Source: Saccharomycodes ludwigii (Eukaryota > Ascomycota > Saccharomycetes > Saccharomycodales > Saccharomycodaceae). From it: a stretch of 64,000 nt of DNA. The notes beneath the pieces are model-generated. The model did not search any database, was not told the origin of the DNA, and worked only from the letters and a program-made list of their open reading frames with translations. The translations under genes were made by a program, and so were the position numbers. The stretch lies in the NCBI RefSeq assembly GCF_020623625.1, contig NC_060203.1, positions 1,612,001 to 1,676,000 on the forward strand, read 5' to 3'. Shown one piece after another: positions 1 through 64,000 of this stretch; position 1 is the first letter of the stretch; each line of letters starts with the position of its first letter.

Positions 1-1055
1 TGTTTTTATACTTTTGGTTTGAATGACTTTCAATTATTAATTTGTTTGTAACAGAAAAAAAAAAAGAGGTAAATTTTAAAATATTGATGCTATAAGGATT
101 CGACAAAGTTTTCTCATTTCTTCACACTTTTGGTCTACGTTGTTTTATCTCTATTCTGTCCCACTAAAATCCAAATTATTGATTGCTACGTACAAAAGTC
201 GGATCTATTGTTGGAAAAATGCAATCTCGAATCTTAAGGGGAATGTCCGTGCATAAGATCTAGATAACTAAAATATAAAAGGAGCATTTTGCCAGTGTTA
301 AATAAAATATAATTAGTAATATTATATATCCCTATTTACAGCTGTGGTGGTGGTGGTAAAATAGATTGATAATCCATCCACAGTTATCTTTTTTTTTTAT
401 CACTCAGAATTCAACCTACAACTCTAATACATCCTACGTGTTTTTCTATGTTTTTTAATCAAGTTCTTTCCTCACCGCAAAAAAAAACATTGCACGTGCA
501 ATTATCCATCGCTTATAAGATCGTATTAAGGATGGTTCCAAATAACCGTTACATCTAATTCAATATGTAACAAAAAAAGGAACTTTCTCTTTTTTTTTTT
601 TTTTTTTTTTTTTCCCCATTTTTACCTGGGATAATGTGATAGAAAAGCTTGATATCTATCAACCAAACCATAAAATACAGTATTTAATAAGGAAGAAAAA
701 AAAAAAAAATATGAATTTTAACCCTTGTTTAGATAAATAATGTACAGCCCCATATGTAGCTTAAGAGATAACAAATCGGCTTTATGATTAGATAATCAAA
801 AGAAGAAGGTGTTATAAAATATATCTAAATGATTAATTCGGTTTGGCTTTCTTATCTAATCATCGTCTATAAATGACAGTTAAACGGATTATCCTCTTCT
901 AAAATGGTTATTTTAAAAATTATAATAATAAAAATATCAAATATTTATTTAATGAAAATTACTAAGATTTATATTGATTACTAATATCAATATCAAAAAA
1001 AAAGATAAAAAAATAAAATAAATACTCCCTTTACTTTACTTCCACCTGTTTTTCC
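1..1055. other. Intergenic DNA downstream of OXP1
   Basis: This is AT-rich DNA with no reading frame I would defend. It holds poly-T and poly-A tracts near 572-615 and 690-710 and one CACGTG box (Cbf1-type E-box) near 493. The minus-strand gene to its right ends here, so the last few hundred bases are its 3' flank. I see no tRNA-like B box. Confidence 0.6.
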
Positions 1056-4000
1056 TTAAGCCTTACCATAAGCACCACCTCCAGGAGTTTGAATTATAAC
1101 ACGATCCCCTGGTTTAACCCTTATAGTATTCTTACCCCCTATATTGATAACAGCGTTGTTTTCTTTACGTATCCACAAGTTTAACCCACATTGACCATCA
1201 CTACCACCATCTAAACCGTGTGGAGCTATAGTACGTCGTTCTGATAATATAGAAACTTGTAAAGGTACACGGAATTCAATATCTCTTATTGCCCCGTTAC
1301 CGCCATTGTATTTCCCCTTACCACCAGAATCCTTTCTAACTGAGAACTCCTTTAATATAACGGGGTATCTTTTTTCAAAAATTTCAACATCAGTCATTCT
1401 GGTATTAGTCATGTTTGTATGAACAGCAGAAACACCATTCCAGCCAGATCCACGCCAAGAGTCGCCACCGGCACCGTGGCCACCACAAATAGTTTCATAG
1501 TAACCAAAGCCAGACGATTCATCCTCAGTTTTAGAATCAGTGCCAAATGTTAGATTATTACAATCACCTTGTGAGTCGGCCATAACTTTAAAGGTCTTCA
1601 ACACAACATCAGTAACTCTCTGTGATGTTAAAACGTTCCCACCAACAACTGCAACACCATCCATTGGATTCAAAATACATCCCTCCGGTATATTAATAGT
1701 TATTGGTTTCAAACAACCTTGGTTTAATGGAATATCCTCATCAACCAGGCACCTCAAACAATACAATATAGCAGAGGTCGTAATGGCACGAGGGGCGTTC
1801 AAATTACCATATATCTGCGGGCTAGTGCCGCCAAAATCAAAAATATATTTATCTTTATCAATATCCAACGTAACATGTAATTTTATGCATGTGCCATCAT
1901 CCATAAAATCTTCACCGTAATATTCGGTTTTCCCACCAAAATGTTCGCACATTTTCTTTATCATTTTCTTAATCGTCTCACAAGCATTGTCTTGAATGGC
2001 TGTCATATACTTAATTATTGTTGATAACCCAAAGTCCCCCACTAATCTATTGATTAACCTAATTCCCCTTATATTAGCAGCAACCTGGGCTTTTAAATCG
2101 CTGATATTATCACTTAATTTTCTTGATCCAGAACAGCCAGGGTATCTGGATGGAATATCGTACAACAACTCTTTAACCTTTGCTTCATCAAATTCACCCT
2201 CATTGACTAATAATTCCGCATATATAGCACCACCCTCTTCATACAACTCTTTGGAATTTGGTGGAACAGAACCAGGCAGAATACCACCAATATCCGCATG
2301 GTGTGCTCTAGAAGCAACATAAAAAATAATACCGCCTGTATTTTCATCAAAAGCTGGTGATATAACCGTGATATCAGGTAAATGTGTACCTCCCATCTCG
2401 GGATGATTTGTAACAATAACATCCCCTGGTTTTAACCTACCTTCCCAATATTTAGCCTGAGCAGCAATACAGGTAGACATAGAACCCAAGTGTACCGGTA
2501 AATGAGGAGCATTGGCTACCAAATTCCCATTTGGATCAAATAATGCACAAGAAAAGTCTAACCTCTCCTTAACATTGGTCGAAACACTGGTTTTTCTTAA
2601 TTGGTTCCCCATCTGTTCAGCAATATCCATGAATCTGTGTCCAAAAATAGACAACATAATAGGATCCACAATATCATCTGTGGCGGCTGGAGAGTAGGCA
2701 TCGCCCTTATGCAAAATATTAATATAAATATGCGATTTTAAAACAATAGCCTCTGCATTCGGTGGAATTACATTGGTTTGGGTAGTATCCGCCAGGATTG
2801 CCGGACCTTTAATTGTAGAACCGGGCTGCATTTCATCAATCCTATAAATAGGAGTGGCAACACGCTTAGTATCAAAGAAAATTTCCTTCACCATGTAACT
2901 TTCAGTTTTAGGATCAACCAAACGTTTTGTAACTTTAGATAATTGAACGTCAACTGGCTCCTCAGTCCTGAAACTAGATTTCCCAATACCTCTAGTTCTA
3001 ATATCATCAACTATTATTTTCCGATCTTTAAAAGAGAATCCAAATTCACGCTTATGCAGTAAGTTAAAATCAGTAGCAAAATCAACAAGGTTTTTCTGAC
3101 AAACCATTAAATTATTGGCAGTCCCTTCAAACCGCAAGTTCAAGTATTTCTCAACCTCTATTTCGGCAAAACCTTGTTCCTTCAATTTGTTAAATGTAGA
3201 TTTGTATAATTCCTCTAACTTGAAACTAATTTTGTCATCATCAACACCCAAAATTAAAGAACATGGCTCTTGAGACTCCTCGACTACATCAGCCATTAGC
3301 ATACCATAAGCGGACAAGATAGAAGAATACCGATGGCATAAAACTACGTTTATCCCCAAAGATTCTGCAACTGCAACTGCATGTTGACCACCAGCACCAC
3401 CAAAAGTAACTAATCTATGATCAGAAATCACATGGCCTTTAGCTTCAGTTAACCCACGTATAGGTCTAGCCATTGATTCATTCGCAACTTTGATAAATCC
3501 ATATGCTACCTCATCAGGTGAGAGACTGGAATTCAGATCTTTGTTGATTTTTTCTGTTAATGCCATAAATTTTTCAGTGGTTGCTTCCAAATCCAAGGAT
3601 TCATTTTCATCAGGACCAAATATCTTGGGGAAAAATTCCGGAATTAAACGGCCTAAAAATAAATTGGCATCTGTTATGGTTAGAGGTCCGCCTTTACGAT
3701 AACAAGCCGGGCCTGGCTCAGCCGTTGCAGACTCAGGTCCAACTCTAAACAAACCGTTTTTCCAAAATAAACGAGAACTGCCCCCAGCAGCAACAGTGTG
3801 AATGTCTAATTGAGGAGACTGAATAACAATTCCAGCAGTGATGGTTTCAAAAACATGTTCTAATTTTCCACCAAATCTACTAACATCAGTAGAAGTACCT
3901 CCCATATCAAAACCAATCAAACTCTTATTGCCGCTAGCACACGTTGTTGAATAACCGACAACCCCGCCTGCAGGACCAGATAAAATCGCTCTTAGTCCAG

Positions 4001-4868
4001 AAAATTTTTTTGCATCAATTATACCCCCATCAGACTGCATAAATTGAATCTTGGTGTTTGATACATTGGTTAAACCTTTTGAAATACTATCTAGATATTT
4101 TTTGATAACAGGGGTCAAGTAGGCGTCAGCAATAACACTGTGAGCTCTTGGAACAAACTTGATCATAGGTGAAACTTCACTTGATAAAGAAACATGTGTA
4201 AATCCAATTTGCTTGGCTATCTTAGCTACTAATTTTTCATGTTCATTATAGGTAAAAGAGTGTAAAAAGGCAATACCTAATGATCGAATTCCAGTGTTAT
4301 AAACCGTTTGTAGGACCATCCTTACGTTTTCAGGATCTGGTACCTTCAAAATATTAACAACTTCTCCACTTTTTCCATAAACAGTGTTTAAGCCGTTGGA
4401 AATGGATTTTTTATTGTCGGGATCTTCTGAAAAATCTTCTAAAGTAACTCTTTCATCGATTTCCAGTACTAAATCGTATAATACACCTGGTTTCTTGGCG
4501 CTCAAATCAAATATGTTTGGTCTTGTCTGATCACCAATAACTAAGGCATCTTTGAACCCTTTCGTAGTGATTAGAGCACATCTTTCACCGTTTCTTTCCA
4601 AAGCACAATTAGTGGCCAAAGTAGTGCCCATTCTGATAGTTTCTACATTACTTATATCCAGCGGTTTGTTTCTGGCAATTTTTTTGCCTTCAAACACCTC
4701 CAATAATCTTCTAATCCCTTCCAAAGGAGCATCTGGATAATTTTTAGGATCCACAGATAATAATTTAATAACGACATCGTCTTCTGGTCTACCTGTTCCA
4801 GGATTACCGATACAATCAGTGAAGGTTCCCCCTCTATCAATAGCAATTTTAATTTTCTTAGATACCAT
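1056..4868 (-). CDS. OXP1: 5-oxoprolinase (ATP-hydrolysing)
   Basis: The product is 1270 residues, close to the 1286 of S. cerevisiae Oxp1 (YKL215C). It hydrolyses 5-oxo-L-proline to L-glutamate at the cost of ATP in the cytosol, a glutathione salvage step. The domain order is that of the family: a hydantoinase-A N-terminal part with AIDRGGTFTDC at residues 9-19, the hydantoinase-A core with a GFDMGGTSTDVS phosphate-loop-like segment, then a hydantoinase-B half from about residue 740 to the end. The C-terminus ends in the family-typical PGGGAYG. The frame is intact. The start is the first ATG of the frame, after a pyrimidine-rich leader as read on the plus strand. In S. cerevisiae this gene is near a chromosome XI end, so its place next to MSO1 is a difference in gene order. 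Confidence 0.96.
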   Translation of the reverse strand: MVSKKIKIAIDRGGTFTDCIGNPGTGRPEDDVVIKLLSVDPKNYPDAPLEGIRRLLEVFEGKKIARNKPLDISNVETIRMGTTLATNCALERNGERCALITTKGFKDALVIGDQTRPNIFDLSAKKPGVLYDLVLEIDERVTLEDFSEDPDNKKSISNGLNTVYGKSGEVVNILKVPDPENVRMVLQTVYNTGIRSLGIAFLHSFTYNEHEKLVAKIAKQIGFTHVSLSSEVSPMIKFVPRAHSVIADAYLTPVIKKYLDSISKGLTNVSNTKIQFMQSDGGIIDAKKFSGLRAILSGPAGGVVGYSTTCASGNKSLIGFDMGGTSTDVSRFGGKLEHVFETITAGIVIQSPQLDIHTVAAGGSSRLFWKNGLFRVGPESATAEPGPACYRKGGPLTITDANLFLGRLIPEFFPKIFGPDENESLDLEATTEKFMALTEKINKDLNSSLSPDEVAYGFIKVANESMARPIRGLTEAKGHVISDHRLVTFGGAGGQHAVAVAESLGINVVLCHRYSSILSAYGMLMADVVEESQEPCSLILGVDDDKISFKLEELYKSTFNKLKEQGFAEIEVEKYLNLRFEGTANNLMVCQKNLVDFATDFNLLHKREFGFSFKDRKIIVDDIRTRGIGKSSFRTEEPVDVQLSKVTKRLVDPKTESYMVKEIFFDTKRVATPIYRIDEMQPGSTIKGPAILADTTQTNVIPPNAEAIVLKSHIYINILHKGDAYSPAATDDIVDPIMLSIFGHRFMDIAEQMGNQLRKTSVSTNVKERLDFSCALFDPNGNLVANAPHLPVHLGSMSTCIAAQAKYWEGRLKPGDVIVTNHPEMGGTHLPDITVISPAFDENTGGIIFYVASRAHHADIGGILPGSVPPNSKELYEEGGAIYAELLVNEGEFDEAKVKELLYDIPSRYPGCSGSRKLSDNISDLKAQVAANIRGIRLINRLVGDFGLSTIIKYMTAIQDNACETIKKMIKKMCEHFGGKTEYYGEDFMDDGTCIKLHVTLDIDKDKYIFDFGGTSPQIYGNLNAPRAITTSAILYCLRCLVDEDIPLNQGCLKPITINIPEGCILNPMDGVAVVGGNVLTSQRVTDVVLKTFKVMADSQGDCNNLTFGTDSKTEDESSGFGYYETICGGHGAGGDSWRGSGWNGVSAVHTNMTNTRMTDVEIFEKRYPVILKEFSVRKDSGGKGKYNGGNGAIRDIEFRVPLQVSILSERRTIAPHGLDGGSDGQCGLNLWIRKENNAVINIGGKNTIRVKPGDRVIIQTPGGGAYGKA

Positions 4869-5248
4869 GTTTGTGTTCGTGTATATGTTCTAGTATATGT
4901 ATGTTTTTTTTTTCTTTCTTTTTCTTTTTCTTTTTCTTTTCTTTTTTTTCTTTTTCTTTTTACCCTTTTTTTGTTAAAAAAAAAAAAATTAAGTAAAAAT
5001 AAAAACAAATAGGTTTTAACTTAAATTATTAACTTTTATTTTATCTTCTCAATTTACTTTTATTTTTTTTTTTTTTTTCGGACATTTTAATGTAATATTT
5101 TAATATATTTCTTTGTTTTTAATTGCATGCTATAAAAAATGTGCATAGCTATATGTATTAAATAAAATTATAAACATACTTATAGAGTTTACTTTGATCT
5201 TACTTTTATTTAGTTTGTTGTTCCGTATTAGTAATATAAAATAAACCC
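4869..5248. promoter_or_regulatory. OXP1 promoter region and MSO1 3' flank
   Basis: This 380-bp gap holds the OXP1 promoter, read leftwards. Bases 4903-4970 are an almost pure C/T tract (A/G on the coding strand), followed by several A/T runs. Such poly(dA:dT) tracts commonly mark nucleosome-depleted yeast promoters. No specific factor site is convincing. Confidence 0.4.
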
Positions 5249-5953
5249 TTAAGAAAATTGTGTTGGGTTCTTTGCTCTTTTCAAACGATCACGCATTAAC
5301 ATTGAAGAACTAGATGTTGCTCTGTCCAGTCTTGTTGATACTTCTTCAGAGATAACCTCGCTGTGATTGGTGGTACTACTACTACCAATAAATGACAAGG
5401 TACTTTTAACACTAGTCTGTCTATGAGGCTCAGCAGAATTAGTAGCAGTACTAGTTGAAACAGAATTTGCTGTCGAAGCAAACATGCTTTGGAACTGGGC
5501 ACTTGGGGCAATAGTTGGTTCTTTTGGTTGGTTTCTTTGATTTAAAACAGACCCAAACGTAAATCTATTACGGGGTGCGTTATTTCTACTGTCTGATTTA
5601 TCATTACCACCTTGTTGATGATGGTGATACTGCTCTTCTTTTTTCTCGATTTCGTTAGCTAACGAGGATAAAGGACCCCTATGTTCTTGTTTTTGCTTCC
5701 TTAGTATTTTCTGTTCGTCAGGTAATTCTTCTTTATGGCCTAGCCAATCGGGAAACCCTTGAAATGGCTCTTGGTTCCTATAATAATTTACTAATGCAAT
5801 GTGGACTAATGTAGAATCAGGTGAGTCTCCATCTTTTTCTGATCTTAAACTCAACCCTTGAAATTGGGATGTTATAGATTTAGTGGATGTTTTAAACTTA
5901 TCCCAAAACCCGATACTGTTCCTATTATTGATGCTACTACCATTACTGGACAT
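5249..5953 (-). CDS. MSO1: Mso1-like exocytosis protein (Sec1 partner)
   Basis: The 234-residue product resembles Mso1, a small protein that binds Sec1 and helps SNARE-mediated vesicle fusion at sites of polarised growth. The N-terminal third carries the recognisable part: FWDKFKTSTKSITSQFQGLS at residues 21-40, then LVHIALVNYYR and EPFQGFPDWLGHKEELPDEQ, which fit the Sec1-binding region as I recall it. The rest is low-complexity Ser/Thr/Asn-rich, ending in a basic LKRAKNP stretch that could contact membrane. Synteny is strong support: MSO1 (YNR049C) is next to LYS9 (YNR050C) in S. cerevisiae in the same orientation. The C-terminal two thirds would not be identifiable alone. Confidence 0.82.
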   Translation of the reverse strand: MSSNGSSINNRNSIGFWDKFKTSTKSITSQFQGLSLRSEKDGDSPDSTLVHIALVNYYRNQEPFQGFPDWLGHKEELPDEQKILRKQKQEHRGPLSSLANEIEKKEEQYHHHQQGGNDKSDSRNNAPRNRFTFGSVLNQRNQPKEPTIAPSAQFQSMFASTANSVSTSTATNSAEPHRQTSVKSTLSFIGSSSTTNHSEVISEEVSTRLDRATSSSSMLMRDRLKRAKNPTQFS

Positions 5954-6572
5954 TATTAGGGAACAAATGTTTCTATATATTTTGAGAAAGAAAGAAAGAA
6001 AGGGAGATAGAATGTTGTATATATGTGTAACTTAAGAAAAGAACGAAATAAAAAGAGATACAAATTAAAGGATTAAATTTTTGGTGTAAAAATATATATA
6101 TACTTTTTGACGAAGAAAATTGTTAAAATCTTTGATGATAATAATAAACGAACGTTTGAAAACCTTTTAATGCGTTTTCCGTATCGGAAACAACAATGAG
6201 TGGTTTCGGATTATCCAAACTTCATGTAGTCCTTCATCTTTTTCCACACTGAGGCTATTTATACTATATTAAAAAAAAACAAAATAATATTACAATAGTT
6301 AATGTCTATTTTAACCTTTTTTCGAACTTGAGTTTATAAACTTGTTTAAGAACTTCAATAAATTTATCCTAAAAGAGATTTTGAGGTTTATTGCATTTTT
6401 CAACCTTACCTTTATGTAGCAAAGTTGATAAAATTACTACAACTCATAACTAAGAAATTAAAAAACTATACAATTATTATAGGTACATATACATATACAT
6501 ACACACATATACATATATATTTATATATAAGGGAATAAATAAATAGCAAACCACCCGTGTACAAAATTCAAC
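5954..6572. other. Intergenic, MSO1 promoter and LYS9 3' end
   Basis: This gap holds AT-rich DNA with a (TA)/(CATA) microsatellite around 6484-6530. It has no coding potential. The MSO1 promoter is at the left (read leftwards) and the LYS9 terminator region at the right. Confidence 0.4.
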
Positions 6573-7913
6573 TCAAGAAATAACCTTTTCTTTTAAGTAG
6601 ATGCCATATTTATCTTTCAATTCCTTCATAATAGGATCGTTGATTTCTGGAGAATATGGAGCCAATAGACCAGGGCCCTTAATCTTACCTTCCAAAACTA
6701 ATCTAGTGGCAATGGCAACTGGTAAACCAACAGTTGCAGCCATAGAACTGTAACCTCCAACCTTACCATAGTCGACTAAAGTAGAAGTTCTAACCTCTTT
6801 GGAACCGTCGGCCCATTCAATACCGAATTTATGTTGTAACACAACCATGTCCCTTTCACCTTCTTCGTATTGCATCAACTCTTCCAAAGTAGCACACAAA
6901 GTATCCAATGGGTTACCTCTTGGGGTAATGTTTTTGTCAGACAACATACCTAACCATGTGATACCAGATAAAATTCTTTCTCTGTCATCCTCACTTTTCC
7001 ATTTGGTTAAACTATCGATTTTAGCAATAATATCTTCTTTAGAGTTGGATTTAGCGCCAATATACTTGCTCAAAGCGTCCTTCCACTGTATAGGTTTGGA
7101 AAATAACTCATCTGCATCTTCTTTCAACATACCCATGTCAACCAAAACCTTGACAAATTCTGGGAAACCTTGGTATCTCAAAGTACCTCTGATAACAGTT
7201 TGAGCCTCAGGAATGTGATATAGATCTTTAAAGACAGTAGAGTCTCTGTTTGGATAGCAAACAAAAGCATACCCTGGATAAATAAAATATGGCTTAGCGG
7301 TGCTCATTAAATCTTCACTGGAAACAGTTTCTAATTTACCATTTTTGTAATATTTGGCACTATTTCTCAATGCTAATAAGACACCTCTTGAAGACCAAGA
7401 AAATTTGTACCCCAATGGATTGTCGGAATCTTCAGGGGCTGGTAAACCACCACAGTAACTCAAAAAGGATGTGATCTTACCATTTTTCTTGTGGACTTCA
7501 TCAATAGTTTTTACAGCATACAAATGATCAATACCTGGGTCTAAGCCGATTTCATTCATAACTGTAATACCAGCTTCTTTAATTTTGGGTTCTAACTCTC
7601 TCAAAGCTGGAGAAATATAAGAGGAAGTAACAACATCTTTACCTAATCTAATTGCGCTCTTAACAACATTTGGATGGTAAATGTATGGAATCAAAGAAAT
7701 AACAACATCGTGGTTCTTCAAAACAGCATCCAATTCAGCATCTTTAGTAACATCTAAAGAAACAGCATTTGATTTACTTTTAGCAGCTAAAGCTTCAGCA
7801 GCTTTCAAGGTTCTACAAGCAACAGTAACTTCAACACCATCGGTAGCACTTAAGACATCAACAACTGGCTGTGCAACAAAACCAGAGCCCAATAATAAAA
7901 CTTTCTTAACCAT
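6573..7913 (-). CDS. LYS9: Saccharopine dehydrogenase (NADP+, L-glutamate-forming)
   Basis: The product is 446 residues, exactly the length of S. cerevisiae Lys9. It condenses 2-aminoadipate 6-semialdehyde with glutamate and reduces the adduct to saccharopine with NADPH, the seventh step of fungal lysine synthesis. A Rossmann nucleotide-binding start is visible (VLLLGSGFVAQP, residues 5-16). The central segment with NEIGLDPGIDHLYA and the C-terminal catalytic half are complete. It sits in the chromosome XIV-like block between MSO1 and OCA4. A Lys14-type site lies about 250 bp upstream, so induction by the pathway intermediate is likely conserved. No anomalies. Confidence 0.97.
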   Translation of the reverse strand: MVKKVLLLGSGFVAQPVVDVLSATDGVEVTVACRTLKAAEALAAKSKSNAVSLDVTKDAELDAVLKNHDVVISLIPYIYHPNVVKSAIRLGKDVVTSSYISPALRELEPKIKEAGITVMNEIGLDPGIDHLYAVKTIDEVHKKNGKITSFLSYCGGLPAPEDSDNPLGYKFSWSSRGVLLALRNSAKYYKNGKLETVSSEDLMSTAKPYFIYPGYAFVCYPNRDSTVFKDLYHIPEAQTVIRGTLRYQGFPEFVKVLVDMGMLKEDADELFSKPIQWKDALSKYIGAKSNSKEDIIAKIDSLTKWKSEDDRERILSGITWLGMLSDKNITPRGNPLDTLCATLEELMQYEEGERDMVVLQHKFGIEWADGSKEVRTSTLVDYGKVGGYSSMAATVGLPVAIATRLVLEGKIKGPGLLAPYSPEINDPIMKELKDKYGIYLKEKVIS

Positions 7914-8909
7914 TTTTTATTTTATTTTTTTCTATTGTTGAGTTGAGTTTTCTTATTTCTTGCTAAAGAAAAGAAAAAAAATGCAAGGTTTATGGTAACA
8001 AAAACAATTACAGCTAATTAGAACATTAGAATATATAAATAATGCGAATAGTAGTTACTTGAAAAGGTTATTTGGCTTATTTTTATAGTTGTTTATATAT
8101 GCTGGTTATGAAGAGTGGCGGTTATTGAAAGATAAAATGGAAAGAAAAAAAAAAAAAAAGACAAATTCCGATGGAATTTCATTTTATTCAATAAAGATTT
8201 CTTCGGTAATTATCAGACACTAAATAAAAATGGTATAAGATTGTCGCATTAATTTTTTTTTTTTTTTTTTTTCTCTCCCCTTTAACATATATCAACATTT
8301 GAAAAATTTAGTTTGCATTGGAATTATAAGATTTATGTAGCAAATTGAGTGTCATTAACTTTTTATGATAGAAATTTCCAATCATGTACTAAGATAAATT
8401 GTAAACAAATATGGTTTTACTATCTCAATTAATAATTCTTAATTACCTTTGTAAAAAAAAAAAGGAAAAAAAAAAGCCCTGAGTATGCACACGCTCAATC
8501 ACCAATGAACATTCATTTACTCAAGGTGTGGGTTTTCTCTGTTTTCATTCACAGATCCTTCTTTCTTTTTTTTTTTTTTTTTTTTTTTTTTTCAAGAACT
8601 TCTCTTAAAAGACAAAAAAAAGATTCTTACACTACTTGTTAATTTTTTTTTTTTTTCCTTTCTTCGACTGGTTTTATAAAAAATTTAGATAAAAGTCAAT
8701 GGGACTTTTATCTCCACGTCTATGCCATTGCCTAGGTAGTTTCTGTGGTAAACGAATCCCAAAAATCAAAATCCAATCACAAGCTGAGGAAACTTAGCAA
8801 CAGAGTGTATTTGAAGTAATATATATACATATATATTTATAAATCGGTGTCAAATATATTTTGAAATTGTGGTATATCCGTAAAATTTTTTTTTTTGCCT
8901 GAAAACCTT
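7914..8909. other. LYS9 promoter and OCA4 3' flank
   Basis: About 1 kb without a gene. The left part is the LYS9 promoter and includes the Lys14-type site at 8167. The remainder has several poly-T runs (near 8253-8272 and 8569-8592) and A-rich stretches. I see no other feature. Confidence 0.4.
8167..8175. promoter_or_regulatory. Candidate Lys14 binding site
   Basis: TCCGATGGA matches the consensus TCCRNYGGA of the lysine-pathway activator Lys14 at every position. It lies 254 bp upstream of the LYS9 start codon. A match in this place is unlikely by chance in such AT-rich DNA. Function is inferred from S. cerevisiae LYS promoters. Confidence 0.65.
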
Positions 8910-10211
8910 TTAACCGTATATACTTTCCGTAAAAAAATCCTGAGTGTTTTCTTTTTCCCAAGTGTCTCTTTGGGTTTTAAACCATAGGGGAAGATATTTT
9001 TCTTTCGGGATCCGCAATTCTATCAGTGGTCCTATGTTAGTGCAACAACTTTTATAATATTCATAGTCAGTTTTCTTATTTTTATTCGGTTTTAGTCTGT
9101 AAGTATCGCTGTTTATTAGCTCCGTGGGCATTTTTTTATTTTTGCTACCACCAGTAATAGAAGAAGGATTGAAGGCAGATGGTGACAAAAGAGTACTTCT
9201 ACCTGAGCTTTTTGGTCTGGCAGTATTTGTCTTTTCGTCAACAGCATTTTTCGGTACTTTTTCTTGAAATTCATGTTGTTCAATATTGTTAATTAACGTT
9301 AACAAAAAAGTTTCGGGTACTTGTGGTGGTTTCATTAAATCCTGATCAGTTAACTTAATCCTTTCCACTTTTTTTTTCGTAGGTCTGTTATTTCTACTGT
9401 TATGTTTCTTTCTATTATAATTGCGTTCATTACCATTGTGAACAGTACTGCTGATATAATTGCTACCTGTGTTACTTTTAATAGTAGGTTTGCCTTCTAA
9501 ATCCTTTCTTTTATTCACTACATCCTGTTTATCCTCTTCTACGTTCTGAGTAATATTAATCTGAACTAGTTCTAAAAATATTTCAGAGTAATAATTGCTA
9601 TTTTTCCCAGTAAATAATCTATATTCGTTTATGATCGATGAGATATTCCATCTTGAAAGCTTTCTAATTAGTCCTACTATAATGGATGTTTTATCGACTA
9701 ACAAAGTGTTGTAGTTATTAGTGTCTAACAATAAATATATTATTTTCTGCAAGCAATTGGGCTTAATTAACATGAATTCTTCACTGTAATAGTAATTTCT
9801 AACGTAGTCAGAAAGTATCTTGGACTCAGTTTCCTTTTCCTTACTACTGCTCGCAATTTTAGAAGTATTGTTTTTATTTTTTTTGTCATTACCTGAGTTA
9901 GTTTCAGTTATGGCCTCATCAGCAGTATCAGGTTCATTATCCTCCTTTGAAAATGAATTATTGTTTATGGCGGAAATTATTGGATTCTCCGGTATAGGAC
10001 TTATTTGAGTGTTGTTGTTATTTATTACGATCCATTCAATCTTCCAACTTTTGAAAAACTCTTTAAAAAATTTTGAAGGCTCTTGTTCACTTAAAAATAT
10101 AAGGGTTTTCAAATTTAGTGTTTCCAAAAATGATAAATTTAATGTTTCAATTTTAGAACACCTATATATTCCTTCTTCAACGATACCAAAATTAGCAGGT
10201 GGGACAAGCAT
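8910..10211 (-). CDS. OCA4: Oca4-like PFA-DSP family protein, probably catalytically dead
   Basis: The 433-residue product starts MLVPPANFGIVEEGIYRCSK, almost identical to S. cerevisiae Oca4 (YCR095C, about 362 residues) as I recall it. It belongs to the plant-and-fungi atypical dual-specificity phosphatase family (Siw14, Oca1, Oca2). Where active members have an HCxxGxxR loop, this protein reads LLVDKTSIIVGLIRKL, so the catalytic cysteine is absent, as in S. cerevisiae Oca4. The later NEYRLFTGKN matches the family. Two low-complexity insertions, an Asp/Glu/Asn-rich one near residues 70-130 and a Lys/Asn/Ser-rich one near 225-370, explain the extra length. It lies between LYS9 and BRE5, whose S. 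cerevisiae orthologues are neighbours on chromosome XIV while OCA4 is on III. Confidence 0.92.
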   Translation of the reverse strand: MLVPPANFGIVEEGIYRCSKIETLNLSFLETLNLKTLIFLSEQEPSKFFKEFFKSWKIEWIVINNNNTQISPIPENPIISAINNNSFSKEDNEPDTADEAITETNSGNDKKNKNNTSKIASSSKEKETESKILSDYVRNYYYSEEFMLIKPNCLQKIIYLLLDTNNYNTLLVDKTSIIVGLIRKLSRWNISSIINEYRLFTGKNSNYYSEIFLELVQINITQNVEEDKQDVVNKRKDLEGKPTIKSNTGSNYISSTVHNGNERNYNRKKHNSRNNRPTKKKVERIKLTDQDLMKPPQVPETFLLTLINNIEQHEFQEKVPKNAVDEKTNTARPKSSGRSTLLSPSAFNPSSITGGSKNKKMPTELINSDTYRLKPNKNKKTDYEYYKSCCTNIGPLIELRIPKEKYLPLWFKTQRDTWEKENTQDFFTESIYG

Positions 10212-10975
10212 TTTGTTTTTTTTTTTTTTTTTTTTTTTTTTTCTGGCCTGTGTTTATTCTGAAAGTTCTGCTTTATGATTTATAGTGGGATCCTTATTTT
10301 TAGGTTTTATTTTTAGTAGAAAAGTAATTTTAAAGATTTATTAATTTGTAAAAAAAAAAGATTAGTGTTATCATTTACTAGCATTGTAAAAACAGTTGAG
10401 TAATTTTTGTTCCCACTTCCAAAATGAATAAATAAAGAAAAGAAAAAAAAAAATAGAATATACGATTGAAAAATGTTTGTCCGATACGCATCGGAAATAT
10501 AACAATTCCAAATGATTATCACAAAAAAAAAATATTAAATCGTTTGTTATACCATTAATTATCCCATTCACTTTTAAATTATACATATTGTTAAGCAAAA
10601 AAAAAAAATATATATATATATACTTTTCTTTTTCTTTTTTTCCCTTTAAATAAGTGTCATACGTGGATAATTTATTTAAAACAGCTTATGGTCTTGGAAA
10701 TACTTTCGAATATGGAAGAGAAGAGGACAACAATATGCTAAAATTATGTAATAAATTATATTTTTAAAAAAAATTTTTTTTGTTTTATTTTGTTTTTTTT
10801 TTTTTTTTTTATAGTATTAGTTTTTTTCATTTCTTGTTATACATATATAGATGATTCCCCACATACCTTTAGTGTACAAAAAAAAATATAATAAATAGAA
10901 TTCTAATTAACCAGGAAAAAAGAAAAAGAAAAGGTAAAAAAAAAAAAAAAAAATTTCTTTTTTCTTCTACAGTAG
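10212..10975. other. OCA4 promoter and BRE5 3' flank
   Basis: AT-rich spacer with a 26-bp poly-T run just upstream of the OCA4 start (10217-10242), a TA microsatellite near 10608-10622 and a poly-T run near 10793-10811. No gene or RNA seen. Confidence 0.4.
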
Positions 10976-12736
10976 TTAATTTTTTCTAGTTATTCCTCGT
11001 CTTGAGCCACTACGAGATGAAGATAAGGTAGTTGGTATAAATCCATTATCGTCAGGAGTAATTGTTGAAGAAGAGTAAGAATGCGAATAATTATTCGAAT
11101 TCGTATTGTTATATGATGATGTTTGAAAATAAGAATTGTGGTTGGATTTATTTTTTTGTTTTTTCACCTCTAAATTCAATGTGATGCCATCAACGTTTAT
11201 GCTACCCCTCTCAATGGCCTTTGTTTGGTGTTCCTTATCTTCAAAATCAGCAACGGCAAATCCATTGTTCATATTAATATTCATAACCTTACCAAATTCT
11301 CTCTCTAATGCTTCAACTAAGGCATCTTTATTTGTATTGGTAGTTTTAGGAATATATATAGGATAATGGCCATTAGTGTTTTTAATTACTATACCATCGA
11401 CAGTATTAGAGGAGGAGGAAGAAGGCGAAGAAATAATAGGTGAGGATGTAGAGGTCGATGATGGTGAAATTGACAATGGCGATGATGAAGATCCCGGATG
11501 ATTATTATTTTTCTTATTCCTGTTACCGTTAATATTGCTATGGCCTGAACTATAAAACTCTTTGGGTCTATTATTGTTACTGGTATTGCTGTTGTTAGTG
11601 TTATTACAATGTTCCTTGGAATTTTTATTGCTACTGTTCTTATAATATGGGCTTCTACTATTGTTGTGTTGCAAATTATTTGAAGATGAATAGGAGGAAG
11701 AAGGCGCTGAAACAATAATTTTTGCAGATTTTGGCGGAGTTATTCCAGCACCAACTTTCCCTGCCCAACTAACAAAAGTATTATTATTAGCTACGCCAGT
11801 TTTTTCATCACTTTTCCGTTTTTCAGTGTCCTCCTCGTTTTCCCCTTTTTGGTGTTCATTCGCTGTAGCTTTATTCTCTATTTCTTGCTGGTCCTTCTTC
11901 TCCTTAATCTCAGTATTCTTTTTCTTTGTGTCGGTTGTTTCTTGCTTTGTCCTTTCCTTTTTAGATGTGACTTCTTTAGCACCATTAGAACTATTGTCTG
12001 TTTTCTCCGGAGCCTCAGCCTTTTCTGAACTCTTATTGGTATGGGTAGGAAAAGATTCGTTTTTATTATTGTTCGCAGTTGGTTTTGGTTCAATTTGACT
12101 TGTGTTTATTTCTTCCTCCTCTTTTCCCCCCTCTTGTTCCTTTTTTTCTTCAACTTCAATTTCTTTTTCTTTTGGTTCCTTTTCAGTTGATACTTCTGGA
12201 GATGTTTTATCAATAGGGGTGGCGTTATTCCCATTAATATTACTACTAGTATTGGAAACCACTACAGGACTCTTTTTCTTTATCACTGGTCTTCTCCTTG
12301 GTATAACATCATCCGGAATAAAACGAATTAAATCATTGGTAATATCATAATATCTATCTTCCAACTTTTTTAGTACAAAAGTTTGGATAAATCTATAAGT
12401 AGGAGTGTTTTCCCAGCATAACTCTCCTATAGCAACAATTAGAATACTGCTATCTTTCCCATTTCCAATACTCTGGAAATCACATGAAGTAACTTTAAAC
12501 TTCAAACGCTTGATATCTTTAGCATATTTCAGAAAGTACTGACGAATATTTGTTTCGCCTGTCAATTTGATAGTGGGTACAATATCGCTTTCTAAAACGT
12601 AATCTTTTATAGCTGGGTAATTTATGTGTGTAACTTGAGCTGTAGGTGAGTAGAAATGATGTATACTTTTCGGTTCGTCGTGTAAGTGTTTATAAAAAGT
12701 TTTTAAAAAAGCGTATCCAATATCCTGAGCAGTCAT
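10976..12736 (-). CDS. BRE5: Bre5-like Ubp3 deubiquitinase cofactor (NTF2 + RRM)
   Basis: The 586-residue product has an NTF2-like fold at about residues 1-145 (from DIGYAFLKTFYKHLHDEP to IRFIPDDV), a long Lys/Glu- and then Asn/Ser-rich middle, and an RRM at about 455-530 (YPIYIPKT ... EFGKVMNINMNNGFAVADFED). This is the layout of Bre5/G3BP proteins. In S. cerevisiae, Bre5 (YNR051C, 515 residues) binds Ubp3 and is needed for deubiquitination of Sec23 and for ribophagy. The family also associates with RNA granules. The middle region is longer than in S. cerevisiae. The position next to POP2 agrees with chromosome XIV. The frame is intact. Confidence 0.94.
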   Translation of the reverse strand: MTAQDIGYAFLKTFYKHLHDEPKSIHHFYSPTAQVTHINYPAIKDYVLESDIVPTIKLTGETNIRQYFLKYAKDIKRLKFKVTSCDFQSIGNGKDSSILIVAIGELCWENTPTYRFIQTFVLKKLEDRYYDITNDLIRFIPDDVIPRRRPVIKKKSPVVVSNTSSNINGNNATPIDKTSPEVSTEKEPKEKEIEVEEKKEQEGGKEEEEINTSQIEPKPTANNNKNESFPTHTNKSSEKAEAPEKTDNSSNGAKEVTSKKERTKQETTDTKKKNTEIKEKKDQQEIENKATANEHQKGENEEDTEKRKSDEKTGVANNNTFVSWAGKVGAGITPPKSAKIIVSAPSSSYSSSNNLQHNNSRSPYYKNSSNKNSKEHCNNTNNSNTSNNNRPKEFYSSGHSNINGNRNKKNNNHPGSSSSPLSISPSSTSTSSPIISSPSSSSSNTVDGIVIKNTNGHYPIYIPKTTNTNKDALVEALEREFGKVMNINMNNGFAVADFEDKEHQTKAIERGSINVDGITLNLEVKKQKNKSNHNSYFQTSSYNNTNSNNYSHSYSSSTITPDDNGFIPTTLSSSRSGSRRGITRKN

Positions 12737-12839
12737 TTTAAATGTTTGAGTTAATTGATGTTTTATTTTATTCCCTATTTGTTAAATTGTTCCTCTTCTC
12801 CTTTTTTTGTTATTTTTCTTCTTAATGAAAAAAGATGAA

Positions 12840-12870
<31 letters not shown>

Positions 12871-13595
12871 GGATTGAAATAAAATGGAAAACACAAAATT
12901 TTTCAATTTTTTTTTTTTTTTAAAAAAATTTTTTTCCTTTTTCCCTTCTTCCCCCTCTCGTTCGCTTTTTTTTTTTTTTTTTTTTTTTTTTATTCTTTTG
13001 GTTGGAAATGTTTTATGTTACCCGAAGAAAATTATCTTCTTCTTTTAGAATAAATCCTTGTGTATTATTAGCAATCCTTGAACCTATACTGTATTGTTAT
13101 TGTATGCCGATTTTTAACAATTATATATATATTTTTTTAATGGAATCGACCACTGCTTGAGTGGACATTTGATTAGCCCTTTTTTTTGTATGCTGTTGGC
13201 AATGAAGATACTGTAATTTATCAAATAAGTTCATATTTTGGTGAAATTCTTCATCTTCAATAGACATCTAACCCTGCACCACTTGTTTGTTTTTCATTTT
13301 CTTTTTCTTTACGAAACGTCTTTTTATCCTTTTTCCAACTAATTTCTTTTTTTTTTTTTTTTGTTTTCTCTCTCCTTTCTTTTGGAAGAATAGGTCTCAT
13401 CCGTTTTACCAAAGGTTATAAGGTAAAGTACCTATTCATATACAAATAATTAAAACAGTGATTGATTTAGTCTTGAAGGCACATTTAAGGGGAGAGAAAA
13501 AAACAGTTCATGTAAGCTTTTTTAATATTATATATATATATACATTTAGGTGAAATGAAAATTATAAATAAAAGGGACATCGATGTATATATCTA
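12737..13595. other. BRE5 promoter and POP2 3' flank
   Basis: The 859-bp gap has a trinucleotide microsatellite, poly-T runs near 12909-12920 and 12968-12990, and a (TA)n stretch near 13530-13540. No coding potential. Confidence 0.4.
12840..12871. repeat. (AAT)n microsatellite
   Basis: About ten uninterrupted AAT/ATA triplets in the BRE5 promoter, roughly 100 bp upstream of its start codon. Confidence 0.9.
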
Positions 13596-15278
13596 TTAAG
13601 CATACAAGTTGCCGGTAACAGAATTAATATTATTGCTGCCATCGATGCTTACACCGGCACTACTACCTGCCATGGCGGTACCGGCATTATTTTCGAAAAA
13701 ATCGTTGATTCCAGAAATTTGGTTTTTGTAAATCGCAAAATCTTCTCCATTAGGGAACTTACAAGCTGTTAATTTGCACAAAGAATTATAAATCATTAAT
13801 ATTAATAAGCTTTGGCCACCAGTTGTTTGAAAATGCGGGAAATTTGGGATCCCCAACTCCTCGGCCAATATTTCAATGGATCTTCTAACATTATTGTTAT
13901 TTGATATAAAAATAACACGTTTTAAACGGTTATTAATCACCTCTAGATCATAAAAGTTAGGCAAATACTGAGAAACTAACTGTAAAAAATCTTCCTTGTT
14001 ATTTGGCATAGATGCCCCACTTAAGAAATGAACTAAGTATGCTAGATGATAAGCACCTGAATATGATATCCATAAAACATTATCATTTAAAATTAAGCCG
14101 CTGTCCATGATTAATGAAGCAAATTCTTGAAATTCAATTCCATATTTTTTCAATTCACCAAAATCAATTGAATCATTAACAAGATCTAGAACAAATGGTG
14201 ATACAATTTCTTCATCCACATCATACTTAAAATTTAGTTGCCAGGTTGAAATAACGTTATCCGGTTTGTTCCCCATCTCGTCACTTAAAGAAACACCTAT
14301 TTGCATAACACTTAGTAAATCAACATTAGATCTGACAAGCTGATAGATGTAATCAGACTTGGATCTAAATTTACCAACCGGCCTAGCTAAAGTTCCTGAA
14401 AATTCGATGTTGATACTAATAACATTAAAGGTGTCTACCAATTTTCTTATATTAGCAAATTCTTCATATAAATTGTGTTTCCAAACCTGTTTGACATTCA
14501 AATGGTTCACCGGTGGCAGTAAAGAAATATCATTAGCTGTAACAAAATTCATAATATTACCTGCAGTGGAAAGTGGTGTACCTGGGTGTTGCTGCTGCGA
14601 ATTAGGGAAATGTTGTTGTTGTTCGGGTCTTAGCATAGCTCCTGGAGGTGGTGGAAGTGCCACTCCTTGTTGTTGTTGCGGAATCGGCATGCTATTCAAG
14701 TTAATATGTAACCCATCATTATTTTGGCTGTTATGATGTGCACGTGTATTAACATTGTGGAGACTATGTTGATTGTTAGCGTTCAATAAATCATTAAAAT
14801 TAATATTTGTATGATTGTTATTGGTGTTATTGTTATTATTCAAGTTGTTTAAACCAACATTGTTGCCATGGCTATTAATATTTCCATTATTATTAGTATT
14901 ATTATTATGATTACTAGTAGCACCACTATTAATACTGTTGCTATTACCAGTCGTGGTATTGCCATTATTATTGTAAGAAAGATTATTATTAGTGTTGTAA
15001 TTAGTTGAATTATAAGTGCTATTATTGTTAGCTAACATTTGTTGTAGTTGTTTTTGTTGTTGTTTTTGTAGCTTTGGATATAACATTTCATTATCATTCC
15101 TTAGTGTAATATTGTTATCAATGGACGGTGAAAACATGCTTTGTGGTACTGAAGATGGGCCATTGCCGTTACCTGGGAATGGAACTGATCTTTGCATAAA
15201 TAATGGTTGCTGTTGTGCTGGTTGGTTTTGGTGTTGAGCTTGGAGCTGATGTATTTGTTGTTGCGATGGTCCATTCAT
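13596..15278 (-). CDS. POP2: Pop2/Caf1 subunit of CCR4-NOT, with an altered active site
   Basis: The 560-residue product has a Gln/Asn-rich N-terminal region to about residue 260, then a Caf1-family RNase D-type domain. Pop2 bridges Ccr4 to Not1 in the deadenylase that shortens mRNA poly(A) tails. The domain is well conserved around TLARPVGKFRSKSDY, GNKPDNVISTWQLNF, SMPNNKEDF and the C-terminal FPNGEDFAIYKNQI. The four acidic metal ligands (DEDD in human CNOT7; SEDQ in S. cerevisiae) read N290, E292, H411 and Q489 here, so three of four acidic residues are gone. The family fold is kept, which suggests the protein works mainly as a scaffold for Ccr4. The position after BRE5 matches YNR052C. 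Confidence 0.93.
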   Translation of the reverse strand: MNGPSQQQIHQLQAQHQNQPAQQQPLFMQRSVPFPGNGNGPSSVPQSMFSPSIDNNITLRNDNEMLYPKLQKQQQKQLQQMLANNNSTYNSTNYNTNNNLSYNNNGNTTTGNSNSINSGATSNHNNNTNNNGNINSHGNNVGLNNLNNNNNTNNNHTNINFNDLLNANNQHSLHNVNTRAHHNSQNNDGLHINLNSMPIPQQQQGVALPPPPGAMLRPEQQQHFPNSQQQHPGTPLSTAGNIMNFVTANDISLLPPVNHLNVKQVWKHNLYEEFANIRKLVDTFNVISINIEFSGTLARPVGKFRSKSDYIYQLVRSNVDLLSVMQIGVSLSDEMGNKPDNVISTWQLNFKYDVDEEIVSPFVLDLVNDSIDFGELKKYGIEFQEFASLIMDSGLILNDNVLWISYSGAYHLAYLVHFLSGASMPNNKEDFLQLVSQYLPNFYDLEVINNRLKRVIFISNNNNVRRSIEILAEELGIPNFPHFQTTGGQSLLILMIYNSLCKLTACKFPNGEDFAIYKNQISGINDFFENNAGTAMAGSSAGVSIDGSNNINSVTGNLYA

Positions 15279-15285
15279 TTCCTCT

Positions 15286-15320
<35 letters not shown>

Positions 15321-15881
15321 CTCTTTTTCCCCCCTTTTGTAAGAGAATTTGTAGTTTATTAATCGAGTCGCAATTAATAAAAAGTGTTATTTAAATGAAA
15401 GAGTAGTTATCATTTTATGAGTTTTGTTTTCGTTTATAATTAACAAAATTTAACGGGATAATTTAAATTTGCCACCAATTCAAGTAATAGTCCGATGTGG
15501 TCCGAATTTCTGCGTAATGTCTTTTAATATCATTTATTGACTTATTATTACGAAAGATTATTAATTGGTATTAATTGTTAATATTACCATTTTATACAAA
15601 AAACACAATGAAATCTTTTATCAATATCTAAACATTGAGATTAAAACATTAACAATGACAAAAGAAGTTAAAAAAAAAAAAAAAACTAAACCTTAATCGA
15701 ATAAACAAATACTACGCACAATACAAGATAAAAATTTCTGCAAATATAAAAAAGGCACCTTAAATATTTTAGTAACTATATAAATACATGCATATGTGAC
15801 TAATGAAATGAAATAAATCAAAATATAAAACTATAATATACACAATATTAATAATATTCCCATCCTATTCCTCCACCTCCC
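15279..15881. other. POP2 promoter and NOG2 3' flank
   Basis: A 603-bp spacer. It starts with a poly-T run of about 28 bp at 15293-15320 and is otherwise AT-rich without features. Confidence 0.4.
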
Positions 15882-18157
15882 TTAATTGGCATCTGTCTTC
15901 AACTTTTTGGCATCACCAGTCTTTTCTTCTGTTTTATCACTTTCCAAAACTCTTTTCTTGTTATCACCAGCACCCTCTTCAGCTTCTTTTTCAGGAGGTG
16001 CTACAAACCAAGGAATTTTACCCCTGTTGAAATCATTCAATACTTGTTTAGAAACACCACTTTCATCAGGCTCACCACCTTTTAATAGACGACCTTGTTT
16101 CCTGGCCAACTTTTCTATGAACTCACCAGCGTCATTCCACCCCGATATTTCATAGGTCCTTTCTAAATATTGTCTTTTACATCTTTTTAATACTCCTGGT
16201 ATATATTGCTCTGGATTAGAAACATGTTCCACTCTCACCACACCTCTGAATAGAATATCTTCTTCTGTATCTTTAGACGATGGCGGCACAATACCAGGAC
16301 AGTCAATAAGAAAAATTCTCTTCATTAACGTGATATATTGCCAAACTTTAGTCTCACCTGGAATTGGAGCGACCTGACAAACCTTTTTTTTTCTTAAAGT
16401 GTTGATAATGGAAGATTTTCCTGTATTAGGATATCCAATGAAACCAACAGAGATCTGTTTTCTATCTTTGTGCAAAGAGGCAAATTGACGCAATAGTTGA
16501 ATCAAAGAACCCTTACCAAATGAATTGGTGATAGAAGCATGGAAAGCCAATGTTGGACGTTCTTTAGATAAGTGTTTAACCCAAGCAGCCTGTCAAAAAA
16601 AAAAAAAAATTTTTAAACATACGTAATAAGTAAACCATACAAATAACATGTAAAGGTATAATATCAGTCACGTGAACAATAAAATGTTAGTATTAAGTCA
16701 ATGAAAATAATCATAAAAAAAAAAACAAAAAAAAACAAAAGTTTGAATAAATATTACAAGGGGATAAAGAATGACATCGTGTAATTTGTTAAAAAAAATA
16801 TTGTGAGTTTCTATACTACGAGCAGTGATATAATCTAATATAAACAAAATGTTTAAAACCGCTCAACTCAAAAAGATACTCCCTGAGCAATAACATGATA
16901 ACATTGCAACCATATATTCATCAAAACGACGAATAATTGCGACGCCCTTCTTCAAAAAGTGGTTTTCAAAACGAAAACCGGAAAGAAGAAGATAGTATAT
17001 TAGCTCAGTGTTAATCTTCCAAGAATGTAACAGACCCATTTGTGGATAAAATATACAGTTACCTTGCTCCTTTCTTTTATTCTATTTTATCTCTTGTTAT
17101 ATAAAATAAAACAGAAAATAAAATAAAATAAAAAATTAAAAGAAAACACATAACTGATCAAATACGTCCTGACAAAATATCTTGGAAATAAATAATAAAA
17201 AAAAAAAAAAAAAAATTAAAGTCCATTCTTTATCCCACTCTCACACAATTTTTTGCGAAAAATTATTCAACTCTGTTTTATATTGTCAATTAATTTTCAA
17301 AAAAAAAAAAAAAAAATTGAAGCAAATTTTGTAAAACATACTGCAACCCACGTTGGAACTAAATCACATTTATTTAACACATATATTAAATGTTTATGTG
17401 GTGTTTCCTTTCTCATATATTCCTCCACAGATTTGCATCTTGTACCTAATGGATCTCTGGCATCTAATACGTGAATAACGACATCAGAAGAATCAATAAC
17501 TTTATACAACTCATTCCAAATACGTTTAGATTGTCCTTTGTGAAAAATTGCTTCTTTTGCAATTTGGGTCCAACCGTCGGCATCGGATTCTTCAGTAGTC
17601 CCACCCATTAAACCTAATGTAGCATTTAGTTCGATCTTTTCCTCAAAAGTTTTAGCATCGTTTTCAGTACTTTGTGCTAATTCTTCTAAATTTGACACTG
17701 CAACTCTAGGTTTTTTTCTTTGGGCATTTGGACCAAAAGTATTGTCAAAGGATTCTGTATCCAAAATTTTAGCTGTTGGAGAATCTTTTTGATCAGTCTC
17801 ATCCAATAAAGACATCGGTAGTTTATTCCTTCTCAACAACACCTGGTATGTATCATTTTTTTTTTCACCTAAAGCCTCTCTAAAGTGAGCTAGAGAATCT
17901 TGAGAAATAACCCTTGTATTACCAAACCAACGTCTATCCGGTTGGACCCTAGCAGTTGGTGCATCTGTGCTTTGAAAATCAGCAGCCTTTACGATATCAC
18001 CTTTGGCGTTACGGACAGCATGTCCCCCCTTGTACATATTAAGGAACTGAACTCTTTTAGCATCCCTGTAAAAATTTTCGCCTTTTACTCGTAGATTACC
18101 ATCTCTGACATCACCTTGACGTATTCTTCTTTGTTTTTCTTTCTTACCAGTACCCAT
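15882..18157 (-). CDS. NOG2: Nog2 60S-assembly GTPase, two exons
   Basis: This is a spliced gene: exon 1 at 17342-18157 (272 codons) and exon 2 at 15882-16589 (235 codons plus stop), giving 507 residues against 486 in S. cerevisiae Nog2. The intron (16590-17341, 752 bp) starts GTATGT, ends ACAG and has TACTAAC on the minus strand at 16686-16692, so all three consensus signals are present. The junction reads [15 protein letters not shown], as in S. cerevisiae. The GTPase domain is circularly permuted: NKCD (G4) at 262-265 precedes GYPNTGKS (G1) at 324-331 and DCPG (G3) at 368-371. Nog2 binds pre-60S particles in the nucleus and controls Nmd3 loading. The S. cerevisiae gene (YNR053C) has its intron at the same place. 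Confidence 0.95.
16799..17050 (-). ncRNA. Candidate intron-encoded snoRNA (snR191-like, H/ACA)
   Basis: The S. cerevisiae NOG2 intron hosts the H/ACA snoRNA snR191. The matching intron here has a block that is less AT-rich than its flanks and can fold. One clear hairpin is at 16947-16991: a 7-bp lower stem (16947-16953 with 16985-16991), an internal loop, and a 7-bp upper stem (16961-16967 with 16973-16979). A second possible hairpin spans 16805-16869 (five base pairs, 16805-16809 with 16865-16869, plus GAGC/GCTC) and is followed directly by ACA at 16802-16804, as an H/ACA 3' end would be. I could not find a convincing H box or guide match to helix 69 of 25S rRNA. Boundaries are approximate and identity rests mainly on synteny. 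Confidence 0.42.
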
Positions 18158-18708
18158 ATTGAATTTAAATTGAACAGTTTTTTACTCTGCAAATTCTTTT
18201 TATTAACAAATTATTAGTAGTAAACATTAGAAAGAATTAATTCGTTGCTTTGGGAAATGTATTATAATTTTAATAATATTTTTCAAACAGAAGAAGAAAT
18301 ACAGCTAAAAAAGAAACAAGAAAAAGAAAAGAAAAAAGAAAAAAGAAAAGAAAGAAAAGAAAAGAAAAAAAAAAAAAAAAAAAAAAGAAACGTGAATATC
18401 ATTTTGAACGTAACAGTCAGTAATCTAAAAAAAATATATACGCAGATTTTTTTTAATAATCTTTTTCTTCTTTTTTTTTATTTTCTTCTTTTTTTTTTCT
18501 TACGCTAAAAATTCAAAAACTTCAGGGCTTTTTTTTTTAGTATTAAATCATGATTACACTTTAAACCATAACAAAGTAAATGATATTATAATATTATTAG
18601 AACACAGTTATATACCAAGTTGTGTAGTATTTAAGACTATATATATATTAGGGAGGGGGAAAAAAAAAAAGTAAAACGTAGCAATAAATTTGAACTATTT
18701 GGAATTGG
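18158..18708. other. NOG2 promoter and ESF2 3' flank
   Basis: The 551-bp gap holds a long A/G-only tract at about 18285-18390 (polypurine on the plus strand, ending in some 24 A) and then T-rich DNA. No gene. Confidence 0.4.
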
Positions 18709-19599
18709 TTAAAACAAACTATTTAAAACACTATTCAACTCTTGAGATGGTTTCTTTTTTAAATCATCCGATGCATTTGCCCTATTTGTAGTAATCTTAC
18801 GTTGTTTGATACCTTGGTTATTGCTATTATTCGACACACCTTTTACCTCTTGTCCTTTCCTTTTCTTAGATTCTCTAATATTAGAAAGCATTTTGCTTTT
18901 CTCCACGTTTCTGATAAACTCACTATTAAGTTTATTAGCTTGTGATATTTCTAATTGTAGTTTGGCTTGTCTAACATCATTTTCTCTGGCAATTTGCTCT
19001 GTTAAATCAGCCCACTTAAACCCGGGCAAATATTTCACGTTCATTATATCATCATGGTAGAAACTCCCCTTTTTACCACCAATGATATTGGCGTTTAATG
19101 TACTTGCACATAGTTTGGCATCCTTCTTACGAATAAATTCTGCCCAACCTTCCTCATACATAACCTTTTTATTACCGCCAGAACGAACTCTTTGTTTATA
19201 TTTTTTTTCTTCTTCTCTTTTCAAAAACAATCTATCAACTTCACCAAACCTACTCAAGATTTGTCTCATTTTTGCTGGTTTCATATAGGGTGGAATTCTA
19301 GAAAAATAAACAACACCAGTTTTATGCTTAGATTTCTTAGTAGCTTTTAATTTCTTTAAACGATTTAGTTTCTCTTTTTTCAAGTCTTCTGGTGTTGTCG
19401 ATTTCTTATTTTCTTCCTTTTTTTCTAAACTCTTTTCCTCCTTATCATCTTCTTGGTTTATATCTGACTCTTCCTCTTCAAGTTCATTCTCTAAGTGACG
19501 ATCAATAGTTGTATTGACCTTTTTTGGATTCGATAATAATAAAGGGTTATTGTCTTCATCATCTGATGAGGAAAAATCACTATCATGCATATCTTTCAT
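18709..19599 (-). CDS. ESF2: Esf2/ABT1-like 18S rRNA processing factor
   Basis: The 296-residue product (316 in S. cerevisiae) has an acidic N-terminus, a Lys-rich stretch, and one RRM at about residues 96-190 starting GVVYFSRIPPYMKPAKMRQI. The RRM is followed by the family-typical GFKWADLTEQIARENDVRQAK helix. Esf2 (YNR054C) is a nucleolar component of the small-subunit processome that stimulates the Dbp8 helicase and is required for 18S rRNA maturation. Its place after NOG2 fits chromosome XIV order. The frame is intact. Confidence 0.94.
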   Translation of the reverse strand: MKDMHDSDFSSSDDEDNNPLLLSNPKKVNTTIDRHLENELEEEESDINQEDDKEEKSLEKKEENKKSTTPEDLKKEKLNRLKKLKATKKSKHKTGVVYFSRIPPYMKPAKMRQILSRFGEVDRLFLKREEEKKYKQRVRSGGNKKVMYEEGWAEFIRKKDAKLCASTLNANIIGGKKGSFYHDDIMNVKYLPGFKWADLTEQIARENDVRQAKLQLEISQANKLNSEFIRNVEKSKMLSNIRESKKRKGQEVKGVSNNSNNQGIKQRKITTNRANASDDLKKKPSQELNSVLNSLF

Positions 19600-19764
19600 T
19601 TTTTTTTTTAATTCCTTTTTGATCTATTATCTGTTCCTATATACTATACATCAATTTTTGTATTGTGTTAATACTTGATATCCAGAAAATGCTCTGTATT
19701 TCCACCAGTATTACTATATCACTGATAATTGATTGACTCAAATGTAAATAAATTAAATGGTAAG

Positions 19765-19799
<35 letters not shown>

Positions 19800-19943
19800 T
19801 ATCAAAATACCGTACAAAAACGATAAACAAAATTATAAAAACAAAAAAAAAAAAACAAAAAAATAAAAAAAAAAGAAATTATATATTGTTTTACATCTCA
19901 CTTTACATTTTATATTTTAACCGTTGGCATAAACTGATACATC

Positions 19944-19978
<35 letters not shown>

Positions 19979-20030
19979 GCTAACAGTGTATAGTTTAAAT
20001 TTTCATTTTTCTCACCAATCACAATTTCTT
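19600..20030. other. ESF2 promoter and BIO5 3' flank
   Basis: Contains a poly-A run of about 32 bp (19764-19795), a second A-rich tract at 19840-19876 and a poly-T run of about 30 bp (19946-19975). No coding or RNA feature. Confidence 0.4.
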
Positions 20031-21701
20031 TTATATCAATTTAGACATCCGCTTTCTATTAAATGTTTTAGTTGTAAAAAATACTGTAATACCGACTATA
20101 ATAAATACAGCAAAATAAACAACCGTGACATAATTCATATTTGAACTGTTAACAGGTAATTGATAAGGAAATGATAAAAATATTAAACAAAATAAAGACC
20201 ATAAAATGGTAATAATGTTTGAAATGAAACCAAATGTATTACTCCATTTTTTTAAAAAAGGTTGCCAAATATTACCTGTTTGAATTTCTCTAATCCTCAT
20301 TTCTTTTTGAATTTTTGCAAAAAATTTCTTTCTGCCAACAACAAATAGCAAAATAACGCAAGGAACGGCATACGATAATAACAGTAAGGCTATACAGGCG
20401 GTAATTATGGCATTGAATGCTGTAGAAGAGCCCATAAAAATACACCCGATTATGGCTACCCATATTTGGGAAAACAAATGGGAATACAAGGGCACTTTAC
20501 CTCTTTTATCAATTTCACTAATTTTCTGCCAAAATAACGACCCGTTACTTCCTATATCGTTACCTATGCCCCACAATATTCTTGATTGCCAAGTACCACT
20601 ACTGATCCCACATATACACCCACAAGTGATCGAGCAAGCTTGAAAAAAAATGGATAACTTTTTTAAACCTGTTGCTTGGTAATAAATTTCTAATATTGGC
20701 AAAATTGAGTTGACAACTGTATCTTTGTCCTTAATACAATAAAACAATCCAATAGAATACGTGAAGCTAGTGATGAATCCAATAACAACGGTGAAAATAA
20801 TTGCCTTTGGAACAAATTTTCTTGAATTGATATAACCTACTTCGTCAACCATGTGAATTGCAGAGTCAATGCCGGCAAAGGCCCATAATGGATTAATTAA
20901 CCCAACTATAAACCCCATACCGCTGGAGTTCCAGCCAGTAGTATTATCAAAATCTTTGAATATGCTACTTGCTTTGGGCCAGGGTGTGGTAGAATCTGCT
21001 CTGCAGACCAAAGAAACAACAAATGTAACTGTATATGTAAACAAGGACATATAAAGCCCCAATTGGGAAATGAATGGCAACCATCCAGCATAACAATTGA
21101 AAAACGTGAAAAATATGTTTAAAGCTTCATAGCAAACAAATAAGTGCCAATGCTTTAATTCATATTCTAAGTTATTGAATTGATACAAACCTATAATACT
21201 ATAGGATAGGGATGAGCAAACTGACGCAGTGGTAAAAATTGCTCCACAATAATTTAACAGACCAGCAAATAATGAAATATAGTATTGTGGGATAGAAGTT
21301 ATCTCAATGTCCTTAGCGCAACAATACTGTTCTAATTCATATTCCTCATTATCATAATCTATTTCCAATGAATCATCAAACTTCGTATCATTAGTTTTGC
21401 TAACTTGCAACATTTTTAAACACCAAAAATATGCACCGCTAGAGTTTGGTAACCAACTAACAAACTCGGATAATGACCAAGCACAGAAAACTGTAAAGAA
21501 ACAACCAATGATTAATCCGTAAATGATTAATAGGGGACCACCACTGTATAGACCAACCACTAAGGCACTCGAAACACCTAACCAGGAATTAGTTAATGAA
21601 AAGGCAATACCTAGCAAAGAAAACAAATTAAAATTTTTACTTAATTTAGTGCTTGATACAGTTTGTACTTCATTAATTATTTGAAGATTCTTTTCACTCA
21701 T
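20031..21701 (-). CDS. BIO5: Bio5-like 7-keto-8-aminopelargonate permease
   Basis: The 556-residue membrane protein belongs to the amino acid-polyamine-organocation family with about a dozen hydrophobic segments. It matches S. cerevisiae Bio5 (YNR056C, 561 residues) along its length, including SGGPLLIIYGLIIG near the N-terminus, LNYCGAIFTTASVCSSLS, DNTTGWNSSGMGFIVGLINP and IIGCIFMGSSTAFNAIITAC. Bio5 imports the biotin precursor KAPA at the plasma membrane, feeding Bio3 and Bio4. It is followed on its promoter side by BIO4 in the same orientation and BIO3 in the opposite one, as in S. cerevisiae. The usual S. cerevisiae neighbour HOL1 (YNR055C) is absent. Confidence 0.95.
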   Translation of the reverse strand: MSEKNLQIINEVQTVSSTKLSKNFNLFSLLGIAFSLTNSWLGVSSALVVGLYSGGPLLIIYGLIIGCFFTVFCAWSLSEFVSWLPNSSGAYFWCLKMLQVSKTNDTKFDDSLEIDYDNEEYELEQYCCAKDIEITSIPQYYISLFAGLLNYCGAIFTTASVCSSLSYSIIGLYQFNNLEYELKHWHLFVCYEALNIFFTFFNCYAGWLPFISQLGLYMSLFTYTVTFVVSLVCRADSTTPWPKASSIFKDFDNTTGWNSSGMGFIVGLINPLWAFAGIDSAIHMVDEVGYINSRKFVPKAIIFTVVIGFITSFTYSIGLFYCIKDKDTVVNSILPILEIYYQATGLKKLSIFFQACSITCGCICGISSGTWQSRILWGIGNDIGSNGSLFWQKISEIDKRGKVPLYSHLFSQIWVAIIGCIFMGSSTAFNAIITACIALLLLSYAVPCVILLFVVGRKKFFAKIQKEMRIREIQTGNIWQPFLKKWSNTFGFISNIITILWSLFCLIFLSFPYQLPVNSSNMNYVTVVYFAVFIIVGITVFFTTKTFNRKRMSKLI

Positions 21702-22072
21702 TATTTTACTGAAATAGTTTTGCTTTTTGTTTTTTCATCTTCTTTGTATTAGCATACATTAAGAACTAAGGGAAAAAAAAAAAGAAAAAAAAAAAACACA
21801 AACAAACCAAAATGCAAGTCGAACTAAGTTTTTATTATTATTTTTGTTTCTACTTTTATATATCATATTGAGATTAGCATATAAACTTATATGTTGAAAA
21901 AAAAAAAATTATACGTTGTATATAACTTAATTAAATGGAAACTTTTTTTAATAAAAATTAATAAATAAATTTATAAAGGAAAAAAAAAAAAGAAAAAAGG
22001 GCATCTTCATGTCAGCGCCAGTCATCTTAAATTGACTATTTATAAATACTACGTATATTCTAAATAGGAAAA

Positions 22073-22103
<31 letters not shown>
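21702..22103. other. BIO5 promoter and BIO4 3' flank
   Basis: An AT-rich spacer of 402 bp with poly-A tracts near 21770-21798 and a poly-T run of about 30 bp at 22076-22105 that abuts the BIO4 stop codon. Confidence 0.4.
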
Positions 22104-22109
<6 letters not shown>

Positions 22110-22769
22110 CAAGCTTTCTAAAGATGGGATGCCTTCTAAAGCAATATTTGTTTCCTCGTTGGTAACACATTTTGGAATTTCGGCAATAACATTAACCCCA
22201 AATTTCCTCAAGCAATCCACATTTCCCTTATTAGGTGTGCCATTTACTATGCAGCCCAATAAATGATTTTTAAGTCCAGCATTTTGTAAGTGCTCTTGAG
22301 TCAATAATGTATGATTCAAAGTACCCAAACCGGATCTAGCAACAATAACAATTTTAATATTTTTTTCAGGATTTGTTTTAATCAAATGTTTAATTAAATC
22401 AGTCGTGATTTCTAATTTCTTGGTAATAGGAACAAACACTCCACCAGCACCCTAAACAACCAATGGTGTATTGTCAAGGAATTTTGGAAGGATAAAGTCA
22501 TTCAATTCGATTTGAGTATCTGGTTCAAATTCCATAGCCTGGTATGGAGATAAAGGTTTTTGTAAAGAATATCTTGGAATAAACAACGTTGGATCCCAAT
22601 TAGTTAATTTGTTAGTTTGAATGGTAGTTGTATCTCCCTCATCAGATTCCACACCAGTTTGTACTGGTTTCCAGTAATTAGCTTTCCACTTATGAACTAA
22701 TAAATTGGAAACAAATGTTTTTCCAATATCTGTGTCTGTTCCAGTAACAAATATAACAGTTTTCAACAT
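22104..22769 (-). pseudogene. BIO4: BIO4 dethiobiotin synthetase with one internal UAG
   Basis: The frame encodes a Bio4/BioD-type dethiobiotin synthetase of 221 codons (237 residues in S. cerevisiae). The enzyme closes the ureido ring of DAPA with CO2 and ATP. The P-loop is GTDTDIGKT near residues 10-18, and the second half has [14 protein letters not shown] and CIVNGTP. A single UAG at codon 106 (22452-22454) stands where the family has the Glu of the EGAGG motif; the following [10 protein letters not shown] is in the same frame. One G-to-T change from GAG would explain it. There is no other damage, so it is a very recent nonsense allele, a read-through case or a sequence error. BIO5 and BIO3 beside it are intact. 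Confidence 0.88.
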
Positions 22770-23434
22770 TTTTTTTTTTTAATTCAAAGCAACTTTATCT
22801 TTTGACTCTTTTTCTTTTTTTTATTTCCTTTATTTTTTGTTGATTTTGAATAACTTTTTTTTTGATTTAGTATGGAATAATCTAATTTACTATTCTCTTA
22901 AATATTCTTTTTTTCTTTCTCTTTTTTTCTTTTTTTCTTTTTTTTTTTTTTTTAATCATTGCTCTATAATTTTCATTTATTATTCAAATATGATGATATC
23001 AGCAGGTCACTCAAAAAATCTGTTGATTTTATTTTTAATATACATTTAAAAGTTATTTCTTAGCGTTGGAATTATGAATAATTTTAATATTTTAAAACAT
23101 GAGTCGTTATAACATGATTAATTAAATATTTCCTTATAAGACGGCGTATAAAGTATGGAAATGAACAAACGAAGATTAAAATCTACACTTCACTCTTTCA
23201 TTCCTTTCTCCCATTTTCCAAAGAGAATAATATTCTTTTTACTTATTTCTAAAAGCAAAATAATAATAACAAAAAAAGAAAAATTAATTCAAATTTCCTA
23301 TAATATATAATAACGATAGAAATAAGTAAAAAAAAAAAAAAAAAAAAAAAAAAGCCAGATTTACTTTTTTTCTAAAACTTTTATTATTTATGTTCTCTAG
23401 AAAAAAAAAAAAAAAAAAAAAAAACCAAATCATC
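22770..23434. promoter_or_regulatory. Divergent BIO4-BIO3 promoter
   Basis: This 665-bp region drives BIO4 leftwards and BIO3 rightwards, so both biotin genes can share control elements. It is AT-rich with T-runs near 22930-22955 and A-runs at 23330-23353 and 23400-23424. One near match to the biotin-response element is listed separately. Confidence 0.55.
23102..23119. promoter_or_regulatory. Possible Vhr1-type biotin response element
   Basis: AGTCG-N8-TGATT differs at one base from ARTCA-N8-TGATT, the reverse complement of the S. cerevisiae Vhr1 element AATCA-N8-TGAYT. It lies about midway in the shared BIO4-BIO3 promoter. One mismatch in a short motif is weak evidence, so position is the main argument. 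Confidence 0.3.
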
Positions 23435-24880
23435 ATGTCGGTAAAATATTCAAAAGAAACTCAAGAACTTATCAAATTTGATCAACAACATTTATGGCAC
23501 CCATATACCTCCATGGAAAACCCACTGCCAGTGTATCCGGTCAAATGTGCAAAAGGTAGCACAATCACGTTAGATACTGTCCCTGAAACTAAACTAATCG
23601 AAGCGATGTCATCTTGGTGGTGTATGATTTTTGGATATAATAATGAAGAATTGAATGAAGCTATGAAAAATCAAATTGATAATTTTTCACATGTGATGTT
23701 TGGTGGCTTGACACACAGACCTGCAATTAAGTTAGGGGAAAATATTCTAAAAATGCTAAATGTACCTCAGCTAAACAAAGTTTTTTTTGCTGACTCTGGT
23801 TCTGTTGCTGTCGAAGTTGCTCTTAAAATGGCTCTGCAATACCAATTTACGTTGAATGGAGCCAAAAACAAAAAATGCAAGTTTTTAACAATTAAACACG
23901 GATATTCAGGTGATACCATGGGGGCTATGAGTGTTTGTGACCCTAAGAATTCAATGCATTCTATTTATACTGGATATTTACCTGAAAACATCTTTGCCAA
24001 GGCACCTAAGGTACTGGAAACATTGCCAACGTCTAACATTTATTATGAAAATTCCAAAAGCTTCGACACCAATTGGGACCCCACTGACATCTTGGATTTT
24101 AAAGAAAAAATCGAATTATTTCATGGACAAATCGCAGCTGTCATTATGGAACCCATATTACAAGGGGCCGGTGGGATGAGGATTTACCATCCACAGTTTT
24201 TAATTGAAGTTCGAAAATTGTGTACTCAATACAAAATTCCGTTAATATTGGATGAAATCGCCACTGGTTTTGGCCGTACTGGTGAACTATTTGCTTTTAA
24301 CCATGCCAACAAGTACCAGAAAACACAAACAACTAACACCCCATTTATTGATGTATACCCTGATATATTGTGTATTGGGAAATCCTTAACTGGTGGCTAT
24401 ATGACTTTAAGTGCTGTTATTTGTACTGATGAAATAAGTTCTGTTATTTCCAACCCTTCAAGCCCAACTGGCGGTTGCTTTATGCATGGTCCCACTTTTA
24501 TGGCCAACCCTTTAGCATGCTCTGTTGCAAATAAAACCATGGAAATCTTACAAAGAGGTGAGTGGAAAGGTATGATTAAAGGTATTGAGAAACAATTATA
24601 TGAAGAATTGTATATGCCATTAAAAAAAGAGCTGATGGATATTATTCAACATGTTAGAATTATCGGTGCAATTGGTATTGTTGAATTAAAATCTCCTGTT
24701 GATTCGTTATGGTTTCAAAAGAAAAATATTGAAAAAGGCATTTATATTAGACCATTCAACAGGCTCTGTTATCTCATGCCACCTTTTATTATAACAAAAG
24801 AGGAGTTATCATTTGTTATTCAGGCTGTTAAGGAAACATTGAACGAGTGGAAAGTTGAGTTAGATAATAGAAAAACATAA
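23435..24880 (+). CDS. BIO3: DAPA aminotransferase
   Basis: The product is 481 residues from the ATG at 23435 (480 in S. cerevisiae Bio3, YNR058W). An in-frame ATG 45 bp upstream would only add a lysine run encoded by poly-A, so I reject it as the start. Bio3 is a PLP-dependent class III aminotransferase that converts KAPA to 7,8-diaminopelargonate using S-adenosylmethionine as amino donor. Family marks include HLWHPYTSM near the N-terminus, WWCMIFGY, the LDEIATGFGRTG segment at about 272-283 and the PLP lysine in CIGKSLTGGY (K316). The gene is intact and divergent from BIO4. Confidence 0.96.
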   Translation: MSVKYSKETQELIKFDQQHLWHPYTSMENPLPVYPVKCAKGSTITLDTVPETKLIEAMSSWWCMIFGYNNEELNEAMKNQIDNFSHVMFGGLTHRPAIKLGENILKMLNVPQLNKVFFADSGSVAVEVALKMALQYQFTLNGAKNKKCKFLTIKHGYSGDTMGAMSVCDPKNSMHSIYTGYLPENIFAKAPKVLETLPTSNIYYENSKSFDTNWDPTDILDFKEKIELFHGQIAAVIMEPILQGAGGMRIYHPQFLIEVRKLCTQYKIPLILDEIATGFGRTGELFAFNHANKYQKTQTTNTPFIDVYPDILCIGKSLTGGYMTLSAVICTDEISSVISNPSSPTGGCFMHGPTFMANPLACSVANKTMEILQRGEWKGMIKGIEKQLYEELYMPLKKELMDIIQHVRIIGAIGIVELKSPVDSLWFQKKNIEKGIYIRPFNRLCYLMPPFIITKEELSFVIQAVKETLNEWKVELDNRKT

Positions 24881-25287
24881 TTTTTTTTTTTGTATTTATC
24901 TTGAACAACTGGCGATATTTAATATTTTTTAATAAACAAAAAAAAAGAAAAAAAAAAAAAAAAAAAAATGCAAATTTGGATCTGAGAACGCCGAGCCAAT
25001 GTGCTTATAATTTGTACTTGTCTGCGATTTTAAAAAAGATAGGAGATAAACGAGAGCCACAAGCTCTTTACCCATCACTTATCTTTTTTTTTTTAATTGC
25101 TTGCTTTTAATCTACTTTAAAACAAAATAGAAATATATATATATATATATAAACACAAGAGAATTAAGAAGTTGGTTGATAATGCAAGAATTATTATTAT
25201 AGATAATCTTGTATCATAATATTATAAACGAAACGAAAAGGGAAAAAAAAAAAAAAAAAGAATGAATATCACTTTGAAAATTGAACT
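24881..25287. promoter_or_regulatory. DCG1-like gene promoter with GATA sites
   Basis: The 407-bp spacer carries four GATAA/GATAAG cores: 25045-25049, 25078-25083 (reverse), 25178-25182 and 25202-25206. Such clusters are the binding sites of Gln3/Gat1-type factors in nitrogen-catabolite-repressed genes. A (TA)n stretch lies at 25134-25151. GATAA is common in AT-rich DNA, so the cluster is suggestive only, but it agrees with the allantoin-type genes that follow. Confidence 0.45.
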
Positions 25288-26181
25288 ATGAAGTTACTGA
25301 TTGTTAATCCAAACTCTACTCATTCCATGACAGATGCTATCAGAAATTCAATCCCTAAATCTATATTAGCTAACAAAAATATCAAATTGACTTTTTTTAC
25401 TGGTCCTCAAGATGGAATCTGCCCCCCTCAAATCAGTGACGAAGATTCATCTTATCTATCCTTCAAAAGTTGCTATCCAATTTTAACCAAAGCCACAAGT
25501 GATTATTATTATGGAGACTACGATGGGGTCCTGATTTGCTGTTTCTCTAATCACCAATTGGTATCTGCATTGCAGGAGAAAGCAATCGAAGAAAAGTTTC
25601 ATAAAATTAGTGTTACAGGTATTTTCCATTGTTCGATTCATTATTGTCTCTTACAAAATAAATCATTTTCTATAATTACTTCAAATAAGGAATGGGTAGA
25701 TTTGTTAAACAAAGCTGTTTGTGATATATTAACCAAAAATGGAAGTGGTGAAAAGTTTTTACCAAGTATTTGGAAGGGAACAGTTTCTTCAGAAGTTCAG
25801 GTTTTAGACTTACATGATCCTAAAGTATTTGGCAAAATTGTTGATAGGATTCAAAAGGTTAATGTGGAAAAGTTGAAAAGTAAAAATGTTATTCTAGGAT
25901 GTGCTGGCTTTAGTGGAATGGAACACAAGTTTGCCTCAAGAATCACCGAGGTTGATCAGTTTATTGACAGTGTTGGTATTTCTCTACAGATGGTAATATC
26001 ATTTTGTAATTTTAATATGGATTATTATTGTCAGGGTAAAAATACACGTAGAAGTTTCATATTAAACGAGGGTATATTTCGGAATTATCCAGATGTAAAT
26101 TTGCGTTTTTTTTTATTTTTTTCTTTTTCCCTTTTTTTAATTTTTTATTTTTTATTTTTTAATGGGGCTAGATATGATTAG
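25288..26181 (+). CDS. DCG1: Dcg1-like Asp/Glu/hydantoin racemase family protein
   Basis: The 297-residue product starts MKLLIVNPNSTHSMT, the classic opening of hydantoin/allantoin racemases. It keeps two candidate catalytic cysteines, one in VLICCFSNH (C84 or C85) and one in LGCAGFSG (C205). S. cerevisiae Dcg1 (244 residues) lies in the DAL allantoin cluster and has no settled reaction; bacterial relatives racemise allantoin or hydantoins. The C-terminus is odd: after about residue 240 it leaves the family pattern, and the last 25 residues are Phe/Leu-rich, encoded by a T tract, with the stop codon inside the first unit of a minisatellite. The original end seems to have been replaced. The next gene is an allantoin/uracil-type permease, which supports a role in ureide use. 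Confidence 0.82.
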   Translation: MKLLIVNPNSTHSMTDAIRNSIPKSILANKNIKLTFFTGPQDGICPPQISDEDSSYLSFKSCYPILTKATSDYYYGDYDGVLICCFSNHQLVSALQEKAIEEKFHKISVTGIFHCSIHYCLLQNKSFSIITSNKEWVDLLNKAVCDILTKNGSGEKFLPSIWKGTVSSEVQVLDLHDPKVFGKIVDRIQKVNVEKLKSKNVILGCAGFSGMEHKFASRITEVDQFIDSVGISLQMVISFCNFNMDYYCQGKNTRRSFILNEGIFRNYPDVNLRFFLFFSFSLFLIFYFLFFNGARYD

Positions 26182-26250
26182 CCCTAGATATGATTAGCCC
26201 TAGATATCTTTTAGCCCTGGATATCTTTTAGCCCTGGATATCTTTTAGCT
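26166..26250 (+). repeat. Minisatellite, 16-17 bp units
   Basis: Five head-to-tail units of the form GCCCTRGATATCTTTTA (the first two with GATTA at the end) run from inside the 3' end of the DCG1-like gene into the spacer. The last two full units are identical. Confidence 0.9.
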
Positions 26251-26776
26251 CACAAAAAGATAACAATTCCTCTACATAGAAAACTTAGCTTGAAGGGACT
26301 ACATTTCCATCAAGCCCTTGTTAAGGCTGTTATTTTATTTTATTTTATTTTATTTTATTTTTATTTTTGATTACAAATTACTAAAAAAAGATAACAAACA
26401 CAATACTATCTGTTTCATTTAATATTATTATTATTATTATTATTATTGTATCTATTGTTATATAGATTAAACTCGTTTTGCGCGATAATACAGCCTTCTT
26501 TTGTTTTCACTGTTCATAGTAGCATAGAGTATTTTTCAAAGTTATTGTTTTTTTTTTATTATAAAAGTCTGTTATATAAAACATATCTTATCTTTCAGCG
26601 GCGGGGGGGTTTTTCATCCAAAAATAATCTTCATGTTACTAGTATAGAGCTCGTTTCTTTTTTTTCTAAATTCAAGTCTAAATACGTTATATATATATAT
26701 ATATTAAAAAAAAAAATAAAAAATAAAAATAAAAAAAAAATTCAACAACACTACAATATTAAAACACTCCACAACC
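26251..26776. promoter_or_regulatory. Permease promoter with GATA sites and simple repeats
   Basis: Four GATAA cores lie upstream of the permease: 26259-26263, 26390-26394, 26484-26488 and 26587-26592 (the last as GATAAG on the reverse strand). Simple repeats are (TTTTA)n at about 26332-26365 and (ATT)n at 26421-26447. A short G run (eight G) at 26602-26609 is unusual for this sequence. GATA-factor control is inferred. Confidence 0.45.
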
Positions 26777-28678
26777 ATGTCTTCTATAACACATAGGCTG
26801 AAAAATACATTCAAAACCCAAGATGATAATGAACCAGCTGAAGGGTTTCCCGATGAAAATGCTTTGGAGATAAAAAAAGGAGGAGCAATTCCATTTTCTT
26901 CTACCCAACAAGATGAAGTTTCAACTCTAGGAAGCGAAACTACTGAACTTCCTTGGTATAAAAAACTTATTTATGCACTTGAGTTAGACAATAGTGACCA
27001 TGACAGAAGCGTTCGTGATTCGTTTTTGTACAATCACGATTTGAGACCTGTTGAGCAGGCACGTAGAAAATGGTCTTGGTTCAATTACGTTTATTTCTGG
27101 ATTGCTGATTGTTTTAACATCAATACATGGCAAATCGCTTCCACTGGTTTGCAATTGGGGCTTAAATGGTGGGAAGCTTGGTTAACTGTTTGGATTGGTT
27201 ATTTTTTTACTGGTTGCTTTGTTGTATTGGGTGCCAAAATAGGTTCTAATTACCACATTTCCTTCCCAGTTAGTGCTCGTGTATCTTTTGGTATTTTTTT
27301 CTCATTATGGCCTGTTATTAATAGAATTGTTTTAAGTGTTATTTGGTATTCGTGCCAAACATATTTGGGAATGGAACCGGTTTCGTTGATGCTCCAAAGT
27401 ATTTTTGGTAATGATTTGCCAGAAAGAATACATAACCATATTAACAGTCCCAATACAACAACTTATCAATTCATGTGCTTTTTTATCTTTTGGGTTTGTG
27501 AATTACCATTCATTTATATCCACCCACATCAGATTCGTCACTTGTTTACTGTCAAGGCATGTTTGGTCCCCTTTGCTGCCTTTGGGTTTTTAATTTGGGC
27601 ATTGGTTAAATCACATGGCGAAATTGCTTTGACTTCTTTAAATGGCGTTGATCACTTATCCACCAAAGATCACGGCTGGGCTTTTGTAAGAGGCGTTCTA
27701 AATTCCATTGCGAATTTTGCTACTTTGATTGTCAATGCTCCCGATTTTTCAAGATTTTCTGTTACATCTGAGAGTGCCATATGGTCCCAATTGTTTTCAA
27801 TTCCATTTTTTTTCAGTGTGACATCCTTGATTGGTATAATTGTCACTTCTGCAGCTTACAAGCTTTATGGGGTTAATTATTGGTCTCCTGTCGATGTGTT
27901 ACAAAGATTTTTGGATGATGGATTTACCAGGGGTGACAGAGCCGGGGTTTTTTTGATCAGTTTTGTTTTTTGTGTTGCCCAATTAGGTACCAATATCAGT
28001 GCGAACTCTTTATCTGCTGGTACAGATATGACAGCTTTGTTGCCTAGGTTTATATCTATTAGAAGAGGTGGATATGTTTGTGCACTTCTAGCCTTGTGTA
28101 TTTGCCCTTGGAATTTGATGGCCTCTTCTAGCAAGTTTACCGATGCATTGAGCGCTTATGCCGTTTTCCTTTCCTCCATTGCAGGTGTTATTTGTTGCGA
28201 TTACTATGTTGTGCGTAGAGGGTATGTTGATCTACTACAACTGTACACTGGTGATCAAAAAAAAAGTATTTACATGTATTCAAATAGGTTTGGTTTAAAT
28301 TGGAGAGCATTAGCTGCCTACTTGGGTGGTATCGTTCCAAATATGCCTGGTTTTATTGGTGATGTAGGAAATAATATATATGTACCTCAAGGTGCAATTT
28401 ATTTGTATTATTTGAACTATTTGGTAGGATACTTTGTATCATTTTTACTATACTTGATTTTGTGTTATTTTTTCCCTGTGCCTGGATCCAAGTTGGGTGA
28501 TAAAAACTGGTATGAAACTTTTATTAACGTTGAATATTTTGAAGAGGAAAGAAATCAATTCTTGAACGATGATGCTGCACAAATTGATTTTTATGATGCC
28601 GTTGATGCAGGACAACAAATTACACCTGCTATTGACCCTGTTAGTGAAAAAATCAAGAATTTTGAAAATGAAAAGTAG
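26777..28678 (+). CDS. NCS1-family permease, allantoin/uracil type (Dal4/Fur4-like)
   Basis: The 633-residue product has about 12 membrane segments and matches the Fur4/Dal4/Fui1 branch of the nucleobase-cation-symport-1 family throughout. Examples are FWIADCFNINTWQIASTGLQ, NRIVLSVIWYSCQTYLG, NAPDFSRFSVTSES, VAQLGTNISANSLSAGTDM and ALCICPWNLMASSSKFT. Some stretches (FIGDVG near the C-terminus, YLILCYFFPVPG, SSIAGVIC) look closer to the allantoin permease Dal4 than to the uracil permease Fur4, but the families are too similar to decide by eye. The acidic N-terminus with lysines fits ubiquitin-regulated turnover. It lies next to a DCG1-like gene, as DAL4 and DCG1 are near each other in the S. 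cerevisiae DAL cluster, which favours allantoin or hydantoin uptake. Confidence 0.9.
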   Translation: MSSITHRLKNTFKTQDDNEPAEGFPDENALEIKKGGAIPFSSTQQDEVSTLGSETTELPWYKKLIYALELDNSDHDRSVRDSFLYNHDLRPVEQARRKWSWFNYVYFWIADCFNINTWQIASTGLQLGLKWWEAWLTVWIGYFFTGCFVVLGAKIGSNYHISFPVSARVSFGIFFSLWPVINRIVLSVIWYSCQTYLGMEPVSLMLQSIFGNDLPERIHNHINSPNTTTYQFMCFFIFWVCELPFIYIHPHQIRHLFTVKACLVPFAAFGFLIWALVKSHGEIALTSLNGVDHLSTKDHGWAFVRGVLNSIANFATLIVNAPDFSRFSVTSESAIWSQLFSIPFFFSVTSLIGIIVTSAAYKLYGVNYWSPVDVLQRFLDDGFTRGDRAGVFLISFVFCVAQLGTNISANSLSAGTDMTALLPRFISIRRGGYVCALLALCICPWNLMASSSKFTDALSAYAVFLSSIAGVICCDYYVVRRGYVDLLQLYTGDQKKSIYMYSNRFGLNWRALAAYLGGIVPNMPGFIGDVGNNIYVPQGAIYLYYLNYLVGYFVSFLLYLILCYFFPVPGSKLGDKNWYETFINVEYFEEERNQFLNDDAAQIDFYDAVDAGQQITPAIDPVSEKIKNFENEK

Positions 28679-28788
28679 TTATTTTTGCTATAATTTATTA
28701 CTACTATTATTATTTTTTTTCCCCCTCTGTAATACATATATAATACATAATGGTTTAAATACGAAAAAAAAAAAAAAGAATTCTTTTA

Positions 28789-29625
28789 TTAAGAACAAGT
28801 TAAGCCACCATCAACCACATAGTTTTGGCCAGTAATATAATCAGATGCATCGCTAGCCAGAAATCCAACCAAATTAGCAATATCTTGTGCATTAGCACCA
28901 CGTTTCAAAGCAATAGACTCAATAAAGGCTTTCAAGTTTTCACCTGGACCCAAACCATTCATAGATGCTAGTTGTGCATCCAAATCATCCCACATTGGTG
29001 TCAAGACTGGGCCTGGAGCATAAGCGTTCACTGTAATACCATATGGTGCAAACTCTTTGGCACCTACGGCAGTTAACCCCTTTACAGCGTATTTGCTAAC
29101 AGTATATGCAGACATCATTGGCATTGGAACATTCCCACCAATGCTGCAACAATTAATAATCTTACCAGTTAGTTTTTTTGGTTGATTTTCCTGTGTGATA
29201 ACATTACCATAATCGCCTTTCCTGTTTAGCTCAATCATTTTTTTTGCAGCGGCTTGCATACCATACAATACCCCCTTAACATTAACATCCATAACTTGAT
29301 CAAACTCTTTGGCATCTACATCAAGCAATTTGTGAACTTTAGCAATGCCTGCATTGTTAATCATAACATCAAAGGAACCAAAATATTTGGCCACTTCATC
29401 AACTGCTTTGTTTACAGATTCTTTATCGGAAACATCCACATTAACAAAAATAGGATCCTTGGCTTCAGGACTTGAAACTTCTTTTATGGCCTTTAAAACA
29501 TTTTGAGCTTTAGCCTCATTTCTAGAACCAATAGCGACTTGAAAACCTTTACTAGCCAAAGTAATGGCAATGGCAGCACCAATACCTTGAGATCCGCCGG
29601 TAACAAATGCAGTTTTACAGCTCAT
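28789..29625 (-). CDS. Short-chain dehydrogenase/reductase, diacetyl/acetoin reductase-like
   Basis: The 278-residue classical SDR has the cofactor motif TGGSQGIG at residues 9-16, a conserved NNAG, the catalytic Ser in INCCSIGG and the YxxxK pair in SAYTVSKYAVKG. The overall pattern (VNAYAPGPVLTPMWDDLD, ITGQNYVVDGGL) resembles acetoin/diacetyl reductases (2,3-butanediol dehydrogenases) known from bacteria and some yeasts. Substrate cannot be read from the sequence. No S. cerevisiae orthologue comes to mind, so acquisition or loss elsewhere is possible. It is convergent with the permease gene to its left (110 bp between stop codons) and divergent from the MCH-type gene. Confidence 0.82.
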   Translation of the reverse strand: MSCKTAFVTGGSQGIGAAIAITLASKGFQVAIGSRNEAKAQNVLKAIKEVSSPEAKDPIFVNVDVSDKESVNKAVDEVAKYFGSFDVMINNAGIAKVHKLLDVDAKEFDQVMDVNVKGVLYGMQAAAKKMIELNRKGDYGNVITQENQPKKLTGKIINCCSIGGNVPMPMMSAYTVSKYAVKGLTAVGAKEFAPYGITVNAYAPGPVLTPMWDDLDAQLASMNGLGPGENLKAFIESIALKRGANAQDIANLVGFLASDASDYITGQNYVVDGGLTCS

Positions 29626-30192
29626 TGTTGTTTGATTCTTGATTTTCCTTGTCTTTGTTTTGAATCTTGTGAGAAAAAAAAAAAAAAAAAAATTATTCGA
29701 ACTAGAATATTATTATTATTTTTTATGATCTTGAAAATCGGACAGATGTGGATCATCAGCTATTGGAATAAACACCCGTTTTTTTTCCCCCTCTGTATGA
29801 CGTACGAAATGATAACGTAATACACGATATCGTTGCTAAGCACGCTAAAACTCTACTAAAAAAAAAAACATTAATAATGAAATTCACCGAAAATGGATGT
29901 GTCCGAATGTTTTTTTAGGAAATGTTTTAAACCGAAGATATTTTTTTTTTTTTGTTCTTTCTTTATCCCAAATGTTTAAATTTCACTTCATACCAAAATA
30001 TGAAAAAAAAAAAAAAAAAAAAAAAAACTAGATTTTTGAACTAAACTTTGGAATTGTGCTAACCAGAATTTTTTTTTCCCCTCCCTTTTCAGCTATTGTA
30101 ACAATGTTGTGAATACTATATGTACAGATAACCTAATAAACTAATATATTTTTTTATAAAAGATAATAGTGCGCATCTATTGCTCAATTTGT
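29626..30192. other. Divergent promoter between SDR and MCH-type genes
   Basis: The 567-bp spacer has poly-A runs at 29674-29690 and 30002-30026 and poly-T at 29940-29953. No specific site recognised. Confidence 0.4.
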
Positions 30193-31629
30193 ATGACAGA
30201 TATTCAATTGCAAGATATTTCTTCCAGTTTAAGGACCTTTATAATAAACGACACTGAGCCTAAATCATATTCAACTGCCATAAAACCCTTGTCTGCGTAC
30301 CAGGATTACAAGCAATATGATTATCAACAAACCCAAGAGTCATCCATTCAAGAAGATATATCAGAGTTCCCAGATGGTGGATTCGAGGCATATACTTCTC
30401 TATTCGGGACATTTTGCGGGCTAGTGCCTGTATTTGGTGTGTTTAACAGTTTAGGTGCAATTCAAAGTTATATCAGTAATCAACAATTAGCTGGTGTCAA
30501 GGCTTCCAATATTTCTTGGATTTTCTCTTCATATTTAACTATTTGTTTTGCTAGCAGCGTTTTAGTTGGTGCCTATTTTGATAGGAACGGAGGCAGGATT
30601 CCAGGCATTTTGGTGACTATATTATTTGTTGGTGGAATAATGGCAATGGCAAATTCTACGAAAATTTGGCATTTTATTTTATCCTTTGGGGTTTGTTGTG
30701 GCGTTGCTACTGGATTTATGGCCACTATTTCTATGAGTTCTGTTACTACTTGGTTTTACAAAAAACGGTCTACAGCTACTAGCATAGCATTATTAGGAGG
30801 GTCTATAGGTGGGATTATCTTTCCAATTATGCTACGAAAATTGTTTGTGGAATTAGGCTTTGAATGGGCTATAAGGATTTTAGGATTCATTAGTTTAGGT
30901 TGTTTATTATGCTATATGTGCTTAAGTAAAGAACGACCTATCGATAATAAAGATGCCCGCCATTTGAAGAAACCATTCGAATCAAGAAGACAGTGTGTGC
31001 GTTGGTACATAACCTCCTGTTTTAACTGGAGATATTTATTGGATTACAAATTTTTATTTACTTCATTAGGAGTGTCTCTTGCTGAAAGTTCTTTAACGGC
31101 TGCTTCCACTTATTTTGCATCTTATGCTATTTTTAAAGGTAATTCAGAAGAGACTTCTTATGTTTTGCTTACGATGATCAATGTTTTCAGTATAGTGGGC
31201 CGTGTTTTACCAGGATATCTTTCTGATCACTTTTTTGGAGGATTTAATGTTATAATTGTTATGGTTATTATGTGTACTGTATTTAACTTTGCTATTTGGT
31301 TACCATTTGGTGGTAATAGCAAGTGTTTATGGGCATATTCATGTCTGTATGGGGTTTCTAGTGGCGGTATTATGAGTTTGACCCCTCCATTAATTGGTAA
31401 AATATCTAAAACTGTTGACTTTGGGAAAAGATACTCTACTACTTATCTGATACAAGCAGTTCTAACTTTACCTATTATTCCAATATGTGGTGCCATAATT
31501 GGGAATGACCCATCGCTTTCAGATTATAATAATTTTATAATTTTTGCTACAATGCTGATGCTAGGTGGTGCTTTTTGCTATATTATAGCAAGATATTTAT
31601 GCGTGGGGTTTAAATTGGTTGCTTTTTAG
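30193..31629 (+). CDS. MCH-type major facilitator transporter
   Basis: I place the start at the ATG at 30193, giving 478 residues; the frame is open 24 bp further upstream but without an ATG. The protein is a 12-segment MFS transporter of the monocarboxylate-transporter-homologue group (Mch2/Mch4/Mch5/Esbp6 in S. cerevisiae). It has the group's FPDGGFEAYTSLFGTF before the first membrane segment and GAYFDRNGGRIPG between segments 2 and 3. In S. cerevisiae, Mch5 carries riboflavin and the others do not carry monocarboxylates, so the substrate is unknown. It lies among vitamin and nitrogen genes, which could hint at a vitamin or metabolite role. C-terminus short, frame intact. Confidence 0.85.
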   Translation: MTDIQLQDISSSLRTFIINDTEPKSYSTAIKPLSAYQDYKQYDYQQTQESSIQEDISEFPDGGFEAYTSLFGTFCGLVPVFGVFNSLGAIQSYISNQQLAGVKASNISWIFSSYLTICFASSVLVGAYFDRNGGRIPGILVTILFVGGIMAMANSTKIWHFILSFGVCCGVATGFMATISMSSVTTWFYKKRSTATSIALLGGSIGGIIFPIMLRKLFVELGFEWAIRILGFISLGCLLCYMCLSKERPIDNKDARHLKKPFESRRQCVRWYITSCFNWRYLLDYKFLFTSLGVSLAESSLTAASTYFASYAIFKGNSEETSYVLLTMINVFSIVGRVLPGYLSDHFFGGFNVIIVMVIMCTVFNFAIWLPFGGNSKCLWAYSCLYGVSSGGIMSLTPPLIGKISKTVDFGKRYSTTYLIQAVLTLPIIPICGAIIGNDPSLSDYNNFIIFATMLMLGGAFCYIIARYLCVGFKLVAF

Positions 31630-33102
31630 GATTGAGTTGATGCATTCGTTTTTTTTTTTTTTTTTTTTTTTTTATCAGTGGTTGCAAGATTATCACTGTA
31701 GTACCAGTAATAAATTCTGTGATCTGTTTATTAGACCTTTTGATATCATATTTGTTTTTACAAATTTAAGAGATTTGAGTGCAGATATACACATAATAAC
31801 AGATCTATATAGAAGTTGTTTGCAAATTAATATGGGCTAATAGATGGTATTATTATTTTGGAAAATACTACTATGAAGAAACCTGATCTAATTATATATA
31901 AATATGCAACAAATGTATTGAAAAGTTTTAATAGAATGGAAACTTAACAAATAAATGAATCTTCAAATTGTTGTTAATTTTAAGCTGGTTATGGAGAAAC
32001 TGAAAATAATATGTTTACATGACTGATGGTAATCCTGTATATTATATTATTGCTGTTTAAAGTTCTGGCTATTCCAATTGTTTGATTATAATAGGTACTT
32101 ATAAGGATGGAAGTCTGTTTTCTTACAAACATACAATGATTATAGATGATACATGTCAAGATATCCAACAAGTTATGTATATGGGATCTAAATAGAGTTT
32201 GTTTATTTTTTTAGAATCGAGTATTTTCTAAATTTTTGTGAAAAAGAAAGAATAAGAATTTAATATATTTTAAGCATGTGCTTAACGGGGTTATCGCTTG
32301 TAAAAAATGACATTTACTTTGCCCTTTTTTAGGGTGTTTGTTATTATTTTTATAAATAAACAAGTGAATAAAAATCTATATCCAATTTAATCCAATAAAT
32401 CTTATTTTAAATATTAAGAATAAGATTTTGGTACAGTATTATGATTCTAACGAACCGCAATGTATCAAACCCTTTTTTTTTTGCTAAGAGATTGATGAAA
32501 AAGGTTTGAATCTGCTAATAGTTTATTTTATTCTTATAGCCTTATAATAATATTCAAACAAGTGTATCTTTACATATAAAAAGTGACTAAAAAACAACTA
32601 ACTTTGTCAATATATTAAAGTATATCATGTATATTCTCTTATGCTCTGTTATTAACCTTTTTCAAATACTTTGAAGAAAAAATATTCATTCTCCTTTGTA
32701 TATTTAGGTTTTTCCTACAACATCAAAATATTATGCAACACAATTTTATATTTTTTTTTTCTGCGCCTAATAAAAAAAAAAAACATAAGAAAAAAAATTA
32801 CCTTAAACATTTGAATAATAAACTAGACATCTTTACAAACATGCTAACAAAAAAATAATATCCAGTAATAAGGCACACATACCTCTAAGGCATAGCTTAT
32901 AAATTCAGAATACAAAGATTTATAATCCACGTTCTTTTATTTTTTTGAATACTTCTACTCAACAGGGGAGGAAATGAACAAATAAAAATGTAAAATGAAA
33001 CGTATATAAAGGCCATGGATAATTATCATCAAGATATTTGCTTTCCTTTCCTTTTCTTTCTAAAAACACAAAGATCAACAAACAAGAACAAACAAGAACA
33101 AA
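31630..33102. other. Long spacer with the THI5-type gene promoter
   Basis: Nearly 1.5 kb without a gene. A poly-T run of about 24 bp follows the MCH-type stop (31650-31673). The right end is the promoter of the THI5-type gene, with a TATATAAA box at 33003-33010, 93-100 bp before its ATG. I could not identify a thiamine-response element by eye. No RNA gene seen. Confidence 0.5.
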
Positions 33103-34131
33103 ATGACCACTGATAAAATCACCTTTTTACTTAACTGGCAAACTGCTGCATACCACATTCCAATTTATTTGGCTCAAACCAAGGGATACTTCAAAGAGCA
33201 AGGCTTAGATATTGCTATTTTGGAACCAAGCAATCCATCCGATGTAACTGAATTAATTGGGTCTGGTAAAGTCGACATGGGTTTGAAAGCTATGATTCAC
33301 ACTTTGGCCGCTAAAGCTAGAGGGTTCCCTGTTACTTCTGTTGCCTCTTTGTTAGACGAACCATTCACTGGGTTATTGTACTTGAAAGGCAGCGGTATCA
33401 CTGAAGATTTCCAATCTTTGAAGGGTAAAAAGATTGGTTATGTTGGTGAATTTGGTAAGATCCAATTGGACGAATTGACCAAGCATTATGGTATGACACC
33501 AAACGACTACACTGCTGTTAGATGTGGTATGAATGTTGCCAAATATATCATCGAGGGCAAGATTCATGCTGGTATTGGTATTGAATGTATTCAACAAGTG
33601 GAATTGGAAGAATACTGCAAAAAGCAGGGCAGACCAGTTACTGATGTTCAAATGTTGAGAATTGACAAGTTGGCTTGTTTGGGTTGTTGCTGTTTCTGTA
33701 CTATTTTGTACATTTGTAATGATGAATTTTTGGCCAAGAATGGAGACAAAGTTAGAAAGTTTTTGATTGCCATTAAAAAGGCCACTGATGATGTTTTGAA
33801 CCACCCAGAACAATCTTGGGCTACATATACAGATTTGAAGCCACAATTGAATACTGATTTGGCTTACAAACAATACCAAAGATGTTTTGCTTACTTTTCC
33901 AGTTCTTTGTACAATGTGCATCGTGATTGGAAAAAAGTTACTGGGTACGGTAAGAGATTGGAGATTTTGCCATTGGATTACAAGTCCAATTACACCAATG
34001 AATATTTGTCATGGCCAGAACCCAACGAAGTGGAAGACCCATTAGAAGCCCAAAGATTGATGGGTATTCACCAAGAAAAATGCAGAGAAGAGGGGTCTTT
34101 CAAGAGATTAGTTGTTCCATTGAAACATTGA
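33103..34131 (+). CDS. THI5: THI5-family HMP-phosphate synthase
   Basis: The 342-residue product is highly similar to S. cerevisiae Thi5/11/12/13 (340 residues), which make the thiamine pyrimidine precursor HMP-P from PLP and a histidine of the enzyme itself. It is a single-turnover suicide reaction. The key residues are present: Lys62, which holds PLP, and His66, which is consumed, in [10 protein letters not shown]; and the CCCFC iron-site motif at residues 195-199. Codon use is strongly biased (TTG, GCT, AAG), as expected for a protein made in bulk because each molecule acts once. It is probably repressed by thiamine, as in S. cerevisiae. Only one copy is seen here, about 30 kb from the window end, in keeping with the subtelomeric habit of this family. 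Confidence 0.96.
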
Positions 34132-34981
34132 AATATAGATTTATATACTGGTATATATAATATTATGTACGTGTGTGTTAATGAACTGCCATTCTTAATA
34201 AGTATTGTGCAAGATTTTTAATGCGGTGAAATGATTTCTAGTGTATTCTTTTTTGCACTTCAAATCACTTATCTAAAAAAAATATTAAAAAAAAAAGAAA
34301 TTTGTTAGTCTTTTGTTTTTTATGATTAAATTAGATTTATTACCTCTTTTTTTATATAACCTCGTTTGTTATGAAAAAAATAATAGTATTAAAATGTGAG
34401 TAACGTGAAAGAATCATATTTTTTTTTAATATACTTTTTAAAAGCAAAAGTACGAAATGTACGGATATGCGTTGTTCGGATAGCAACCGATATAGGGGTA
34501 CTCGTCTTGTGTGTTTATTCTAAAATAAACGACGTACATGAACATTAAAAAAGGGAGAGAGGTACAAGCTTATTTGTTTAGAGTGTAAATCTACTACAAA
34601 TCACATGGTGGCACGGCAACAAATCATATAAACTACACCAACAATTGTGAATTACTGAGATAATAAAACGGTATATATCTATGTAAACAAACGGAACCTT
34701 TTTGTTCTGCCAGTACCGACGAAAACTGCCAAGGAAAATCTGATCTTACCCCTTAAAAATAAAAAAATAATCGCTCCTAAACTTTAAGATTTGTTTTGTA
34801 TCTTAAGACCATTCCTCGTAATTTAATTATATAAAAGGAGTAAGGCCAAAAGATATCTACTGTGGATTATTGTTGATGAAATGTATCCCCTACTTTGAAA
34901 CCCTACACTTTTGTTAAGGAAAAAAAACTACATAGTTGTCACTATATTAACAAAACCTCAAAAAAAAAATAAAAAAAGAAA
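34132..34981. other. Spacer between THI5-type and methyltransferase genes
   Basis: The 850-bp gap holds several CGG/CCG triplets around 34455-34490 (CGGATA ... CCGATA), which could bind a Zn2Cys6 regulator, some 490-520 bp before the methyltransferase start. Otherwise AT-rich. Confidence 0.35.
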
Positions 34982-35839
34982 ATGTCTACATTTGCAGACC
35001 AAAAGTTTGATTCAAAACATTACAAGGATAACAGACCAACATACCCTGAATCTTTATATAACGCCATTCTTTCATATCATAAGGGTGAAAGAGAAACTGC
35101 AGTTGACGTTGGTTGTGGTACTGGTATTGGAACTTTCCCTTTATTGAAATACTTCCATCATGTTGTCGGTACCGATCCTTCAAGTAAGATGTTAGAACCA
35201 GCTAACGAACTAAAAAAAGAATTTGAACAAAAAAACACTGACAAAACTATAAAATTTTTGTGTTGTAAAGCTGAAAACCTGAGCTCTGTTCTTCCACCAG
35301 ATTCAGTTGATTTAATCACTTGTGCAGAAGCCATTCATTGGTTTGATACAGACAAGTTCTTCAAGGAAGCTTATAAAGTTTTGAAAACTAATGGCACGTT
35401 GGCTATTTGGGCTTATGTCGAACCAAGGTTTCTTGATTATCCAAAGGCAAACGAAATTTATGAGAAATTTGTTTTTGACGATGATAGGTACATGGGCCCA
35501 TGCTGGCAACAGCCTGGTAAATCATATTTGAGGAATTTTTGCAGGGATATTAAGTTACCAACTGATCTTTTCTCAGACGTGATTAAAATTGACTATGTTC
35601 CAATGAAAAGTAACAAAAAGACTGCTTTCCAAATTGCTAGAGATGACTATACCATGGCTGATTTTAGAAAATATTTGTATAGTTGGAGTGCTTACCACAA
35701 TTGGCAACAAAAATATGGAGGAGAAGGGAAAAATATTGCTGATATGTTTGTTGGCAAGTTGAAAGAAGAATTTGGTTGGACTGATGATACTAAGTTAAGA
35801 GTTGAATGGGGAACTTTTTATATTTTGGCTAGAAAGTAA
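34982..35839 (+). CDS. SAM-dependent methyltransferase, Tmt1/Crg1-like
   Basis: The 285-residue product has the class I motif I VDVGCGTGIGT at residues 41-51, an acidic residue after strand 2 (GTDPSSKM) and the family signature CAEAIHWFDTDKF. It shares features with both trans-aconitate methyltransferase Tmt1 (opening MSTF, WAYVEPRFLDYP, WSAYHNW) and Crg1, the cantharidin-resistance methyltransferase (GCGTG, YF..VVGTDPSS, KLEWxTFY-type end). I cannot assign it to one. Such enzymes act on small carboxylic molecules in the cytosol. Intact. Confidence 0.85.
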   Translation: MSTFADQKFDSKHYKDNRPTYPESLYNAILSYHKGERETAVDVGCGTGIGTFPLLKYFHHVVGTDPSSKMLEPANELKKEFEQKNTDKTIKFLCCKAENLSSVLPPDSVDLITCAEAIHWFDTDKFFKEAYKVLKTNGTLAIWAYVEPRFLDYPKANEIYEKFVFDDDRYMGPCWQQPGKSYLRNFCRDIKLPTDLFSDVIKIDYVPMKSNKKTAFQIARDDYTMADFRKYLYSWSAYHNWQQKYGGEGKNIADMFVGKLKEEFGWTDDTKLRVEWGTFYILARK

Positions 35840-36049
35840 AAGTGGTTTGTGATCTGTGTTTCAGATTTACGTTTATATTTATATCCTTTTTTTTTTTTTT
35901 TTTTTGTGTGTGTGTAATGAATTGATTTTAATATTTTTTTGGAAAACAGAAGAAAAAAACAAAAATTCCCAGTTTAAATTTTCAGATGAAAAGAATGAAA
36001 TGTGTAAAAAGTGGTTCAATTACGTGTGTCTTTGCAAGCTGGTAAATTA

Positions 36050-36197
36050 ATAATATGATCACGTGGGTCCAAGGTGTGTACGGAAATATGGACATTAATT
36101 ATTTGTTCCGTGTTTTTTATGGTTGCTTGTCGGACAAACTACGATAATCTCGTATTTCCTCATGTTCTCCATACGAATCCATCTGTATTATTAATAA

Positions 36198-36230
<33 letters not shown>

Positions 36231-38700
36231 GTTTTGCTTTTATTAAATTAGCATCTCAGCGTTAAATTTTTTCTCTCTTCTTTTAGTAATTTCCTTAACA
36301 CAAAACAAACCATATTTGGAAAAAAAAAAAAAAAAAACAAAAAAAAAACAAAAAAAAACAAAAAAAAAACAAAAAAGTAAATAAAAATGTCGTAAAACAA
36401 CATTTTACAGACCAAGAGAAACTATGAAATAATTTAGAACACTAATACCACAAATGATATTTTGTTTAAAGCAACAAACATTGTTGTAAGTGTTAATACT
36501 ATTTTTTTGACTCATTTAAAAGAAACCATTGTTGATAATTCTGTTAACAACACTGATACTATTCACACCACTGCCATCACTAGTACTGCCTTGGTTAGCA
36601 GTAACAAGAGGGAAAAAAAAATACCACTGAATTTGAATATACTGGGTTAACTGAATCACAAGTACTAGCTTTGAGATGTTATCCAAAACATTCGGCACTA
36701 AACAGTAAATGGGAAACATGGACATATCAGGATTTCAAGCCAACATTAAAAAAAGAATTGGCAACTGAATTGTTAATTGGTAATGAGGATCTGTTTTATT
36801 TCACTTGTAAACATCCTGGGTTTAATACTAAACGTTCATTAAAAAGAAAAGGACCATCAAATTCCGCCTTAACAAACCATCTTAAATTTGTGCATTTAGT
36901 TAATAATAAAAAATACCCAGCATCTTATCTGGCCAAAAAATAAGAAATAAGAGATAAATCTATATCGCAAAAATTAACAACATTACTAGTTAATACAAAT
37001 TCACCAGTTGCTATTTTTGAAAATAGTGGATGAACAGGCAAATTAACACTTGAGGAACTTGCTAAAAGCTGTAACGATTTATTCAACACTTTATTAGGAA
37101 CACCGTGGAAGATAATTTTATTGGAATATGTCATGATTTTTGGATCTCAAAGGCTGGTAATCATTATATTGCATTTAATGCACATTTTTTAAACAAGGCT
37201 AATGAAATGAAGGTATTTTTAGTAGGGTTTTGACCACAGAAAAAATTTGATCATCAAGAGGCTTTTGAATGTTGGAAACAGATAGTCAAGAAATATAGCT
37301 TTTTATCCAAGAATTCTCTTTATTTTACATCTGATAATGCTGCGGTTGCGATAAAATCAAGTAAATTTATTTGCACTCATTTAGATGATGCCTTTGTAGA
37401 TATCAAAACTAACTATAATGGATGTTTTTTATATTGTACTTCTTTATTTTGCAAAATCATTTTTTGGTTTAACTTTAAAGAGAGAGAAAAAAAGGCCAGA
37501 AAACAAATATTATCAAGATAATATTGGAGGTGACGAAAGGGAAGAATATGAGAGCATTGATCCTGAAATATTAGCAAATGGTGAAGTGGAATGTACTTTT
37601 GATGATGAAGAATATGATAAAGATGATATTTTAGATGTTTTAAACCAAATAAATATACACCACACTTGTTTTAAAAGATCACCTAAACATACCCACATGT
37701 TTAGAAATATTGTTCTACAAAAATTAAAGAGGGAGATATTACCTAAAGAGTGGATATCCATGTTTGATGGAATTCATTGCATGATGCCTTAAATGGAGCC
37801 CTTGGATTAAAGGAGTTTTTGGTACTCCCAGAATATAAAGCGATTGATATTAAGGCTGATGCTTTTACAGAAAAAGATTTTCAAATTATGAAAGAATTGC
37901 TTAAAATAACCAGTATATTGCAAAACTTAGTTTTATTTTATTCTCAAAATGAACCCCATTATCCCCTGATTATGGTTTCGCTCATGAATTCGCTAAAGTT
38001 TTTACAACCTATCACTGATAGATTAATAAAGATTCAAGTTTTACATAGTGGTTGGGAGGAAGATTTCAAAGCGCAGTTTGGGAAATATTCTAGTAAGTAT
38101 AATAACAATGACTTGCTAAGAGTTGCCACTTCCTTACTTGGATCGACGAGTTATAAATTTATTGATCTGGAATTTGGTAATTCTGATAATGAATCGGAAA
38201 TAATTGTAAAATTACTAAATGATTTTTTTAAGATTGCTGAAATGGGTGAAATAAATTCAAATTTGGAGGACCATGTCGCAATATTTAATAGTAACGATGA
38301 TGATGGTAATAATAATACCAATTTTAATAGTACGGCACTTGTTAATAATAACATTGTTGATATGAATAATAATACCTGTGAAAATTTGCCTGCGATAAAT
38401 TCAAATTTTGAAACGATTTATAAAGAATTTTTTTATGGAACAGGCAATAATTATAGTTTTATGACTTCAAATTCTATATCTGGATGTACTTATACTTCCA
38501 ATTCCACTTCTGAATCCACTTCTAATTCTACTTCTAATTCAACTTCTAATTCTACCTCCAATTCTGATTTGACTTACTCTTCTCCTAGTAACACTAATCT
38601 GCCCATTTCCACTAATAGTAAAAACAAAGCTGCCATTAGCTATAATAATATTAGTATTTCAAATAAAGTCATTTTTTTTTTGATAGATTAAGAAAAATTA
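36050..38700 (+). mobile_element. Decayed hAT-type DNA transposon, copy A
   Basis: The left edge is set where similarity to copy B begins (about 36050, shared landmarks TTGTCGGACAAA and ATACGATAA-like sequence). A BED-type finger region lies at about 36671-36943 (FYFTCKHPGFN ... SALTNHLKFVH). A middle part holds the hAT-like SDNAAVAI and CTHLDDAF near 37320-37400, and a distal part at 37777-38691 has KITSILQNLVLFYSQNEPHYPLI, like the hAT transposase end. The last 150 codons are an Asn/Ser/Thr-rich tail. The frame is broken in several places, so the transposase is dead. Against copy B, copy A lacks about 170 bp between 37078 and 37090 but keeps the 3' half. The right boundary and terminal inverted repeats were not found. 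Confidence 0.75.
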
Positions 38701-39475
38701 TTATTTCAACTTTATCTGTATAGTAATAACTTTGATATATATTGTACACAAGATTTGTTGTTGTTATAGTATTGTTTTGCTCGTTACTAATATTTTTTTG
38801 CTCGTTACTAATATTTTTTAAAGGTATTTTTTTTTCGCGTCATGAGTTTCCCACGTATTCTTAAGAATGCCTGCTAGCTCGCGCACAACTGCGGTCAACA
38901 CAGCACGGTCTACACCCTAACTCCATTTGATATTATTTCCGTCTTTATCACGGACTTCCTTTATAGACTCAATATTTCATGGAAACAAATAAAAGCTTTT
39001 TTAAAAAGACAAAGGCAAAATGGGGTGTAAATCAAATATATTATTTAGGGTTATACCTTTGAGGTGTAATAAAATATATTAAAATATTTTCAAACTGCTC
39101 TTATATAAAGAACTGATTATTTGAGCAAATAATAATTTGAGTAAATCACTTTCCATGATATATAAAGACATAGGTATAAACTTATTATTATTTTATATTT
39201 TTTAGAGACGAGAAAAAAAAAAAAAAAAAAGGTAATACCACCATTAATAATTATTAGCAGAAAATAATAATATTAAACGTTGCTGACTCATTGACTAACG
39301 GCAGAACCATAAAATAAGAGCAACATGTGACATTAACGATCAAATTATATTAATAAATAAAACTGATTTATATTTAAAGCAAAATGGCAAAATCAAAGAA
39401 AATGGGTACAAAGAAAATATTGAAATAAAGCTGGATATGGAGGGAAAAAATCCACCTTGAACCTTTTTTTGCAAA
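38701..39475. other. Spacer 3' of hAT copy A
   Basis: AT-rich DNA of about 775 bp. It has a 21-bp direct tandem duplication (TTTTGCTCGTTACTAATATT-type) at about 38773-38816 and, at 38836-38935, a short patch of unusually high GC (GCTAGCTCGCGCACAACTGC and beyond). The patch might mark the transposon end or an older insertion. The metallothionein-like gene ends at 39476. Confidence 0.35.
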
Positions 39476-40117
39476 TTAGCAAACACATTTGCAGACACAT
39501 TCACCACCTTCACAAACACATTTGCAAACACATTCACCACCTTCACAAACACATTTGCAGACACATTTTCCATCTTCACAAACACATTTGCCATCCTTAC
39601 AGACACATTTGCAGACACATTCACCACCTTCACAAACACATTTACAGACGCATTTTCCATCCTTACAAACACATTTGCCATCTTCACAAACACATTTGCA
39701 GACACATTTTTTATCTTCACAAACACATTTACCATCCTTACAAACACATTTACCATCCTTACAAACACATTTGCAGACACATTTTCCATCTTCACAAACA
39801 CATTCACCACCTTCACAAACACATTTGCAGACACATTTTCCATCTTCACAAACACATTCACCACCTTCACAAACACATTTGCCATCCTTACAGACACATT
39901 TGCAGACACATTCACCACCTTCACAAACACATTTGCCATTCTTACAAACACATTTGCAGACACATTTACCATCTTCACAACCGAATTTACCACTTTCGCA
40001 GACACAGTCAGCGAATTTGTTACCTTCAGAGACGCATCCAGGACCTTTGCTTATCTTGTTTGAACATTCACATGTCTTTATATTTTTTTCAGTATTACAA
40101 CATTTACTAGCGCACAT
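39476..40117 (-). CDS. Giant metallothionein-like protein, 65 cysteines
   Basis: The 213-residue product has 65 cysteines (30%), nearly all in Cys-X-Cys pairs, and no other plausible reading. Residues 1-47 are unique (MCASKCC ... CESGKFGC). Residues 48-213 are made only of 18 seven-residue units (EDGKCVC, KDGKCVC, EGGECVC and near variants) and 10 four-residue KCVC units, so Cys-Val-Cys recurs throughout. There are no aromatic residues after Phe45 and no His. This is the composition of a metallothionein, probably for Cu(I) or Zn/Cd thiolate clusters in the cytosol, but it is several times larger than Cup1 (61 residues) and not similar in sequence. Lys and Asp/Glu alternate. The repeat DNA (21- and 12-bp modules) points to growth by unequal exchange. 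The frame is intact; metal binding is inferred. Confidence 0.85.
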   Translation of the reverse strand: MCASKCCNTEKNIKTCECSNKISKGPGCVSEGNKFADCVCESGKFGCEDGKCVCKCVCKNGKCVCEGGECVCKCVCKDGKCVCEGGECVCEDGKCVCKCVCEGGECVCEDGKCVCKCVCKDGKCVCKDGKCVCEDKKCVCKCVCEDGKCVCKDGKCVCKCVCEGGECVCKCVCKDGKCVCEDGKCVCKCVCEGGECVCKCVCEGGECVCKCVC

Positions 40118-40251
40118 TATTACTATATATTTGTATGGTTATTTGATTTTGTTTTATTTATTACCAGCTTTTAATTCTAGTATGCATTGCTAAGTATTGA
40201 AAAAGGCAAATCCAGAAGGAGCTACTATTAAATTAATTTTTTGTATTGTAC

Positions 40252-40262
40252 TATTTATATAA
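40252..40262 (-). promoter_or_regulatory. TATA box of the metallothionein-like gene
   Basis: On the minus strand TATATAAA lies about 135-145 bp upstream of the ATG, a normal yeast distance for a strongly inducible gene. Confidence 0.5.
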
Positions 40263-40286
40263 CGAAAAAAAAAATGATAAAAAGAA

Positions 40287-40400
40287 ATAGGATTATAAAC
40301 AAAGCTGTGATCTTAAGAAAACAGCTTTTTTTTTTAGAAATTGAAAGAAGAAAAGAAATAGTATTAGTAATAGGATTATAAACAAGGATATGATCTTAAG
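40287..40400 (-). promoter_or_regulatory. Duplicated upstream module of the metallothionein-like gene
   Basis: A 31-bp element (ATAGGATTATAAACAA, four to five variable bases, TGATCTTAAG) occurs at 40287-40317 and again at 40370-40400, in direct orientation 83 bp apart. Each copy is followed a few to 20 bp later by ACAGCT. The core AGCTG/GCTG, which is also the core of Ace1/Amt1 copper-factor sites, recurs at about 40183, 40303, 40321 and 40427. No site matches the full Ace1 consensus, so the copper link is a guess. The duplication itself is plain. Confidence 0.55.
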
Positions 40401-40429
40401 AGAAGAAATATAAAATACAGCTAATATGC

Positions 40430-41525
40430 CTCAAGCATTTATTACTATGTGGTTTCTTTCCATATTGAATATCATACGGAACTTGCTTTTGAAGAGATAA
40501 CAAAAAAAAAAAGTCTAGAATAATTTTTTTACGCTTTAATGATTTAGGCTCAATATCCTGCATTAGTAATAATCACTACGCTTTAATCTGACAAACAAAA
40601 ATTGCATATGATTAAAACAGCAACAGCAATTAGGGCTCGACTATTTTTATAAAGTGTTTTTTTTTTTTTTACCCCTACCACAAAACAACTACCCTTTTTT
40701 TCCTTTTTTGTCGAAAAATAAAATCAAAAGAAACAAATAGAACCAAGAATAATAATAACAATAATAATGATAATAAAATAAATAATTTATTTAATTTCCT
40801 AAGATTATAAACACCACGTGAAGGACTAAATTTTATCTGAGGGGGGAAGAAAGAAAAAAAGAAAGAAAATTAATAATAGGAAAAGGTTTTCTTAAATTTA
40901 TGATTGCTCTAATTTGATTTGGTTGAACCACTGATGAGATATTTCCTTTTAGGTAACCTGACGGCGCCACGCAACACAAGGTATCTGTATTTATTCCATA
41001 TTTCTAATCCACTAGACATATCTGAAAACTGACACTAACACTTGGTCCTGTCACTTCGAGTACTATGGTGATGACTACAATTTTTATTTGAACCACTATC
41101 ACTTTGGCCCTGCTGCTCTTTTTTTTTGTGATAATTGGCTTCTTGTCCTTGCAGATGGTGGGTCATTGTATTGGGACATCATTGAAATGTCTTGTTACTG
41201 TTCACCACCATACTTTATGTTATCCACTTTCCCACTACCATATAGGAAGCTGGTGGGTAGATTTTTAGTCTTTTTAGCATGCATTTTATGGGGACCATGA
41301 TCGATACTAAATGTAGTATCTAATGTTTCTAAATGTCTTGATATGACATCGATCGTGATGTCTTCAACCGTCTTATTAAAAGGTTTATTCAATTTTTTGA
41401 TTATATATATATAATCCTTATCTTCATCTACATTTAGGCATTCTTAGGGTTTTCAAAAAGAATGGGAAGACAATTTCTCATTTTAAATTCTCAAGTGGAA
41501 GCGATAGTCCGATTGTACGTAATTT
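40430..41525. other. Spacer with an unclassified coding relic
   Basis: No intact gene. The left 500 bp is AT-rich promoter-like DNA with a CACGTG near 40815. On the minus strand around 41040-41400 there is a protein-like stretch (for example VEDITIDVISRHLETLDTTF) that ends abruptly and has no recognisable family. It may be an old fragment of a mobile element. It abuts the left end of hAT copy B. Confidence 0.3.
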
Positions 41526-41529
41526 TGTA

Positions 41530-43080
41530 AACCGGTGGACCAAGAGTGCGTCCACGCGAATATATAAAACAATATTTAGGGCGGATAAAAAGTGTAGCAA
41601 AACATGATCAATTCTTTATTCCGTAATCCTTTCTAATCCCTTGTCGGACAAAATACGATAACCTTGCCAAAATATATGAAAAAACTTTGTATTTCCTCAT
41701 TTTTTGTCATAAAACCTTGCATTTTCTCATTTTCTCTATATAAATTCGTTCACATTATTAATAGGTTAAAAGCTTTATCACTAAAAAAAAAAAAAAATTA
41801 ATATAAGGTTTATCAATACCTTTTTTTTGTTTTAACGCCAAATCTTTTCCCTATACTAATTTTTAAATAAATTGGAATGAAAGCTTCATTAATACAACAC
41901 GTATCATGTCCAGAGAAAAAGTATATGATAGAAATGTCACAAAATAACGTTACACAGTCTAAGAAAGATTATGAAACACTTCAAGACATTGATGCCACCA
42001 ACGAAGGTGTATCTGAGACAACAATCGCTATTACAAATGCTAGTACCGCTCCTTTGAATGATTTGGAAGAAACCATTGTTGATAATTCTGTTAACAACAC
42101 TGATACTATTCACACCACTGCCATCACTAGTACTGCCTTGGTTAGCAGTAACAGAGGGAAAAAAAAATACCACTGAATTTGAATATACTGGGTTAACTGA
42201 ATCACAAGTACTAACTTTGAGATGGTATCCAAAACATTCGGCACTAAACAGTAAATGGGAAACATGGACATATCAGGATTTCAAGCCAACATTAAAAAAA
42301 GAATTGGCAACTGAATTGTTAATTGGTAATAAGGATCTATTTTATTTCACTTGTAAACATCCTGGGTTTAATACTAAACGTTCATTAAAAAGAAAAGGAC
42401 CATCAAATTCCGCCTTAACAAACCATCTTAAATTTGTGCATTTAGTTAATAATAAAAAATACCCAGCATCTTATCTGGCCAAAAAATAAGAAATAAGGGA
42501 TAAATCTATATCGCAAAAATTAACAACATTACTAGTTAATACAAATTCACCAGTTGCTATTTTTGAAAATAGTGGACGAACAGGCAAATTAACACTTGAG
42601 GAACTTGCTAAAAGCTGTAACGATTTGTCCATTTTGTATTCGCGTAAATATACATAATTTCATACTCTAGTAGCACAAATGAATGAAAAGTATGAAAAAA
42701 GGACGGTTTTAAAATTATTCACACCTATGAATAAGGAATTTAATATTGTTCTCAATTATTGAAATATTGACTTTAATGTTGATCAGTTTATTCAATGATT
42801 TACCACGAAGGTTATGGAAGACAATTCTATTCAAACAATCCATGATTATTGGACTTTAAGGACTGATGACCATTACGTAGCATTTAATGCACATTTTTTG
42901 AATAAGGCTAATTAGCTGCAAGTATTTTTATTAGGGTTTTTATCACAAAACAAAAAAACTTTGAGCACCAAGAAGTCTTTGAATATGGTAAAAAAAGAGT
43001 TAGGAAATATAAATTTTTATCCAAAAATTCCTTTTTTTTTTTTTTTTTTTTCTTTTTTTTTTTATTGTAAAATTTTTATG
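41530..43080 (+). mobile_element. Decayed hAT-type DNA transposon, copy B (5' half)
   Basis: It is nearly identical to copy A over 42062-42625 (against 36519-37075) and more loosely related on both sides. It keeps the N-terminal part that is missing from copy A's open frame (41877-42176, from MKASLIQHVSC) and about 170 bp of internal sequence that copy A lost. The 3' half is gone: similarity stops in a poly-T run near 43030. Both copies share a frame break at a run of nine A near the BED finger, so the break either predates their duplication or is a slippage site. Same orientation as copy A. Confidence 0.75.
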
Positions 43081-44922
43081 TATTTTCAAGATGACCCATT
43101 TTTAAATTCCGTGGAAATAGTTGAAGAGTTAACGTTTTTTGTTACATTACATCAAATTTTATATTGCTATTTTTAAATCAGTGCTTTAAAAAAAAAAGAC
43201 TTGTAGTATTATTTTTAATTATAAGCTTTATATAGATACAATCGCTATTATTATTATTGTTATAAACAAATATTTATCATTATAAATATTCAAAGCTCTG
43301 ATAATAACGAAATATATTAGGTCTTTTTAAATAAAAAAATAACAATCATAAAAAAATCTCGACGAGGAATGATATATATATTATCTTAGTCATAGGTAAA
43401 TATAAATATATATTAAATGAGCATTTATATTTTTGCTCAGTATTGTTTTAATAGCAAGTTTTTTTTTAAAACTTTTTTATTTTTAATAAAAATAGAGGTT
43501 ATTAAACTTAGTTTAACAGAAAGAAGTGTATGATTGTTACCTAAAAGACGAATCATTGAGATTAAAAATATATCAATCAAAATGTTCTATATATAATATT
43601 AAGTATTTAAATATTATAGAAGGGGAAAGAAGAATTAGTATAGAGTACTAAAAACACATATAATGCATGATAAACTAAATAGAAAAGATATGTTTAGTTA
43701 TATGAGTTCAATTTTCCCCAATATTTTCTTTTTGCCAAGTTTTTAGAACGTTAATAACTTATAAATAAATATCAACATGGCCACTTATTAGATGCTATGT
43801 TACTATCACAAATTATAATATAATTGTAAAATCTGAATTTTTTAAAGAGGGATAATTTAATAGGAACTTGTCTAACTTTTATTTGTCAGCAGTGTTTGGT
43901 TATATTCTGATATAATCCACTAAACTGTTTGATGGGGAATTTAGTAGTTATTCCGATTCTTTGCATAATACTCATCTATATAATATCCGATTTTTTTTTC
44001 TTTTTCATTTAATTTACGCGCGCAAATAAATATCTCCGTGTGTGTTAATTTCTTAGTCTGTCTAATATTTTTTTTTTTTCCTTCATGCAGAACAGAAAAA
44101 TGGAAAAGGAAAAAAAAATTATGTCGTATATAAAATGTTCACGCTTAAAAACAAAAAAAATTTTTTTTTTCATTTTTGGAAAATGACGAACGGCACATCA
44201 TCAAAAAAGAAAAAAAACAAAAAAGTTTGTTGAAAAATTATTAACAATATAAATATAATGGAACACTTTTCTTTTCATGTTTCTCGAATTGGTCAAAACC
44301 ACACTATTTTCACAAAAGAAAGTTGGGGTATTTCAGAAACAAAAAGAAAATAAACTGTAAAATAACAATTAAAGCCGCAAAGTGATTATATATATAGTAA
44401 ATATGTGATTTTTATTGAAATTTACTCACACAATTTAATTCTTTTATTCATGTTGAAAGCCTTTTTTAATTAACACTAAATAATTTAACCCTAATAAAAA
44501 AAAATTTTTTTTTAAGTGAAAACAATTAAAGTATTCTACATTCGTTCTGGTTAAAAAATCGAAAAATGTATACAAAATTGAAAATATAAATATTACATTA
44601 TGATATTTATTTTACTGTATGATTTTTGTAAGTGAAAACAGACAATTGAAATAAAATCAATTGTATCTGAATTTTTTTTTATCTTAAAACACAATGGAAA
44701 TTATTTTTTTTGCGTTTAAAAAAATAAAACTAAAATTAAGATACAAATTGATTTTAAATTTTTAATAGATATAAAAAAGAAAATTATTATATAAATAGAA
44801 ACATTTTTGAGTATTTAGTTTTTTTAATTTCTATTTTCAACATTTAATAATTCAAATTTTCCAAGTATAAATTAAATCAAAAAAATTCAAAAAAGAAAAA
44901 CAACTTTTGGTAATTAACGGGA
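43081..44922. other. Long upstream region of the flocculin gene
   Basis: About 1.8 kb of AT-rich DNA without a gene, which is the promoter side of the flocculin. FLO genes of S. cerevisiae also have unusually long promoters. Poly-A/T tracts occur near 44065-44170 and 44500-44515. No specific site recognised. Confidence 0.4.
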
Positions 44923-47900
44923 ATGTTAACTAGTAATTATAAACAAGGGGTTTTAATATTAGTCCTTTTTTTATTACAATGGTCAAAAAACATTTATGTC
45001 CAAGCAGCGGTTGATTCCAATGGTGGTTGTAATCCGATTTCAAAACCTAGTAATGGGTTTAAGGTGAGATGGTTTCCCTATAATATTTACGATACAACAA
45101 CTTATACAAGTAGAGAATATATGGCATATGGCTATTATCAAAATTCAAAACCTTATCACGAGCAAAATGGTATTACCTCCGTCATAATTCAGTCAGGATT
45201 TCCTTGTCAATATAATGAAAATGATCCATCTCAGTACTACCTCTGTAACGGTGAACCTGATCAACAAGGAACAAATTGGCATTGTCCATATCAATATGGA
45301 CATGATGCTACACTTTGTTATAATGATAACCAACTTCCTTACACTTTACCAGTAATTTTTGATTACAATACAACATTCACTAATTTTACAATGGAACTTA
45401 CTGGTTACTTTTTAGCACCACAAACTGGTTCTTACACCTTTACATTAGGATATGTTGATGATTCTGCTGGCTTGTTGTTCGGCGAAAATGCATTTGGATG
45501 TTGTCAGCAAAATGATATTACTGCATCAACAACTAATTTTTTGGTGGATGCAATTAAAAATTGGCATGTGGGAATACAAAATTATGCTGTGGCTAAAATA
45601 ACAATGAACGCTGGGTCATACTATCCAATAAGAATTGTATTTTCAAACGCAATTACTAAAGCAAGTTTGTTTTTTACAATAAGTTTGCCCGATGGAACTC
45701 TTCTTGATGATATGACCAATTATATATTTACCTTTGATGAAGAAGAGTCATATTGTCCAGCTGCTGAAGATGTTACCACCACATACACACCATGGACTGG
45801 CACATATACATCTACTATTGGTACTAGTTTAACCACCAGTATTGGATCAGATGGTATTCCAACAACCTCTACTATCTACACAGACCAGGTTGAGACTACC
45901 TACACACCATGACGGTTAATAGGTACTACTACTACTTACACACCATGGACCGGTACATACACATCTACTATTGGTACTAATGTTACCACCAGTGTTGGTG
46001 CAGATGGTATTACAACCACCTCTACTATCTACACAGTTGAGACTCCAGAAGTTGAAGGTACTACTACCACTTACACACCATGGACCGGTACATACACATC
46101 CACTATTGGTACCAGTGTTACCACCAGTGTTGGTTCAGATGGTATTCCAACTACCTCCACTATCTACACAGTTGAGACTCCAGAAGTTGAAGGTACTACT
46201 ACTACTTACACACCATGGACCGGTACATACACTTCCACTATTGGTACCAGTGTTACCACCAGTGTTGGTTCAGATGGTATTACAACCACCTCTACTATCT
46301 ACACAGTTGAGACTCCAGAAGTTGAAGGCACTACTACTACTTACACACCATGGACCGGTACATACACTTCCACTATTGGTACCAGTGTTACCACCAGTGT
46401 TGGTTCAGATGGTATTCCAACTACTTCCACCATCTACACAGTTGAGACTCCAGAAGTTGAAGGTACTACTACCACTTACACACCATGGACCGGTACATAC
46501 ACTTCCACTATTGGTACCAGTGTTACCACCAGTGTTGGTTCAGATGGTATTACAACCACCTCTACTATCTACACAGTTGAGACTCCAGAAGTTGAAGGTA
46601 CTACTACTACCTACACACCATGGACCGGTACATACACATCTACTATTGGTACCAGTGTTACCACCAGTGTTGGTGCAGATGGTATTACAACCACCTCTAC
46701 TATCTACACAGTTGAGACTCCAGAAGTTGAAGGCACTACTACTACTTACACACCATGGACCGGTACATACACTTCCACTATTGGTACCAGTGTTACCACC
46801 AGTGTTGGTTCAGATGGTATTCCAACTACTTCCACCATCTACACAGTTGAGACTCCAGAAGTTGAAGGTACTACTACCACTTACACACCATGGACCGGTA
46901 CATACACTTCCACTATTGGTACCAGTGTTACCACCAGTGTTGGTTCAGATGGTATTCCAACAACCTCTACTATCTACACAGTTGAGACTCCAGAAGTTGA
47001 AGGTACTACTACTACTTACACACCATGGACCGGTACATACACTTCCACTATTGGTACCAGTGTTACCACCAGTATTGGATCAGATGGTATTACAACCACC
47101 TCTACTATCTACACAGTTGAGACTCCAGAAGTTGAAGGTACTACTACTACCTACACACCATGGACCGGTACATACACTTCCACTATTGGTACCAGTGTTA
47201 CCACCAGTGTTGGTTCAGATGGTATTCCAACTACTTCCACCATCTACACAGTTGAGACTCCAGAAGTTGAAGGTACTACTACCACTTACACACCATGGAC
47301 TGGTACATACACTTCCACTATTGGTACCAGTGTTACCACCAGTGTTGGTTCAGATGGTATTCCAACAACCTCTACTATCTACACAGTTGAGACTCCAGAA
47401 GTTGAAGGTACTACTACCACTTACACACCATGGACCGGTACATACACTTCCACTATTGGTACCAGTGTTACCACCAGTGTTGGTTCAGATGGTATTCCAA
47501 CTACTTCCACCATCTACACAGTTGAGACTCCAGAAGTTGAAGGTACTACTACCACTTACACACCATGGACCGGTACATACACATCTACTATTGGTACCAG
47601 TGTTACCACCAGTGTTGGTGCAGATGGTATTACAACCACCTCTACTATCTACACAGTTGAGACTCCAGAAGTTGAAGGTACTACTACCACTTACACACCA
47701 TGGACCGGTACATACACATCTACTATTGGTACCAGTGTTACCACCAGTGTTGGTGCAGATGGTATTACAACCACCTCTACTATCTACACAGTTGAGACTC
47801 CAGAAGTTGAAGGCACTACTACTACTTACACACCATGGACCGGTACATACACTTCCACTATTGGTACCAGTGTTACCACCAGTGTTGGTTCAGATGGTAT

Positions 47901-50900
47901 TCCAACAACCTCTACTATCTACACAGTTGAGACTCCAGAAGTTGAAGGTACTACTACTACTTACACACCATGGACCGGTACATACACTTCCACTATTGGT
48001 ACCAGTGTTACCACCAGTATTGGATCAGATGGTATTACAACCACCTCTACTATCTACACAGTTGAGACTCCAGAAGTTGAAGGTACTACTACTACCTACA
48101 CACCATGGACCGGTACATACACTTCCACTATTGGTACCAGTGTTACCACCAGTGTTGGTTCAGATGGTATTCCAACTACTTCCACCATCTACACAGTTGA
48201 GACTCCAGAAGTTGAAGGTACTACTACCACTTACACACCATGGACTGGTACATACACTTCCACTATTGGTACCAGTGTTACCACCAGTGTTGGTTCAGAT
48301 GGTATTCCAACTACCTCCACTATCTACACAGTTGAGACTCCAGAAGTTGAAGGTACTACTACCACTTACACACCATGGACCGGTACATACACTTCCACTA
48401 TTGGTACCAGTGTTACCACCAGTGTTGGTTCAGATGGTATTCCAACAACCTCTACTATCTACACAGTTGAGACTCCAGAAGTTGAAGGTACCACTACTAC
48501 ATACACACCATGGACTGGTACCTACACATCTACTATTGGCACTACTGTAGTTACAACTACTGGTACTGATGGCAAACCAACCACCTCTACCACCTACACA
48601 GTTGAGACTCCAGAAACCAACGGTGTCACAACTACCTATACTCCATGGACTGGTACAATTACTTCCACTATTGGCACTACTGTAGTTACTACTACTGGTA
48701 CTGATGACAAACCAACCACCTCTACCACCTACACAGTTGAGACTCCAGAAACCAACGGTGTTACAACTACGTACACACCATGGACTGGTACATACACTTC
48801 CACTATTGGCACTACTGTAGTTACAACTACTGGTACTGATGGCAAACCAACCACCTCTACCACCTACACAGTTGAGACTCCAGAAACCAACGGTGTTACA
48901 ACTACGTACACACCATGGACTGGTACATACACTTCCACTATTGGCACTACTGTAGTTACTACTACTGGTACTGATGGCAAACCAACCACCTCTACCACCT
49001 ACACAGTTGAGACTCCAGAAACCAACGGTGTCAGAACTACCTATACTCCATGGACTGGTACCTACACATCTACTATTGGCACTACTGTAGTTACAACTAC
49101 TGGTATTGATGGCAAACCAACCACATCTACCACCTACACAGTTGAGACTCCAGAAACCAACGGTGTTACAACTACGTACACACCATGGACTGGTACATAC
49201 ACTTCCACTATTGGCACTACTGTAGTTACTACTACTGGTACTGATGGCAAACCAACCACCTCTACCACCTACACAGTTGAGACTCCAGAAACCAACGGTG
49301 TCACAACTACCTATACTCCATGGACTGGTACAATTACTTCCACTATTGGCACTACTGTAGTTACAACTATTGGTACTGATGGCAAACCAACCACCTCTAC
49401 CACCTACACAGTTGAGACTCCAGAAACCAACGGTGTTACAACTACGTACACACCATGGACTGGTACATACACTTCCACTATTGGTACCAGTGTTACCACC
49501 AGTGTTGGTTCAGATGGTATTCCAACAACCTCTACTATCTACACAGTTGAGACTCCAGAAGTTGAAGGTACCACTACTACATACACACCATGGACTGGTA
49601 CCTACACATCTACTATTGGCACTACTGTAGTTACAACTACTGGTACTGATGGCAAACCAACCACCTCTACCACCTACACAGTTGAGACTCCAGAAACCAA
49701 CGGTGTTACCACCACTTATGTTCCATGGACTGGTACAATTACTTCCACTATTGGCACTACTGTAGTTACAACTACTGGTACTGATGGCAAACCAACCACC
49801 TCTACCACCTACACAGTTGAGACTCCAGAAACCAACGGTGTTACAACTACGTACACACCATGGACTGGTACATACACTTCCACTATTGGCACTACTGTAG
49901 TTACTACTACTGGTACTGATGGCAAACCAACCACCTCTACCACCTACACAGTTGAGACTCCAGAAACCAACGGTGTCACAACTACCTATACTCCATGGAC
50001 TGGTACAATTACTTCCACTATTGGCACTACTGTAGTTACTACTACTGGTACTGATGACAAACCAACCACCTCTACCACCTACACAGTTGAGACTCCAGAA
50101 ACCAACGGTGTTACAACTACGTACACACCATGGACTGGTACATACACTTCCACTATTGGCACTACTGTAGTTACAACTACTGGTACTGATGGCAAACCAA
50201 CCACCTCTACCACCTACACAGTTGAGACTCCAGAAACCAACGGTGTTACAACTACGTACACACCATGGACTGGTACATACACTTCCACTATTGGCACTAC
50301 TGTAGTTACTACTACTGGTACTGATGGCAAACCAACCACCTCTACCACCTACACAGTTGAGACTCCAGAAACCAACGGTGTCAGAACTACCTATACTCCA
50401 TGGACTGGTACCTACACATCTACTATTGGCACTACTGTAGTTACAACTACTGGTATTGATGGCAAACCAACCACATCTACCACCTACACAGTTGAGACTC
50501 CAGAAACCAACGGTGTTACAACTACGTACACACCATGGACTGGTACATACACTTCCACTATTGGCACTACTGTAGTTACTACTACTGGTACTGATGGCAA
50601 ACCAACCACCTCTACCACCTACACAGTTGAGACTCCAGAAACCAACGGTGTCACAACTACCTATACTCCATGGACTGGTACAATTACTTCCACTATTGGC
50701 ACTACTGTAGTTACAACTATTGGTACTGATGGCAAACCAACCACCTCTACCACCTACACAGTTGAGACTCCAGAAACCAACGGTGTTACAACTACGTACA
50801 CACCATGGACTGGTACATACACTTCCACTATTGGTACCAGTGTTACCACCAGTATTGGATCAGATGGTATTACAACCACCTCTACTATCTACACAGTTGA

Positions 50901-53232
50901 GACTCCAGAAGTTGAAGGTACTACTACTACCTACACACCATGGACCGGTACATACACTTCCACTATTGGTACCAGTGTTACCACCAGTGTTGGTTCAGAT
51001 GGTATTCCAACAACCTCTACTATCTACACAGTTGAGACTCCAGAAGTTGAAGGTACCACTACTACATACACACCATGGACTGGTACCTACACATCTACTA
51101 TTGGCACTACTGTAGTTACAACTACTGGTACTGATGGCAAACCAACCACCTCTACCACCTACACAGTTGAGACTCCAGAAACCAACGGTGTTACCACCAC
51201 TTATGTTCCATGGACTGGTACAATTACTTCCACTATTGGCACTACTGTAGTTACAACTACTGGTACTGATGGCAAACCAACCACCTCTACCACCTACACA
51301 GTTGAGACTCCAGAAACCAACGGTGTTACAACTACGTACACACCATGGACTGGTACATACACTTCCACTATTGGTACTACTGTAGTTACAACTACTGGTA
51401 CTGATGGCAAACCAACCACCTCTACCACCTACACAGTTGAGACTCCAGAATTTAATGGTGTTAGTACCACTTATACTTTTTGGACTGGTTCATTTACCTC
51501 AACTTATTTAACTACTATATTTACTACCACTGGCTCTAATGGCAAACCAACCACCTCTACCACTTACACAGTTGAGACTCCAGAATTTAATGGCGTTAGT
51601 ACCACTTATACTTTTTGGACTGGTTCATTTACCTCAACTTATTTAACTACTATATTTACTACCACTGGCTCTAATGGATTGTCTACCACTTCCACTATCA
51701 TTTACGTTGAAACACCAGGATTTGGTTATTTCAATACTACTAGCTCTAAATCATCTCCATTGACTACTATTCCAGGTACTACCTCTACTTCTGAAACTGT
51801 TTCTCCAGTTAATCCAACTACTGAGACATCTGGATTGCCTTCTAGTGTTACAAGAACTACTGTGATTGTTACATCTGGCAGAACTATAACCTCGACTATT
51901 GTCACATGCGATGCTACTACCACCACTGTTCCAAACAATAGCAACAACAATAATGGTGGTTCTAACAATTCCGGTTCCGAAGTTTATTCTGTTAGTTCTG
52001 AGACTTCCAATACACCAGTTACTGTTACTAAGACTAGTGTATTCACTACATCTGGAAGTACCATTACTGCTACTATCACCTCTACTATTGTTCCAAATAA
52101 CAACAACAACAATGGTGGATCTGGTAGTTCCGAAACTGGTAATACACCAGTTACTGTTACCAAGACTAGCGTGTACACTACATCTGGTAGCACCATTACT
52201 GCTACTATCACCTCTACTATTGTTCCAAATAACAACAACAACAATGGTGGATCTGGTAGTTCCGAAACTGCTAATACACCAGTTACTGTTACTAAGACTA
52301 GTGTGTACACTACATCTGGTAGCACCATTACTGCTACTATCACCTCTACTATTGTTCCAAATAACAACAACAACAATGGTGGATCTGGTAGTTCCGAAAC
52401 TGGTAATACACCAGTTACTGTTACCAAGACTAGCGTGTACACTACATCTGGTAGCACCATTACTGCTACTATCACCTCTACTATTGTTCCAAACAACAAC
52501 AATAACAATGGTGGATCTGGTAGTTCTGAGGCTGCTAATACACCAGTTACTGTTACTAAGACTAGTGTGTACACTACATCTGGTAGTACCATTACTGCTA
52601 CTATCACCTCCACTATTGTTCCAAATAACAACAACAACAACGGTGGATCTGGTAGTTCTGAAACTGGTAATACACCAGTCACTGTTACCAAGACTAGTGT
52701 ATTCACTACTTCGGGTAGTACCATTACTGCCACTATCACCTCTACTATTGTTCCAAATGACAACAACAACAACGGTGGATCTGGTAGTTCTGAGACTGCT
52801 AATACACCAGTTACTGTTACTAAGACTAGTGTGTACACTACATCAGGTAGTACCATCACATCTGTTACTACATCTACTATTGTTCCAAACAATAATAATG
52901 AAAATGGATCAGGTTCTTCAGGCAATGCTAGTGAATATGTTGAGACTATTTCTTCTGGTTCTGTTTATACCACTGTTACCAAGAGTGCCAATGGTAACTC
53001 TGGTAATTCCGACAATGTTATTACCAAGACCACATCTGGTGGCAAAGTTATTACCACCACTATTCAATCAGAAACTGTTTCTAGCACAGCTGCTATTGAG
53101 GTTCAAAGTATTCAATCTCAACCAGCATCTAGTGGATTAATTTCTATTTACCAAGCTGGTGCTGTTTCAAACAGAATATCTACCTTCAAGATGTTCTTTA
53201 CTTTATTTGTTTTGTTTTTCAATTTATTTTAA
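44923..53232 (+). CDS. Giant Flo-type flocculin with one in-frame UGA
   Basis: One frame of 2770 codons runs from the ATG at 44923 to the stop at 53230-53232, with a single UGA at codon 330. Order: signal peptide (residues 1-28, ending VQA); PA14 lectin domain, about 33-280, like Flo1/Flo5, with paired cysteines and the calcium-binding Asp-Asp of VDDSA (179-180); 44 units of 45 residues containing YTPWTGTYTSTIG; a Ser/Thr-rich linker; seven 44-residue units; then a C-terminal hydrophobic tail fit for a GPI anchor. Such proteins sit in the cell wall and bind sugars on other cells. At the loop equal to Flo5 SNAVSWG this one has SNAITKA, so the Trp linked to sugar specificity is Lys246. The UGA splits lectin domain (329 residues) from stalk. 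It may be a new null allele, read-through or an assembly flaw. Confidence 0.85.
45793..51735 (+). repeat. Flocculin tandem array, 44 units of 135 bp
   Basis: TGG of the motif PWTG recurs every 135 bp without any length change from 45946 to 51616 (43 positions), with one more at 45793. Two subtypes exist: type A with SVTTSVGSDGI and PEVEG, about the first 20 units, and type B with TVVTTTGTDGK and PETNG, from about 48511 on. A few A units are embedded in the B part (49471; 50821-51046). The last two units are diverged (YTFWTGSF). Segment 48600-49460 is repeated at 49950-50810 with the same rare variants. Confidence 0.95.
45910..45915 (+). promoter_or_regulatory. UGA-CGG stop in a leaky context
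   Basis: The internal stop of the flocculin reads TGA CGG. UGA followed by CGG is one of the two classic UGA read-through contexts known from plant virus replicase genes. The frame goes on for 2,440 codons after it. The local sequence around 45885-45930 departs from the repeat consensus, so the stop came with a small rearrangement. Read-through here is not shown. Confidence 0.4.
52009..52932 (+). repeat. Flocculin C-terminal array, seven 132-bp units
   Basis: Seven copies of a 44-residue unit start NTPVTVTKTSV and run through TTSGSTITATITSTIVP, then an Asn run and GGSGSSE. Units alternate between endings ETG and ETA, which suggests growth by two-unit duplication. The last unit is diverged. 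The motif resembles the distal Ser/Thr repeats of Flo1-type proteins. Confidence 0.92.
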
Positions 53233-54640
53233 GAATACTCTTGTGAAAATTTTTTTTTCGAATAGTATCTAATATATTTAGTTTATTTTTTTTTTTAAGT
53301 TCGTCAGTTTTTTTGTATTTATTTTGTTCAGATTTCGTATTTTGTGTTTTTATTTTATTTTATAGTTCGTTCTTTTTATAATATCGAAGCAACTTAGTTT
53401 TTCATACCGTAAGTTGTTTTTATTTCTAATAAATTTTTTTTTTCTGATTATTTATTGATAACATTGGAATATTATTTTCTTTCTTGTTTCTCATAATAAT
53501 TTTTTATTTTAATTCTTCCTCTATTGCTGAGTTCAAAAGTTTAATAATAACAGTAAAAAGAAGTGTCTTAAACTATGAAGAATAAGATAGATCTATTCTT
53601 TTGGGAGTAAATGCTCAATTAGTGGGTCAATTTATGTTGTGTTTTTTGAACCAATAATTACAAATTTATGAGTCTGCTTAGATTCTATAAAATCGATGTT
53701 TATTTGTAACATGATTGGTGATAAAGTTTCCCTTCATATATATTATTCTTTAGTTAACAAGCTCTATTTTTTGATTATTCCATAATTCAAGTGTTTGTTA
53801 ATAATTAGTTCATATAAGTGCTTGCTTTATCACAATGTATAATTATAAGCTTATATCGAAAGACAAGTGTGAATATGCAGCAATATGCATTCCTTGTCAA
53901 CAGAGTACTTGTTATATTTCATCAACTTTAGCGTATATTAAAAGAAAAAACATACAAGTAGAGATCTTGTAATATAGATAGAAATTTGGAAACAATATTG
54001 AATAGTATTTGATTCATTGTGTATGTCTAATTGAGATATTGTGATTCATTCATTTTAAGTTTGCTGCTATTTAGTGTTAATTGACAAAAATAAACTTCAT
54101 TCTTTACATATAATGAATTGTAACATAATCCATAAAACAAAACAAACTTGTTATTGGAAACTAGTCTTAAATTTATTCATTGGGTTTTATCACATCTATT
54201 ATTCTTATTGCAATATGTAATATTAAACTACTTAGTTTTTAGTTCTCTTTGCTTCATATGTTATCTGAATGCTTGAAATTATTTATGGTCTTGATAGTTA
54301 CAATGGCATGGTTTCTTTGGTGAATTTATAGAATATATTGGGTGAAAACTTGGTGCATTTCTAACTCTCCATAACTCTTGAAATAACTGGTGTTCAAATG
54401 CAATTTCACTTTCTATATTTTATGTTAGATAACATTTATTAAAGTTTTATTAATAAAATAACATTGTGAATTTAGAGGATATTTTTGAGCGAACGAAAAA
54501 AAAAAATTATTTCTTTGGCTGCAAAAAAAAAAAAGATTTTTTTCATAAAAAATGCTAAATATTTTTAAGCTGTGAATTACCAACAAAGTTAAAAAAAAAA
54601 AACAGTTTGTTGCTTATCAGAAATAACAAAACAAAACAAA
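53233..54640. other. AT-rich 3' flank of the flocculin gene
   Basis: About 1.4 kb of low-complexity AT-rich DNA with no gene. A (AAAAC)n run lies at 54627-54654. Confidence 0.4.
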
Positions 54641-57190
54641 ACAAAACAAAACAAGTATTGTACACAATTTACAACAACTTACAAGAAATTAGAAAAGTTT
54701 TTGATCAAAAAACAGATATTCAGGTAGTATTTATAAAACCTATCAAAATACGAAATCATATCTACACTTTCAAAGAATGCTTCAACTAGATATATACTGA
54801 TTGGAGTGAAGAAAAACAACACTATAAAGGGGCTGTTTATTATTATTTTGTTATTCTAGTGGATAACCATTGCGTGTTTGTTGGAATCATAATGACTGTA
54901 CTGGAGTAAAGGACCATATTGTTACTAATAAGCACACATCAATATTTACATGTCATTTAAAGTATAAGTGGTGTATAACTGATTAAGCATGATAAAAGTT
55001 TAAAAACAAAAGATACACTGAAAACACAAAAAGTGCCTATTTATTGAAGTATCAATTCACAAATCAATCAAATAACAAATAAGGTTATACTGTGCGATCT
55101 GACACCTGAATACTTTTATTATATTTAATTTTTTATTCCAACACTGTGGACATGTAAAGCATTGGTATTACCACTTATAACTTCGTTTCTAATTATTATT
55201 TTAAAAAAGTGGGTTAGTAATAAGGCTTTTCTTTTTACTCTAATTTGATACTAGATCTAGAACTGACAACACACATACTCGGTTTATATCTACTGAGTGT
55301 ATGCCAAACATTACTATATTTAAGATTATTCAAAGATTCAATGATATTTATGAAGACCAGCTATTGCATACATAAAATCTGAATGTGCATGTCAATTTAG
55401 ATATTATATTCATCAAAAAAAGGTTTATTACAAAATGACATTATATGATTAGTATGGAATTTGAAATTCTGATTTAGTTTGAAATGAGCTTCTTTTTTTT
55501 TTCCCCCCCTAATTACAGGAGTAACACAAGTATTACTATGGAATATTGTATCAATATATTGGGAGATATGTTTAAATGGACAACTGAGTAAGTAACTAGT
55601 TTATTTGTGATTTATTGTGTGACTAACATGAGTTGGTAAGAAATGGCTTACTATTAGAAAGAGAAGGATATTTATTTTGACTAAAAGCAAGGGCATTGCA
55701 AATAATATAATGAAACATATATTTTGTTACACTTTTAGGCACTTCACAGTACTGAATCTTAATTAATAATTACAGTCTATTTTGTTCTATATGTTACCAA
55801 TTCAATCATTTGAAATTAATGAGATCATCCAATTGTGGAAATGCAGTAGTGATCTTGTTACATAGCAGTTTTTGAAAAACTTATACAAAACTGGGATGTG
55901 TATTTGTGATACCAATTTCCTTCATTTTCTTTTTTCACCACGTACATTATTTTGTGAATAATATTTACAAGAAAATAAAAGAAGATTGTATTTGGAGCAC
56001 GATTATTATTGCTATTGATCAATATTCTAAATGTAATTTCGTAGAATAGCAGCAATCAATCCAAATCAGCAAAACACTTGACTACCATGTAATTCTAGTT
56101 TTTAATGACATTTTGAACTGAGATCAAGTGTAGTAACATTTTATATTTGTTGGTAAAACAGGAACCTTGACGTATCTTTTTAGTATTTCCTGTAATTTTT
56201 ACACACACATGCTTTATAAGCTAGACAGGGTCATTGTCAAAATTTTTAAATTGTTACTGGAGATAACAATACTGATTTAGAGATTGTTTTTGAGAACTTA
56301 TCAGATGAAAAGAGAGAAAGTTTTGTTTCATATCTCTTTACGAAACACATCATCATTACTACAAGTATAAATCATAAATAATAGATCATTCAATTGCCAT
56401 AGCTTTTGGCCAATTACAACATTCACATTTCTGTGTTTCATACTGTAAGATATTTTATCACTTATCATAACATAAAAACATCTGAAATAAGGAAACAACA
56501 AAAGAAATACGTGCTATATAGAATAGTTTGTGAACAGCTGCTTTGATACGAGGAGGCATAAGTTACCACTTATTTGTTGATGCTATAAGAATAATCTCTT
56601 TTGTGATGATTTGAACAGACAAGTAAAAAAATAAAACTTTAGGTGTTAAATAAGATCTAACAAAGCGTAGACCAATAATGTGTAGTGTACAATCTATTTT
56701 ACGCTCTTGGATTACAAATTCTTGGGTGAAATGTAAATCTTGCTTGGTAACATTTTTACCAACTTGAAAACTATCCGAACCTGTAGAGTAAATAATTGAG
56801 ATTGGAACATATTAGTGATCCAAAAACAATATAGTAATATGGCAGTATTTATATGATTGTTCAGTGGACTAATAAAAGACTTTGAGACAATGTATTAAAA
56901 AAAAAAAGCTCCATATTCCGTAAAAAAAAACAACATATTTTGTGATAATATACACAGCACTTAAGTGTATAGCCCAGTTTATTTGATATTTCGGTAGAAC
57001 ACTTTTCAGACTGTTCAAATGCAGCTAATTTTATTATTTTGAGTACAATTACTGTTATGCCAAAGCCATGAACAAATAACTTTTTTCCCCCTAAAGAGAC
57101 TTGTATATATAACACAAACCTAGATATAACTATGGTATTACTCCTGTAGCATGAGGAATATAATTTTCTTTGTATTAATCTAAACACAAG
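54640..57190 (+). other. Fragmentary coding relic, family unknown
   Basis: Short stretches in changing plus-strand frames read like decayed protein. Near 54870-54980 there is a Cys/His-rich stretch (CWNHNDCTGVKDHIVTNKHT followed by FTCHLKYKW) that looks like a zinc finger of a transposase or host factor. Near 55950-56030 there is EDCIWSTIIIAIDQYSK, and near 56655-56760 KRRPIMCSVQSILRSW. No frame stays open for long. A decayed DNA transposon is the most likely source, but I cannot name the family, and the boundaries are rough. Confidence 0.3.
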
Positions 57191-58050
57191 CTAGAAACGT
57201 AAATTCCATTAAAAAACTTGTGAAAATTTCTATTGGTTAAATGCTTGTATTATCAATTTATATTTCTACATTCTGATGCTGGAAGTAAATTTGGTGTGTG
57301 ATATTGAGAATTGGAATCGATTTAATATGCATATGCTCACAAAATACAGAACACTCAGATCAACTATATGTTCACAAAATTGGCAGACCGCCATAAAGCT
57401 CCATCAAAGAATTTGGAATTTGTTGCACAGGCACTTTGTATATTTTTTTTTTTTGTATAGGTTATTCGATATAAAAAGTATGTGTGTACGAATTAAAGTA
57501 ATTGTGTAAAGGGTTGGTTTTTTTTTTTTTTTTTTCTGTTCAAATGATTGATACTGTTTCTTTTTTTTGTAGTAGTAGTGGTAGTAGCAACTCGAAATGG
57601 AAGATGCGTTTATGCAACCAAAAAAAAAAAAAATTAAAAAAAAAGTAGTTACGTTGTCAATCACGTGCTATTGATAAAAATAAAAAAAAAGGAGTAAATT
57701 GTTTATCGATAAGGTTGTATAGACATAGCAAAGTGTATATAGATTTGTGTTATTCTGATTTAATATTAAATTGGAATAGTAATTTAGATAGTCAGGACAT
57801 ACAGAATATAGGATTGCACAAAAGTTAAAAGTTGTTTGGCAGAGTTATTGTAGTTTATCTTGGTTGTTGTTGTTGTTGTTGTTGAAAGTGGGGATGGAAA
57901 AGATTGAATGAAAGATTAGATTTTTTTTTTTTAATTTTTTTTTGAGATAAGATAAGGATGAAACTCGGGTTAAGCTTTGAATGGCAGTGATGGCATATCG
58001 GGATATATGTTATTTTCGGACTGCATGATTTCACTTTTTCTGATGTTTTT
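57191..58050. other. Gene-free subtelomeric spacer
   Basis: Contains poly-T runs, a TCACGTG box at about 57661, a (GTT)n microsatellite and no convincing gene. Confidence 0.4.
57862..57884 (+). repeat. (GTT)n microsatellite
   Basis: Seven to eight uninterrupted GTT triplets. Confidence 0.9.
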
Positions 58051-58060
58051 TTTAGGGCTT

Positions 58061-58165
58061 TATTTTTTGGATTATATGTTTTGGATTATATTTTTTGGAT
58101 TATATTTTTTGGATTATATTTTTTGGATTTTATTTTTTGAATTAAATTTTTTGGATTTTATTTTT
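58061..58165 (+). repeat. T-rich minisatellite, about 15-bp units
   Basis: About seven units of TTTTTTGGATTATAT in tandem, the last three diverged (GGATTTTAT, GAATTAAA). It is bracketed by two copies of TTTAGGGCTTTA (58051 and about 58167), with a third TTTTAGGGCTT at 58267. A short frame across it (57977-58177) is only the repeat translated. Confidence 0.85.
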
Positions 58166-58853
58166 TTAGGGCTTTAAATGTTTGACCCTAATTTATAGGC
58201 ATTAATTTTTTTGATCCTACACCTTAGCCTCTAATTGTTTGACTCTGTTTTTTTTGACTTTTACGTTTTAGGGCTTCACTTTTTTAATAACAAATCGTAT
58301 AAAATGAGTAAATTTGTTTATTTATTTTCAGTTATAAGATTTTAACATTGTGCTTGTATAAATCAAACCAGCTCAAAACTAATAACTACCATATTTACAT
58401 AAACATATTACGATTTAAAATTTATAAAAAGTCAACCTTTCATTTTTTTTTAATTTTATTAATACAATTTGTTGTTCAAATTTAATTTAATTCAAGACCA
58501 AAAATATGTAGTTATAAGTAAGTTCAGAGTACAAAAATTCAAGCATTTTCCTATTGCAGTAGCATTCAAAACCAATAAGACTCAAAACTGTTCGGATGAA
58601 ACGTTTTTATAATTTGCATTAAAAAAAATAACAGTTTGAACTAGCAATTGTACAGGTGTTATGTGTGGGATAGATACATTGTTATGAATACATTTTTTTT
58701 TTTTTTTTTTTTTTTAATCAAGTGCATGTTAAATGTGTTAATGAATGGAGCCCTTGTAGTGAGTGTGCGATAGTTTAACAGGTATTTTTTTTTTGGCTGA
58801 ATATGGTCAAATTCTTTGAAAAATGACGGAATGCTTGCGTCAAAAACGACCAG

Positions 58854-59494
58854 ACGCGTGCATTCGTCTCATACCATCAGAAAAAAAGAGTGACAAATAT
58901 GACGCGTTTTGAATGTACGGACTCATGTATTTTACACGCAAGTAATGCATTGTATGGTTTCACGAACTGAAATAAGAATCTTGTTCAGATGAAATCGGAT
59001 CTGAAGCGTTATTATTATTATTGGAATTATAGTGATTTGGCATTCTTTGTAAAGCAAAATATGAAACTGTGTGTTTAGTAAAGTTATATGCTTGATTATA
59101 ATATTATTACTGAGTGTCTTTTTATATTACTTATAATTATATACGAAGTGTTTTATTTTATCATATTCTTAATGTTCATTTTTATTTTTGATCAAGCAAT
59201 AGCAGTTCCTGAATCATCGTTATATGAATTCAAGTGGATAACTTTTTAACAAGACTTAACCACCGATGAACCCGTATCAGATTCTTATATTGATAAGCTT
59301 TAAGTAAACAACTTATCGGAATTCAAGATCCTCAGTAGATGAAGTATAAGTATAATTTGTTGATTAATACGTTCCCCGATTTGGTGCTTGAGTGCAGCAA
59401 TATTTCCATATTTGAAATTTGGTTCCTAGAGCAACGCGTCAATCAAGTAAGATACGAAGGACGCGTCGAATTAAGTAAGATACGAAGAACGCGT
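58854..59494. promoter_or_regulatory. Cluster of five ACGCGT boxes, three in tandem
   Basis: ACGCGT occurs at 58854, 58902, 59434, 59461 and 59489. The last three head a 27-28 bp tandem unit (ACGCGTC, then AAGTAAGATACGAAG). ACGCGT is the MluI cell-cycle box bound by MBF (Mbp1-Swi6). A 91-codon frame (59339-59614) overlaps the array and has no recognisable features; I do not call it a gene. Function is unknown. Confidence 0.5.
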
Positions 59495-59699
59495 CAAATC
59501 GTAGTAGGTAAAAAAACGAAGCGTGTTTTGTCTAAGACGGATGGATTACGGACTAGAAATGAAGGCGATTCGTCTTTTTCAAACCACGTGATACATTTGA
59601 TGACAAATAAATAAACGAATGCTTTAGAATAATGTCAGTGATTTTTTAATTGTACAAAGAGGATTAAATATATGCTGTATTTTATTTGGATAAATTAAA

Positions 59700-60900
59700 A
59701 AAAAAAAAAAAAAAATTATTTATTTATTCATTCAGGATTTATATGAGTAAGTTTTTGTTGGACACAGTGTATGATTATTTTTATTTCTGAGAGAAATTAG
59801 GATGTCTGTGTTTTGTTTTTTATTTTTTTAATTCTCGGTTGGTAAAGCATTTGGGTCACGTGGATTGCATCGTATAGAAAATGTGCGGATAGAATTCTTA
59901 AAAAAAATAATATTTACTTTTTGAAATTATTTATTGGGAGATACGCGCGATGGGATTAGATTGCTACTGCTGCATAATGAACGTATAACAAGCAAACAAA
60001 TACAATCAAGAAGAAAATATACGACACAGTAATAAACGCGAAAAAAAATATTAATTGATCTCACAGAAAGTGACGCATTGAGAAGGCGTACAACTACCAA
60101 ATAAAAAAAAAAAATTAAAAAAAAAGCGAGTTATTTATACGAGATTGGATTGGGCACCAAATATTTTCACGATGTAAAAGAAGCGGGTGGCAAATAAAGA
60201 AAAAGTTGTATTTCAATTAGCACATTACACAACTTGATTACATTGATTATATTCATTATACAAAGTGTATATGGAATAAGAAACAAGTAAAATACACAGA
60301 ATAACGAGTAAATTAACATGAACCAAGAAGATTATTGGAGTTTACAACAATTTAAAATAAAAAAGACAGGGTTGATAGGTGGATTACATTATGGAGAGTG
60401 TTTGAAAGAAGAAGGAAAGATCACGTTTTTTTTTTATTTTTTTTTTTTTTAAATTTAGTCAGGATTTATTCGAGCAAGTGAGTAAGTGAGTGATTGTAGT
60501 AGATATTTTGTTTTAGATTTTATTTTATTTGTAGGAATTATTAGGATATTTGAGTTTTGAGTTGGGTTGTATTTGGTTGATTATGTTTAATGGTTTTCTG
60601 TGTGGGTGTGATTTCTTGAAAAAAAATTTTTTTCTTTTTTTCCTTTTTTTCTTTTTTTTTTTTTTTTTTTTTTTCTGTTCGTCGATAATTTATGAAAATA
60701 ATCATGTGACTGTTGTAGCTTAGTTCGTGTGTGTTATTCTTTGATCACGTTGTGCTTTTTGCGCGGATCAGATTTGTTAAAAAAAATATTTTTTTTTTGT
60801 CGGATAACAAGTTATGTTTTTTTGCACGTGTAAGATTTGTTAAAAAAAATAATTTTTTTTTCTTTGGTTGATAAGTTAGTAGAGTTGTTAAGAAATGATG
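59700..60900. repeat. Diverged repeats flanking CACGTG boxes
   Basis: Two related segments are seen at about 59730-59830 and 60455-60570 (both with TCAGGATTTAT then GAGYAAG and later TTAGGAT). A tandem pair of about 65 bp lies at 60766-60880 (GATTTGTTAAAAAAAATA then T run then GATAA or TGATAAGTTA). CACGTG boxes lie near 59585, 59857 and 60823. No gene. Confidence 0.45.
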
Positions 60901-62045
60901 AGTTGAGTTGTATGGATTATGCTTGGGATATAAATTTACAGGTTTATATTAGAGCTAGTGATTATCATTGATATGACTGATTATTTAATTAAAAGGCATA
61001 TGATATGAGGAATGAATTGGATAATATACAAGATACAAGAACACATTGGATAAAGAAAACAAACAAAGAGACAAGGATATGATAATATTATTAGTGATAG
61101 TTATATTGAGAGGATAAGTGGAGTCTTTGACAAACAGGTTGGAGTTATAGTGGTGGATAATTGAGTTGAGTTGTGGAGAAAGTAGGATTTATTATTATTA
61201 TTCTTTTTATTTTGTTAGGTGATGAGATATTTTGATAGATGATATATTTAATAAATGCAATTATTATGAATGATGGGATTAGAAATAGTATTAAAAGTAT
61301 GATGTGATAAGAGTTAGGATTATAATTATGGTGGGAGTATTAGTATATTTATAGATATGACGAGGAAATTAGTATAATAGGATCAGAATTGAGATGGAAT
61401 TACTAGAGTATTGGGATTATTTATTTATTGAATTATAGATAGGGTGAGATTATTAGTTATATTATGATTACTACTGTACTTAGATTACAAGTGAGTTGTG
61501 AGGATTTATACATTCGAATTAGAAATATATTTGGATGATAAGTGAGTTGATATTGTGTATTGGGAAATGTGGGTATGTTAGGATTATGAATGAAATAAAA
61601 ATTATATATTGGAAATATTTGGATTGAATATGATGAGGGATTCTAGATGGAGTATGATTAGAAGTATGTTTGAGTTATTGATATATTATTAGTATAATTG
61701 GAATTGGATTATAGATAGTGTGGAGTTATTGGATATTGAGATTATAAAAACATATTGACCATGATACAATGATTATTGATATATTTGGATAATTATTATA
61801 CGGATAGTATAAGTATATTAGAATAGTTATTCTAATGAGATAATTATTAGATTGGGATTATGAATATATTTGAATAATTAGTATGTTAAGGTGAAAAGTA
61901 GATTGGTATAACCATTGACATATATGGAATAGAAGTAGAGTTAGACAATAAAGATATTTGGAGGATAAGTATTGGATATGATTATAAATGTAGAATGAGA
62001 CGACTAGGATATAGAGTATAAGAGTGGTGAGGCATGAGTATAAAT

Positions 62046-62510
62046 GTTATTGAAATTATGAATATGAATATGAATATGAATGATTATTATAAATACAAAT
62101 TGGGGATATGATTAGTAGAATGATTATTGGAGTGAGACAATAAATATATATGGAGGATAATTATATTAAGACATTCAGAGTATTATAGTTATGAGGACTT
62201 ATTTCGATTATAAAGATAGATGAATAGTTATTATGATATGACTGTAGATGTTATTGAGAATATGAATATGAATATGAATGGATGAGTATTATAAATATAA
62301 ATGGGGGATATGATTAGTAGAATAATTATGATATTGGCATGATAAATATAGGAGAATAATTATATTGAGATATTCAGAGTATTGTAGTTATGATGATTTA
62401 TTTTGATTGTGAAGATGGATGGATAATTATTATGATATGATTGTAGATGTTATTGAGATTATGAATATGAATGCATGATTATTATACATATATATATATA
62501 TGGAGGATTA
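62046..62510 (+). repeat. Tandem repeat of about 200 bp, 2.3 copies
   Basis: Copies start with GTTATTGA(A/G) at 62046, 62250 and 62449 (spacing 204 and 199 bp). Each runs through GAATATGAATATGAAT, GGATATGATTAGTAGAAT, ATTCAGAGTATT and ATTATTATGATATGA. Copies differ by scattered changes. The third is cut short before the LTR. Confidence 0.8.
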
Positions 62511-62567
62511 TTTGATTGAGGTTATCAATATATATATATATAGTATGAGGATATGAATATAATAAAT

Positions 62568-62985
62568 TGTTGGACATTTGACATTGTCTGTCCAATAATT
62601 GAACCGTTTATTTCCCGATGGATTATCGGCAAAAAATATTATAAATGTTTAATATGGACTATCGAATAATTAGGGGTAATATTCCCGAAATTATATCGGT
62701 AATAATTTGATGACGTCATATTACACACTCAAGCCCCTATTTATGACGATATACCCGAACTGGTGTACCTTGATTGAAACAGGGAAATCAAGGTATATAA
62801 AGGACACAAAACTAAGAATTAAGAATATATTAATTAAAATTATTTCTTTATATAATTATATAGTTATGAATTATATAAAGGAGGAAGCGAACAATTATTA
62901 TAAGAGAGTAACTATTAGATATTAAGATGTCTAGTAACTTGAATAATAAAGCGGGTTTAATCGGTGACCCCGATTTTTCCCTACA
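62568..62985. mobile_element. Solo LTR, Ty1/copia-like
   Basis: A 418-bp block of clearly different composition starts TGTTGG and ends CCTACA, as LTRs of yeast Ty elements do. It contains TGACGTCA (a CRE/ATF-type palindrome) at about 62711-62718 and a TATATAAA box near 62793-62800. No internal element sequence lies on either side, so it is a solo LTR left by recombination. Flanking bases do not form a clear 5-bp target duplication, so it is probably not very young. The family assignment rests on the termini only. Orientation plus is likely from the TATA box. Confidence 0.7.
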
Positions 62986-63930
62986 ATTATGAATATGAGG
63001 GTAAGATGATTATTGTATATGGATTGCTATTATGAATATAAGAGTAAGATTATTATAAAGATATTGTTGGTATTATAACTAGAAGAAGAATATTATTATA
63101 ATAATGTTATTGGGGTAATTATGAATATGAGGGTAAGATTATTATTATATATGGATTGCTATTATAATTATAATGATAATATGGAATTAAGATGATAATT
63201 ATATATGGATTACTGTCATTATTGGAATATTGTTGGTAGTATGAATGTCGAAGCAAGATTATAATTATAAAGATATTATTATTATTATTATGAATATGAG
63301 GGTAAGATGATTATTATAATGGTATTCTTAATGTTATAAGAATATTGCTGGGATTATGGATATTGGAATAATATTATAATTATAGTGATATTATAATTAT
63401 AGTGATATTATAATTAGTGTGAATATGAGGGTAAGATGATTATTATATCTTTAGTATAATATTATTATTGAGATTATGAATATGGAATTAAGATGATTAT
63501 TATGAATATGAGAGTAAGCTGATTATTATATACTTAATATTAGAATACTGTTGAGCTTATAAATATATGTAGTATAAGAATTGTGTTGGTATTATGAATA
63601 TTAGAACAAGATGATTATTATTATATATGGATTAGTATTAATATGATTATTATGAATATGAGAGTAAGATGATTGTTATATATGTAGTATAATAATAATG
63701 TTGAGATTATAAATATATTTAGTATAATAATATTATTGTAGTTACTAATATATTAGTTCATATATGTAGTATAATAATATTATTGTAGTTATGAATATAT
63801 GTGGTATTATAATAATGTTGAGATTATAAATATATTAATTCATATATGTAGTATAATAATATTATTGTAGTTATTAATATATTAGTTCATATATGTGGTA
63901 TATATTTAATATAAGAATATTCTTGAGATT
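62986..63930 (+). repeat. Degenerate tandem arrays beside the window end
   Basis: GAATATGAG(G/A)GTAAGATGATTATTAT-type units recur at about 62991, 63036, 63123, 63293, 63422, 63505 and 63655. From about 63680 a second unit with ATATATGTAGTATAATAATATTATTG and ATTAATATATTAGTTCAT is repeated four to five times. No coding potential. Confidence 0.75.
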
Positions 63931-64000
63931 AGAAGTGGAAAATGATTGGGATTAGCAAGGTGGTATAAGTGGGAGTATATTTGGATAAATAATTGAGATG

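Follow-up and report, generated by a model that had tools for sequence, protein, structure and literature searches.

A long, repeat-built metallothionein-like gene in the subtelomeres of Saccharomycodes ludwigii

Saccharomycodes ludwigii, a wine-spoilage yeast, carries an intact gene for an unusually long metallothionein-like protein made almost entirely of short Cys-rich repeats. The gene lies on the minus strand at positions 39476-40117 (stop codon at 39476-39478) of the window, the stretch of 64,000 nucleotides analysed here, which represents one end of contig 4 (C4). It is an ATG-to-stop ORF encoding 213 aa, among them 65 Cys, and two further copies, likewise intact, are present in the genome. 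The gene is real, its sequence suggests that it is probably functional, and a metallothionein function in the general sense is highly probable. Its occurrence in several copies, whose length varies in steps of one repeat unit, is the most interesting aspect of this system.

Protein architecture and coding evidence

The protein consists of two parts: a unique head (residues 1-47; 39977-40117, minus strand) with nine Cys, arranged as CC, CEC, CVC and single residues, and a repeat array (residues 48-213; 39479-39976, minus strand). The repeat parse reproduced the 18 seven-residue and 10 four-residue (KCVC) units counted in the first-pass annotation, which had also described the intact frame with its 65 Cys and the Cys-rich head correctly. 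Five variants of the longer unit were distinguished, i.e. six copies of EGGECVC, five each of EDGKCVC and KDGKCVC, and single copies of KNGKCVC and EDKKCVC. With the seven-residue unit written as A and KCVC as b, the order is AbAAbAAAbAAbAAAbAAbAbAAbAbAb, in which KCVC never adjoins KCVC; the units are almost identical in DNA sequence. Two generalizations of the first-pass annotation need qualification. The formula xxGxCVC fits 17 of the 18 seven-residue units, the exception being EDKKCVC, which together with its KCVC forms a 33-bp unit at 39686-39718 on the minus strand (coordinates counted from the unit order). Valine does separate the paired Cys inside the units, but Lys takes its place between units (10 CKC) and Glu in the CEC of the head.

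Cysteine accounts for 30.5% of the residues (65/213), and 60 of the 65 lie within C-X-C motifs. There are 40 such motifs (29 CVC, 10 CKC at unit junctions and the single CEC); shuffling the residues of the protein 2000 times gave 19.4 on average and never more than 30. Four-residue gaps separate C-X-C pairs at 18 places, and at the 10 KCVC units the pairs merge into C-X-C-X-C-X-C runs. The 22.2-kDa protein contains 36 Lys, 34 acidic residues and 5 Asn; two Phe are present, while His, Trp and Tyr are absent. Inspection of the N-terminus (MCASKCCNTEK) by eye revealed no hydrophobic stretch or secretion leader.

Codon statistics trained on 11 ORFs of the window (5522 codons) gave the metallothionein frame (minus frame 0) 0.446 bits/codon, the best score of the six frames, the other five ranging from -0.387 to 0.048. 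As synonymous choice alone favours this frame only weakly (0.069 versus 0.056 for the next, a stop-filled frame), the signal is mostly one of amino-acid composition; it supports coding and falls short of being decisive. The openness of the frame proves little, since the plus frames (one stop in each across the ORF) and minus frame 1 (two stops) are also largely open. Two ATG-started ORFs of at least 200 aa are found at the locus, the metallothionein frame and a 210-aa ORF in minus frame 1, and the latter scores -0.094 bits/codon. A His-rich plus frame at 39457-40110 has the worst score of all (-0.387) and could start only at TTG. Another plus frame, from 39489, scores -0.101 versus 0.446; it has its wobble positions in common with the metallothionein frame, so that silent change cannot separate the two.

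Among the units, none of the 12 first- and second-position columns of the Cys and Val codons is variable, the changes in these codons being silent only, whereas in the seven-residue units six of the eight corresponding columns of the spacer codons vary (Fisher P 0.0007, for units that descend from one another and are hence non-independent). The description of the product as metallothionein-like is thus well supported by its composition, the density of C-X-C motifs, the scarcity of aromatic residues and this silent-only variation of the Cys and Val codons.

Copies at chromosome ends and their surroundings

The genome of S. ludwigii (12.5 Mb, 8 contigs) was searched for further copies, and three loci were found, all of them subtelomeric: the window, C7 (784691-785329) and the other, left end of C4 (28079-28750). 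When the first 72 residues served as the query (E up to 10), 12 matches were obtained, a lower bound as are all match counts of the genome searches, and every one fell inside these three loci. The C7 copy encodes a 213-aa protein identical to that of the window, and the left C4 copy an intact protein of 224 aa with 69 Cys, which like those of the shorter form lie nearly all in C-X-C. The coding sequences differ by one 33-bp in-frame insertion and nothing else: EDKKCVCKCVC, present once in the window and C7 copies, occurs twice in tandem, as an exact duplicate, in the left C4 copy. The second unit may have been gained there or lost from the other copies. The flanks of the copies have single-base indels, whereas the change in CDS length is a multiple of three.

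The copies lie within long blocks common to the chromosome ends. The block shared with C7 covers 26659-47279 of the window, and that shared with the left end of C4 covers 32239-48977 and continues to 58459; C4 has telomere-like repeats at both ends. Between the window and the left end of C4 we counted 24 substitutions at 34.5-38.5 kb, one at 38.5-41.5 kb and a further two as far as 45.6 kb; the middle stretch, whose limits were picked after inspection, has a Poisson probability of 3e-7. As divergence is already low ahead of the gene and stays low until the alignment ends, the sequences point to a recent exchange of the entire distal segment between the two ends of C4 and not to a peculiarity of the gene. 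Extreme suppression of meiotic crossing over has been reported for S. ludwigii (PMC8567612), and a mitotic or ectopic route is therefore likelier. The same report describes an assembly of strain NBRC 1722 with 12.5 Mb, 7 chromosomal scaffolds and 30.9% GC; the GC content of the window is 31.6%.

A separate subtelomere contig, C8 (26,468 bases), matches the window at 99.5% over 4.7 kb from 40975 outward and at 94-97% beyond. It appears to represent either another chromosome end or the absent end of C7. On the upstream side of the gene, the match breaks off 858 bp short of the start codon, and a further, unassembled copy is therefore possible. The last few kb of C7 show many gaps relative to the other two copies, increasing toward the contig end inside flocculin repeats, which suggests that the consensus is poor there.

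Two fragments of hAT-like elements of the same direction (plus strand, limits approximate), ~2.7 kb apart, flank the gene: a degraded copy on its 3' side (36360-38872) and the 5' part of a second copy on its 5' side (41535-43041). Each holds one of two 575-bp direct repeats (36506-37080 and 42053-42626), which are 98% identical and 5.55 kb apart; a genome search found at least 12 copies or parts of this repeat. By analogy with CUP1, recombination between the two repeats could remove the whole gene or multiply it en bloc. The label hAT is based on one marginal Pfam match, which a related ORF on C3 gave at E 4e-4 with 20.6 bits, just short of the cut-off (21.4); four ORFs of the fragments in the window had no Pfam match. 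An ORF related to these fragments (L036, 5417-9028, minus strand) is uninterrupted over 1203 aa and contains a long Ser/Thr/Asn-rich tract.

Several other genes and repeats were noted in the window. A THI5/NMT1-like gene (33103-34131, plus strand; Pfam E 1e-74) lies within the segment common to the C7 end, and the protein encoded at 34982-35836 is 99% identical to SCDLUD_002247 and 79% identical to SCDLUD_004972 of S. ludwigii. A giant flocculin-like gene (44923-53232, plus strand) with a GLEYA/PA14 head contains 41 copies of a 135-bp repeat and 6.8 copies of a 132-bp repeat; its frame is open throughout except for a single in-frame stop at 45910, directly before the array. Toward the telomere, several overlapping tandem repeat arrays occupy 62044-63902, and the final 400 bases of the contig consist of repeats followed by TG-rich, telomere-like sequence.

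Relatives and comparison with known metallothioneins

A protein search against a collection that includes proteins of S. ludwigii and other yeasts (short-word prefilter, 90% clustering) revealed no significant relative: 3576 candidates shared words with the full-length protein, none at E<=0.001, and 169 with its first 101 residues, none at E<=10. The 213-aa protein would match itself at E 4e-113 (default phmmer, scaled to 5.8 billion sequences), and as the collection returned no such entry, the gene seems to be unannotated and absent from the deposited proteome. In Pfam nothing exceeded the curated cut-off and no metallothionein family was matched, and NCBIfam, a library made for prokaryotes, gave no match, in searches whose HMMER filters may discard sequences as biased as this one. 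The best Pfam hit, DUF6799 (E 0.037), and matches to the LDL receptor among solved structures (best E 0.022) were taken as chance similarities driven by Cys. A search of the genome for CRS5 gave no match; it had no positive control, so its empty answer carries no weight.

The open-access papers searched yielded none with the repeat words and, among the matches listed, none on such a gene of Saccharomycodes; nor did the matches listed for the wider open-access metallothionein literature include one. No data on copper tolerance of S. ludwigii were found in open-access sources. The main text of a genome paper on this species (PMC7903802) contains neither copper nor metallothionein, the searched text of a study that tested metals and S. 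ludwigii (PMC5597992) gives no metal result for this yeast, and S. ludwigii is not named in the searched text of PMC12767201.

Metallothioneins are recognized by a high Cys content (about 15-30%), C-X-C or CC motifs and few aromatic residues, and the S. ludwigii protein, with 30.5% Cys, has all of these features. At 213 aa and 22.2 kDa it exceeds the classical limit of <100 residues, as do accepted long metallothioneins (PMC4755600); the limit is classical and not a necessary one. The closest analogues in overall design appear to be TmMT of Tremella mesenterica and CnMT1 and CnMT2 of Cryptococcus, long fungal Cu-thioneins with a repeated Cys unit, mostly C-X-C pairing and few or no aromatic residues (PMC4755600). 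In TmMT, which is 257 aa long, 48 of the 57 Cys lie in C-X-C, and each chain binds 40-42 Cu (PMC4755600), so that the S. ludwigii proteins carry more Cys (65 or 69) on a shorter chain. TmMT, CnMT1 and CnMT2 repeat a Neurospora-type block of 7 Cys, whereas the S. ludwigii units have 7 and 4 residues and are centred on CVC; set beside the same genes, that of S. ludwigii is a single open frame that requires no intron. The 7-Cys pattern CxC-x5-CxC-x3-CxC-x2-C, its Agaricus form and the TmMT block each had no match in the 213-aa protein. By sequence, it stands outside the 7-Cys fungal family (family 8: Neurospora, Agaricus, CnMT and TmMT), and it may work in the manner of modular long metallothioneins with a module of another kind.

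The budding-yeast proteins Cup1 and Crs5 of Saccharomyces, MT2 of Candida glabrata and MT3 of Yarrowia lipolytica are likewise Cys-rich C-X-C metal binders, but they have 52-69 residues as against 213 or 224. Local alignments to them scored 1.4-2.4 SD above shuffled sequences, which is not clearly beyond the effect of composition. OdiMT2 of Oikopleura dioica and the multi-domain metallothioneins of snails are also built of repeats, and the Cys content of OdiMT2 (31%) is close to that found here. These are, however, animal proteins with much larger domains (12C and t-12C; at least 9 Cys in molluscs), reported to bind mostly divalent metals. OdiMT2, with 399 aa and 123 Cys, exceeds the S. ludwigii protein in both respects, and its repeat number is reported to differ between populations, from 3 to 7. 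The epithet 'giant' given in the first-pass annotation must be seen in proportion: such a size is unusual for a budding yeast, and it is no record among metallothioneins, since TmMT is longer and OdiMT2 far larger. The remark that the architecture corresponds to no known form is upheld as far as tested, as neither a significant relative nor a module match was obtained.

Metallothioneins are thought to be polyphyletic, with many origins. We tentatively suggest, as a possibility on which we would not insist, that this family was born in the S. ludwigii lineage, unrelated to CUP1, CRS5 and the 7-Cys type, and that its capacity has been stepped by the 33-bp unit (11 residues) and by exchange of whole genes between chromosome ends. 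Recent births of metallothioneins are hard to catch. Nearly identical units, two array lengths in one genome and the lack of a significant relative in the searches might allow one to trace, in a tractable yeast, how a metal-binding protein arose and was adjusted.

Probable metal binding, alternative explanations and possible regulation

We consider it rather likely that the protein is a cytosolic copper metallothionein, in which a ladder of Cys-X-Cys would cluster thiophilic ions, most likely Cu(I), the metal favoured by analogy with the long fungal forms. As no leader is visible at the N-terminus, the protein would stay in the reducing cytosol. There, C-X-C pairs joined by four-residue linkers of K, E, D, G and N could wrap the ions in successive thiolate clusters, and the C-X-C-X-C-X-C runs at the KCVC units would provide a continuous thiolate ladder. 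Scaling by the ratio of TmMT gives a predicted capacity of ~46-48 Cu(I) for the form with 65 Cys and 48-51 for that with 69. If a chain does bind ~46 Cu or more, the gene would encode a reservoir of densely packed copper, which might bear on the handling of copper by this wine yeast. Copper tolerance is reported to increase with the number of CUP1 copies; here the dose could be set at two levels, by gene copies among chromosome ends and, in addition to what is possible with CUP1, by units within the gene.

In snail metallothioneins, Cd selectivity is reported to go together with more Lys than Asn and an abundance of charged residues (PMC7084494), and a chain as rich in Lys and poor in Asn as this one (36 versus 5, with 34 acidic residues) could therefore serve for Zn or Cd. 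The protein might then be a true metallothionein acting as a Zn/Cd-thionein or as a broad buffer of metals and thiols, with no part in copper resistance. The absence of an exact Ace1 site from the 1 kb upstream of the gene agrees with this; the excess of GCTG cores in the same region, and the fact that CnMT1, CnMT2, TmMT and Cup1 are all Cu-thioneins (PMC4755600), speak against it, and we regard it as unlikely. That the protein belongs to another class of Cys-rich proteins, e.g. a structural protein crosslinked by disulfides or a pool of thiols against sulfite, is very improbable. The high thiol content and the SO2 tolerance for which S. ludwigii is known (PMC7903802) might suggest such a role, but no secretion leader is visible in the N-terminus, and the regular C-X-C pairing and scarce aromatic residues are those of metallothioneins.

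A further rival reading is that the array might be a decaying or silent subtelomeric minisatellite, once a gene or never one, that is open by chance and has been spread by exchange of chromosome ends. It does lie in a subtelomere, next to degraded hAT-like elements and within blocks common to several ends; other frames across it are also largely open, and it is apparently missing from the deposited proteome. Such an origin would hardly account for the best codon score of the six frames, for Cys and Val codons that change only silently, for a sole CDS length change that is in-frame whereas the flanks carry single-base indels, or for a unique head that is itself Cys-rich. We thus hold this explanation to be improbable and retain a copper metallothionein as the preferred reading.

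The region upstream of the gene offers some hints as to its regulation. An imperfect tandem repeat of ~80 bp lies at 40261-40423 (minus strand; -144 to -223 and -227 to -306 from the ATG), with a 33-nt core (~40285-40317 and ~40368-40400) identical at 30 of 33 positions as counted from the alignment. A 181-bp query over this repeat matched the genome at the three copies of the gene only (E<=0.01), and the duplication is a candidate regulatory element. GCTG/CAGC, which we take to be the core of Ace1/Cup2-type sites, occurs six times in the 600 bp upstream (40118-40717, minus strand) and seven times in 1 kb. The corresponding means for the upstream regions of 17 other ORFs or genes in the window are 1.29 (0-4) and 2.29 (0-5); the comparison is post hoc, with a Markov fraction of 0.014 for the 600-bp count. 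With HTHNNGCTGD as the assumed Ace1/Cup2 consensus, the 1 kb upstream contains no exact Ace1/Cup2 site (0.65 expected), no Mac1 site (0.17 expected) and no heat-shock element (0.83 expected). The numbers of Haa1 (1 found, 0.28 expected), STRE (2 and 0.65) and Yap1 (2 and 1.08) motifs are unconvincing. Two copper-fist genes were found in the genome, one on C5, presumably Mac1-like by its Cys cluster, and one on C1, which we assume to be Cup2/Haa1-like; the product of the latter might drive transcription of the metallothionein-like gene.
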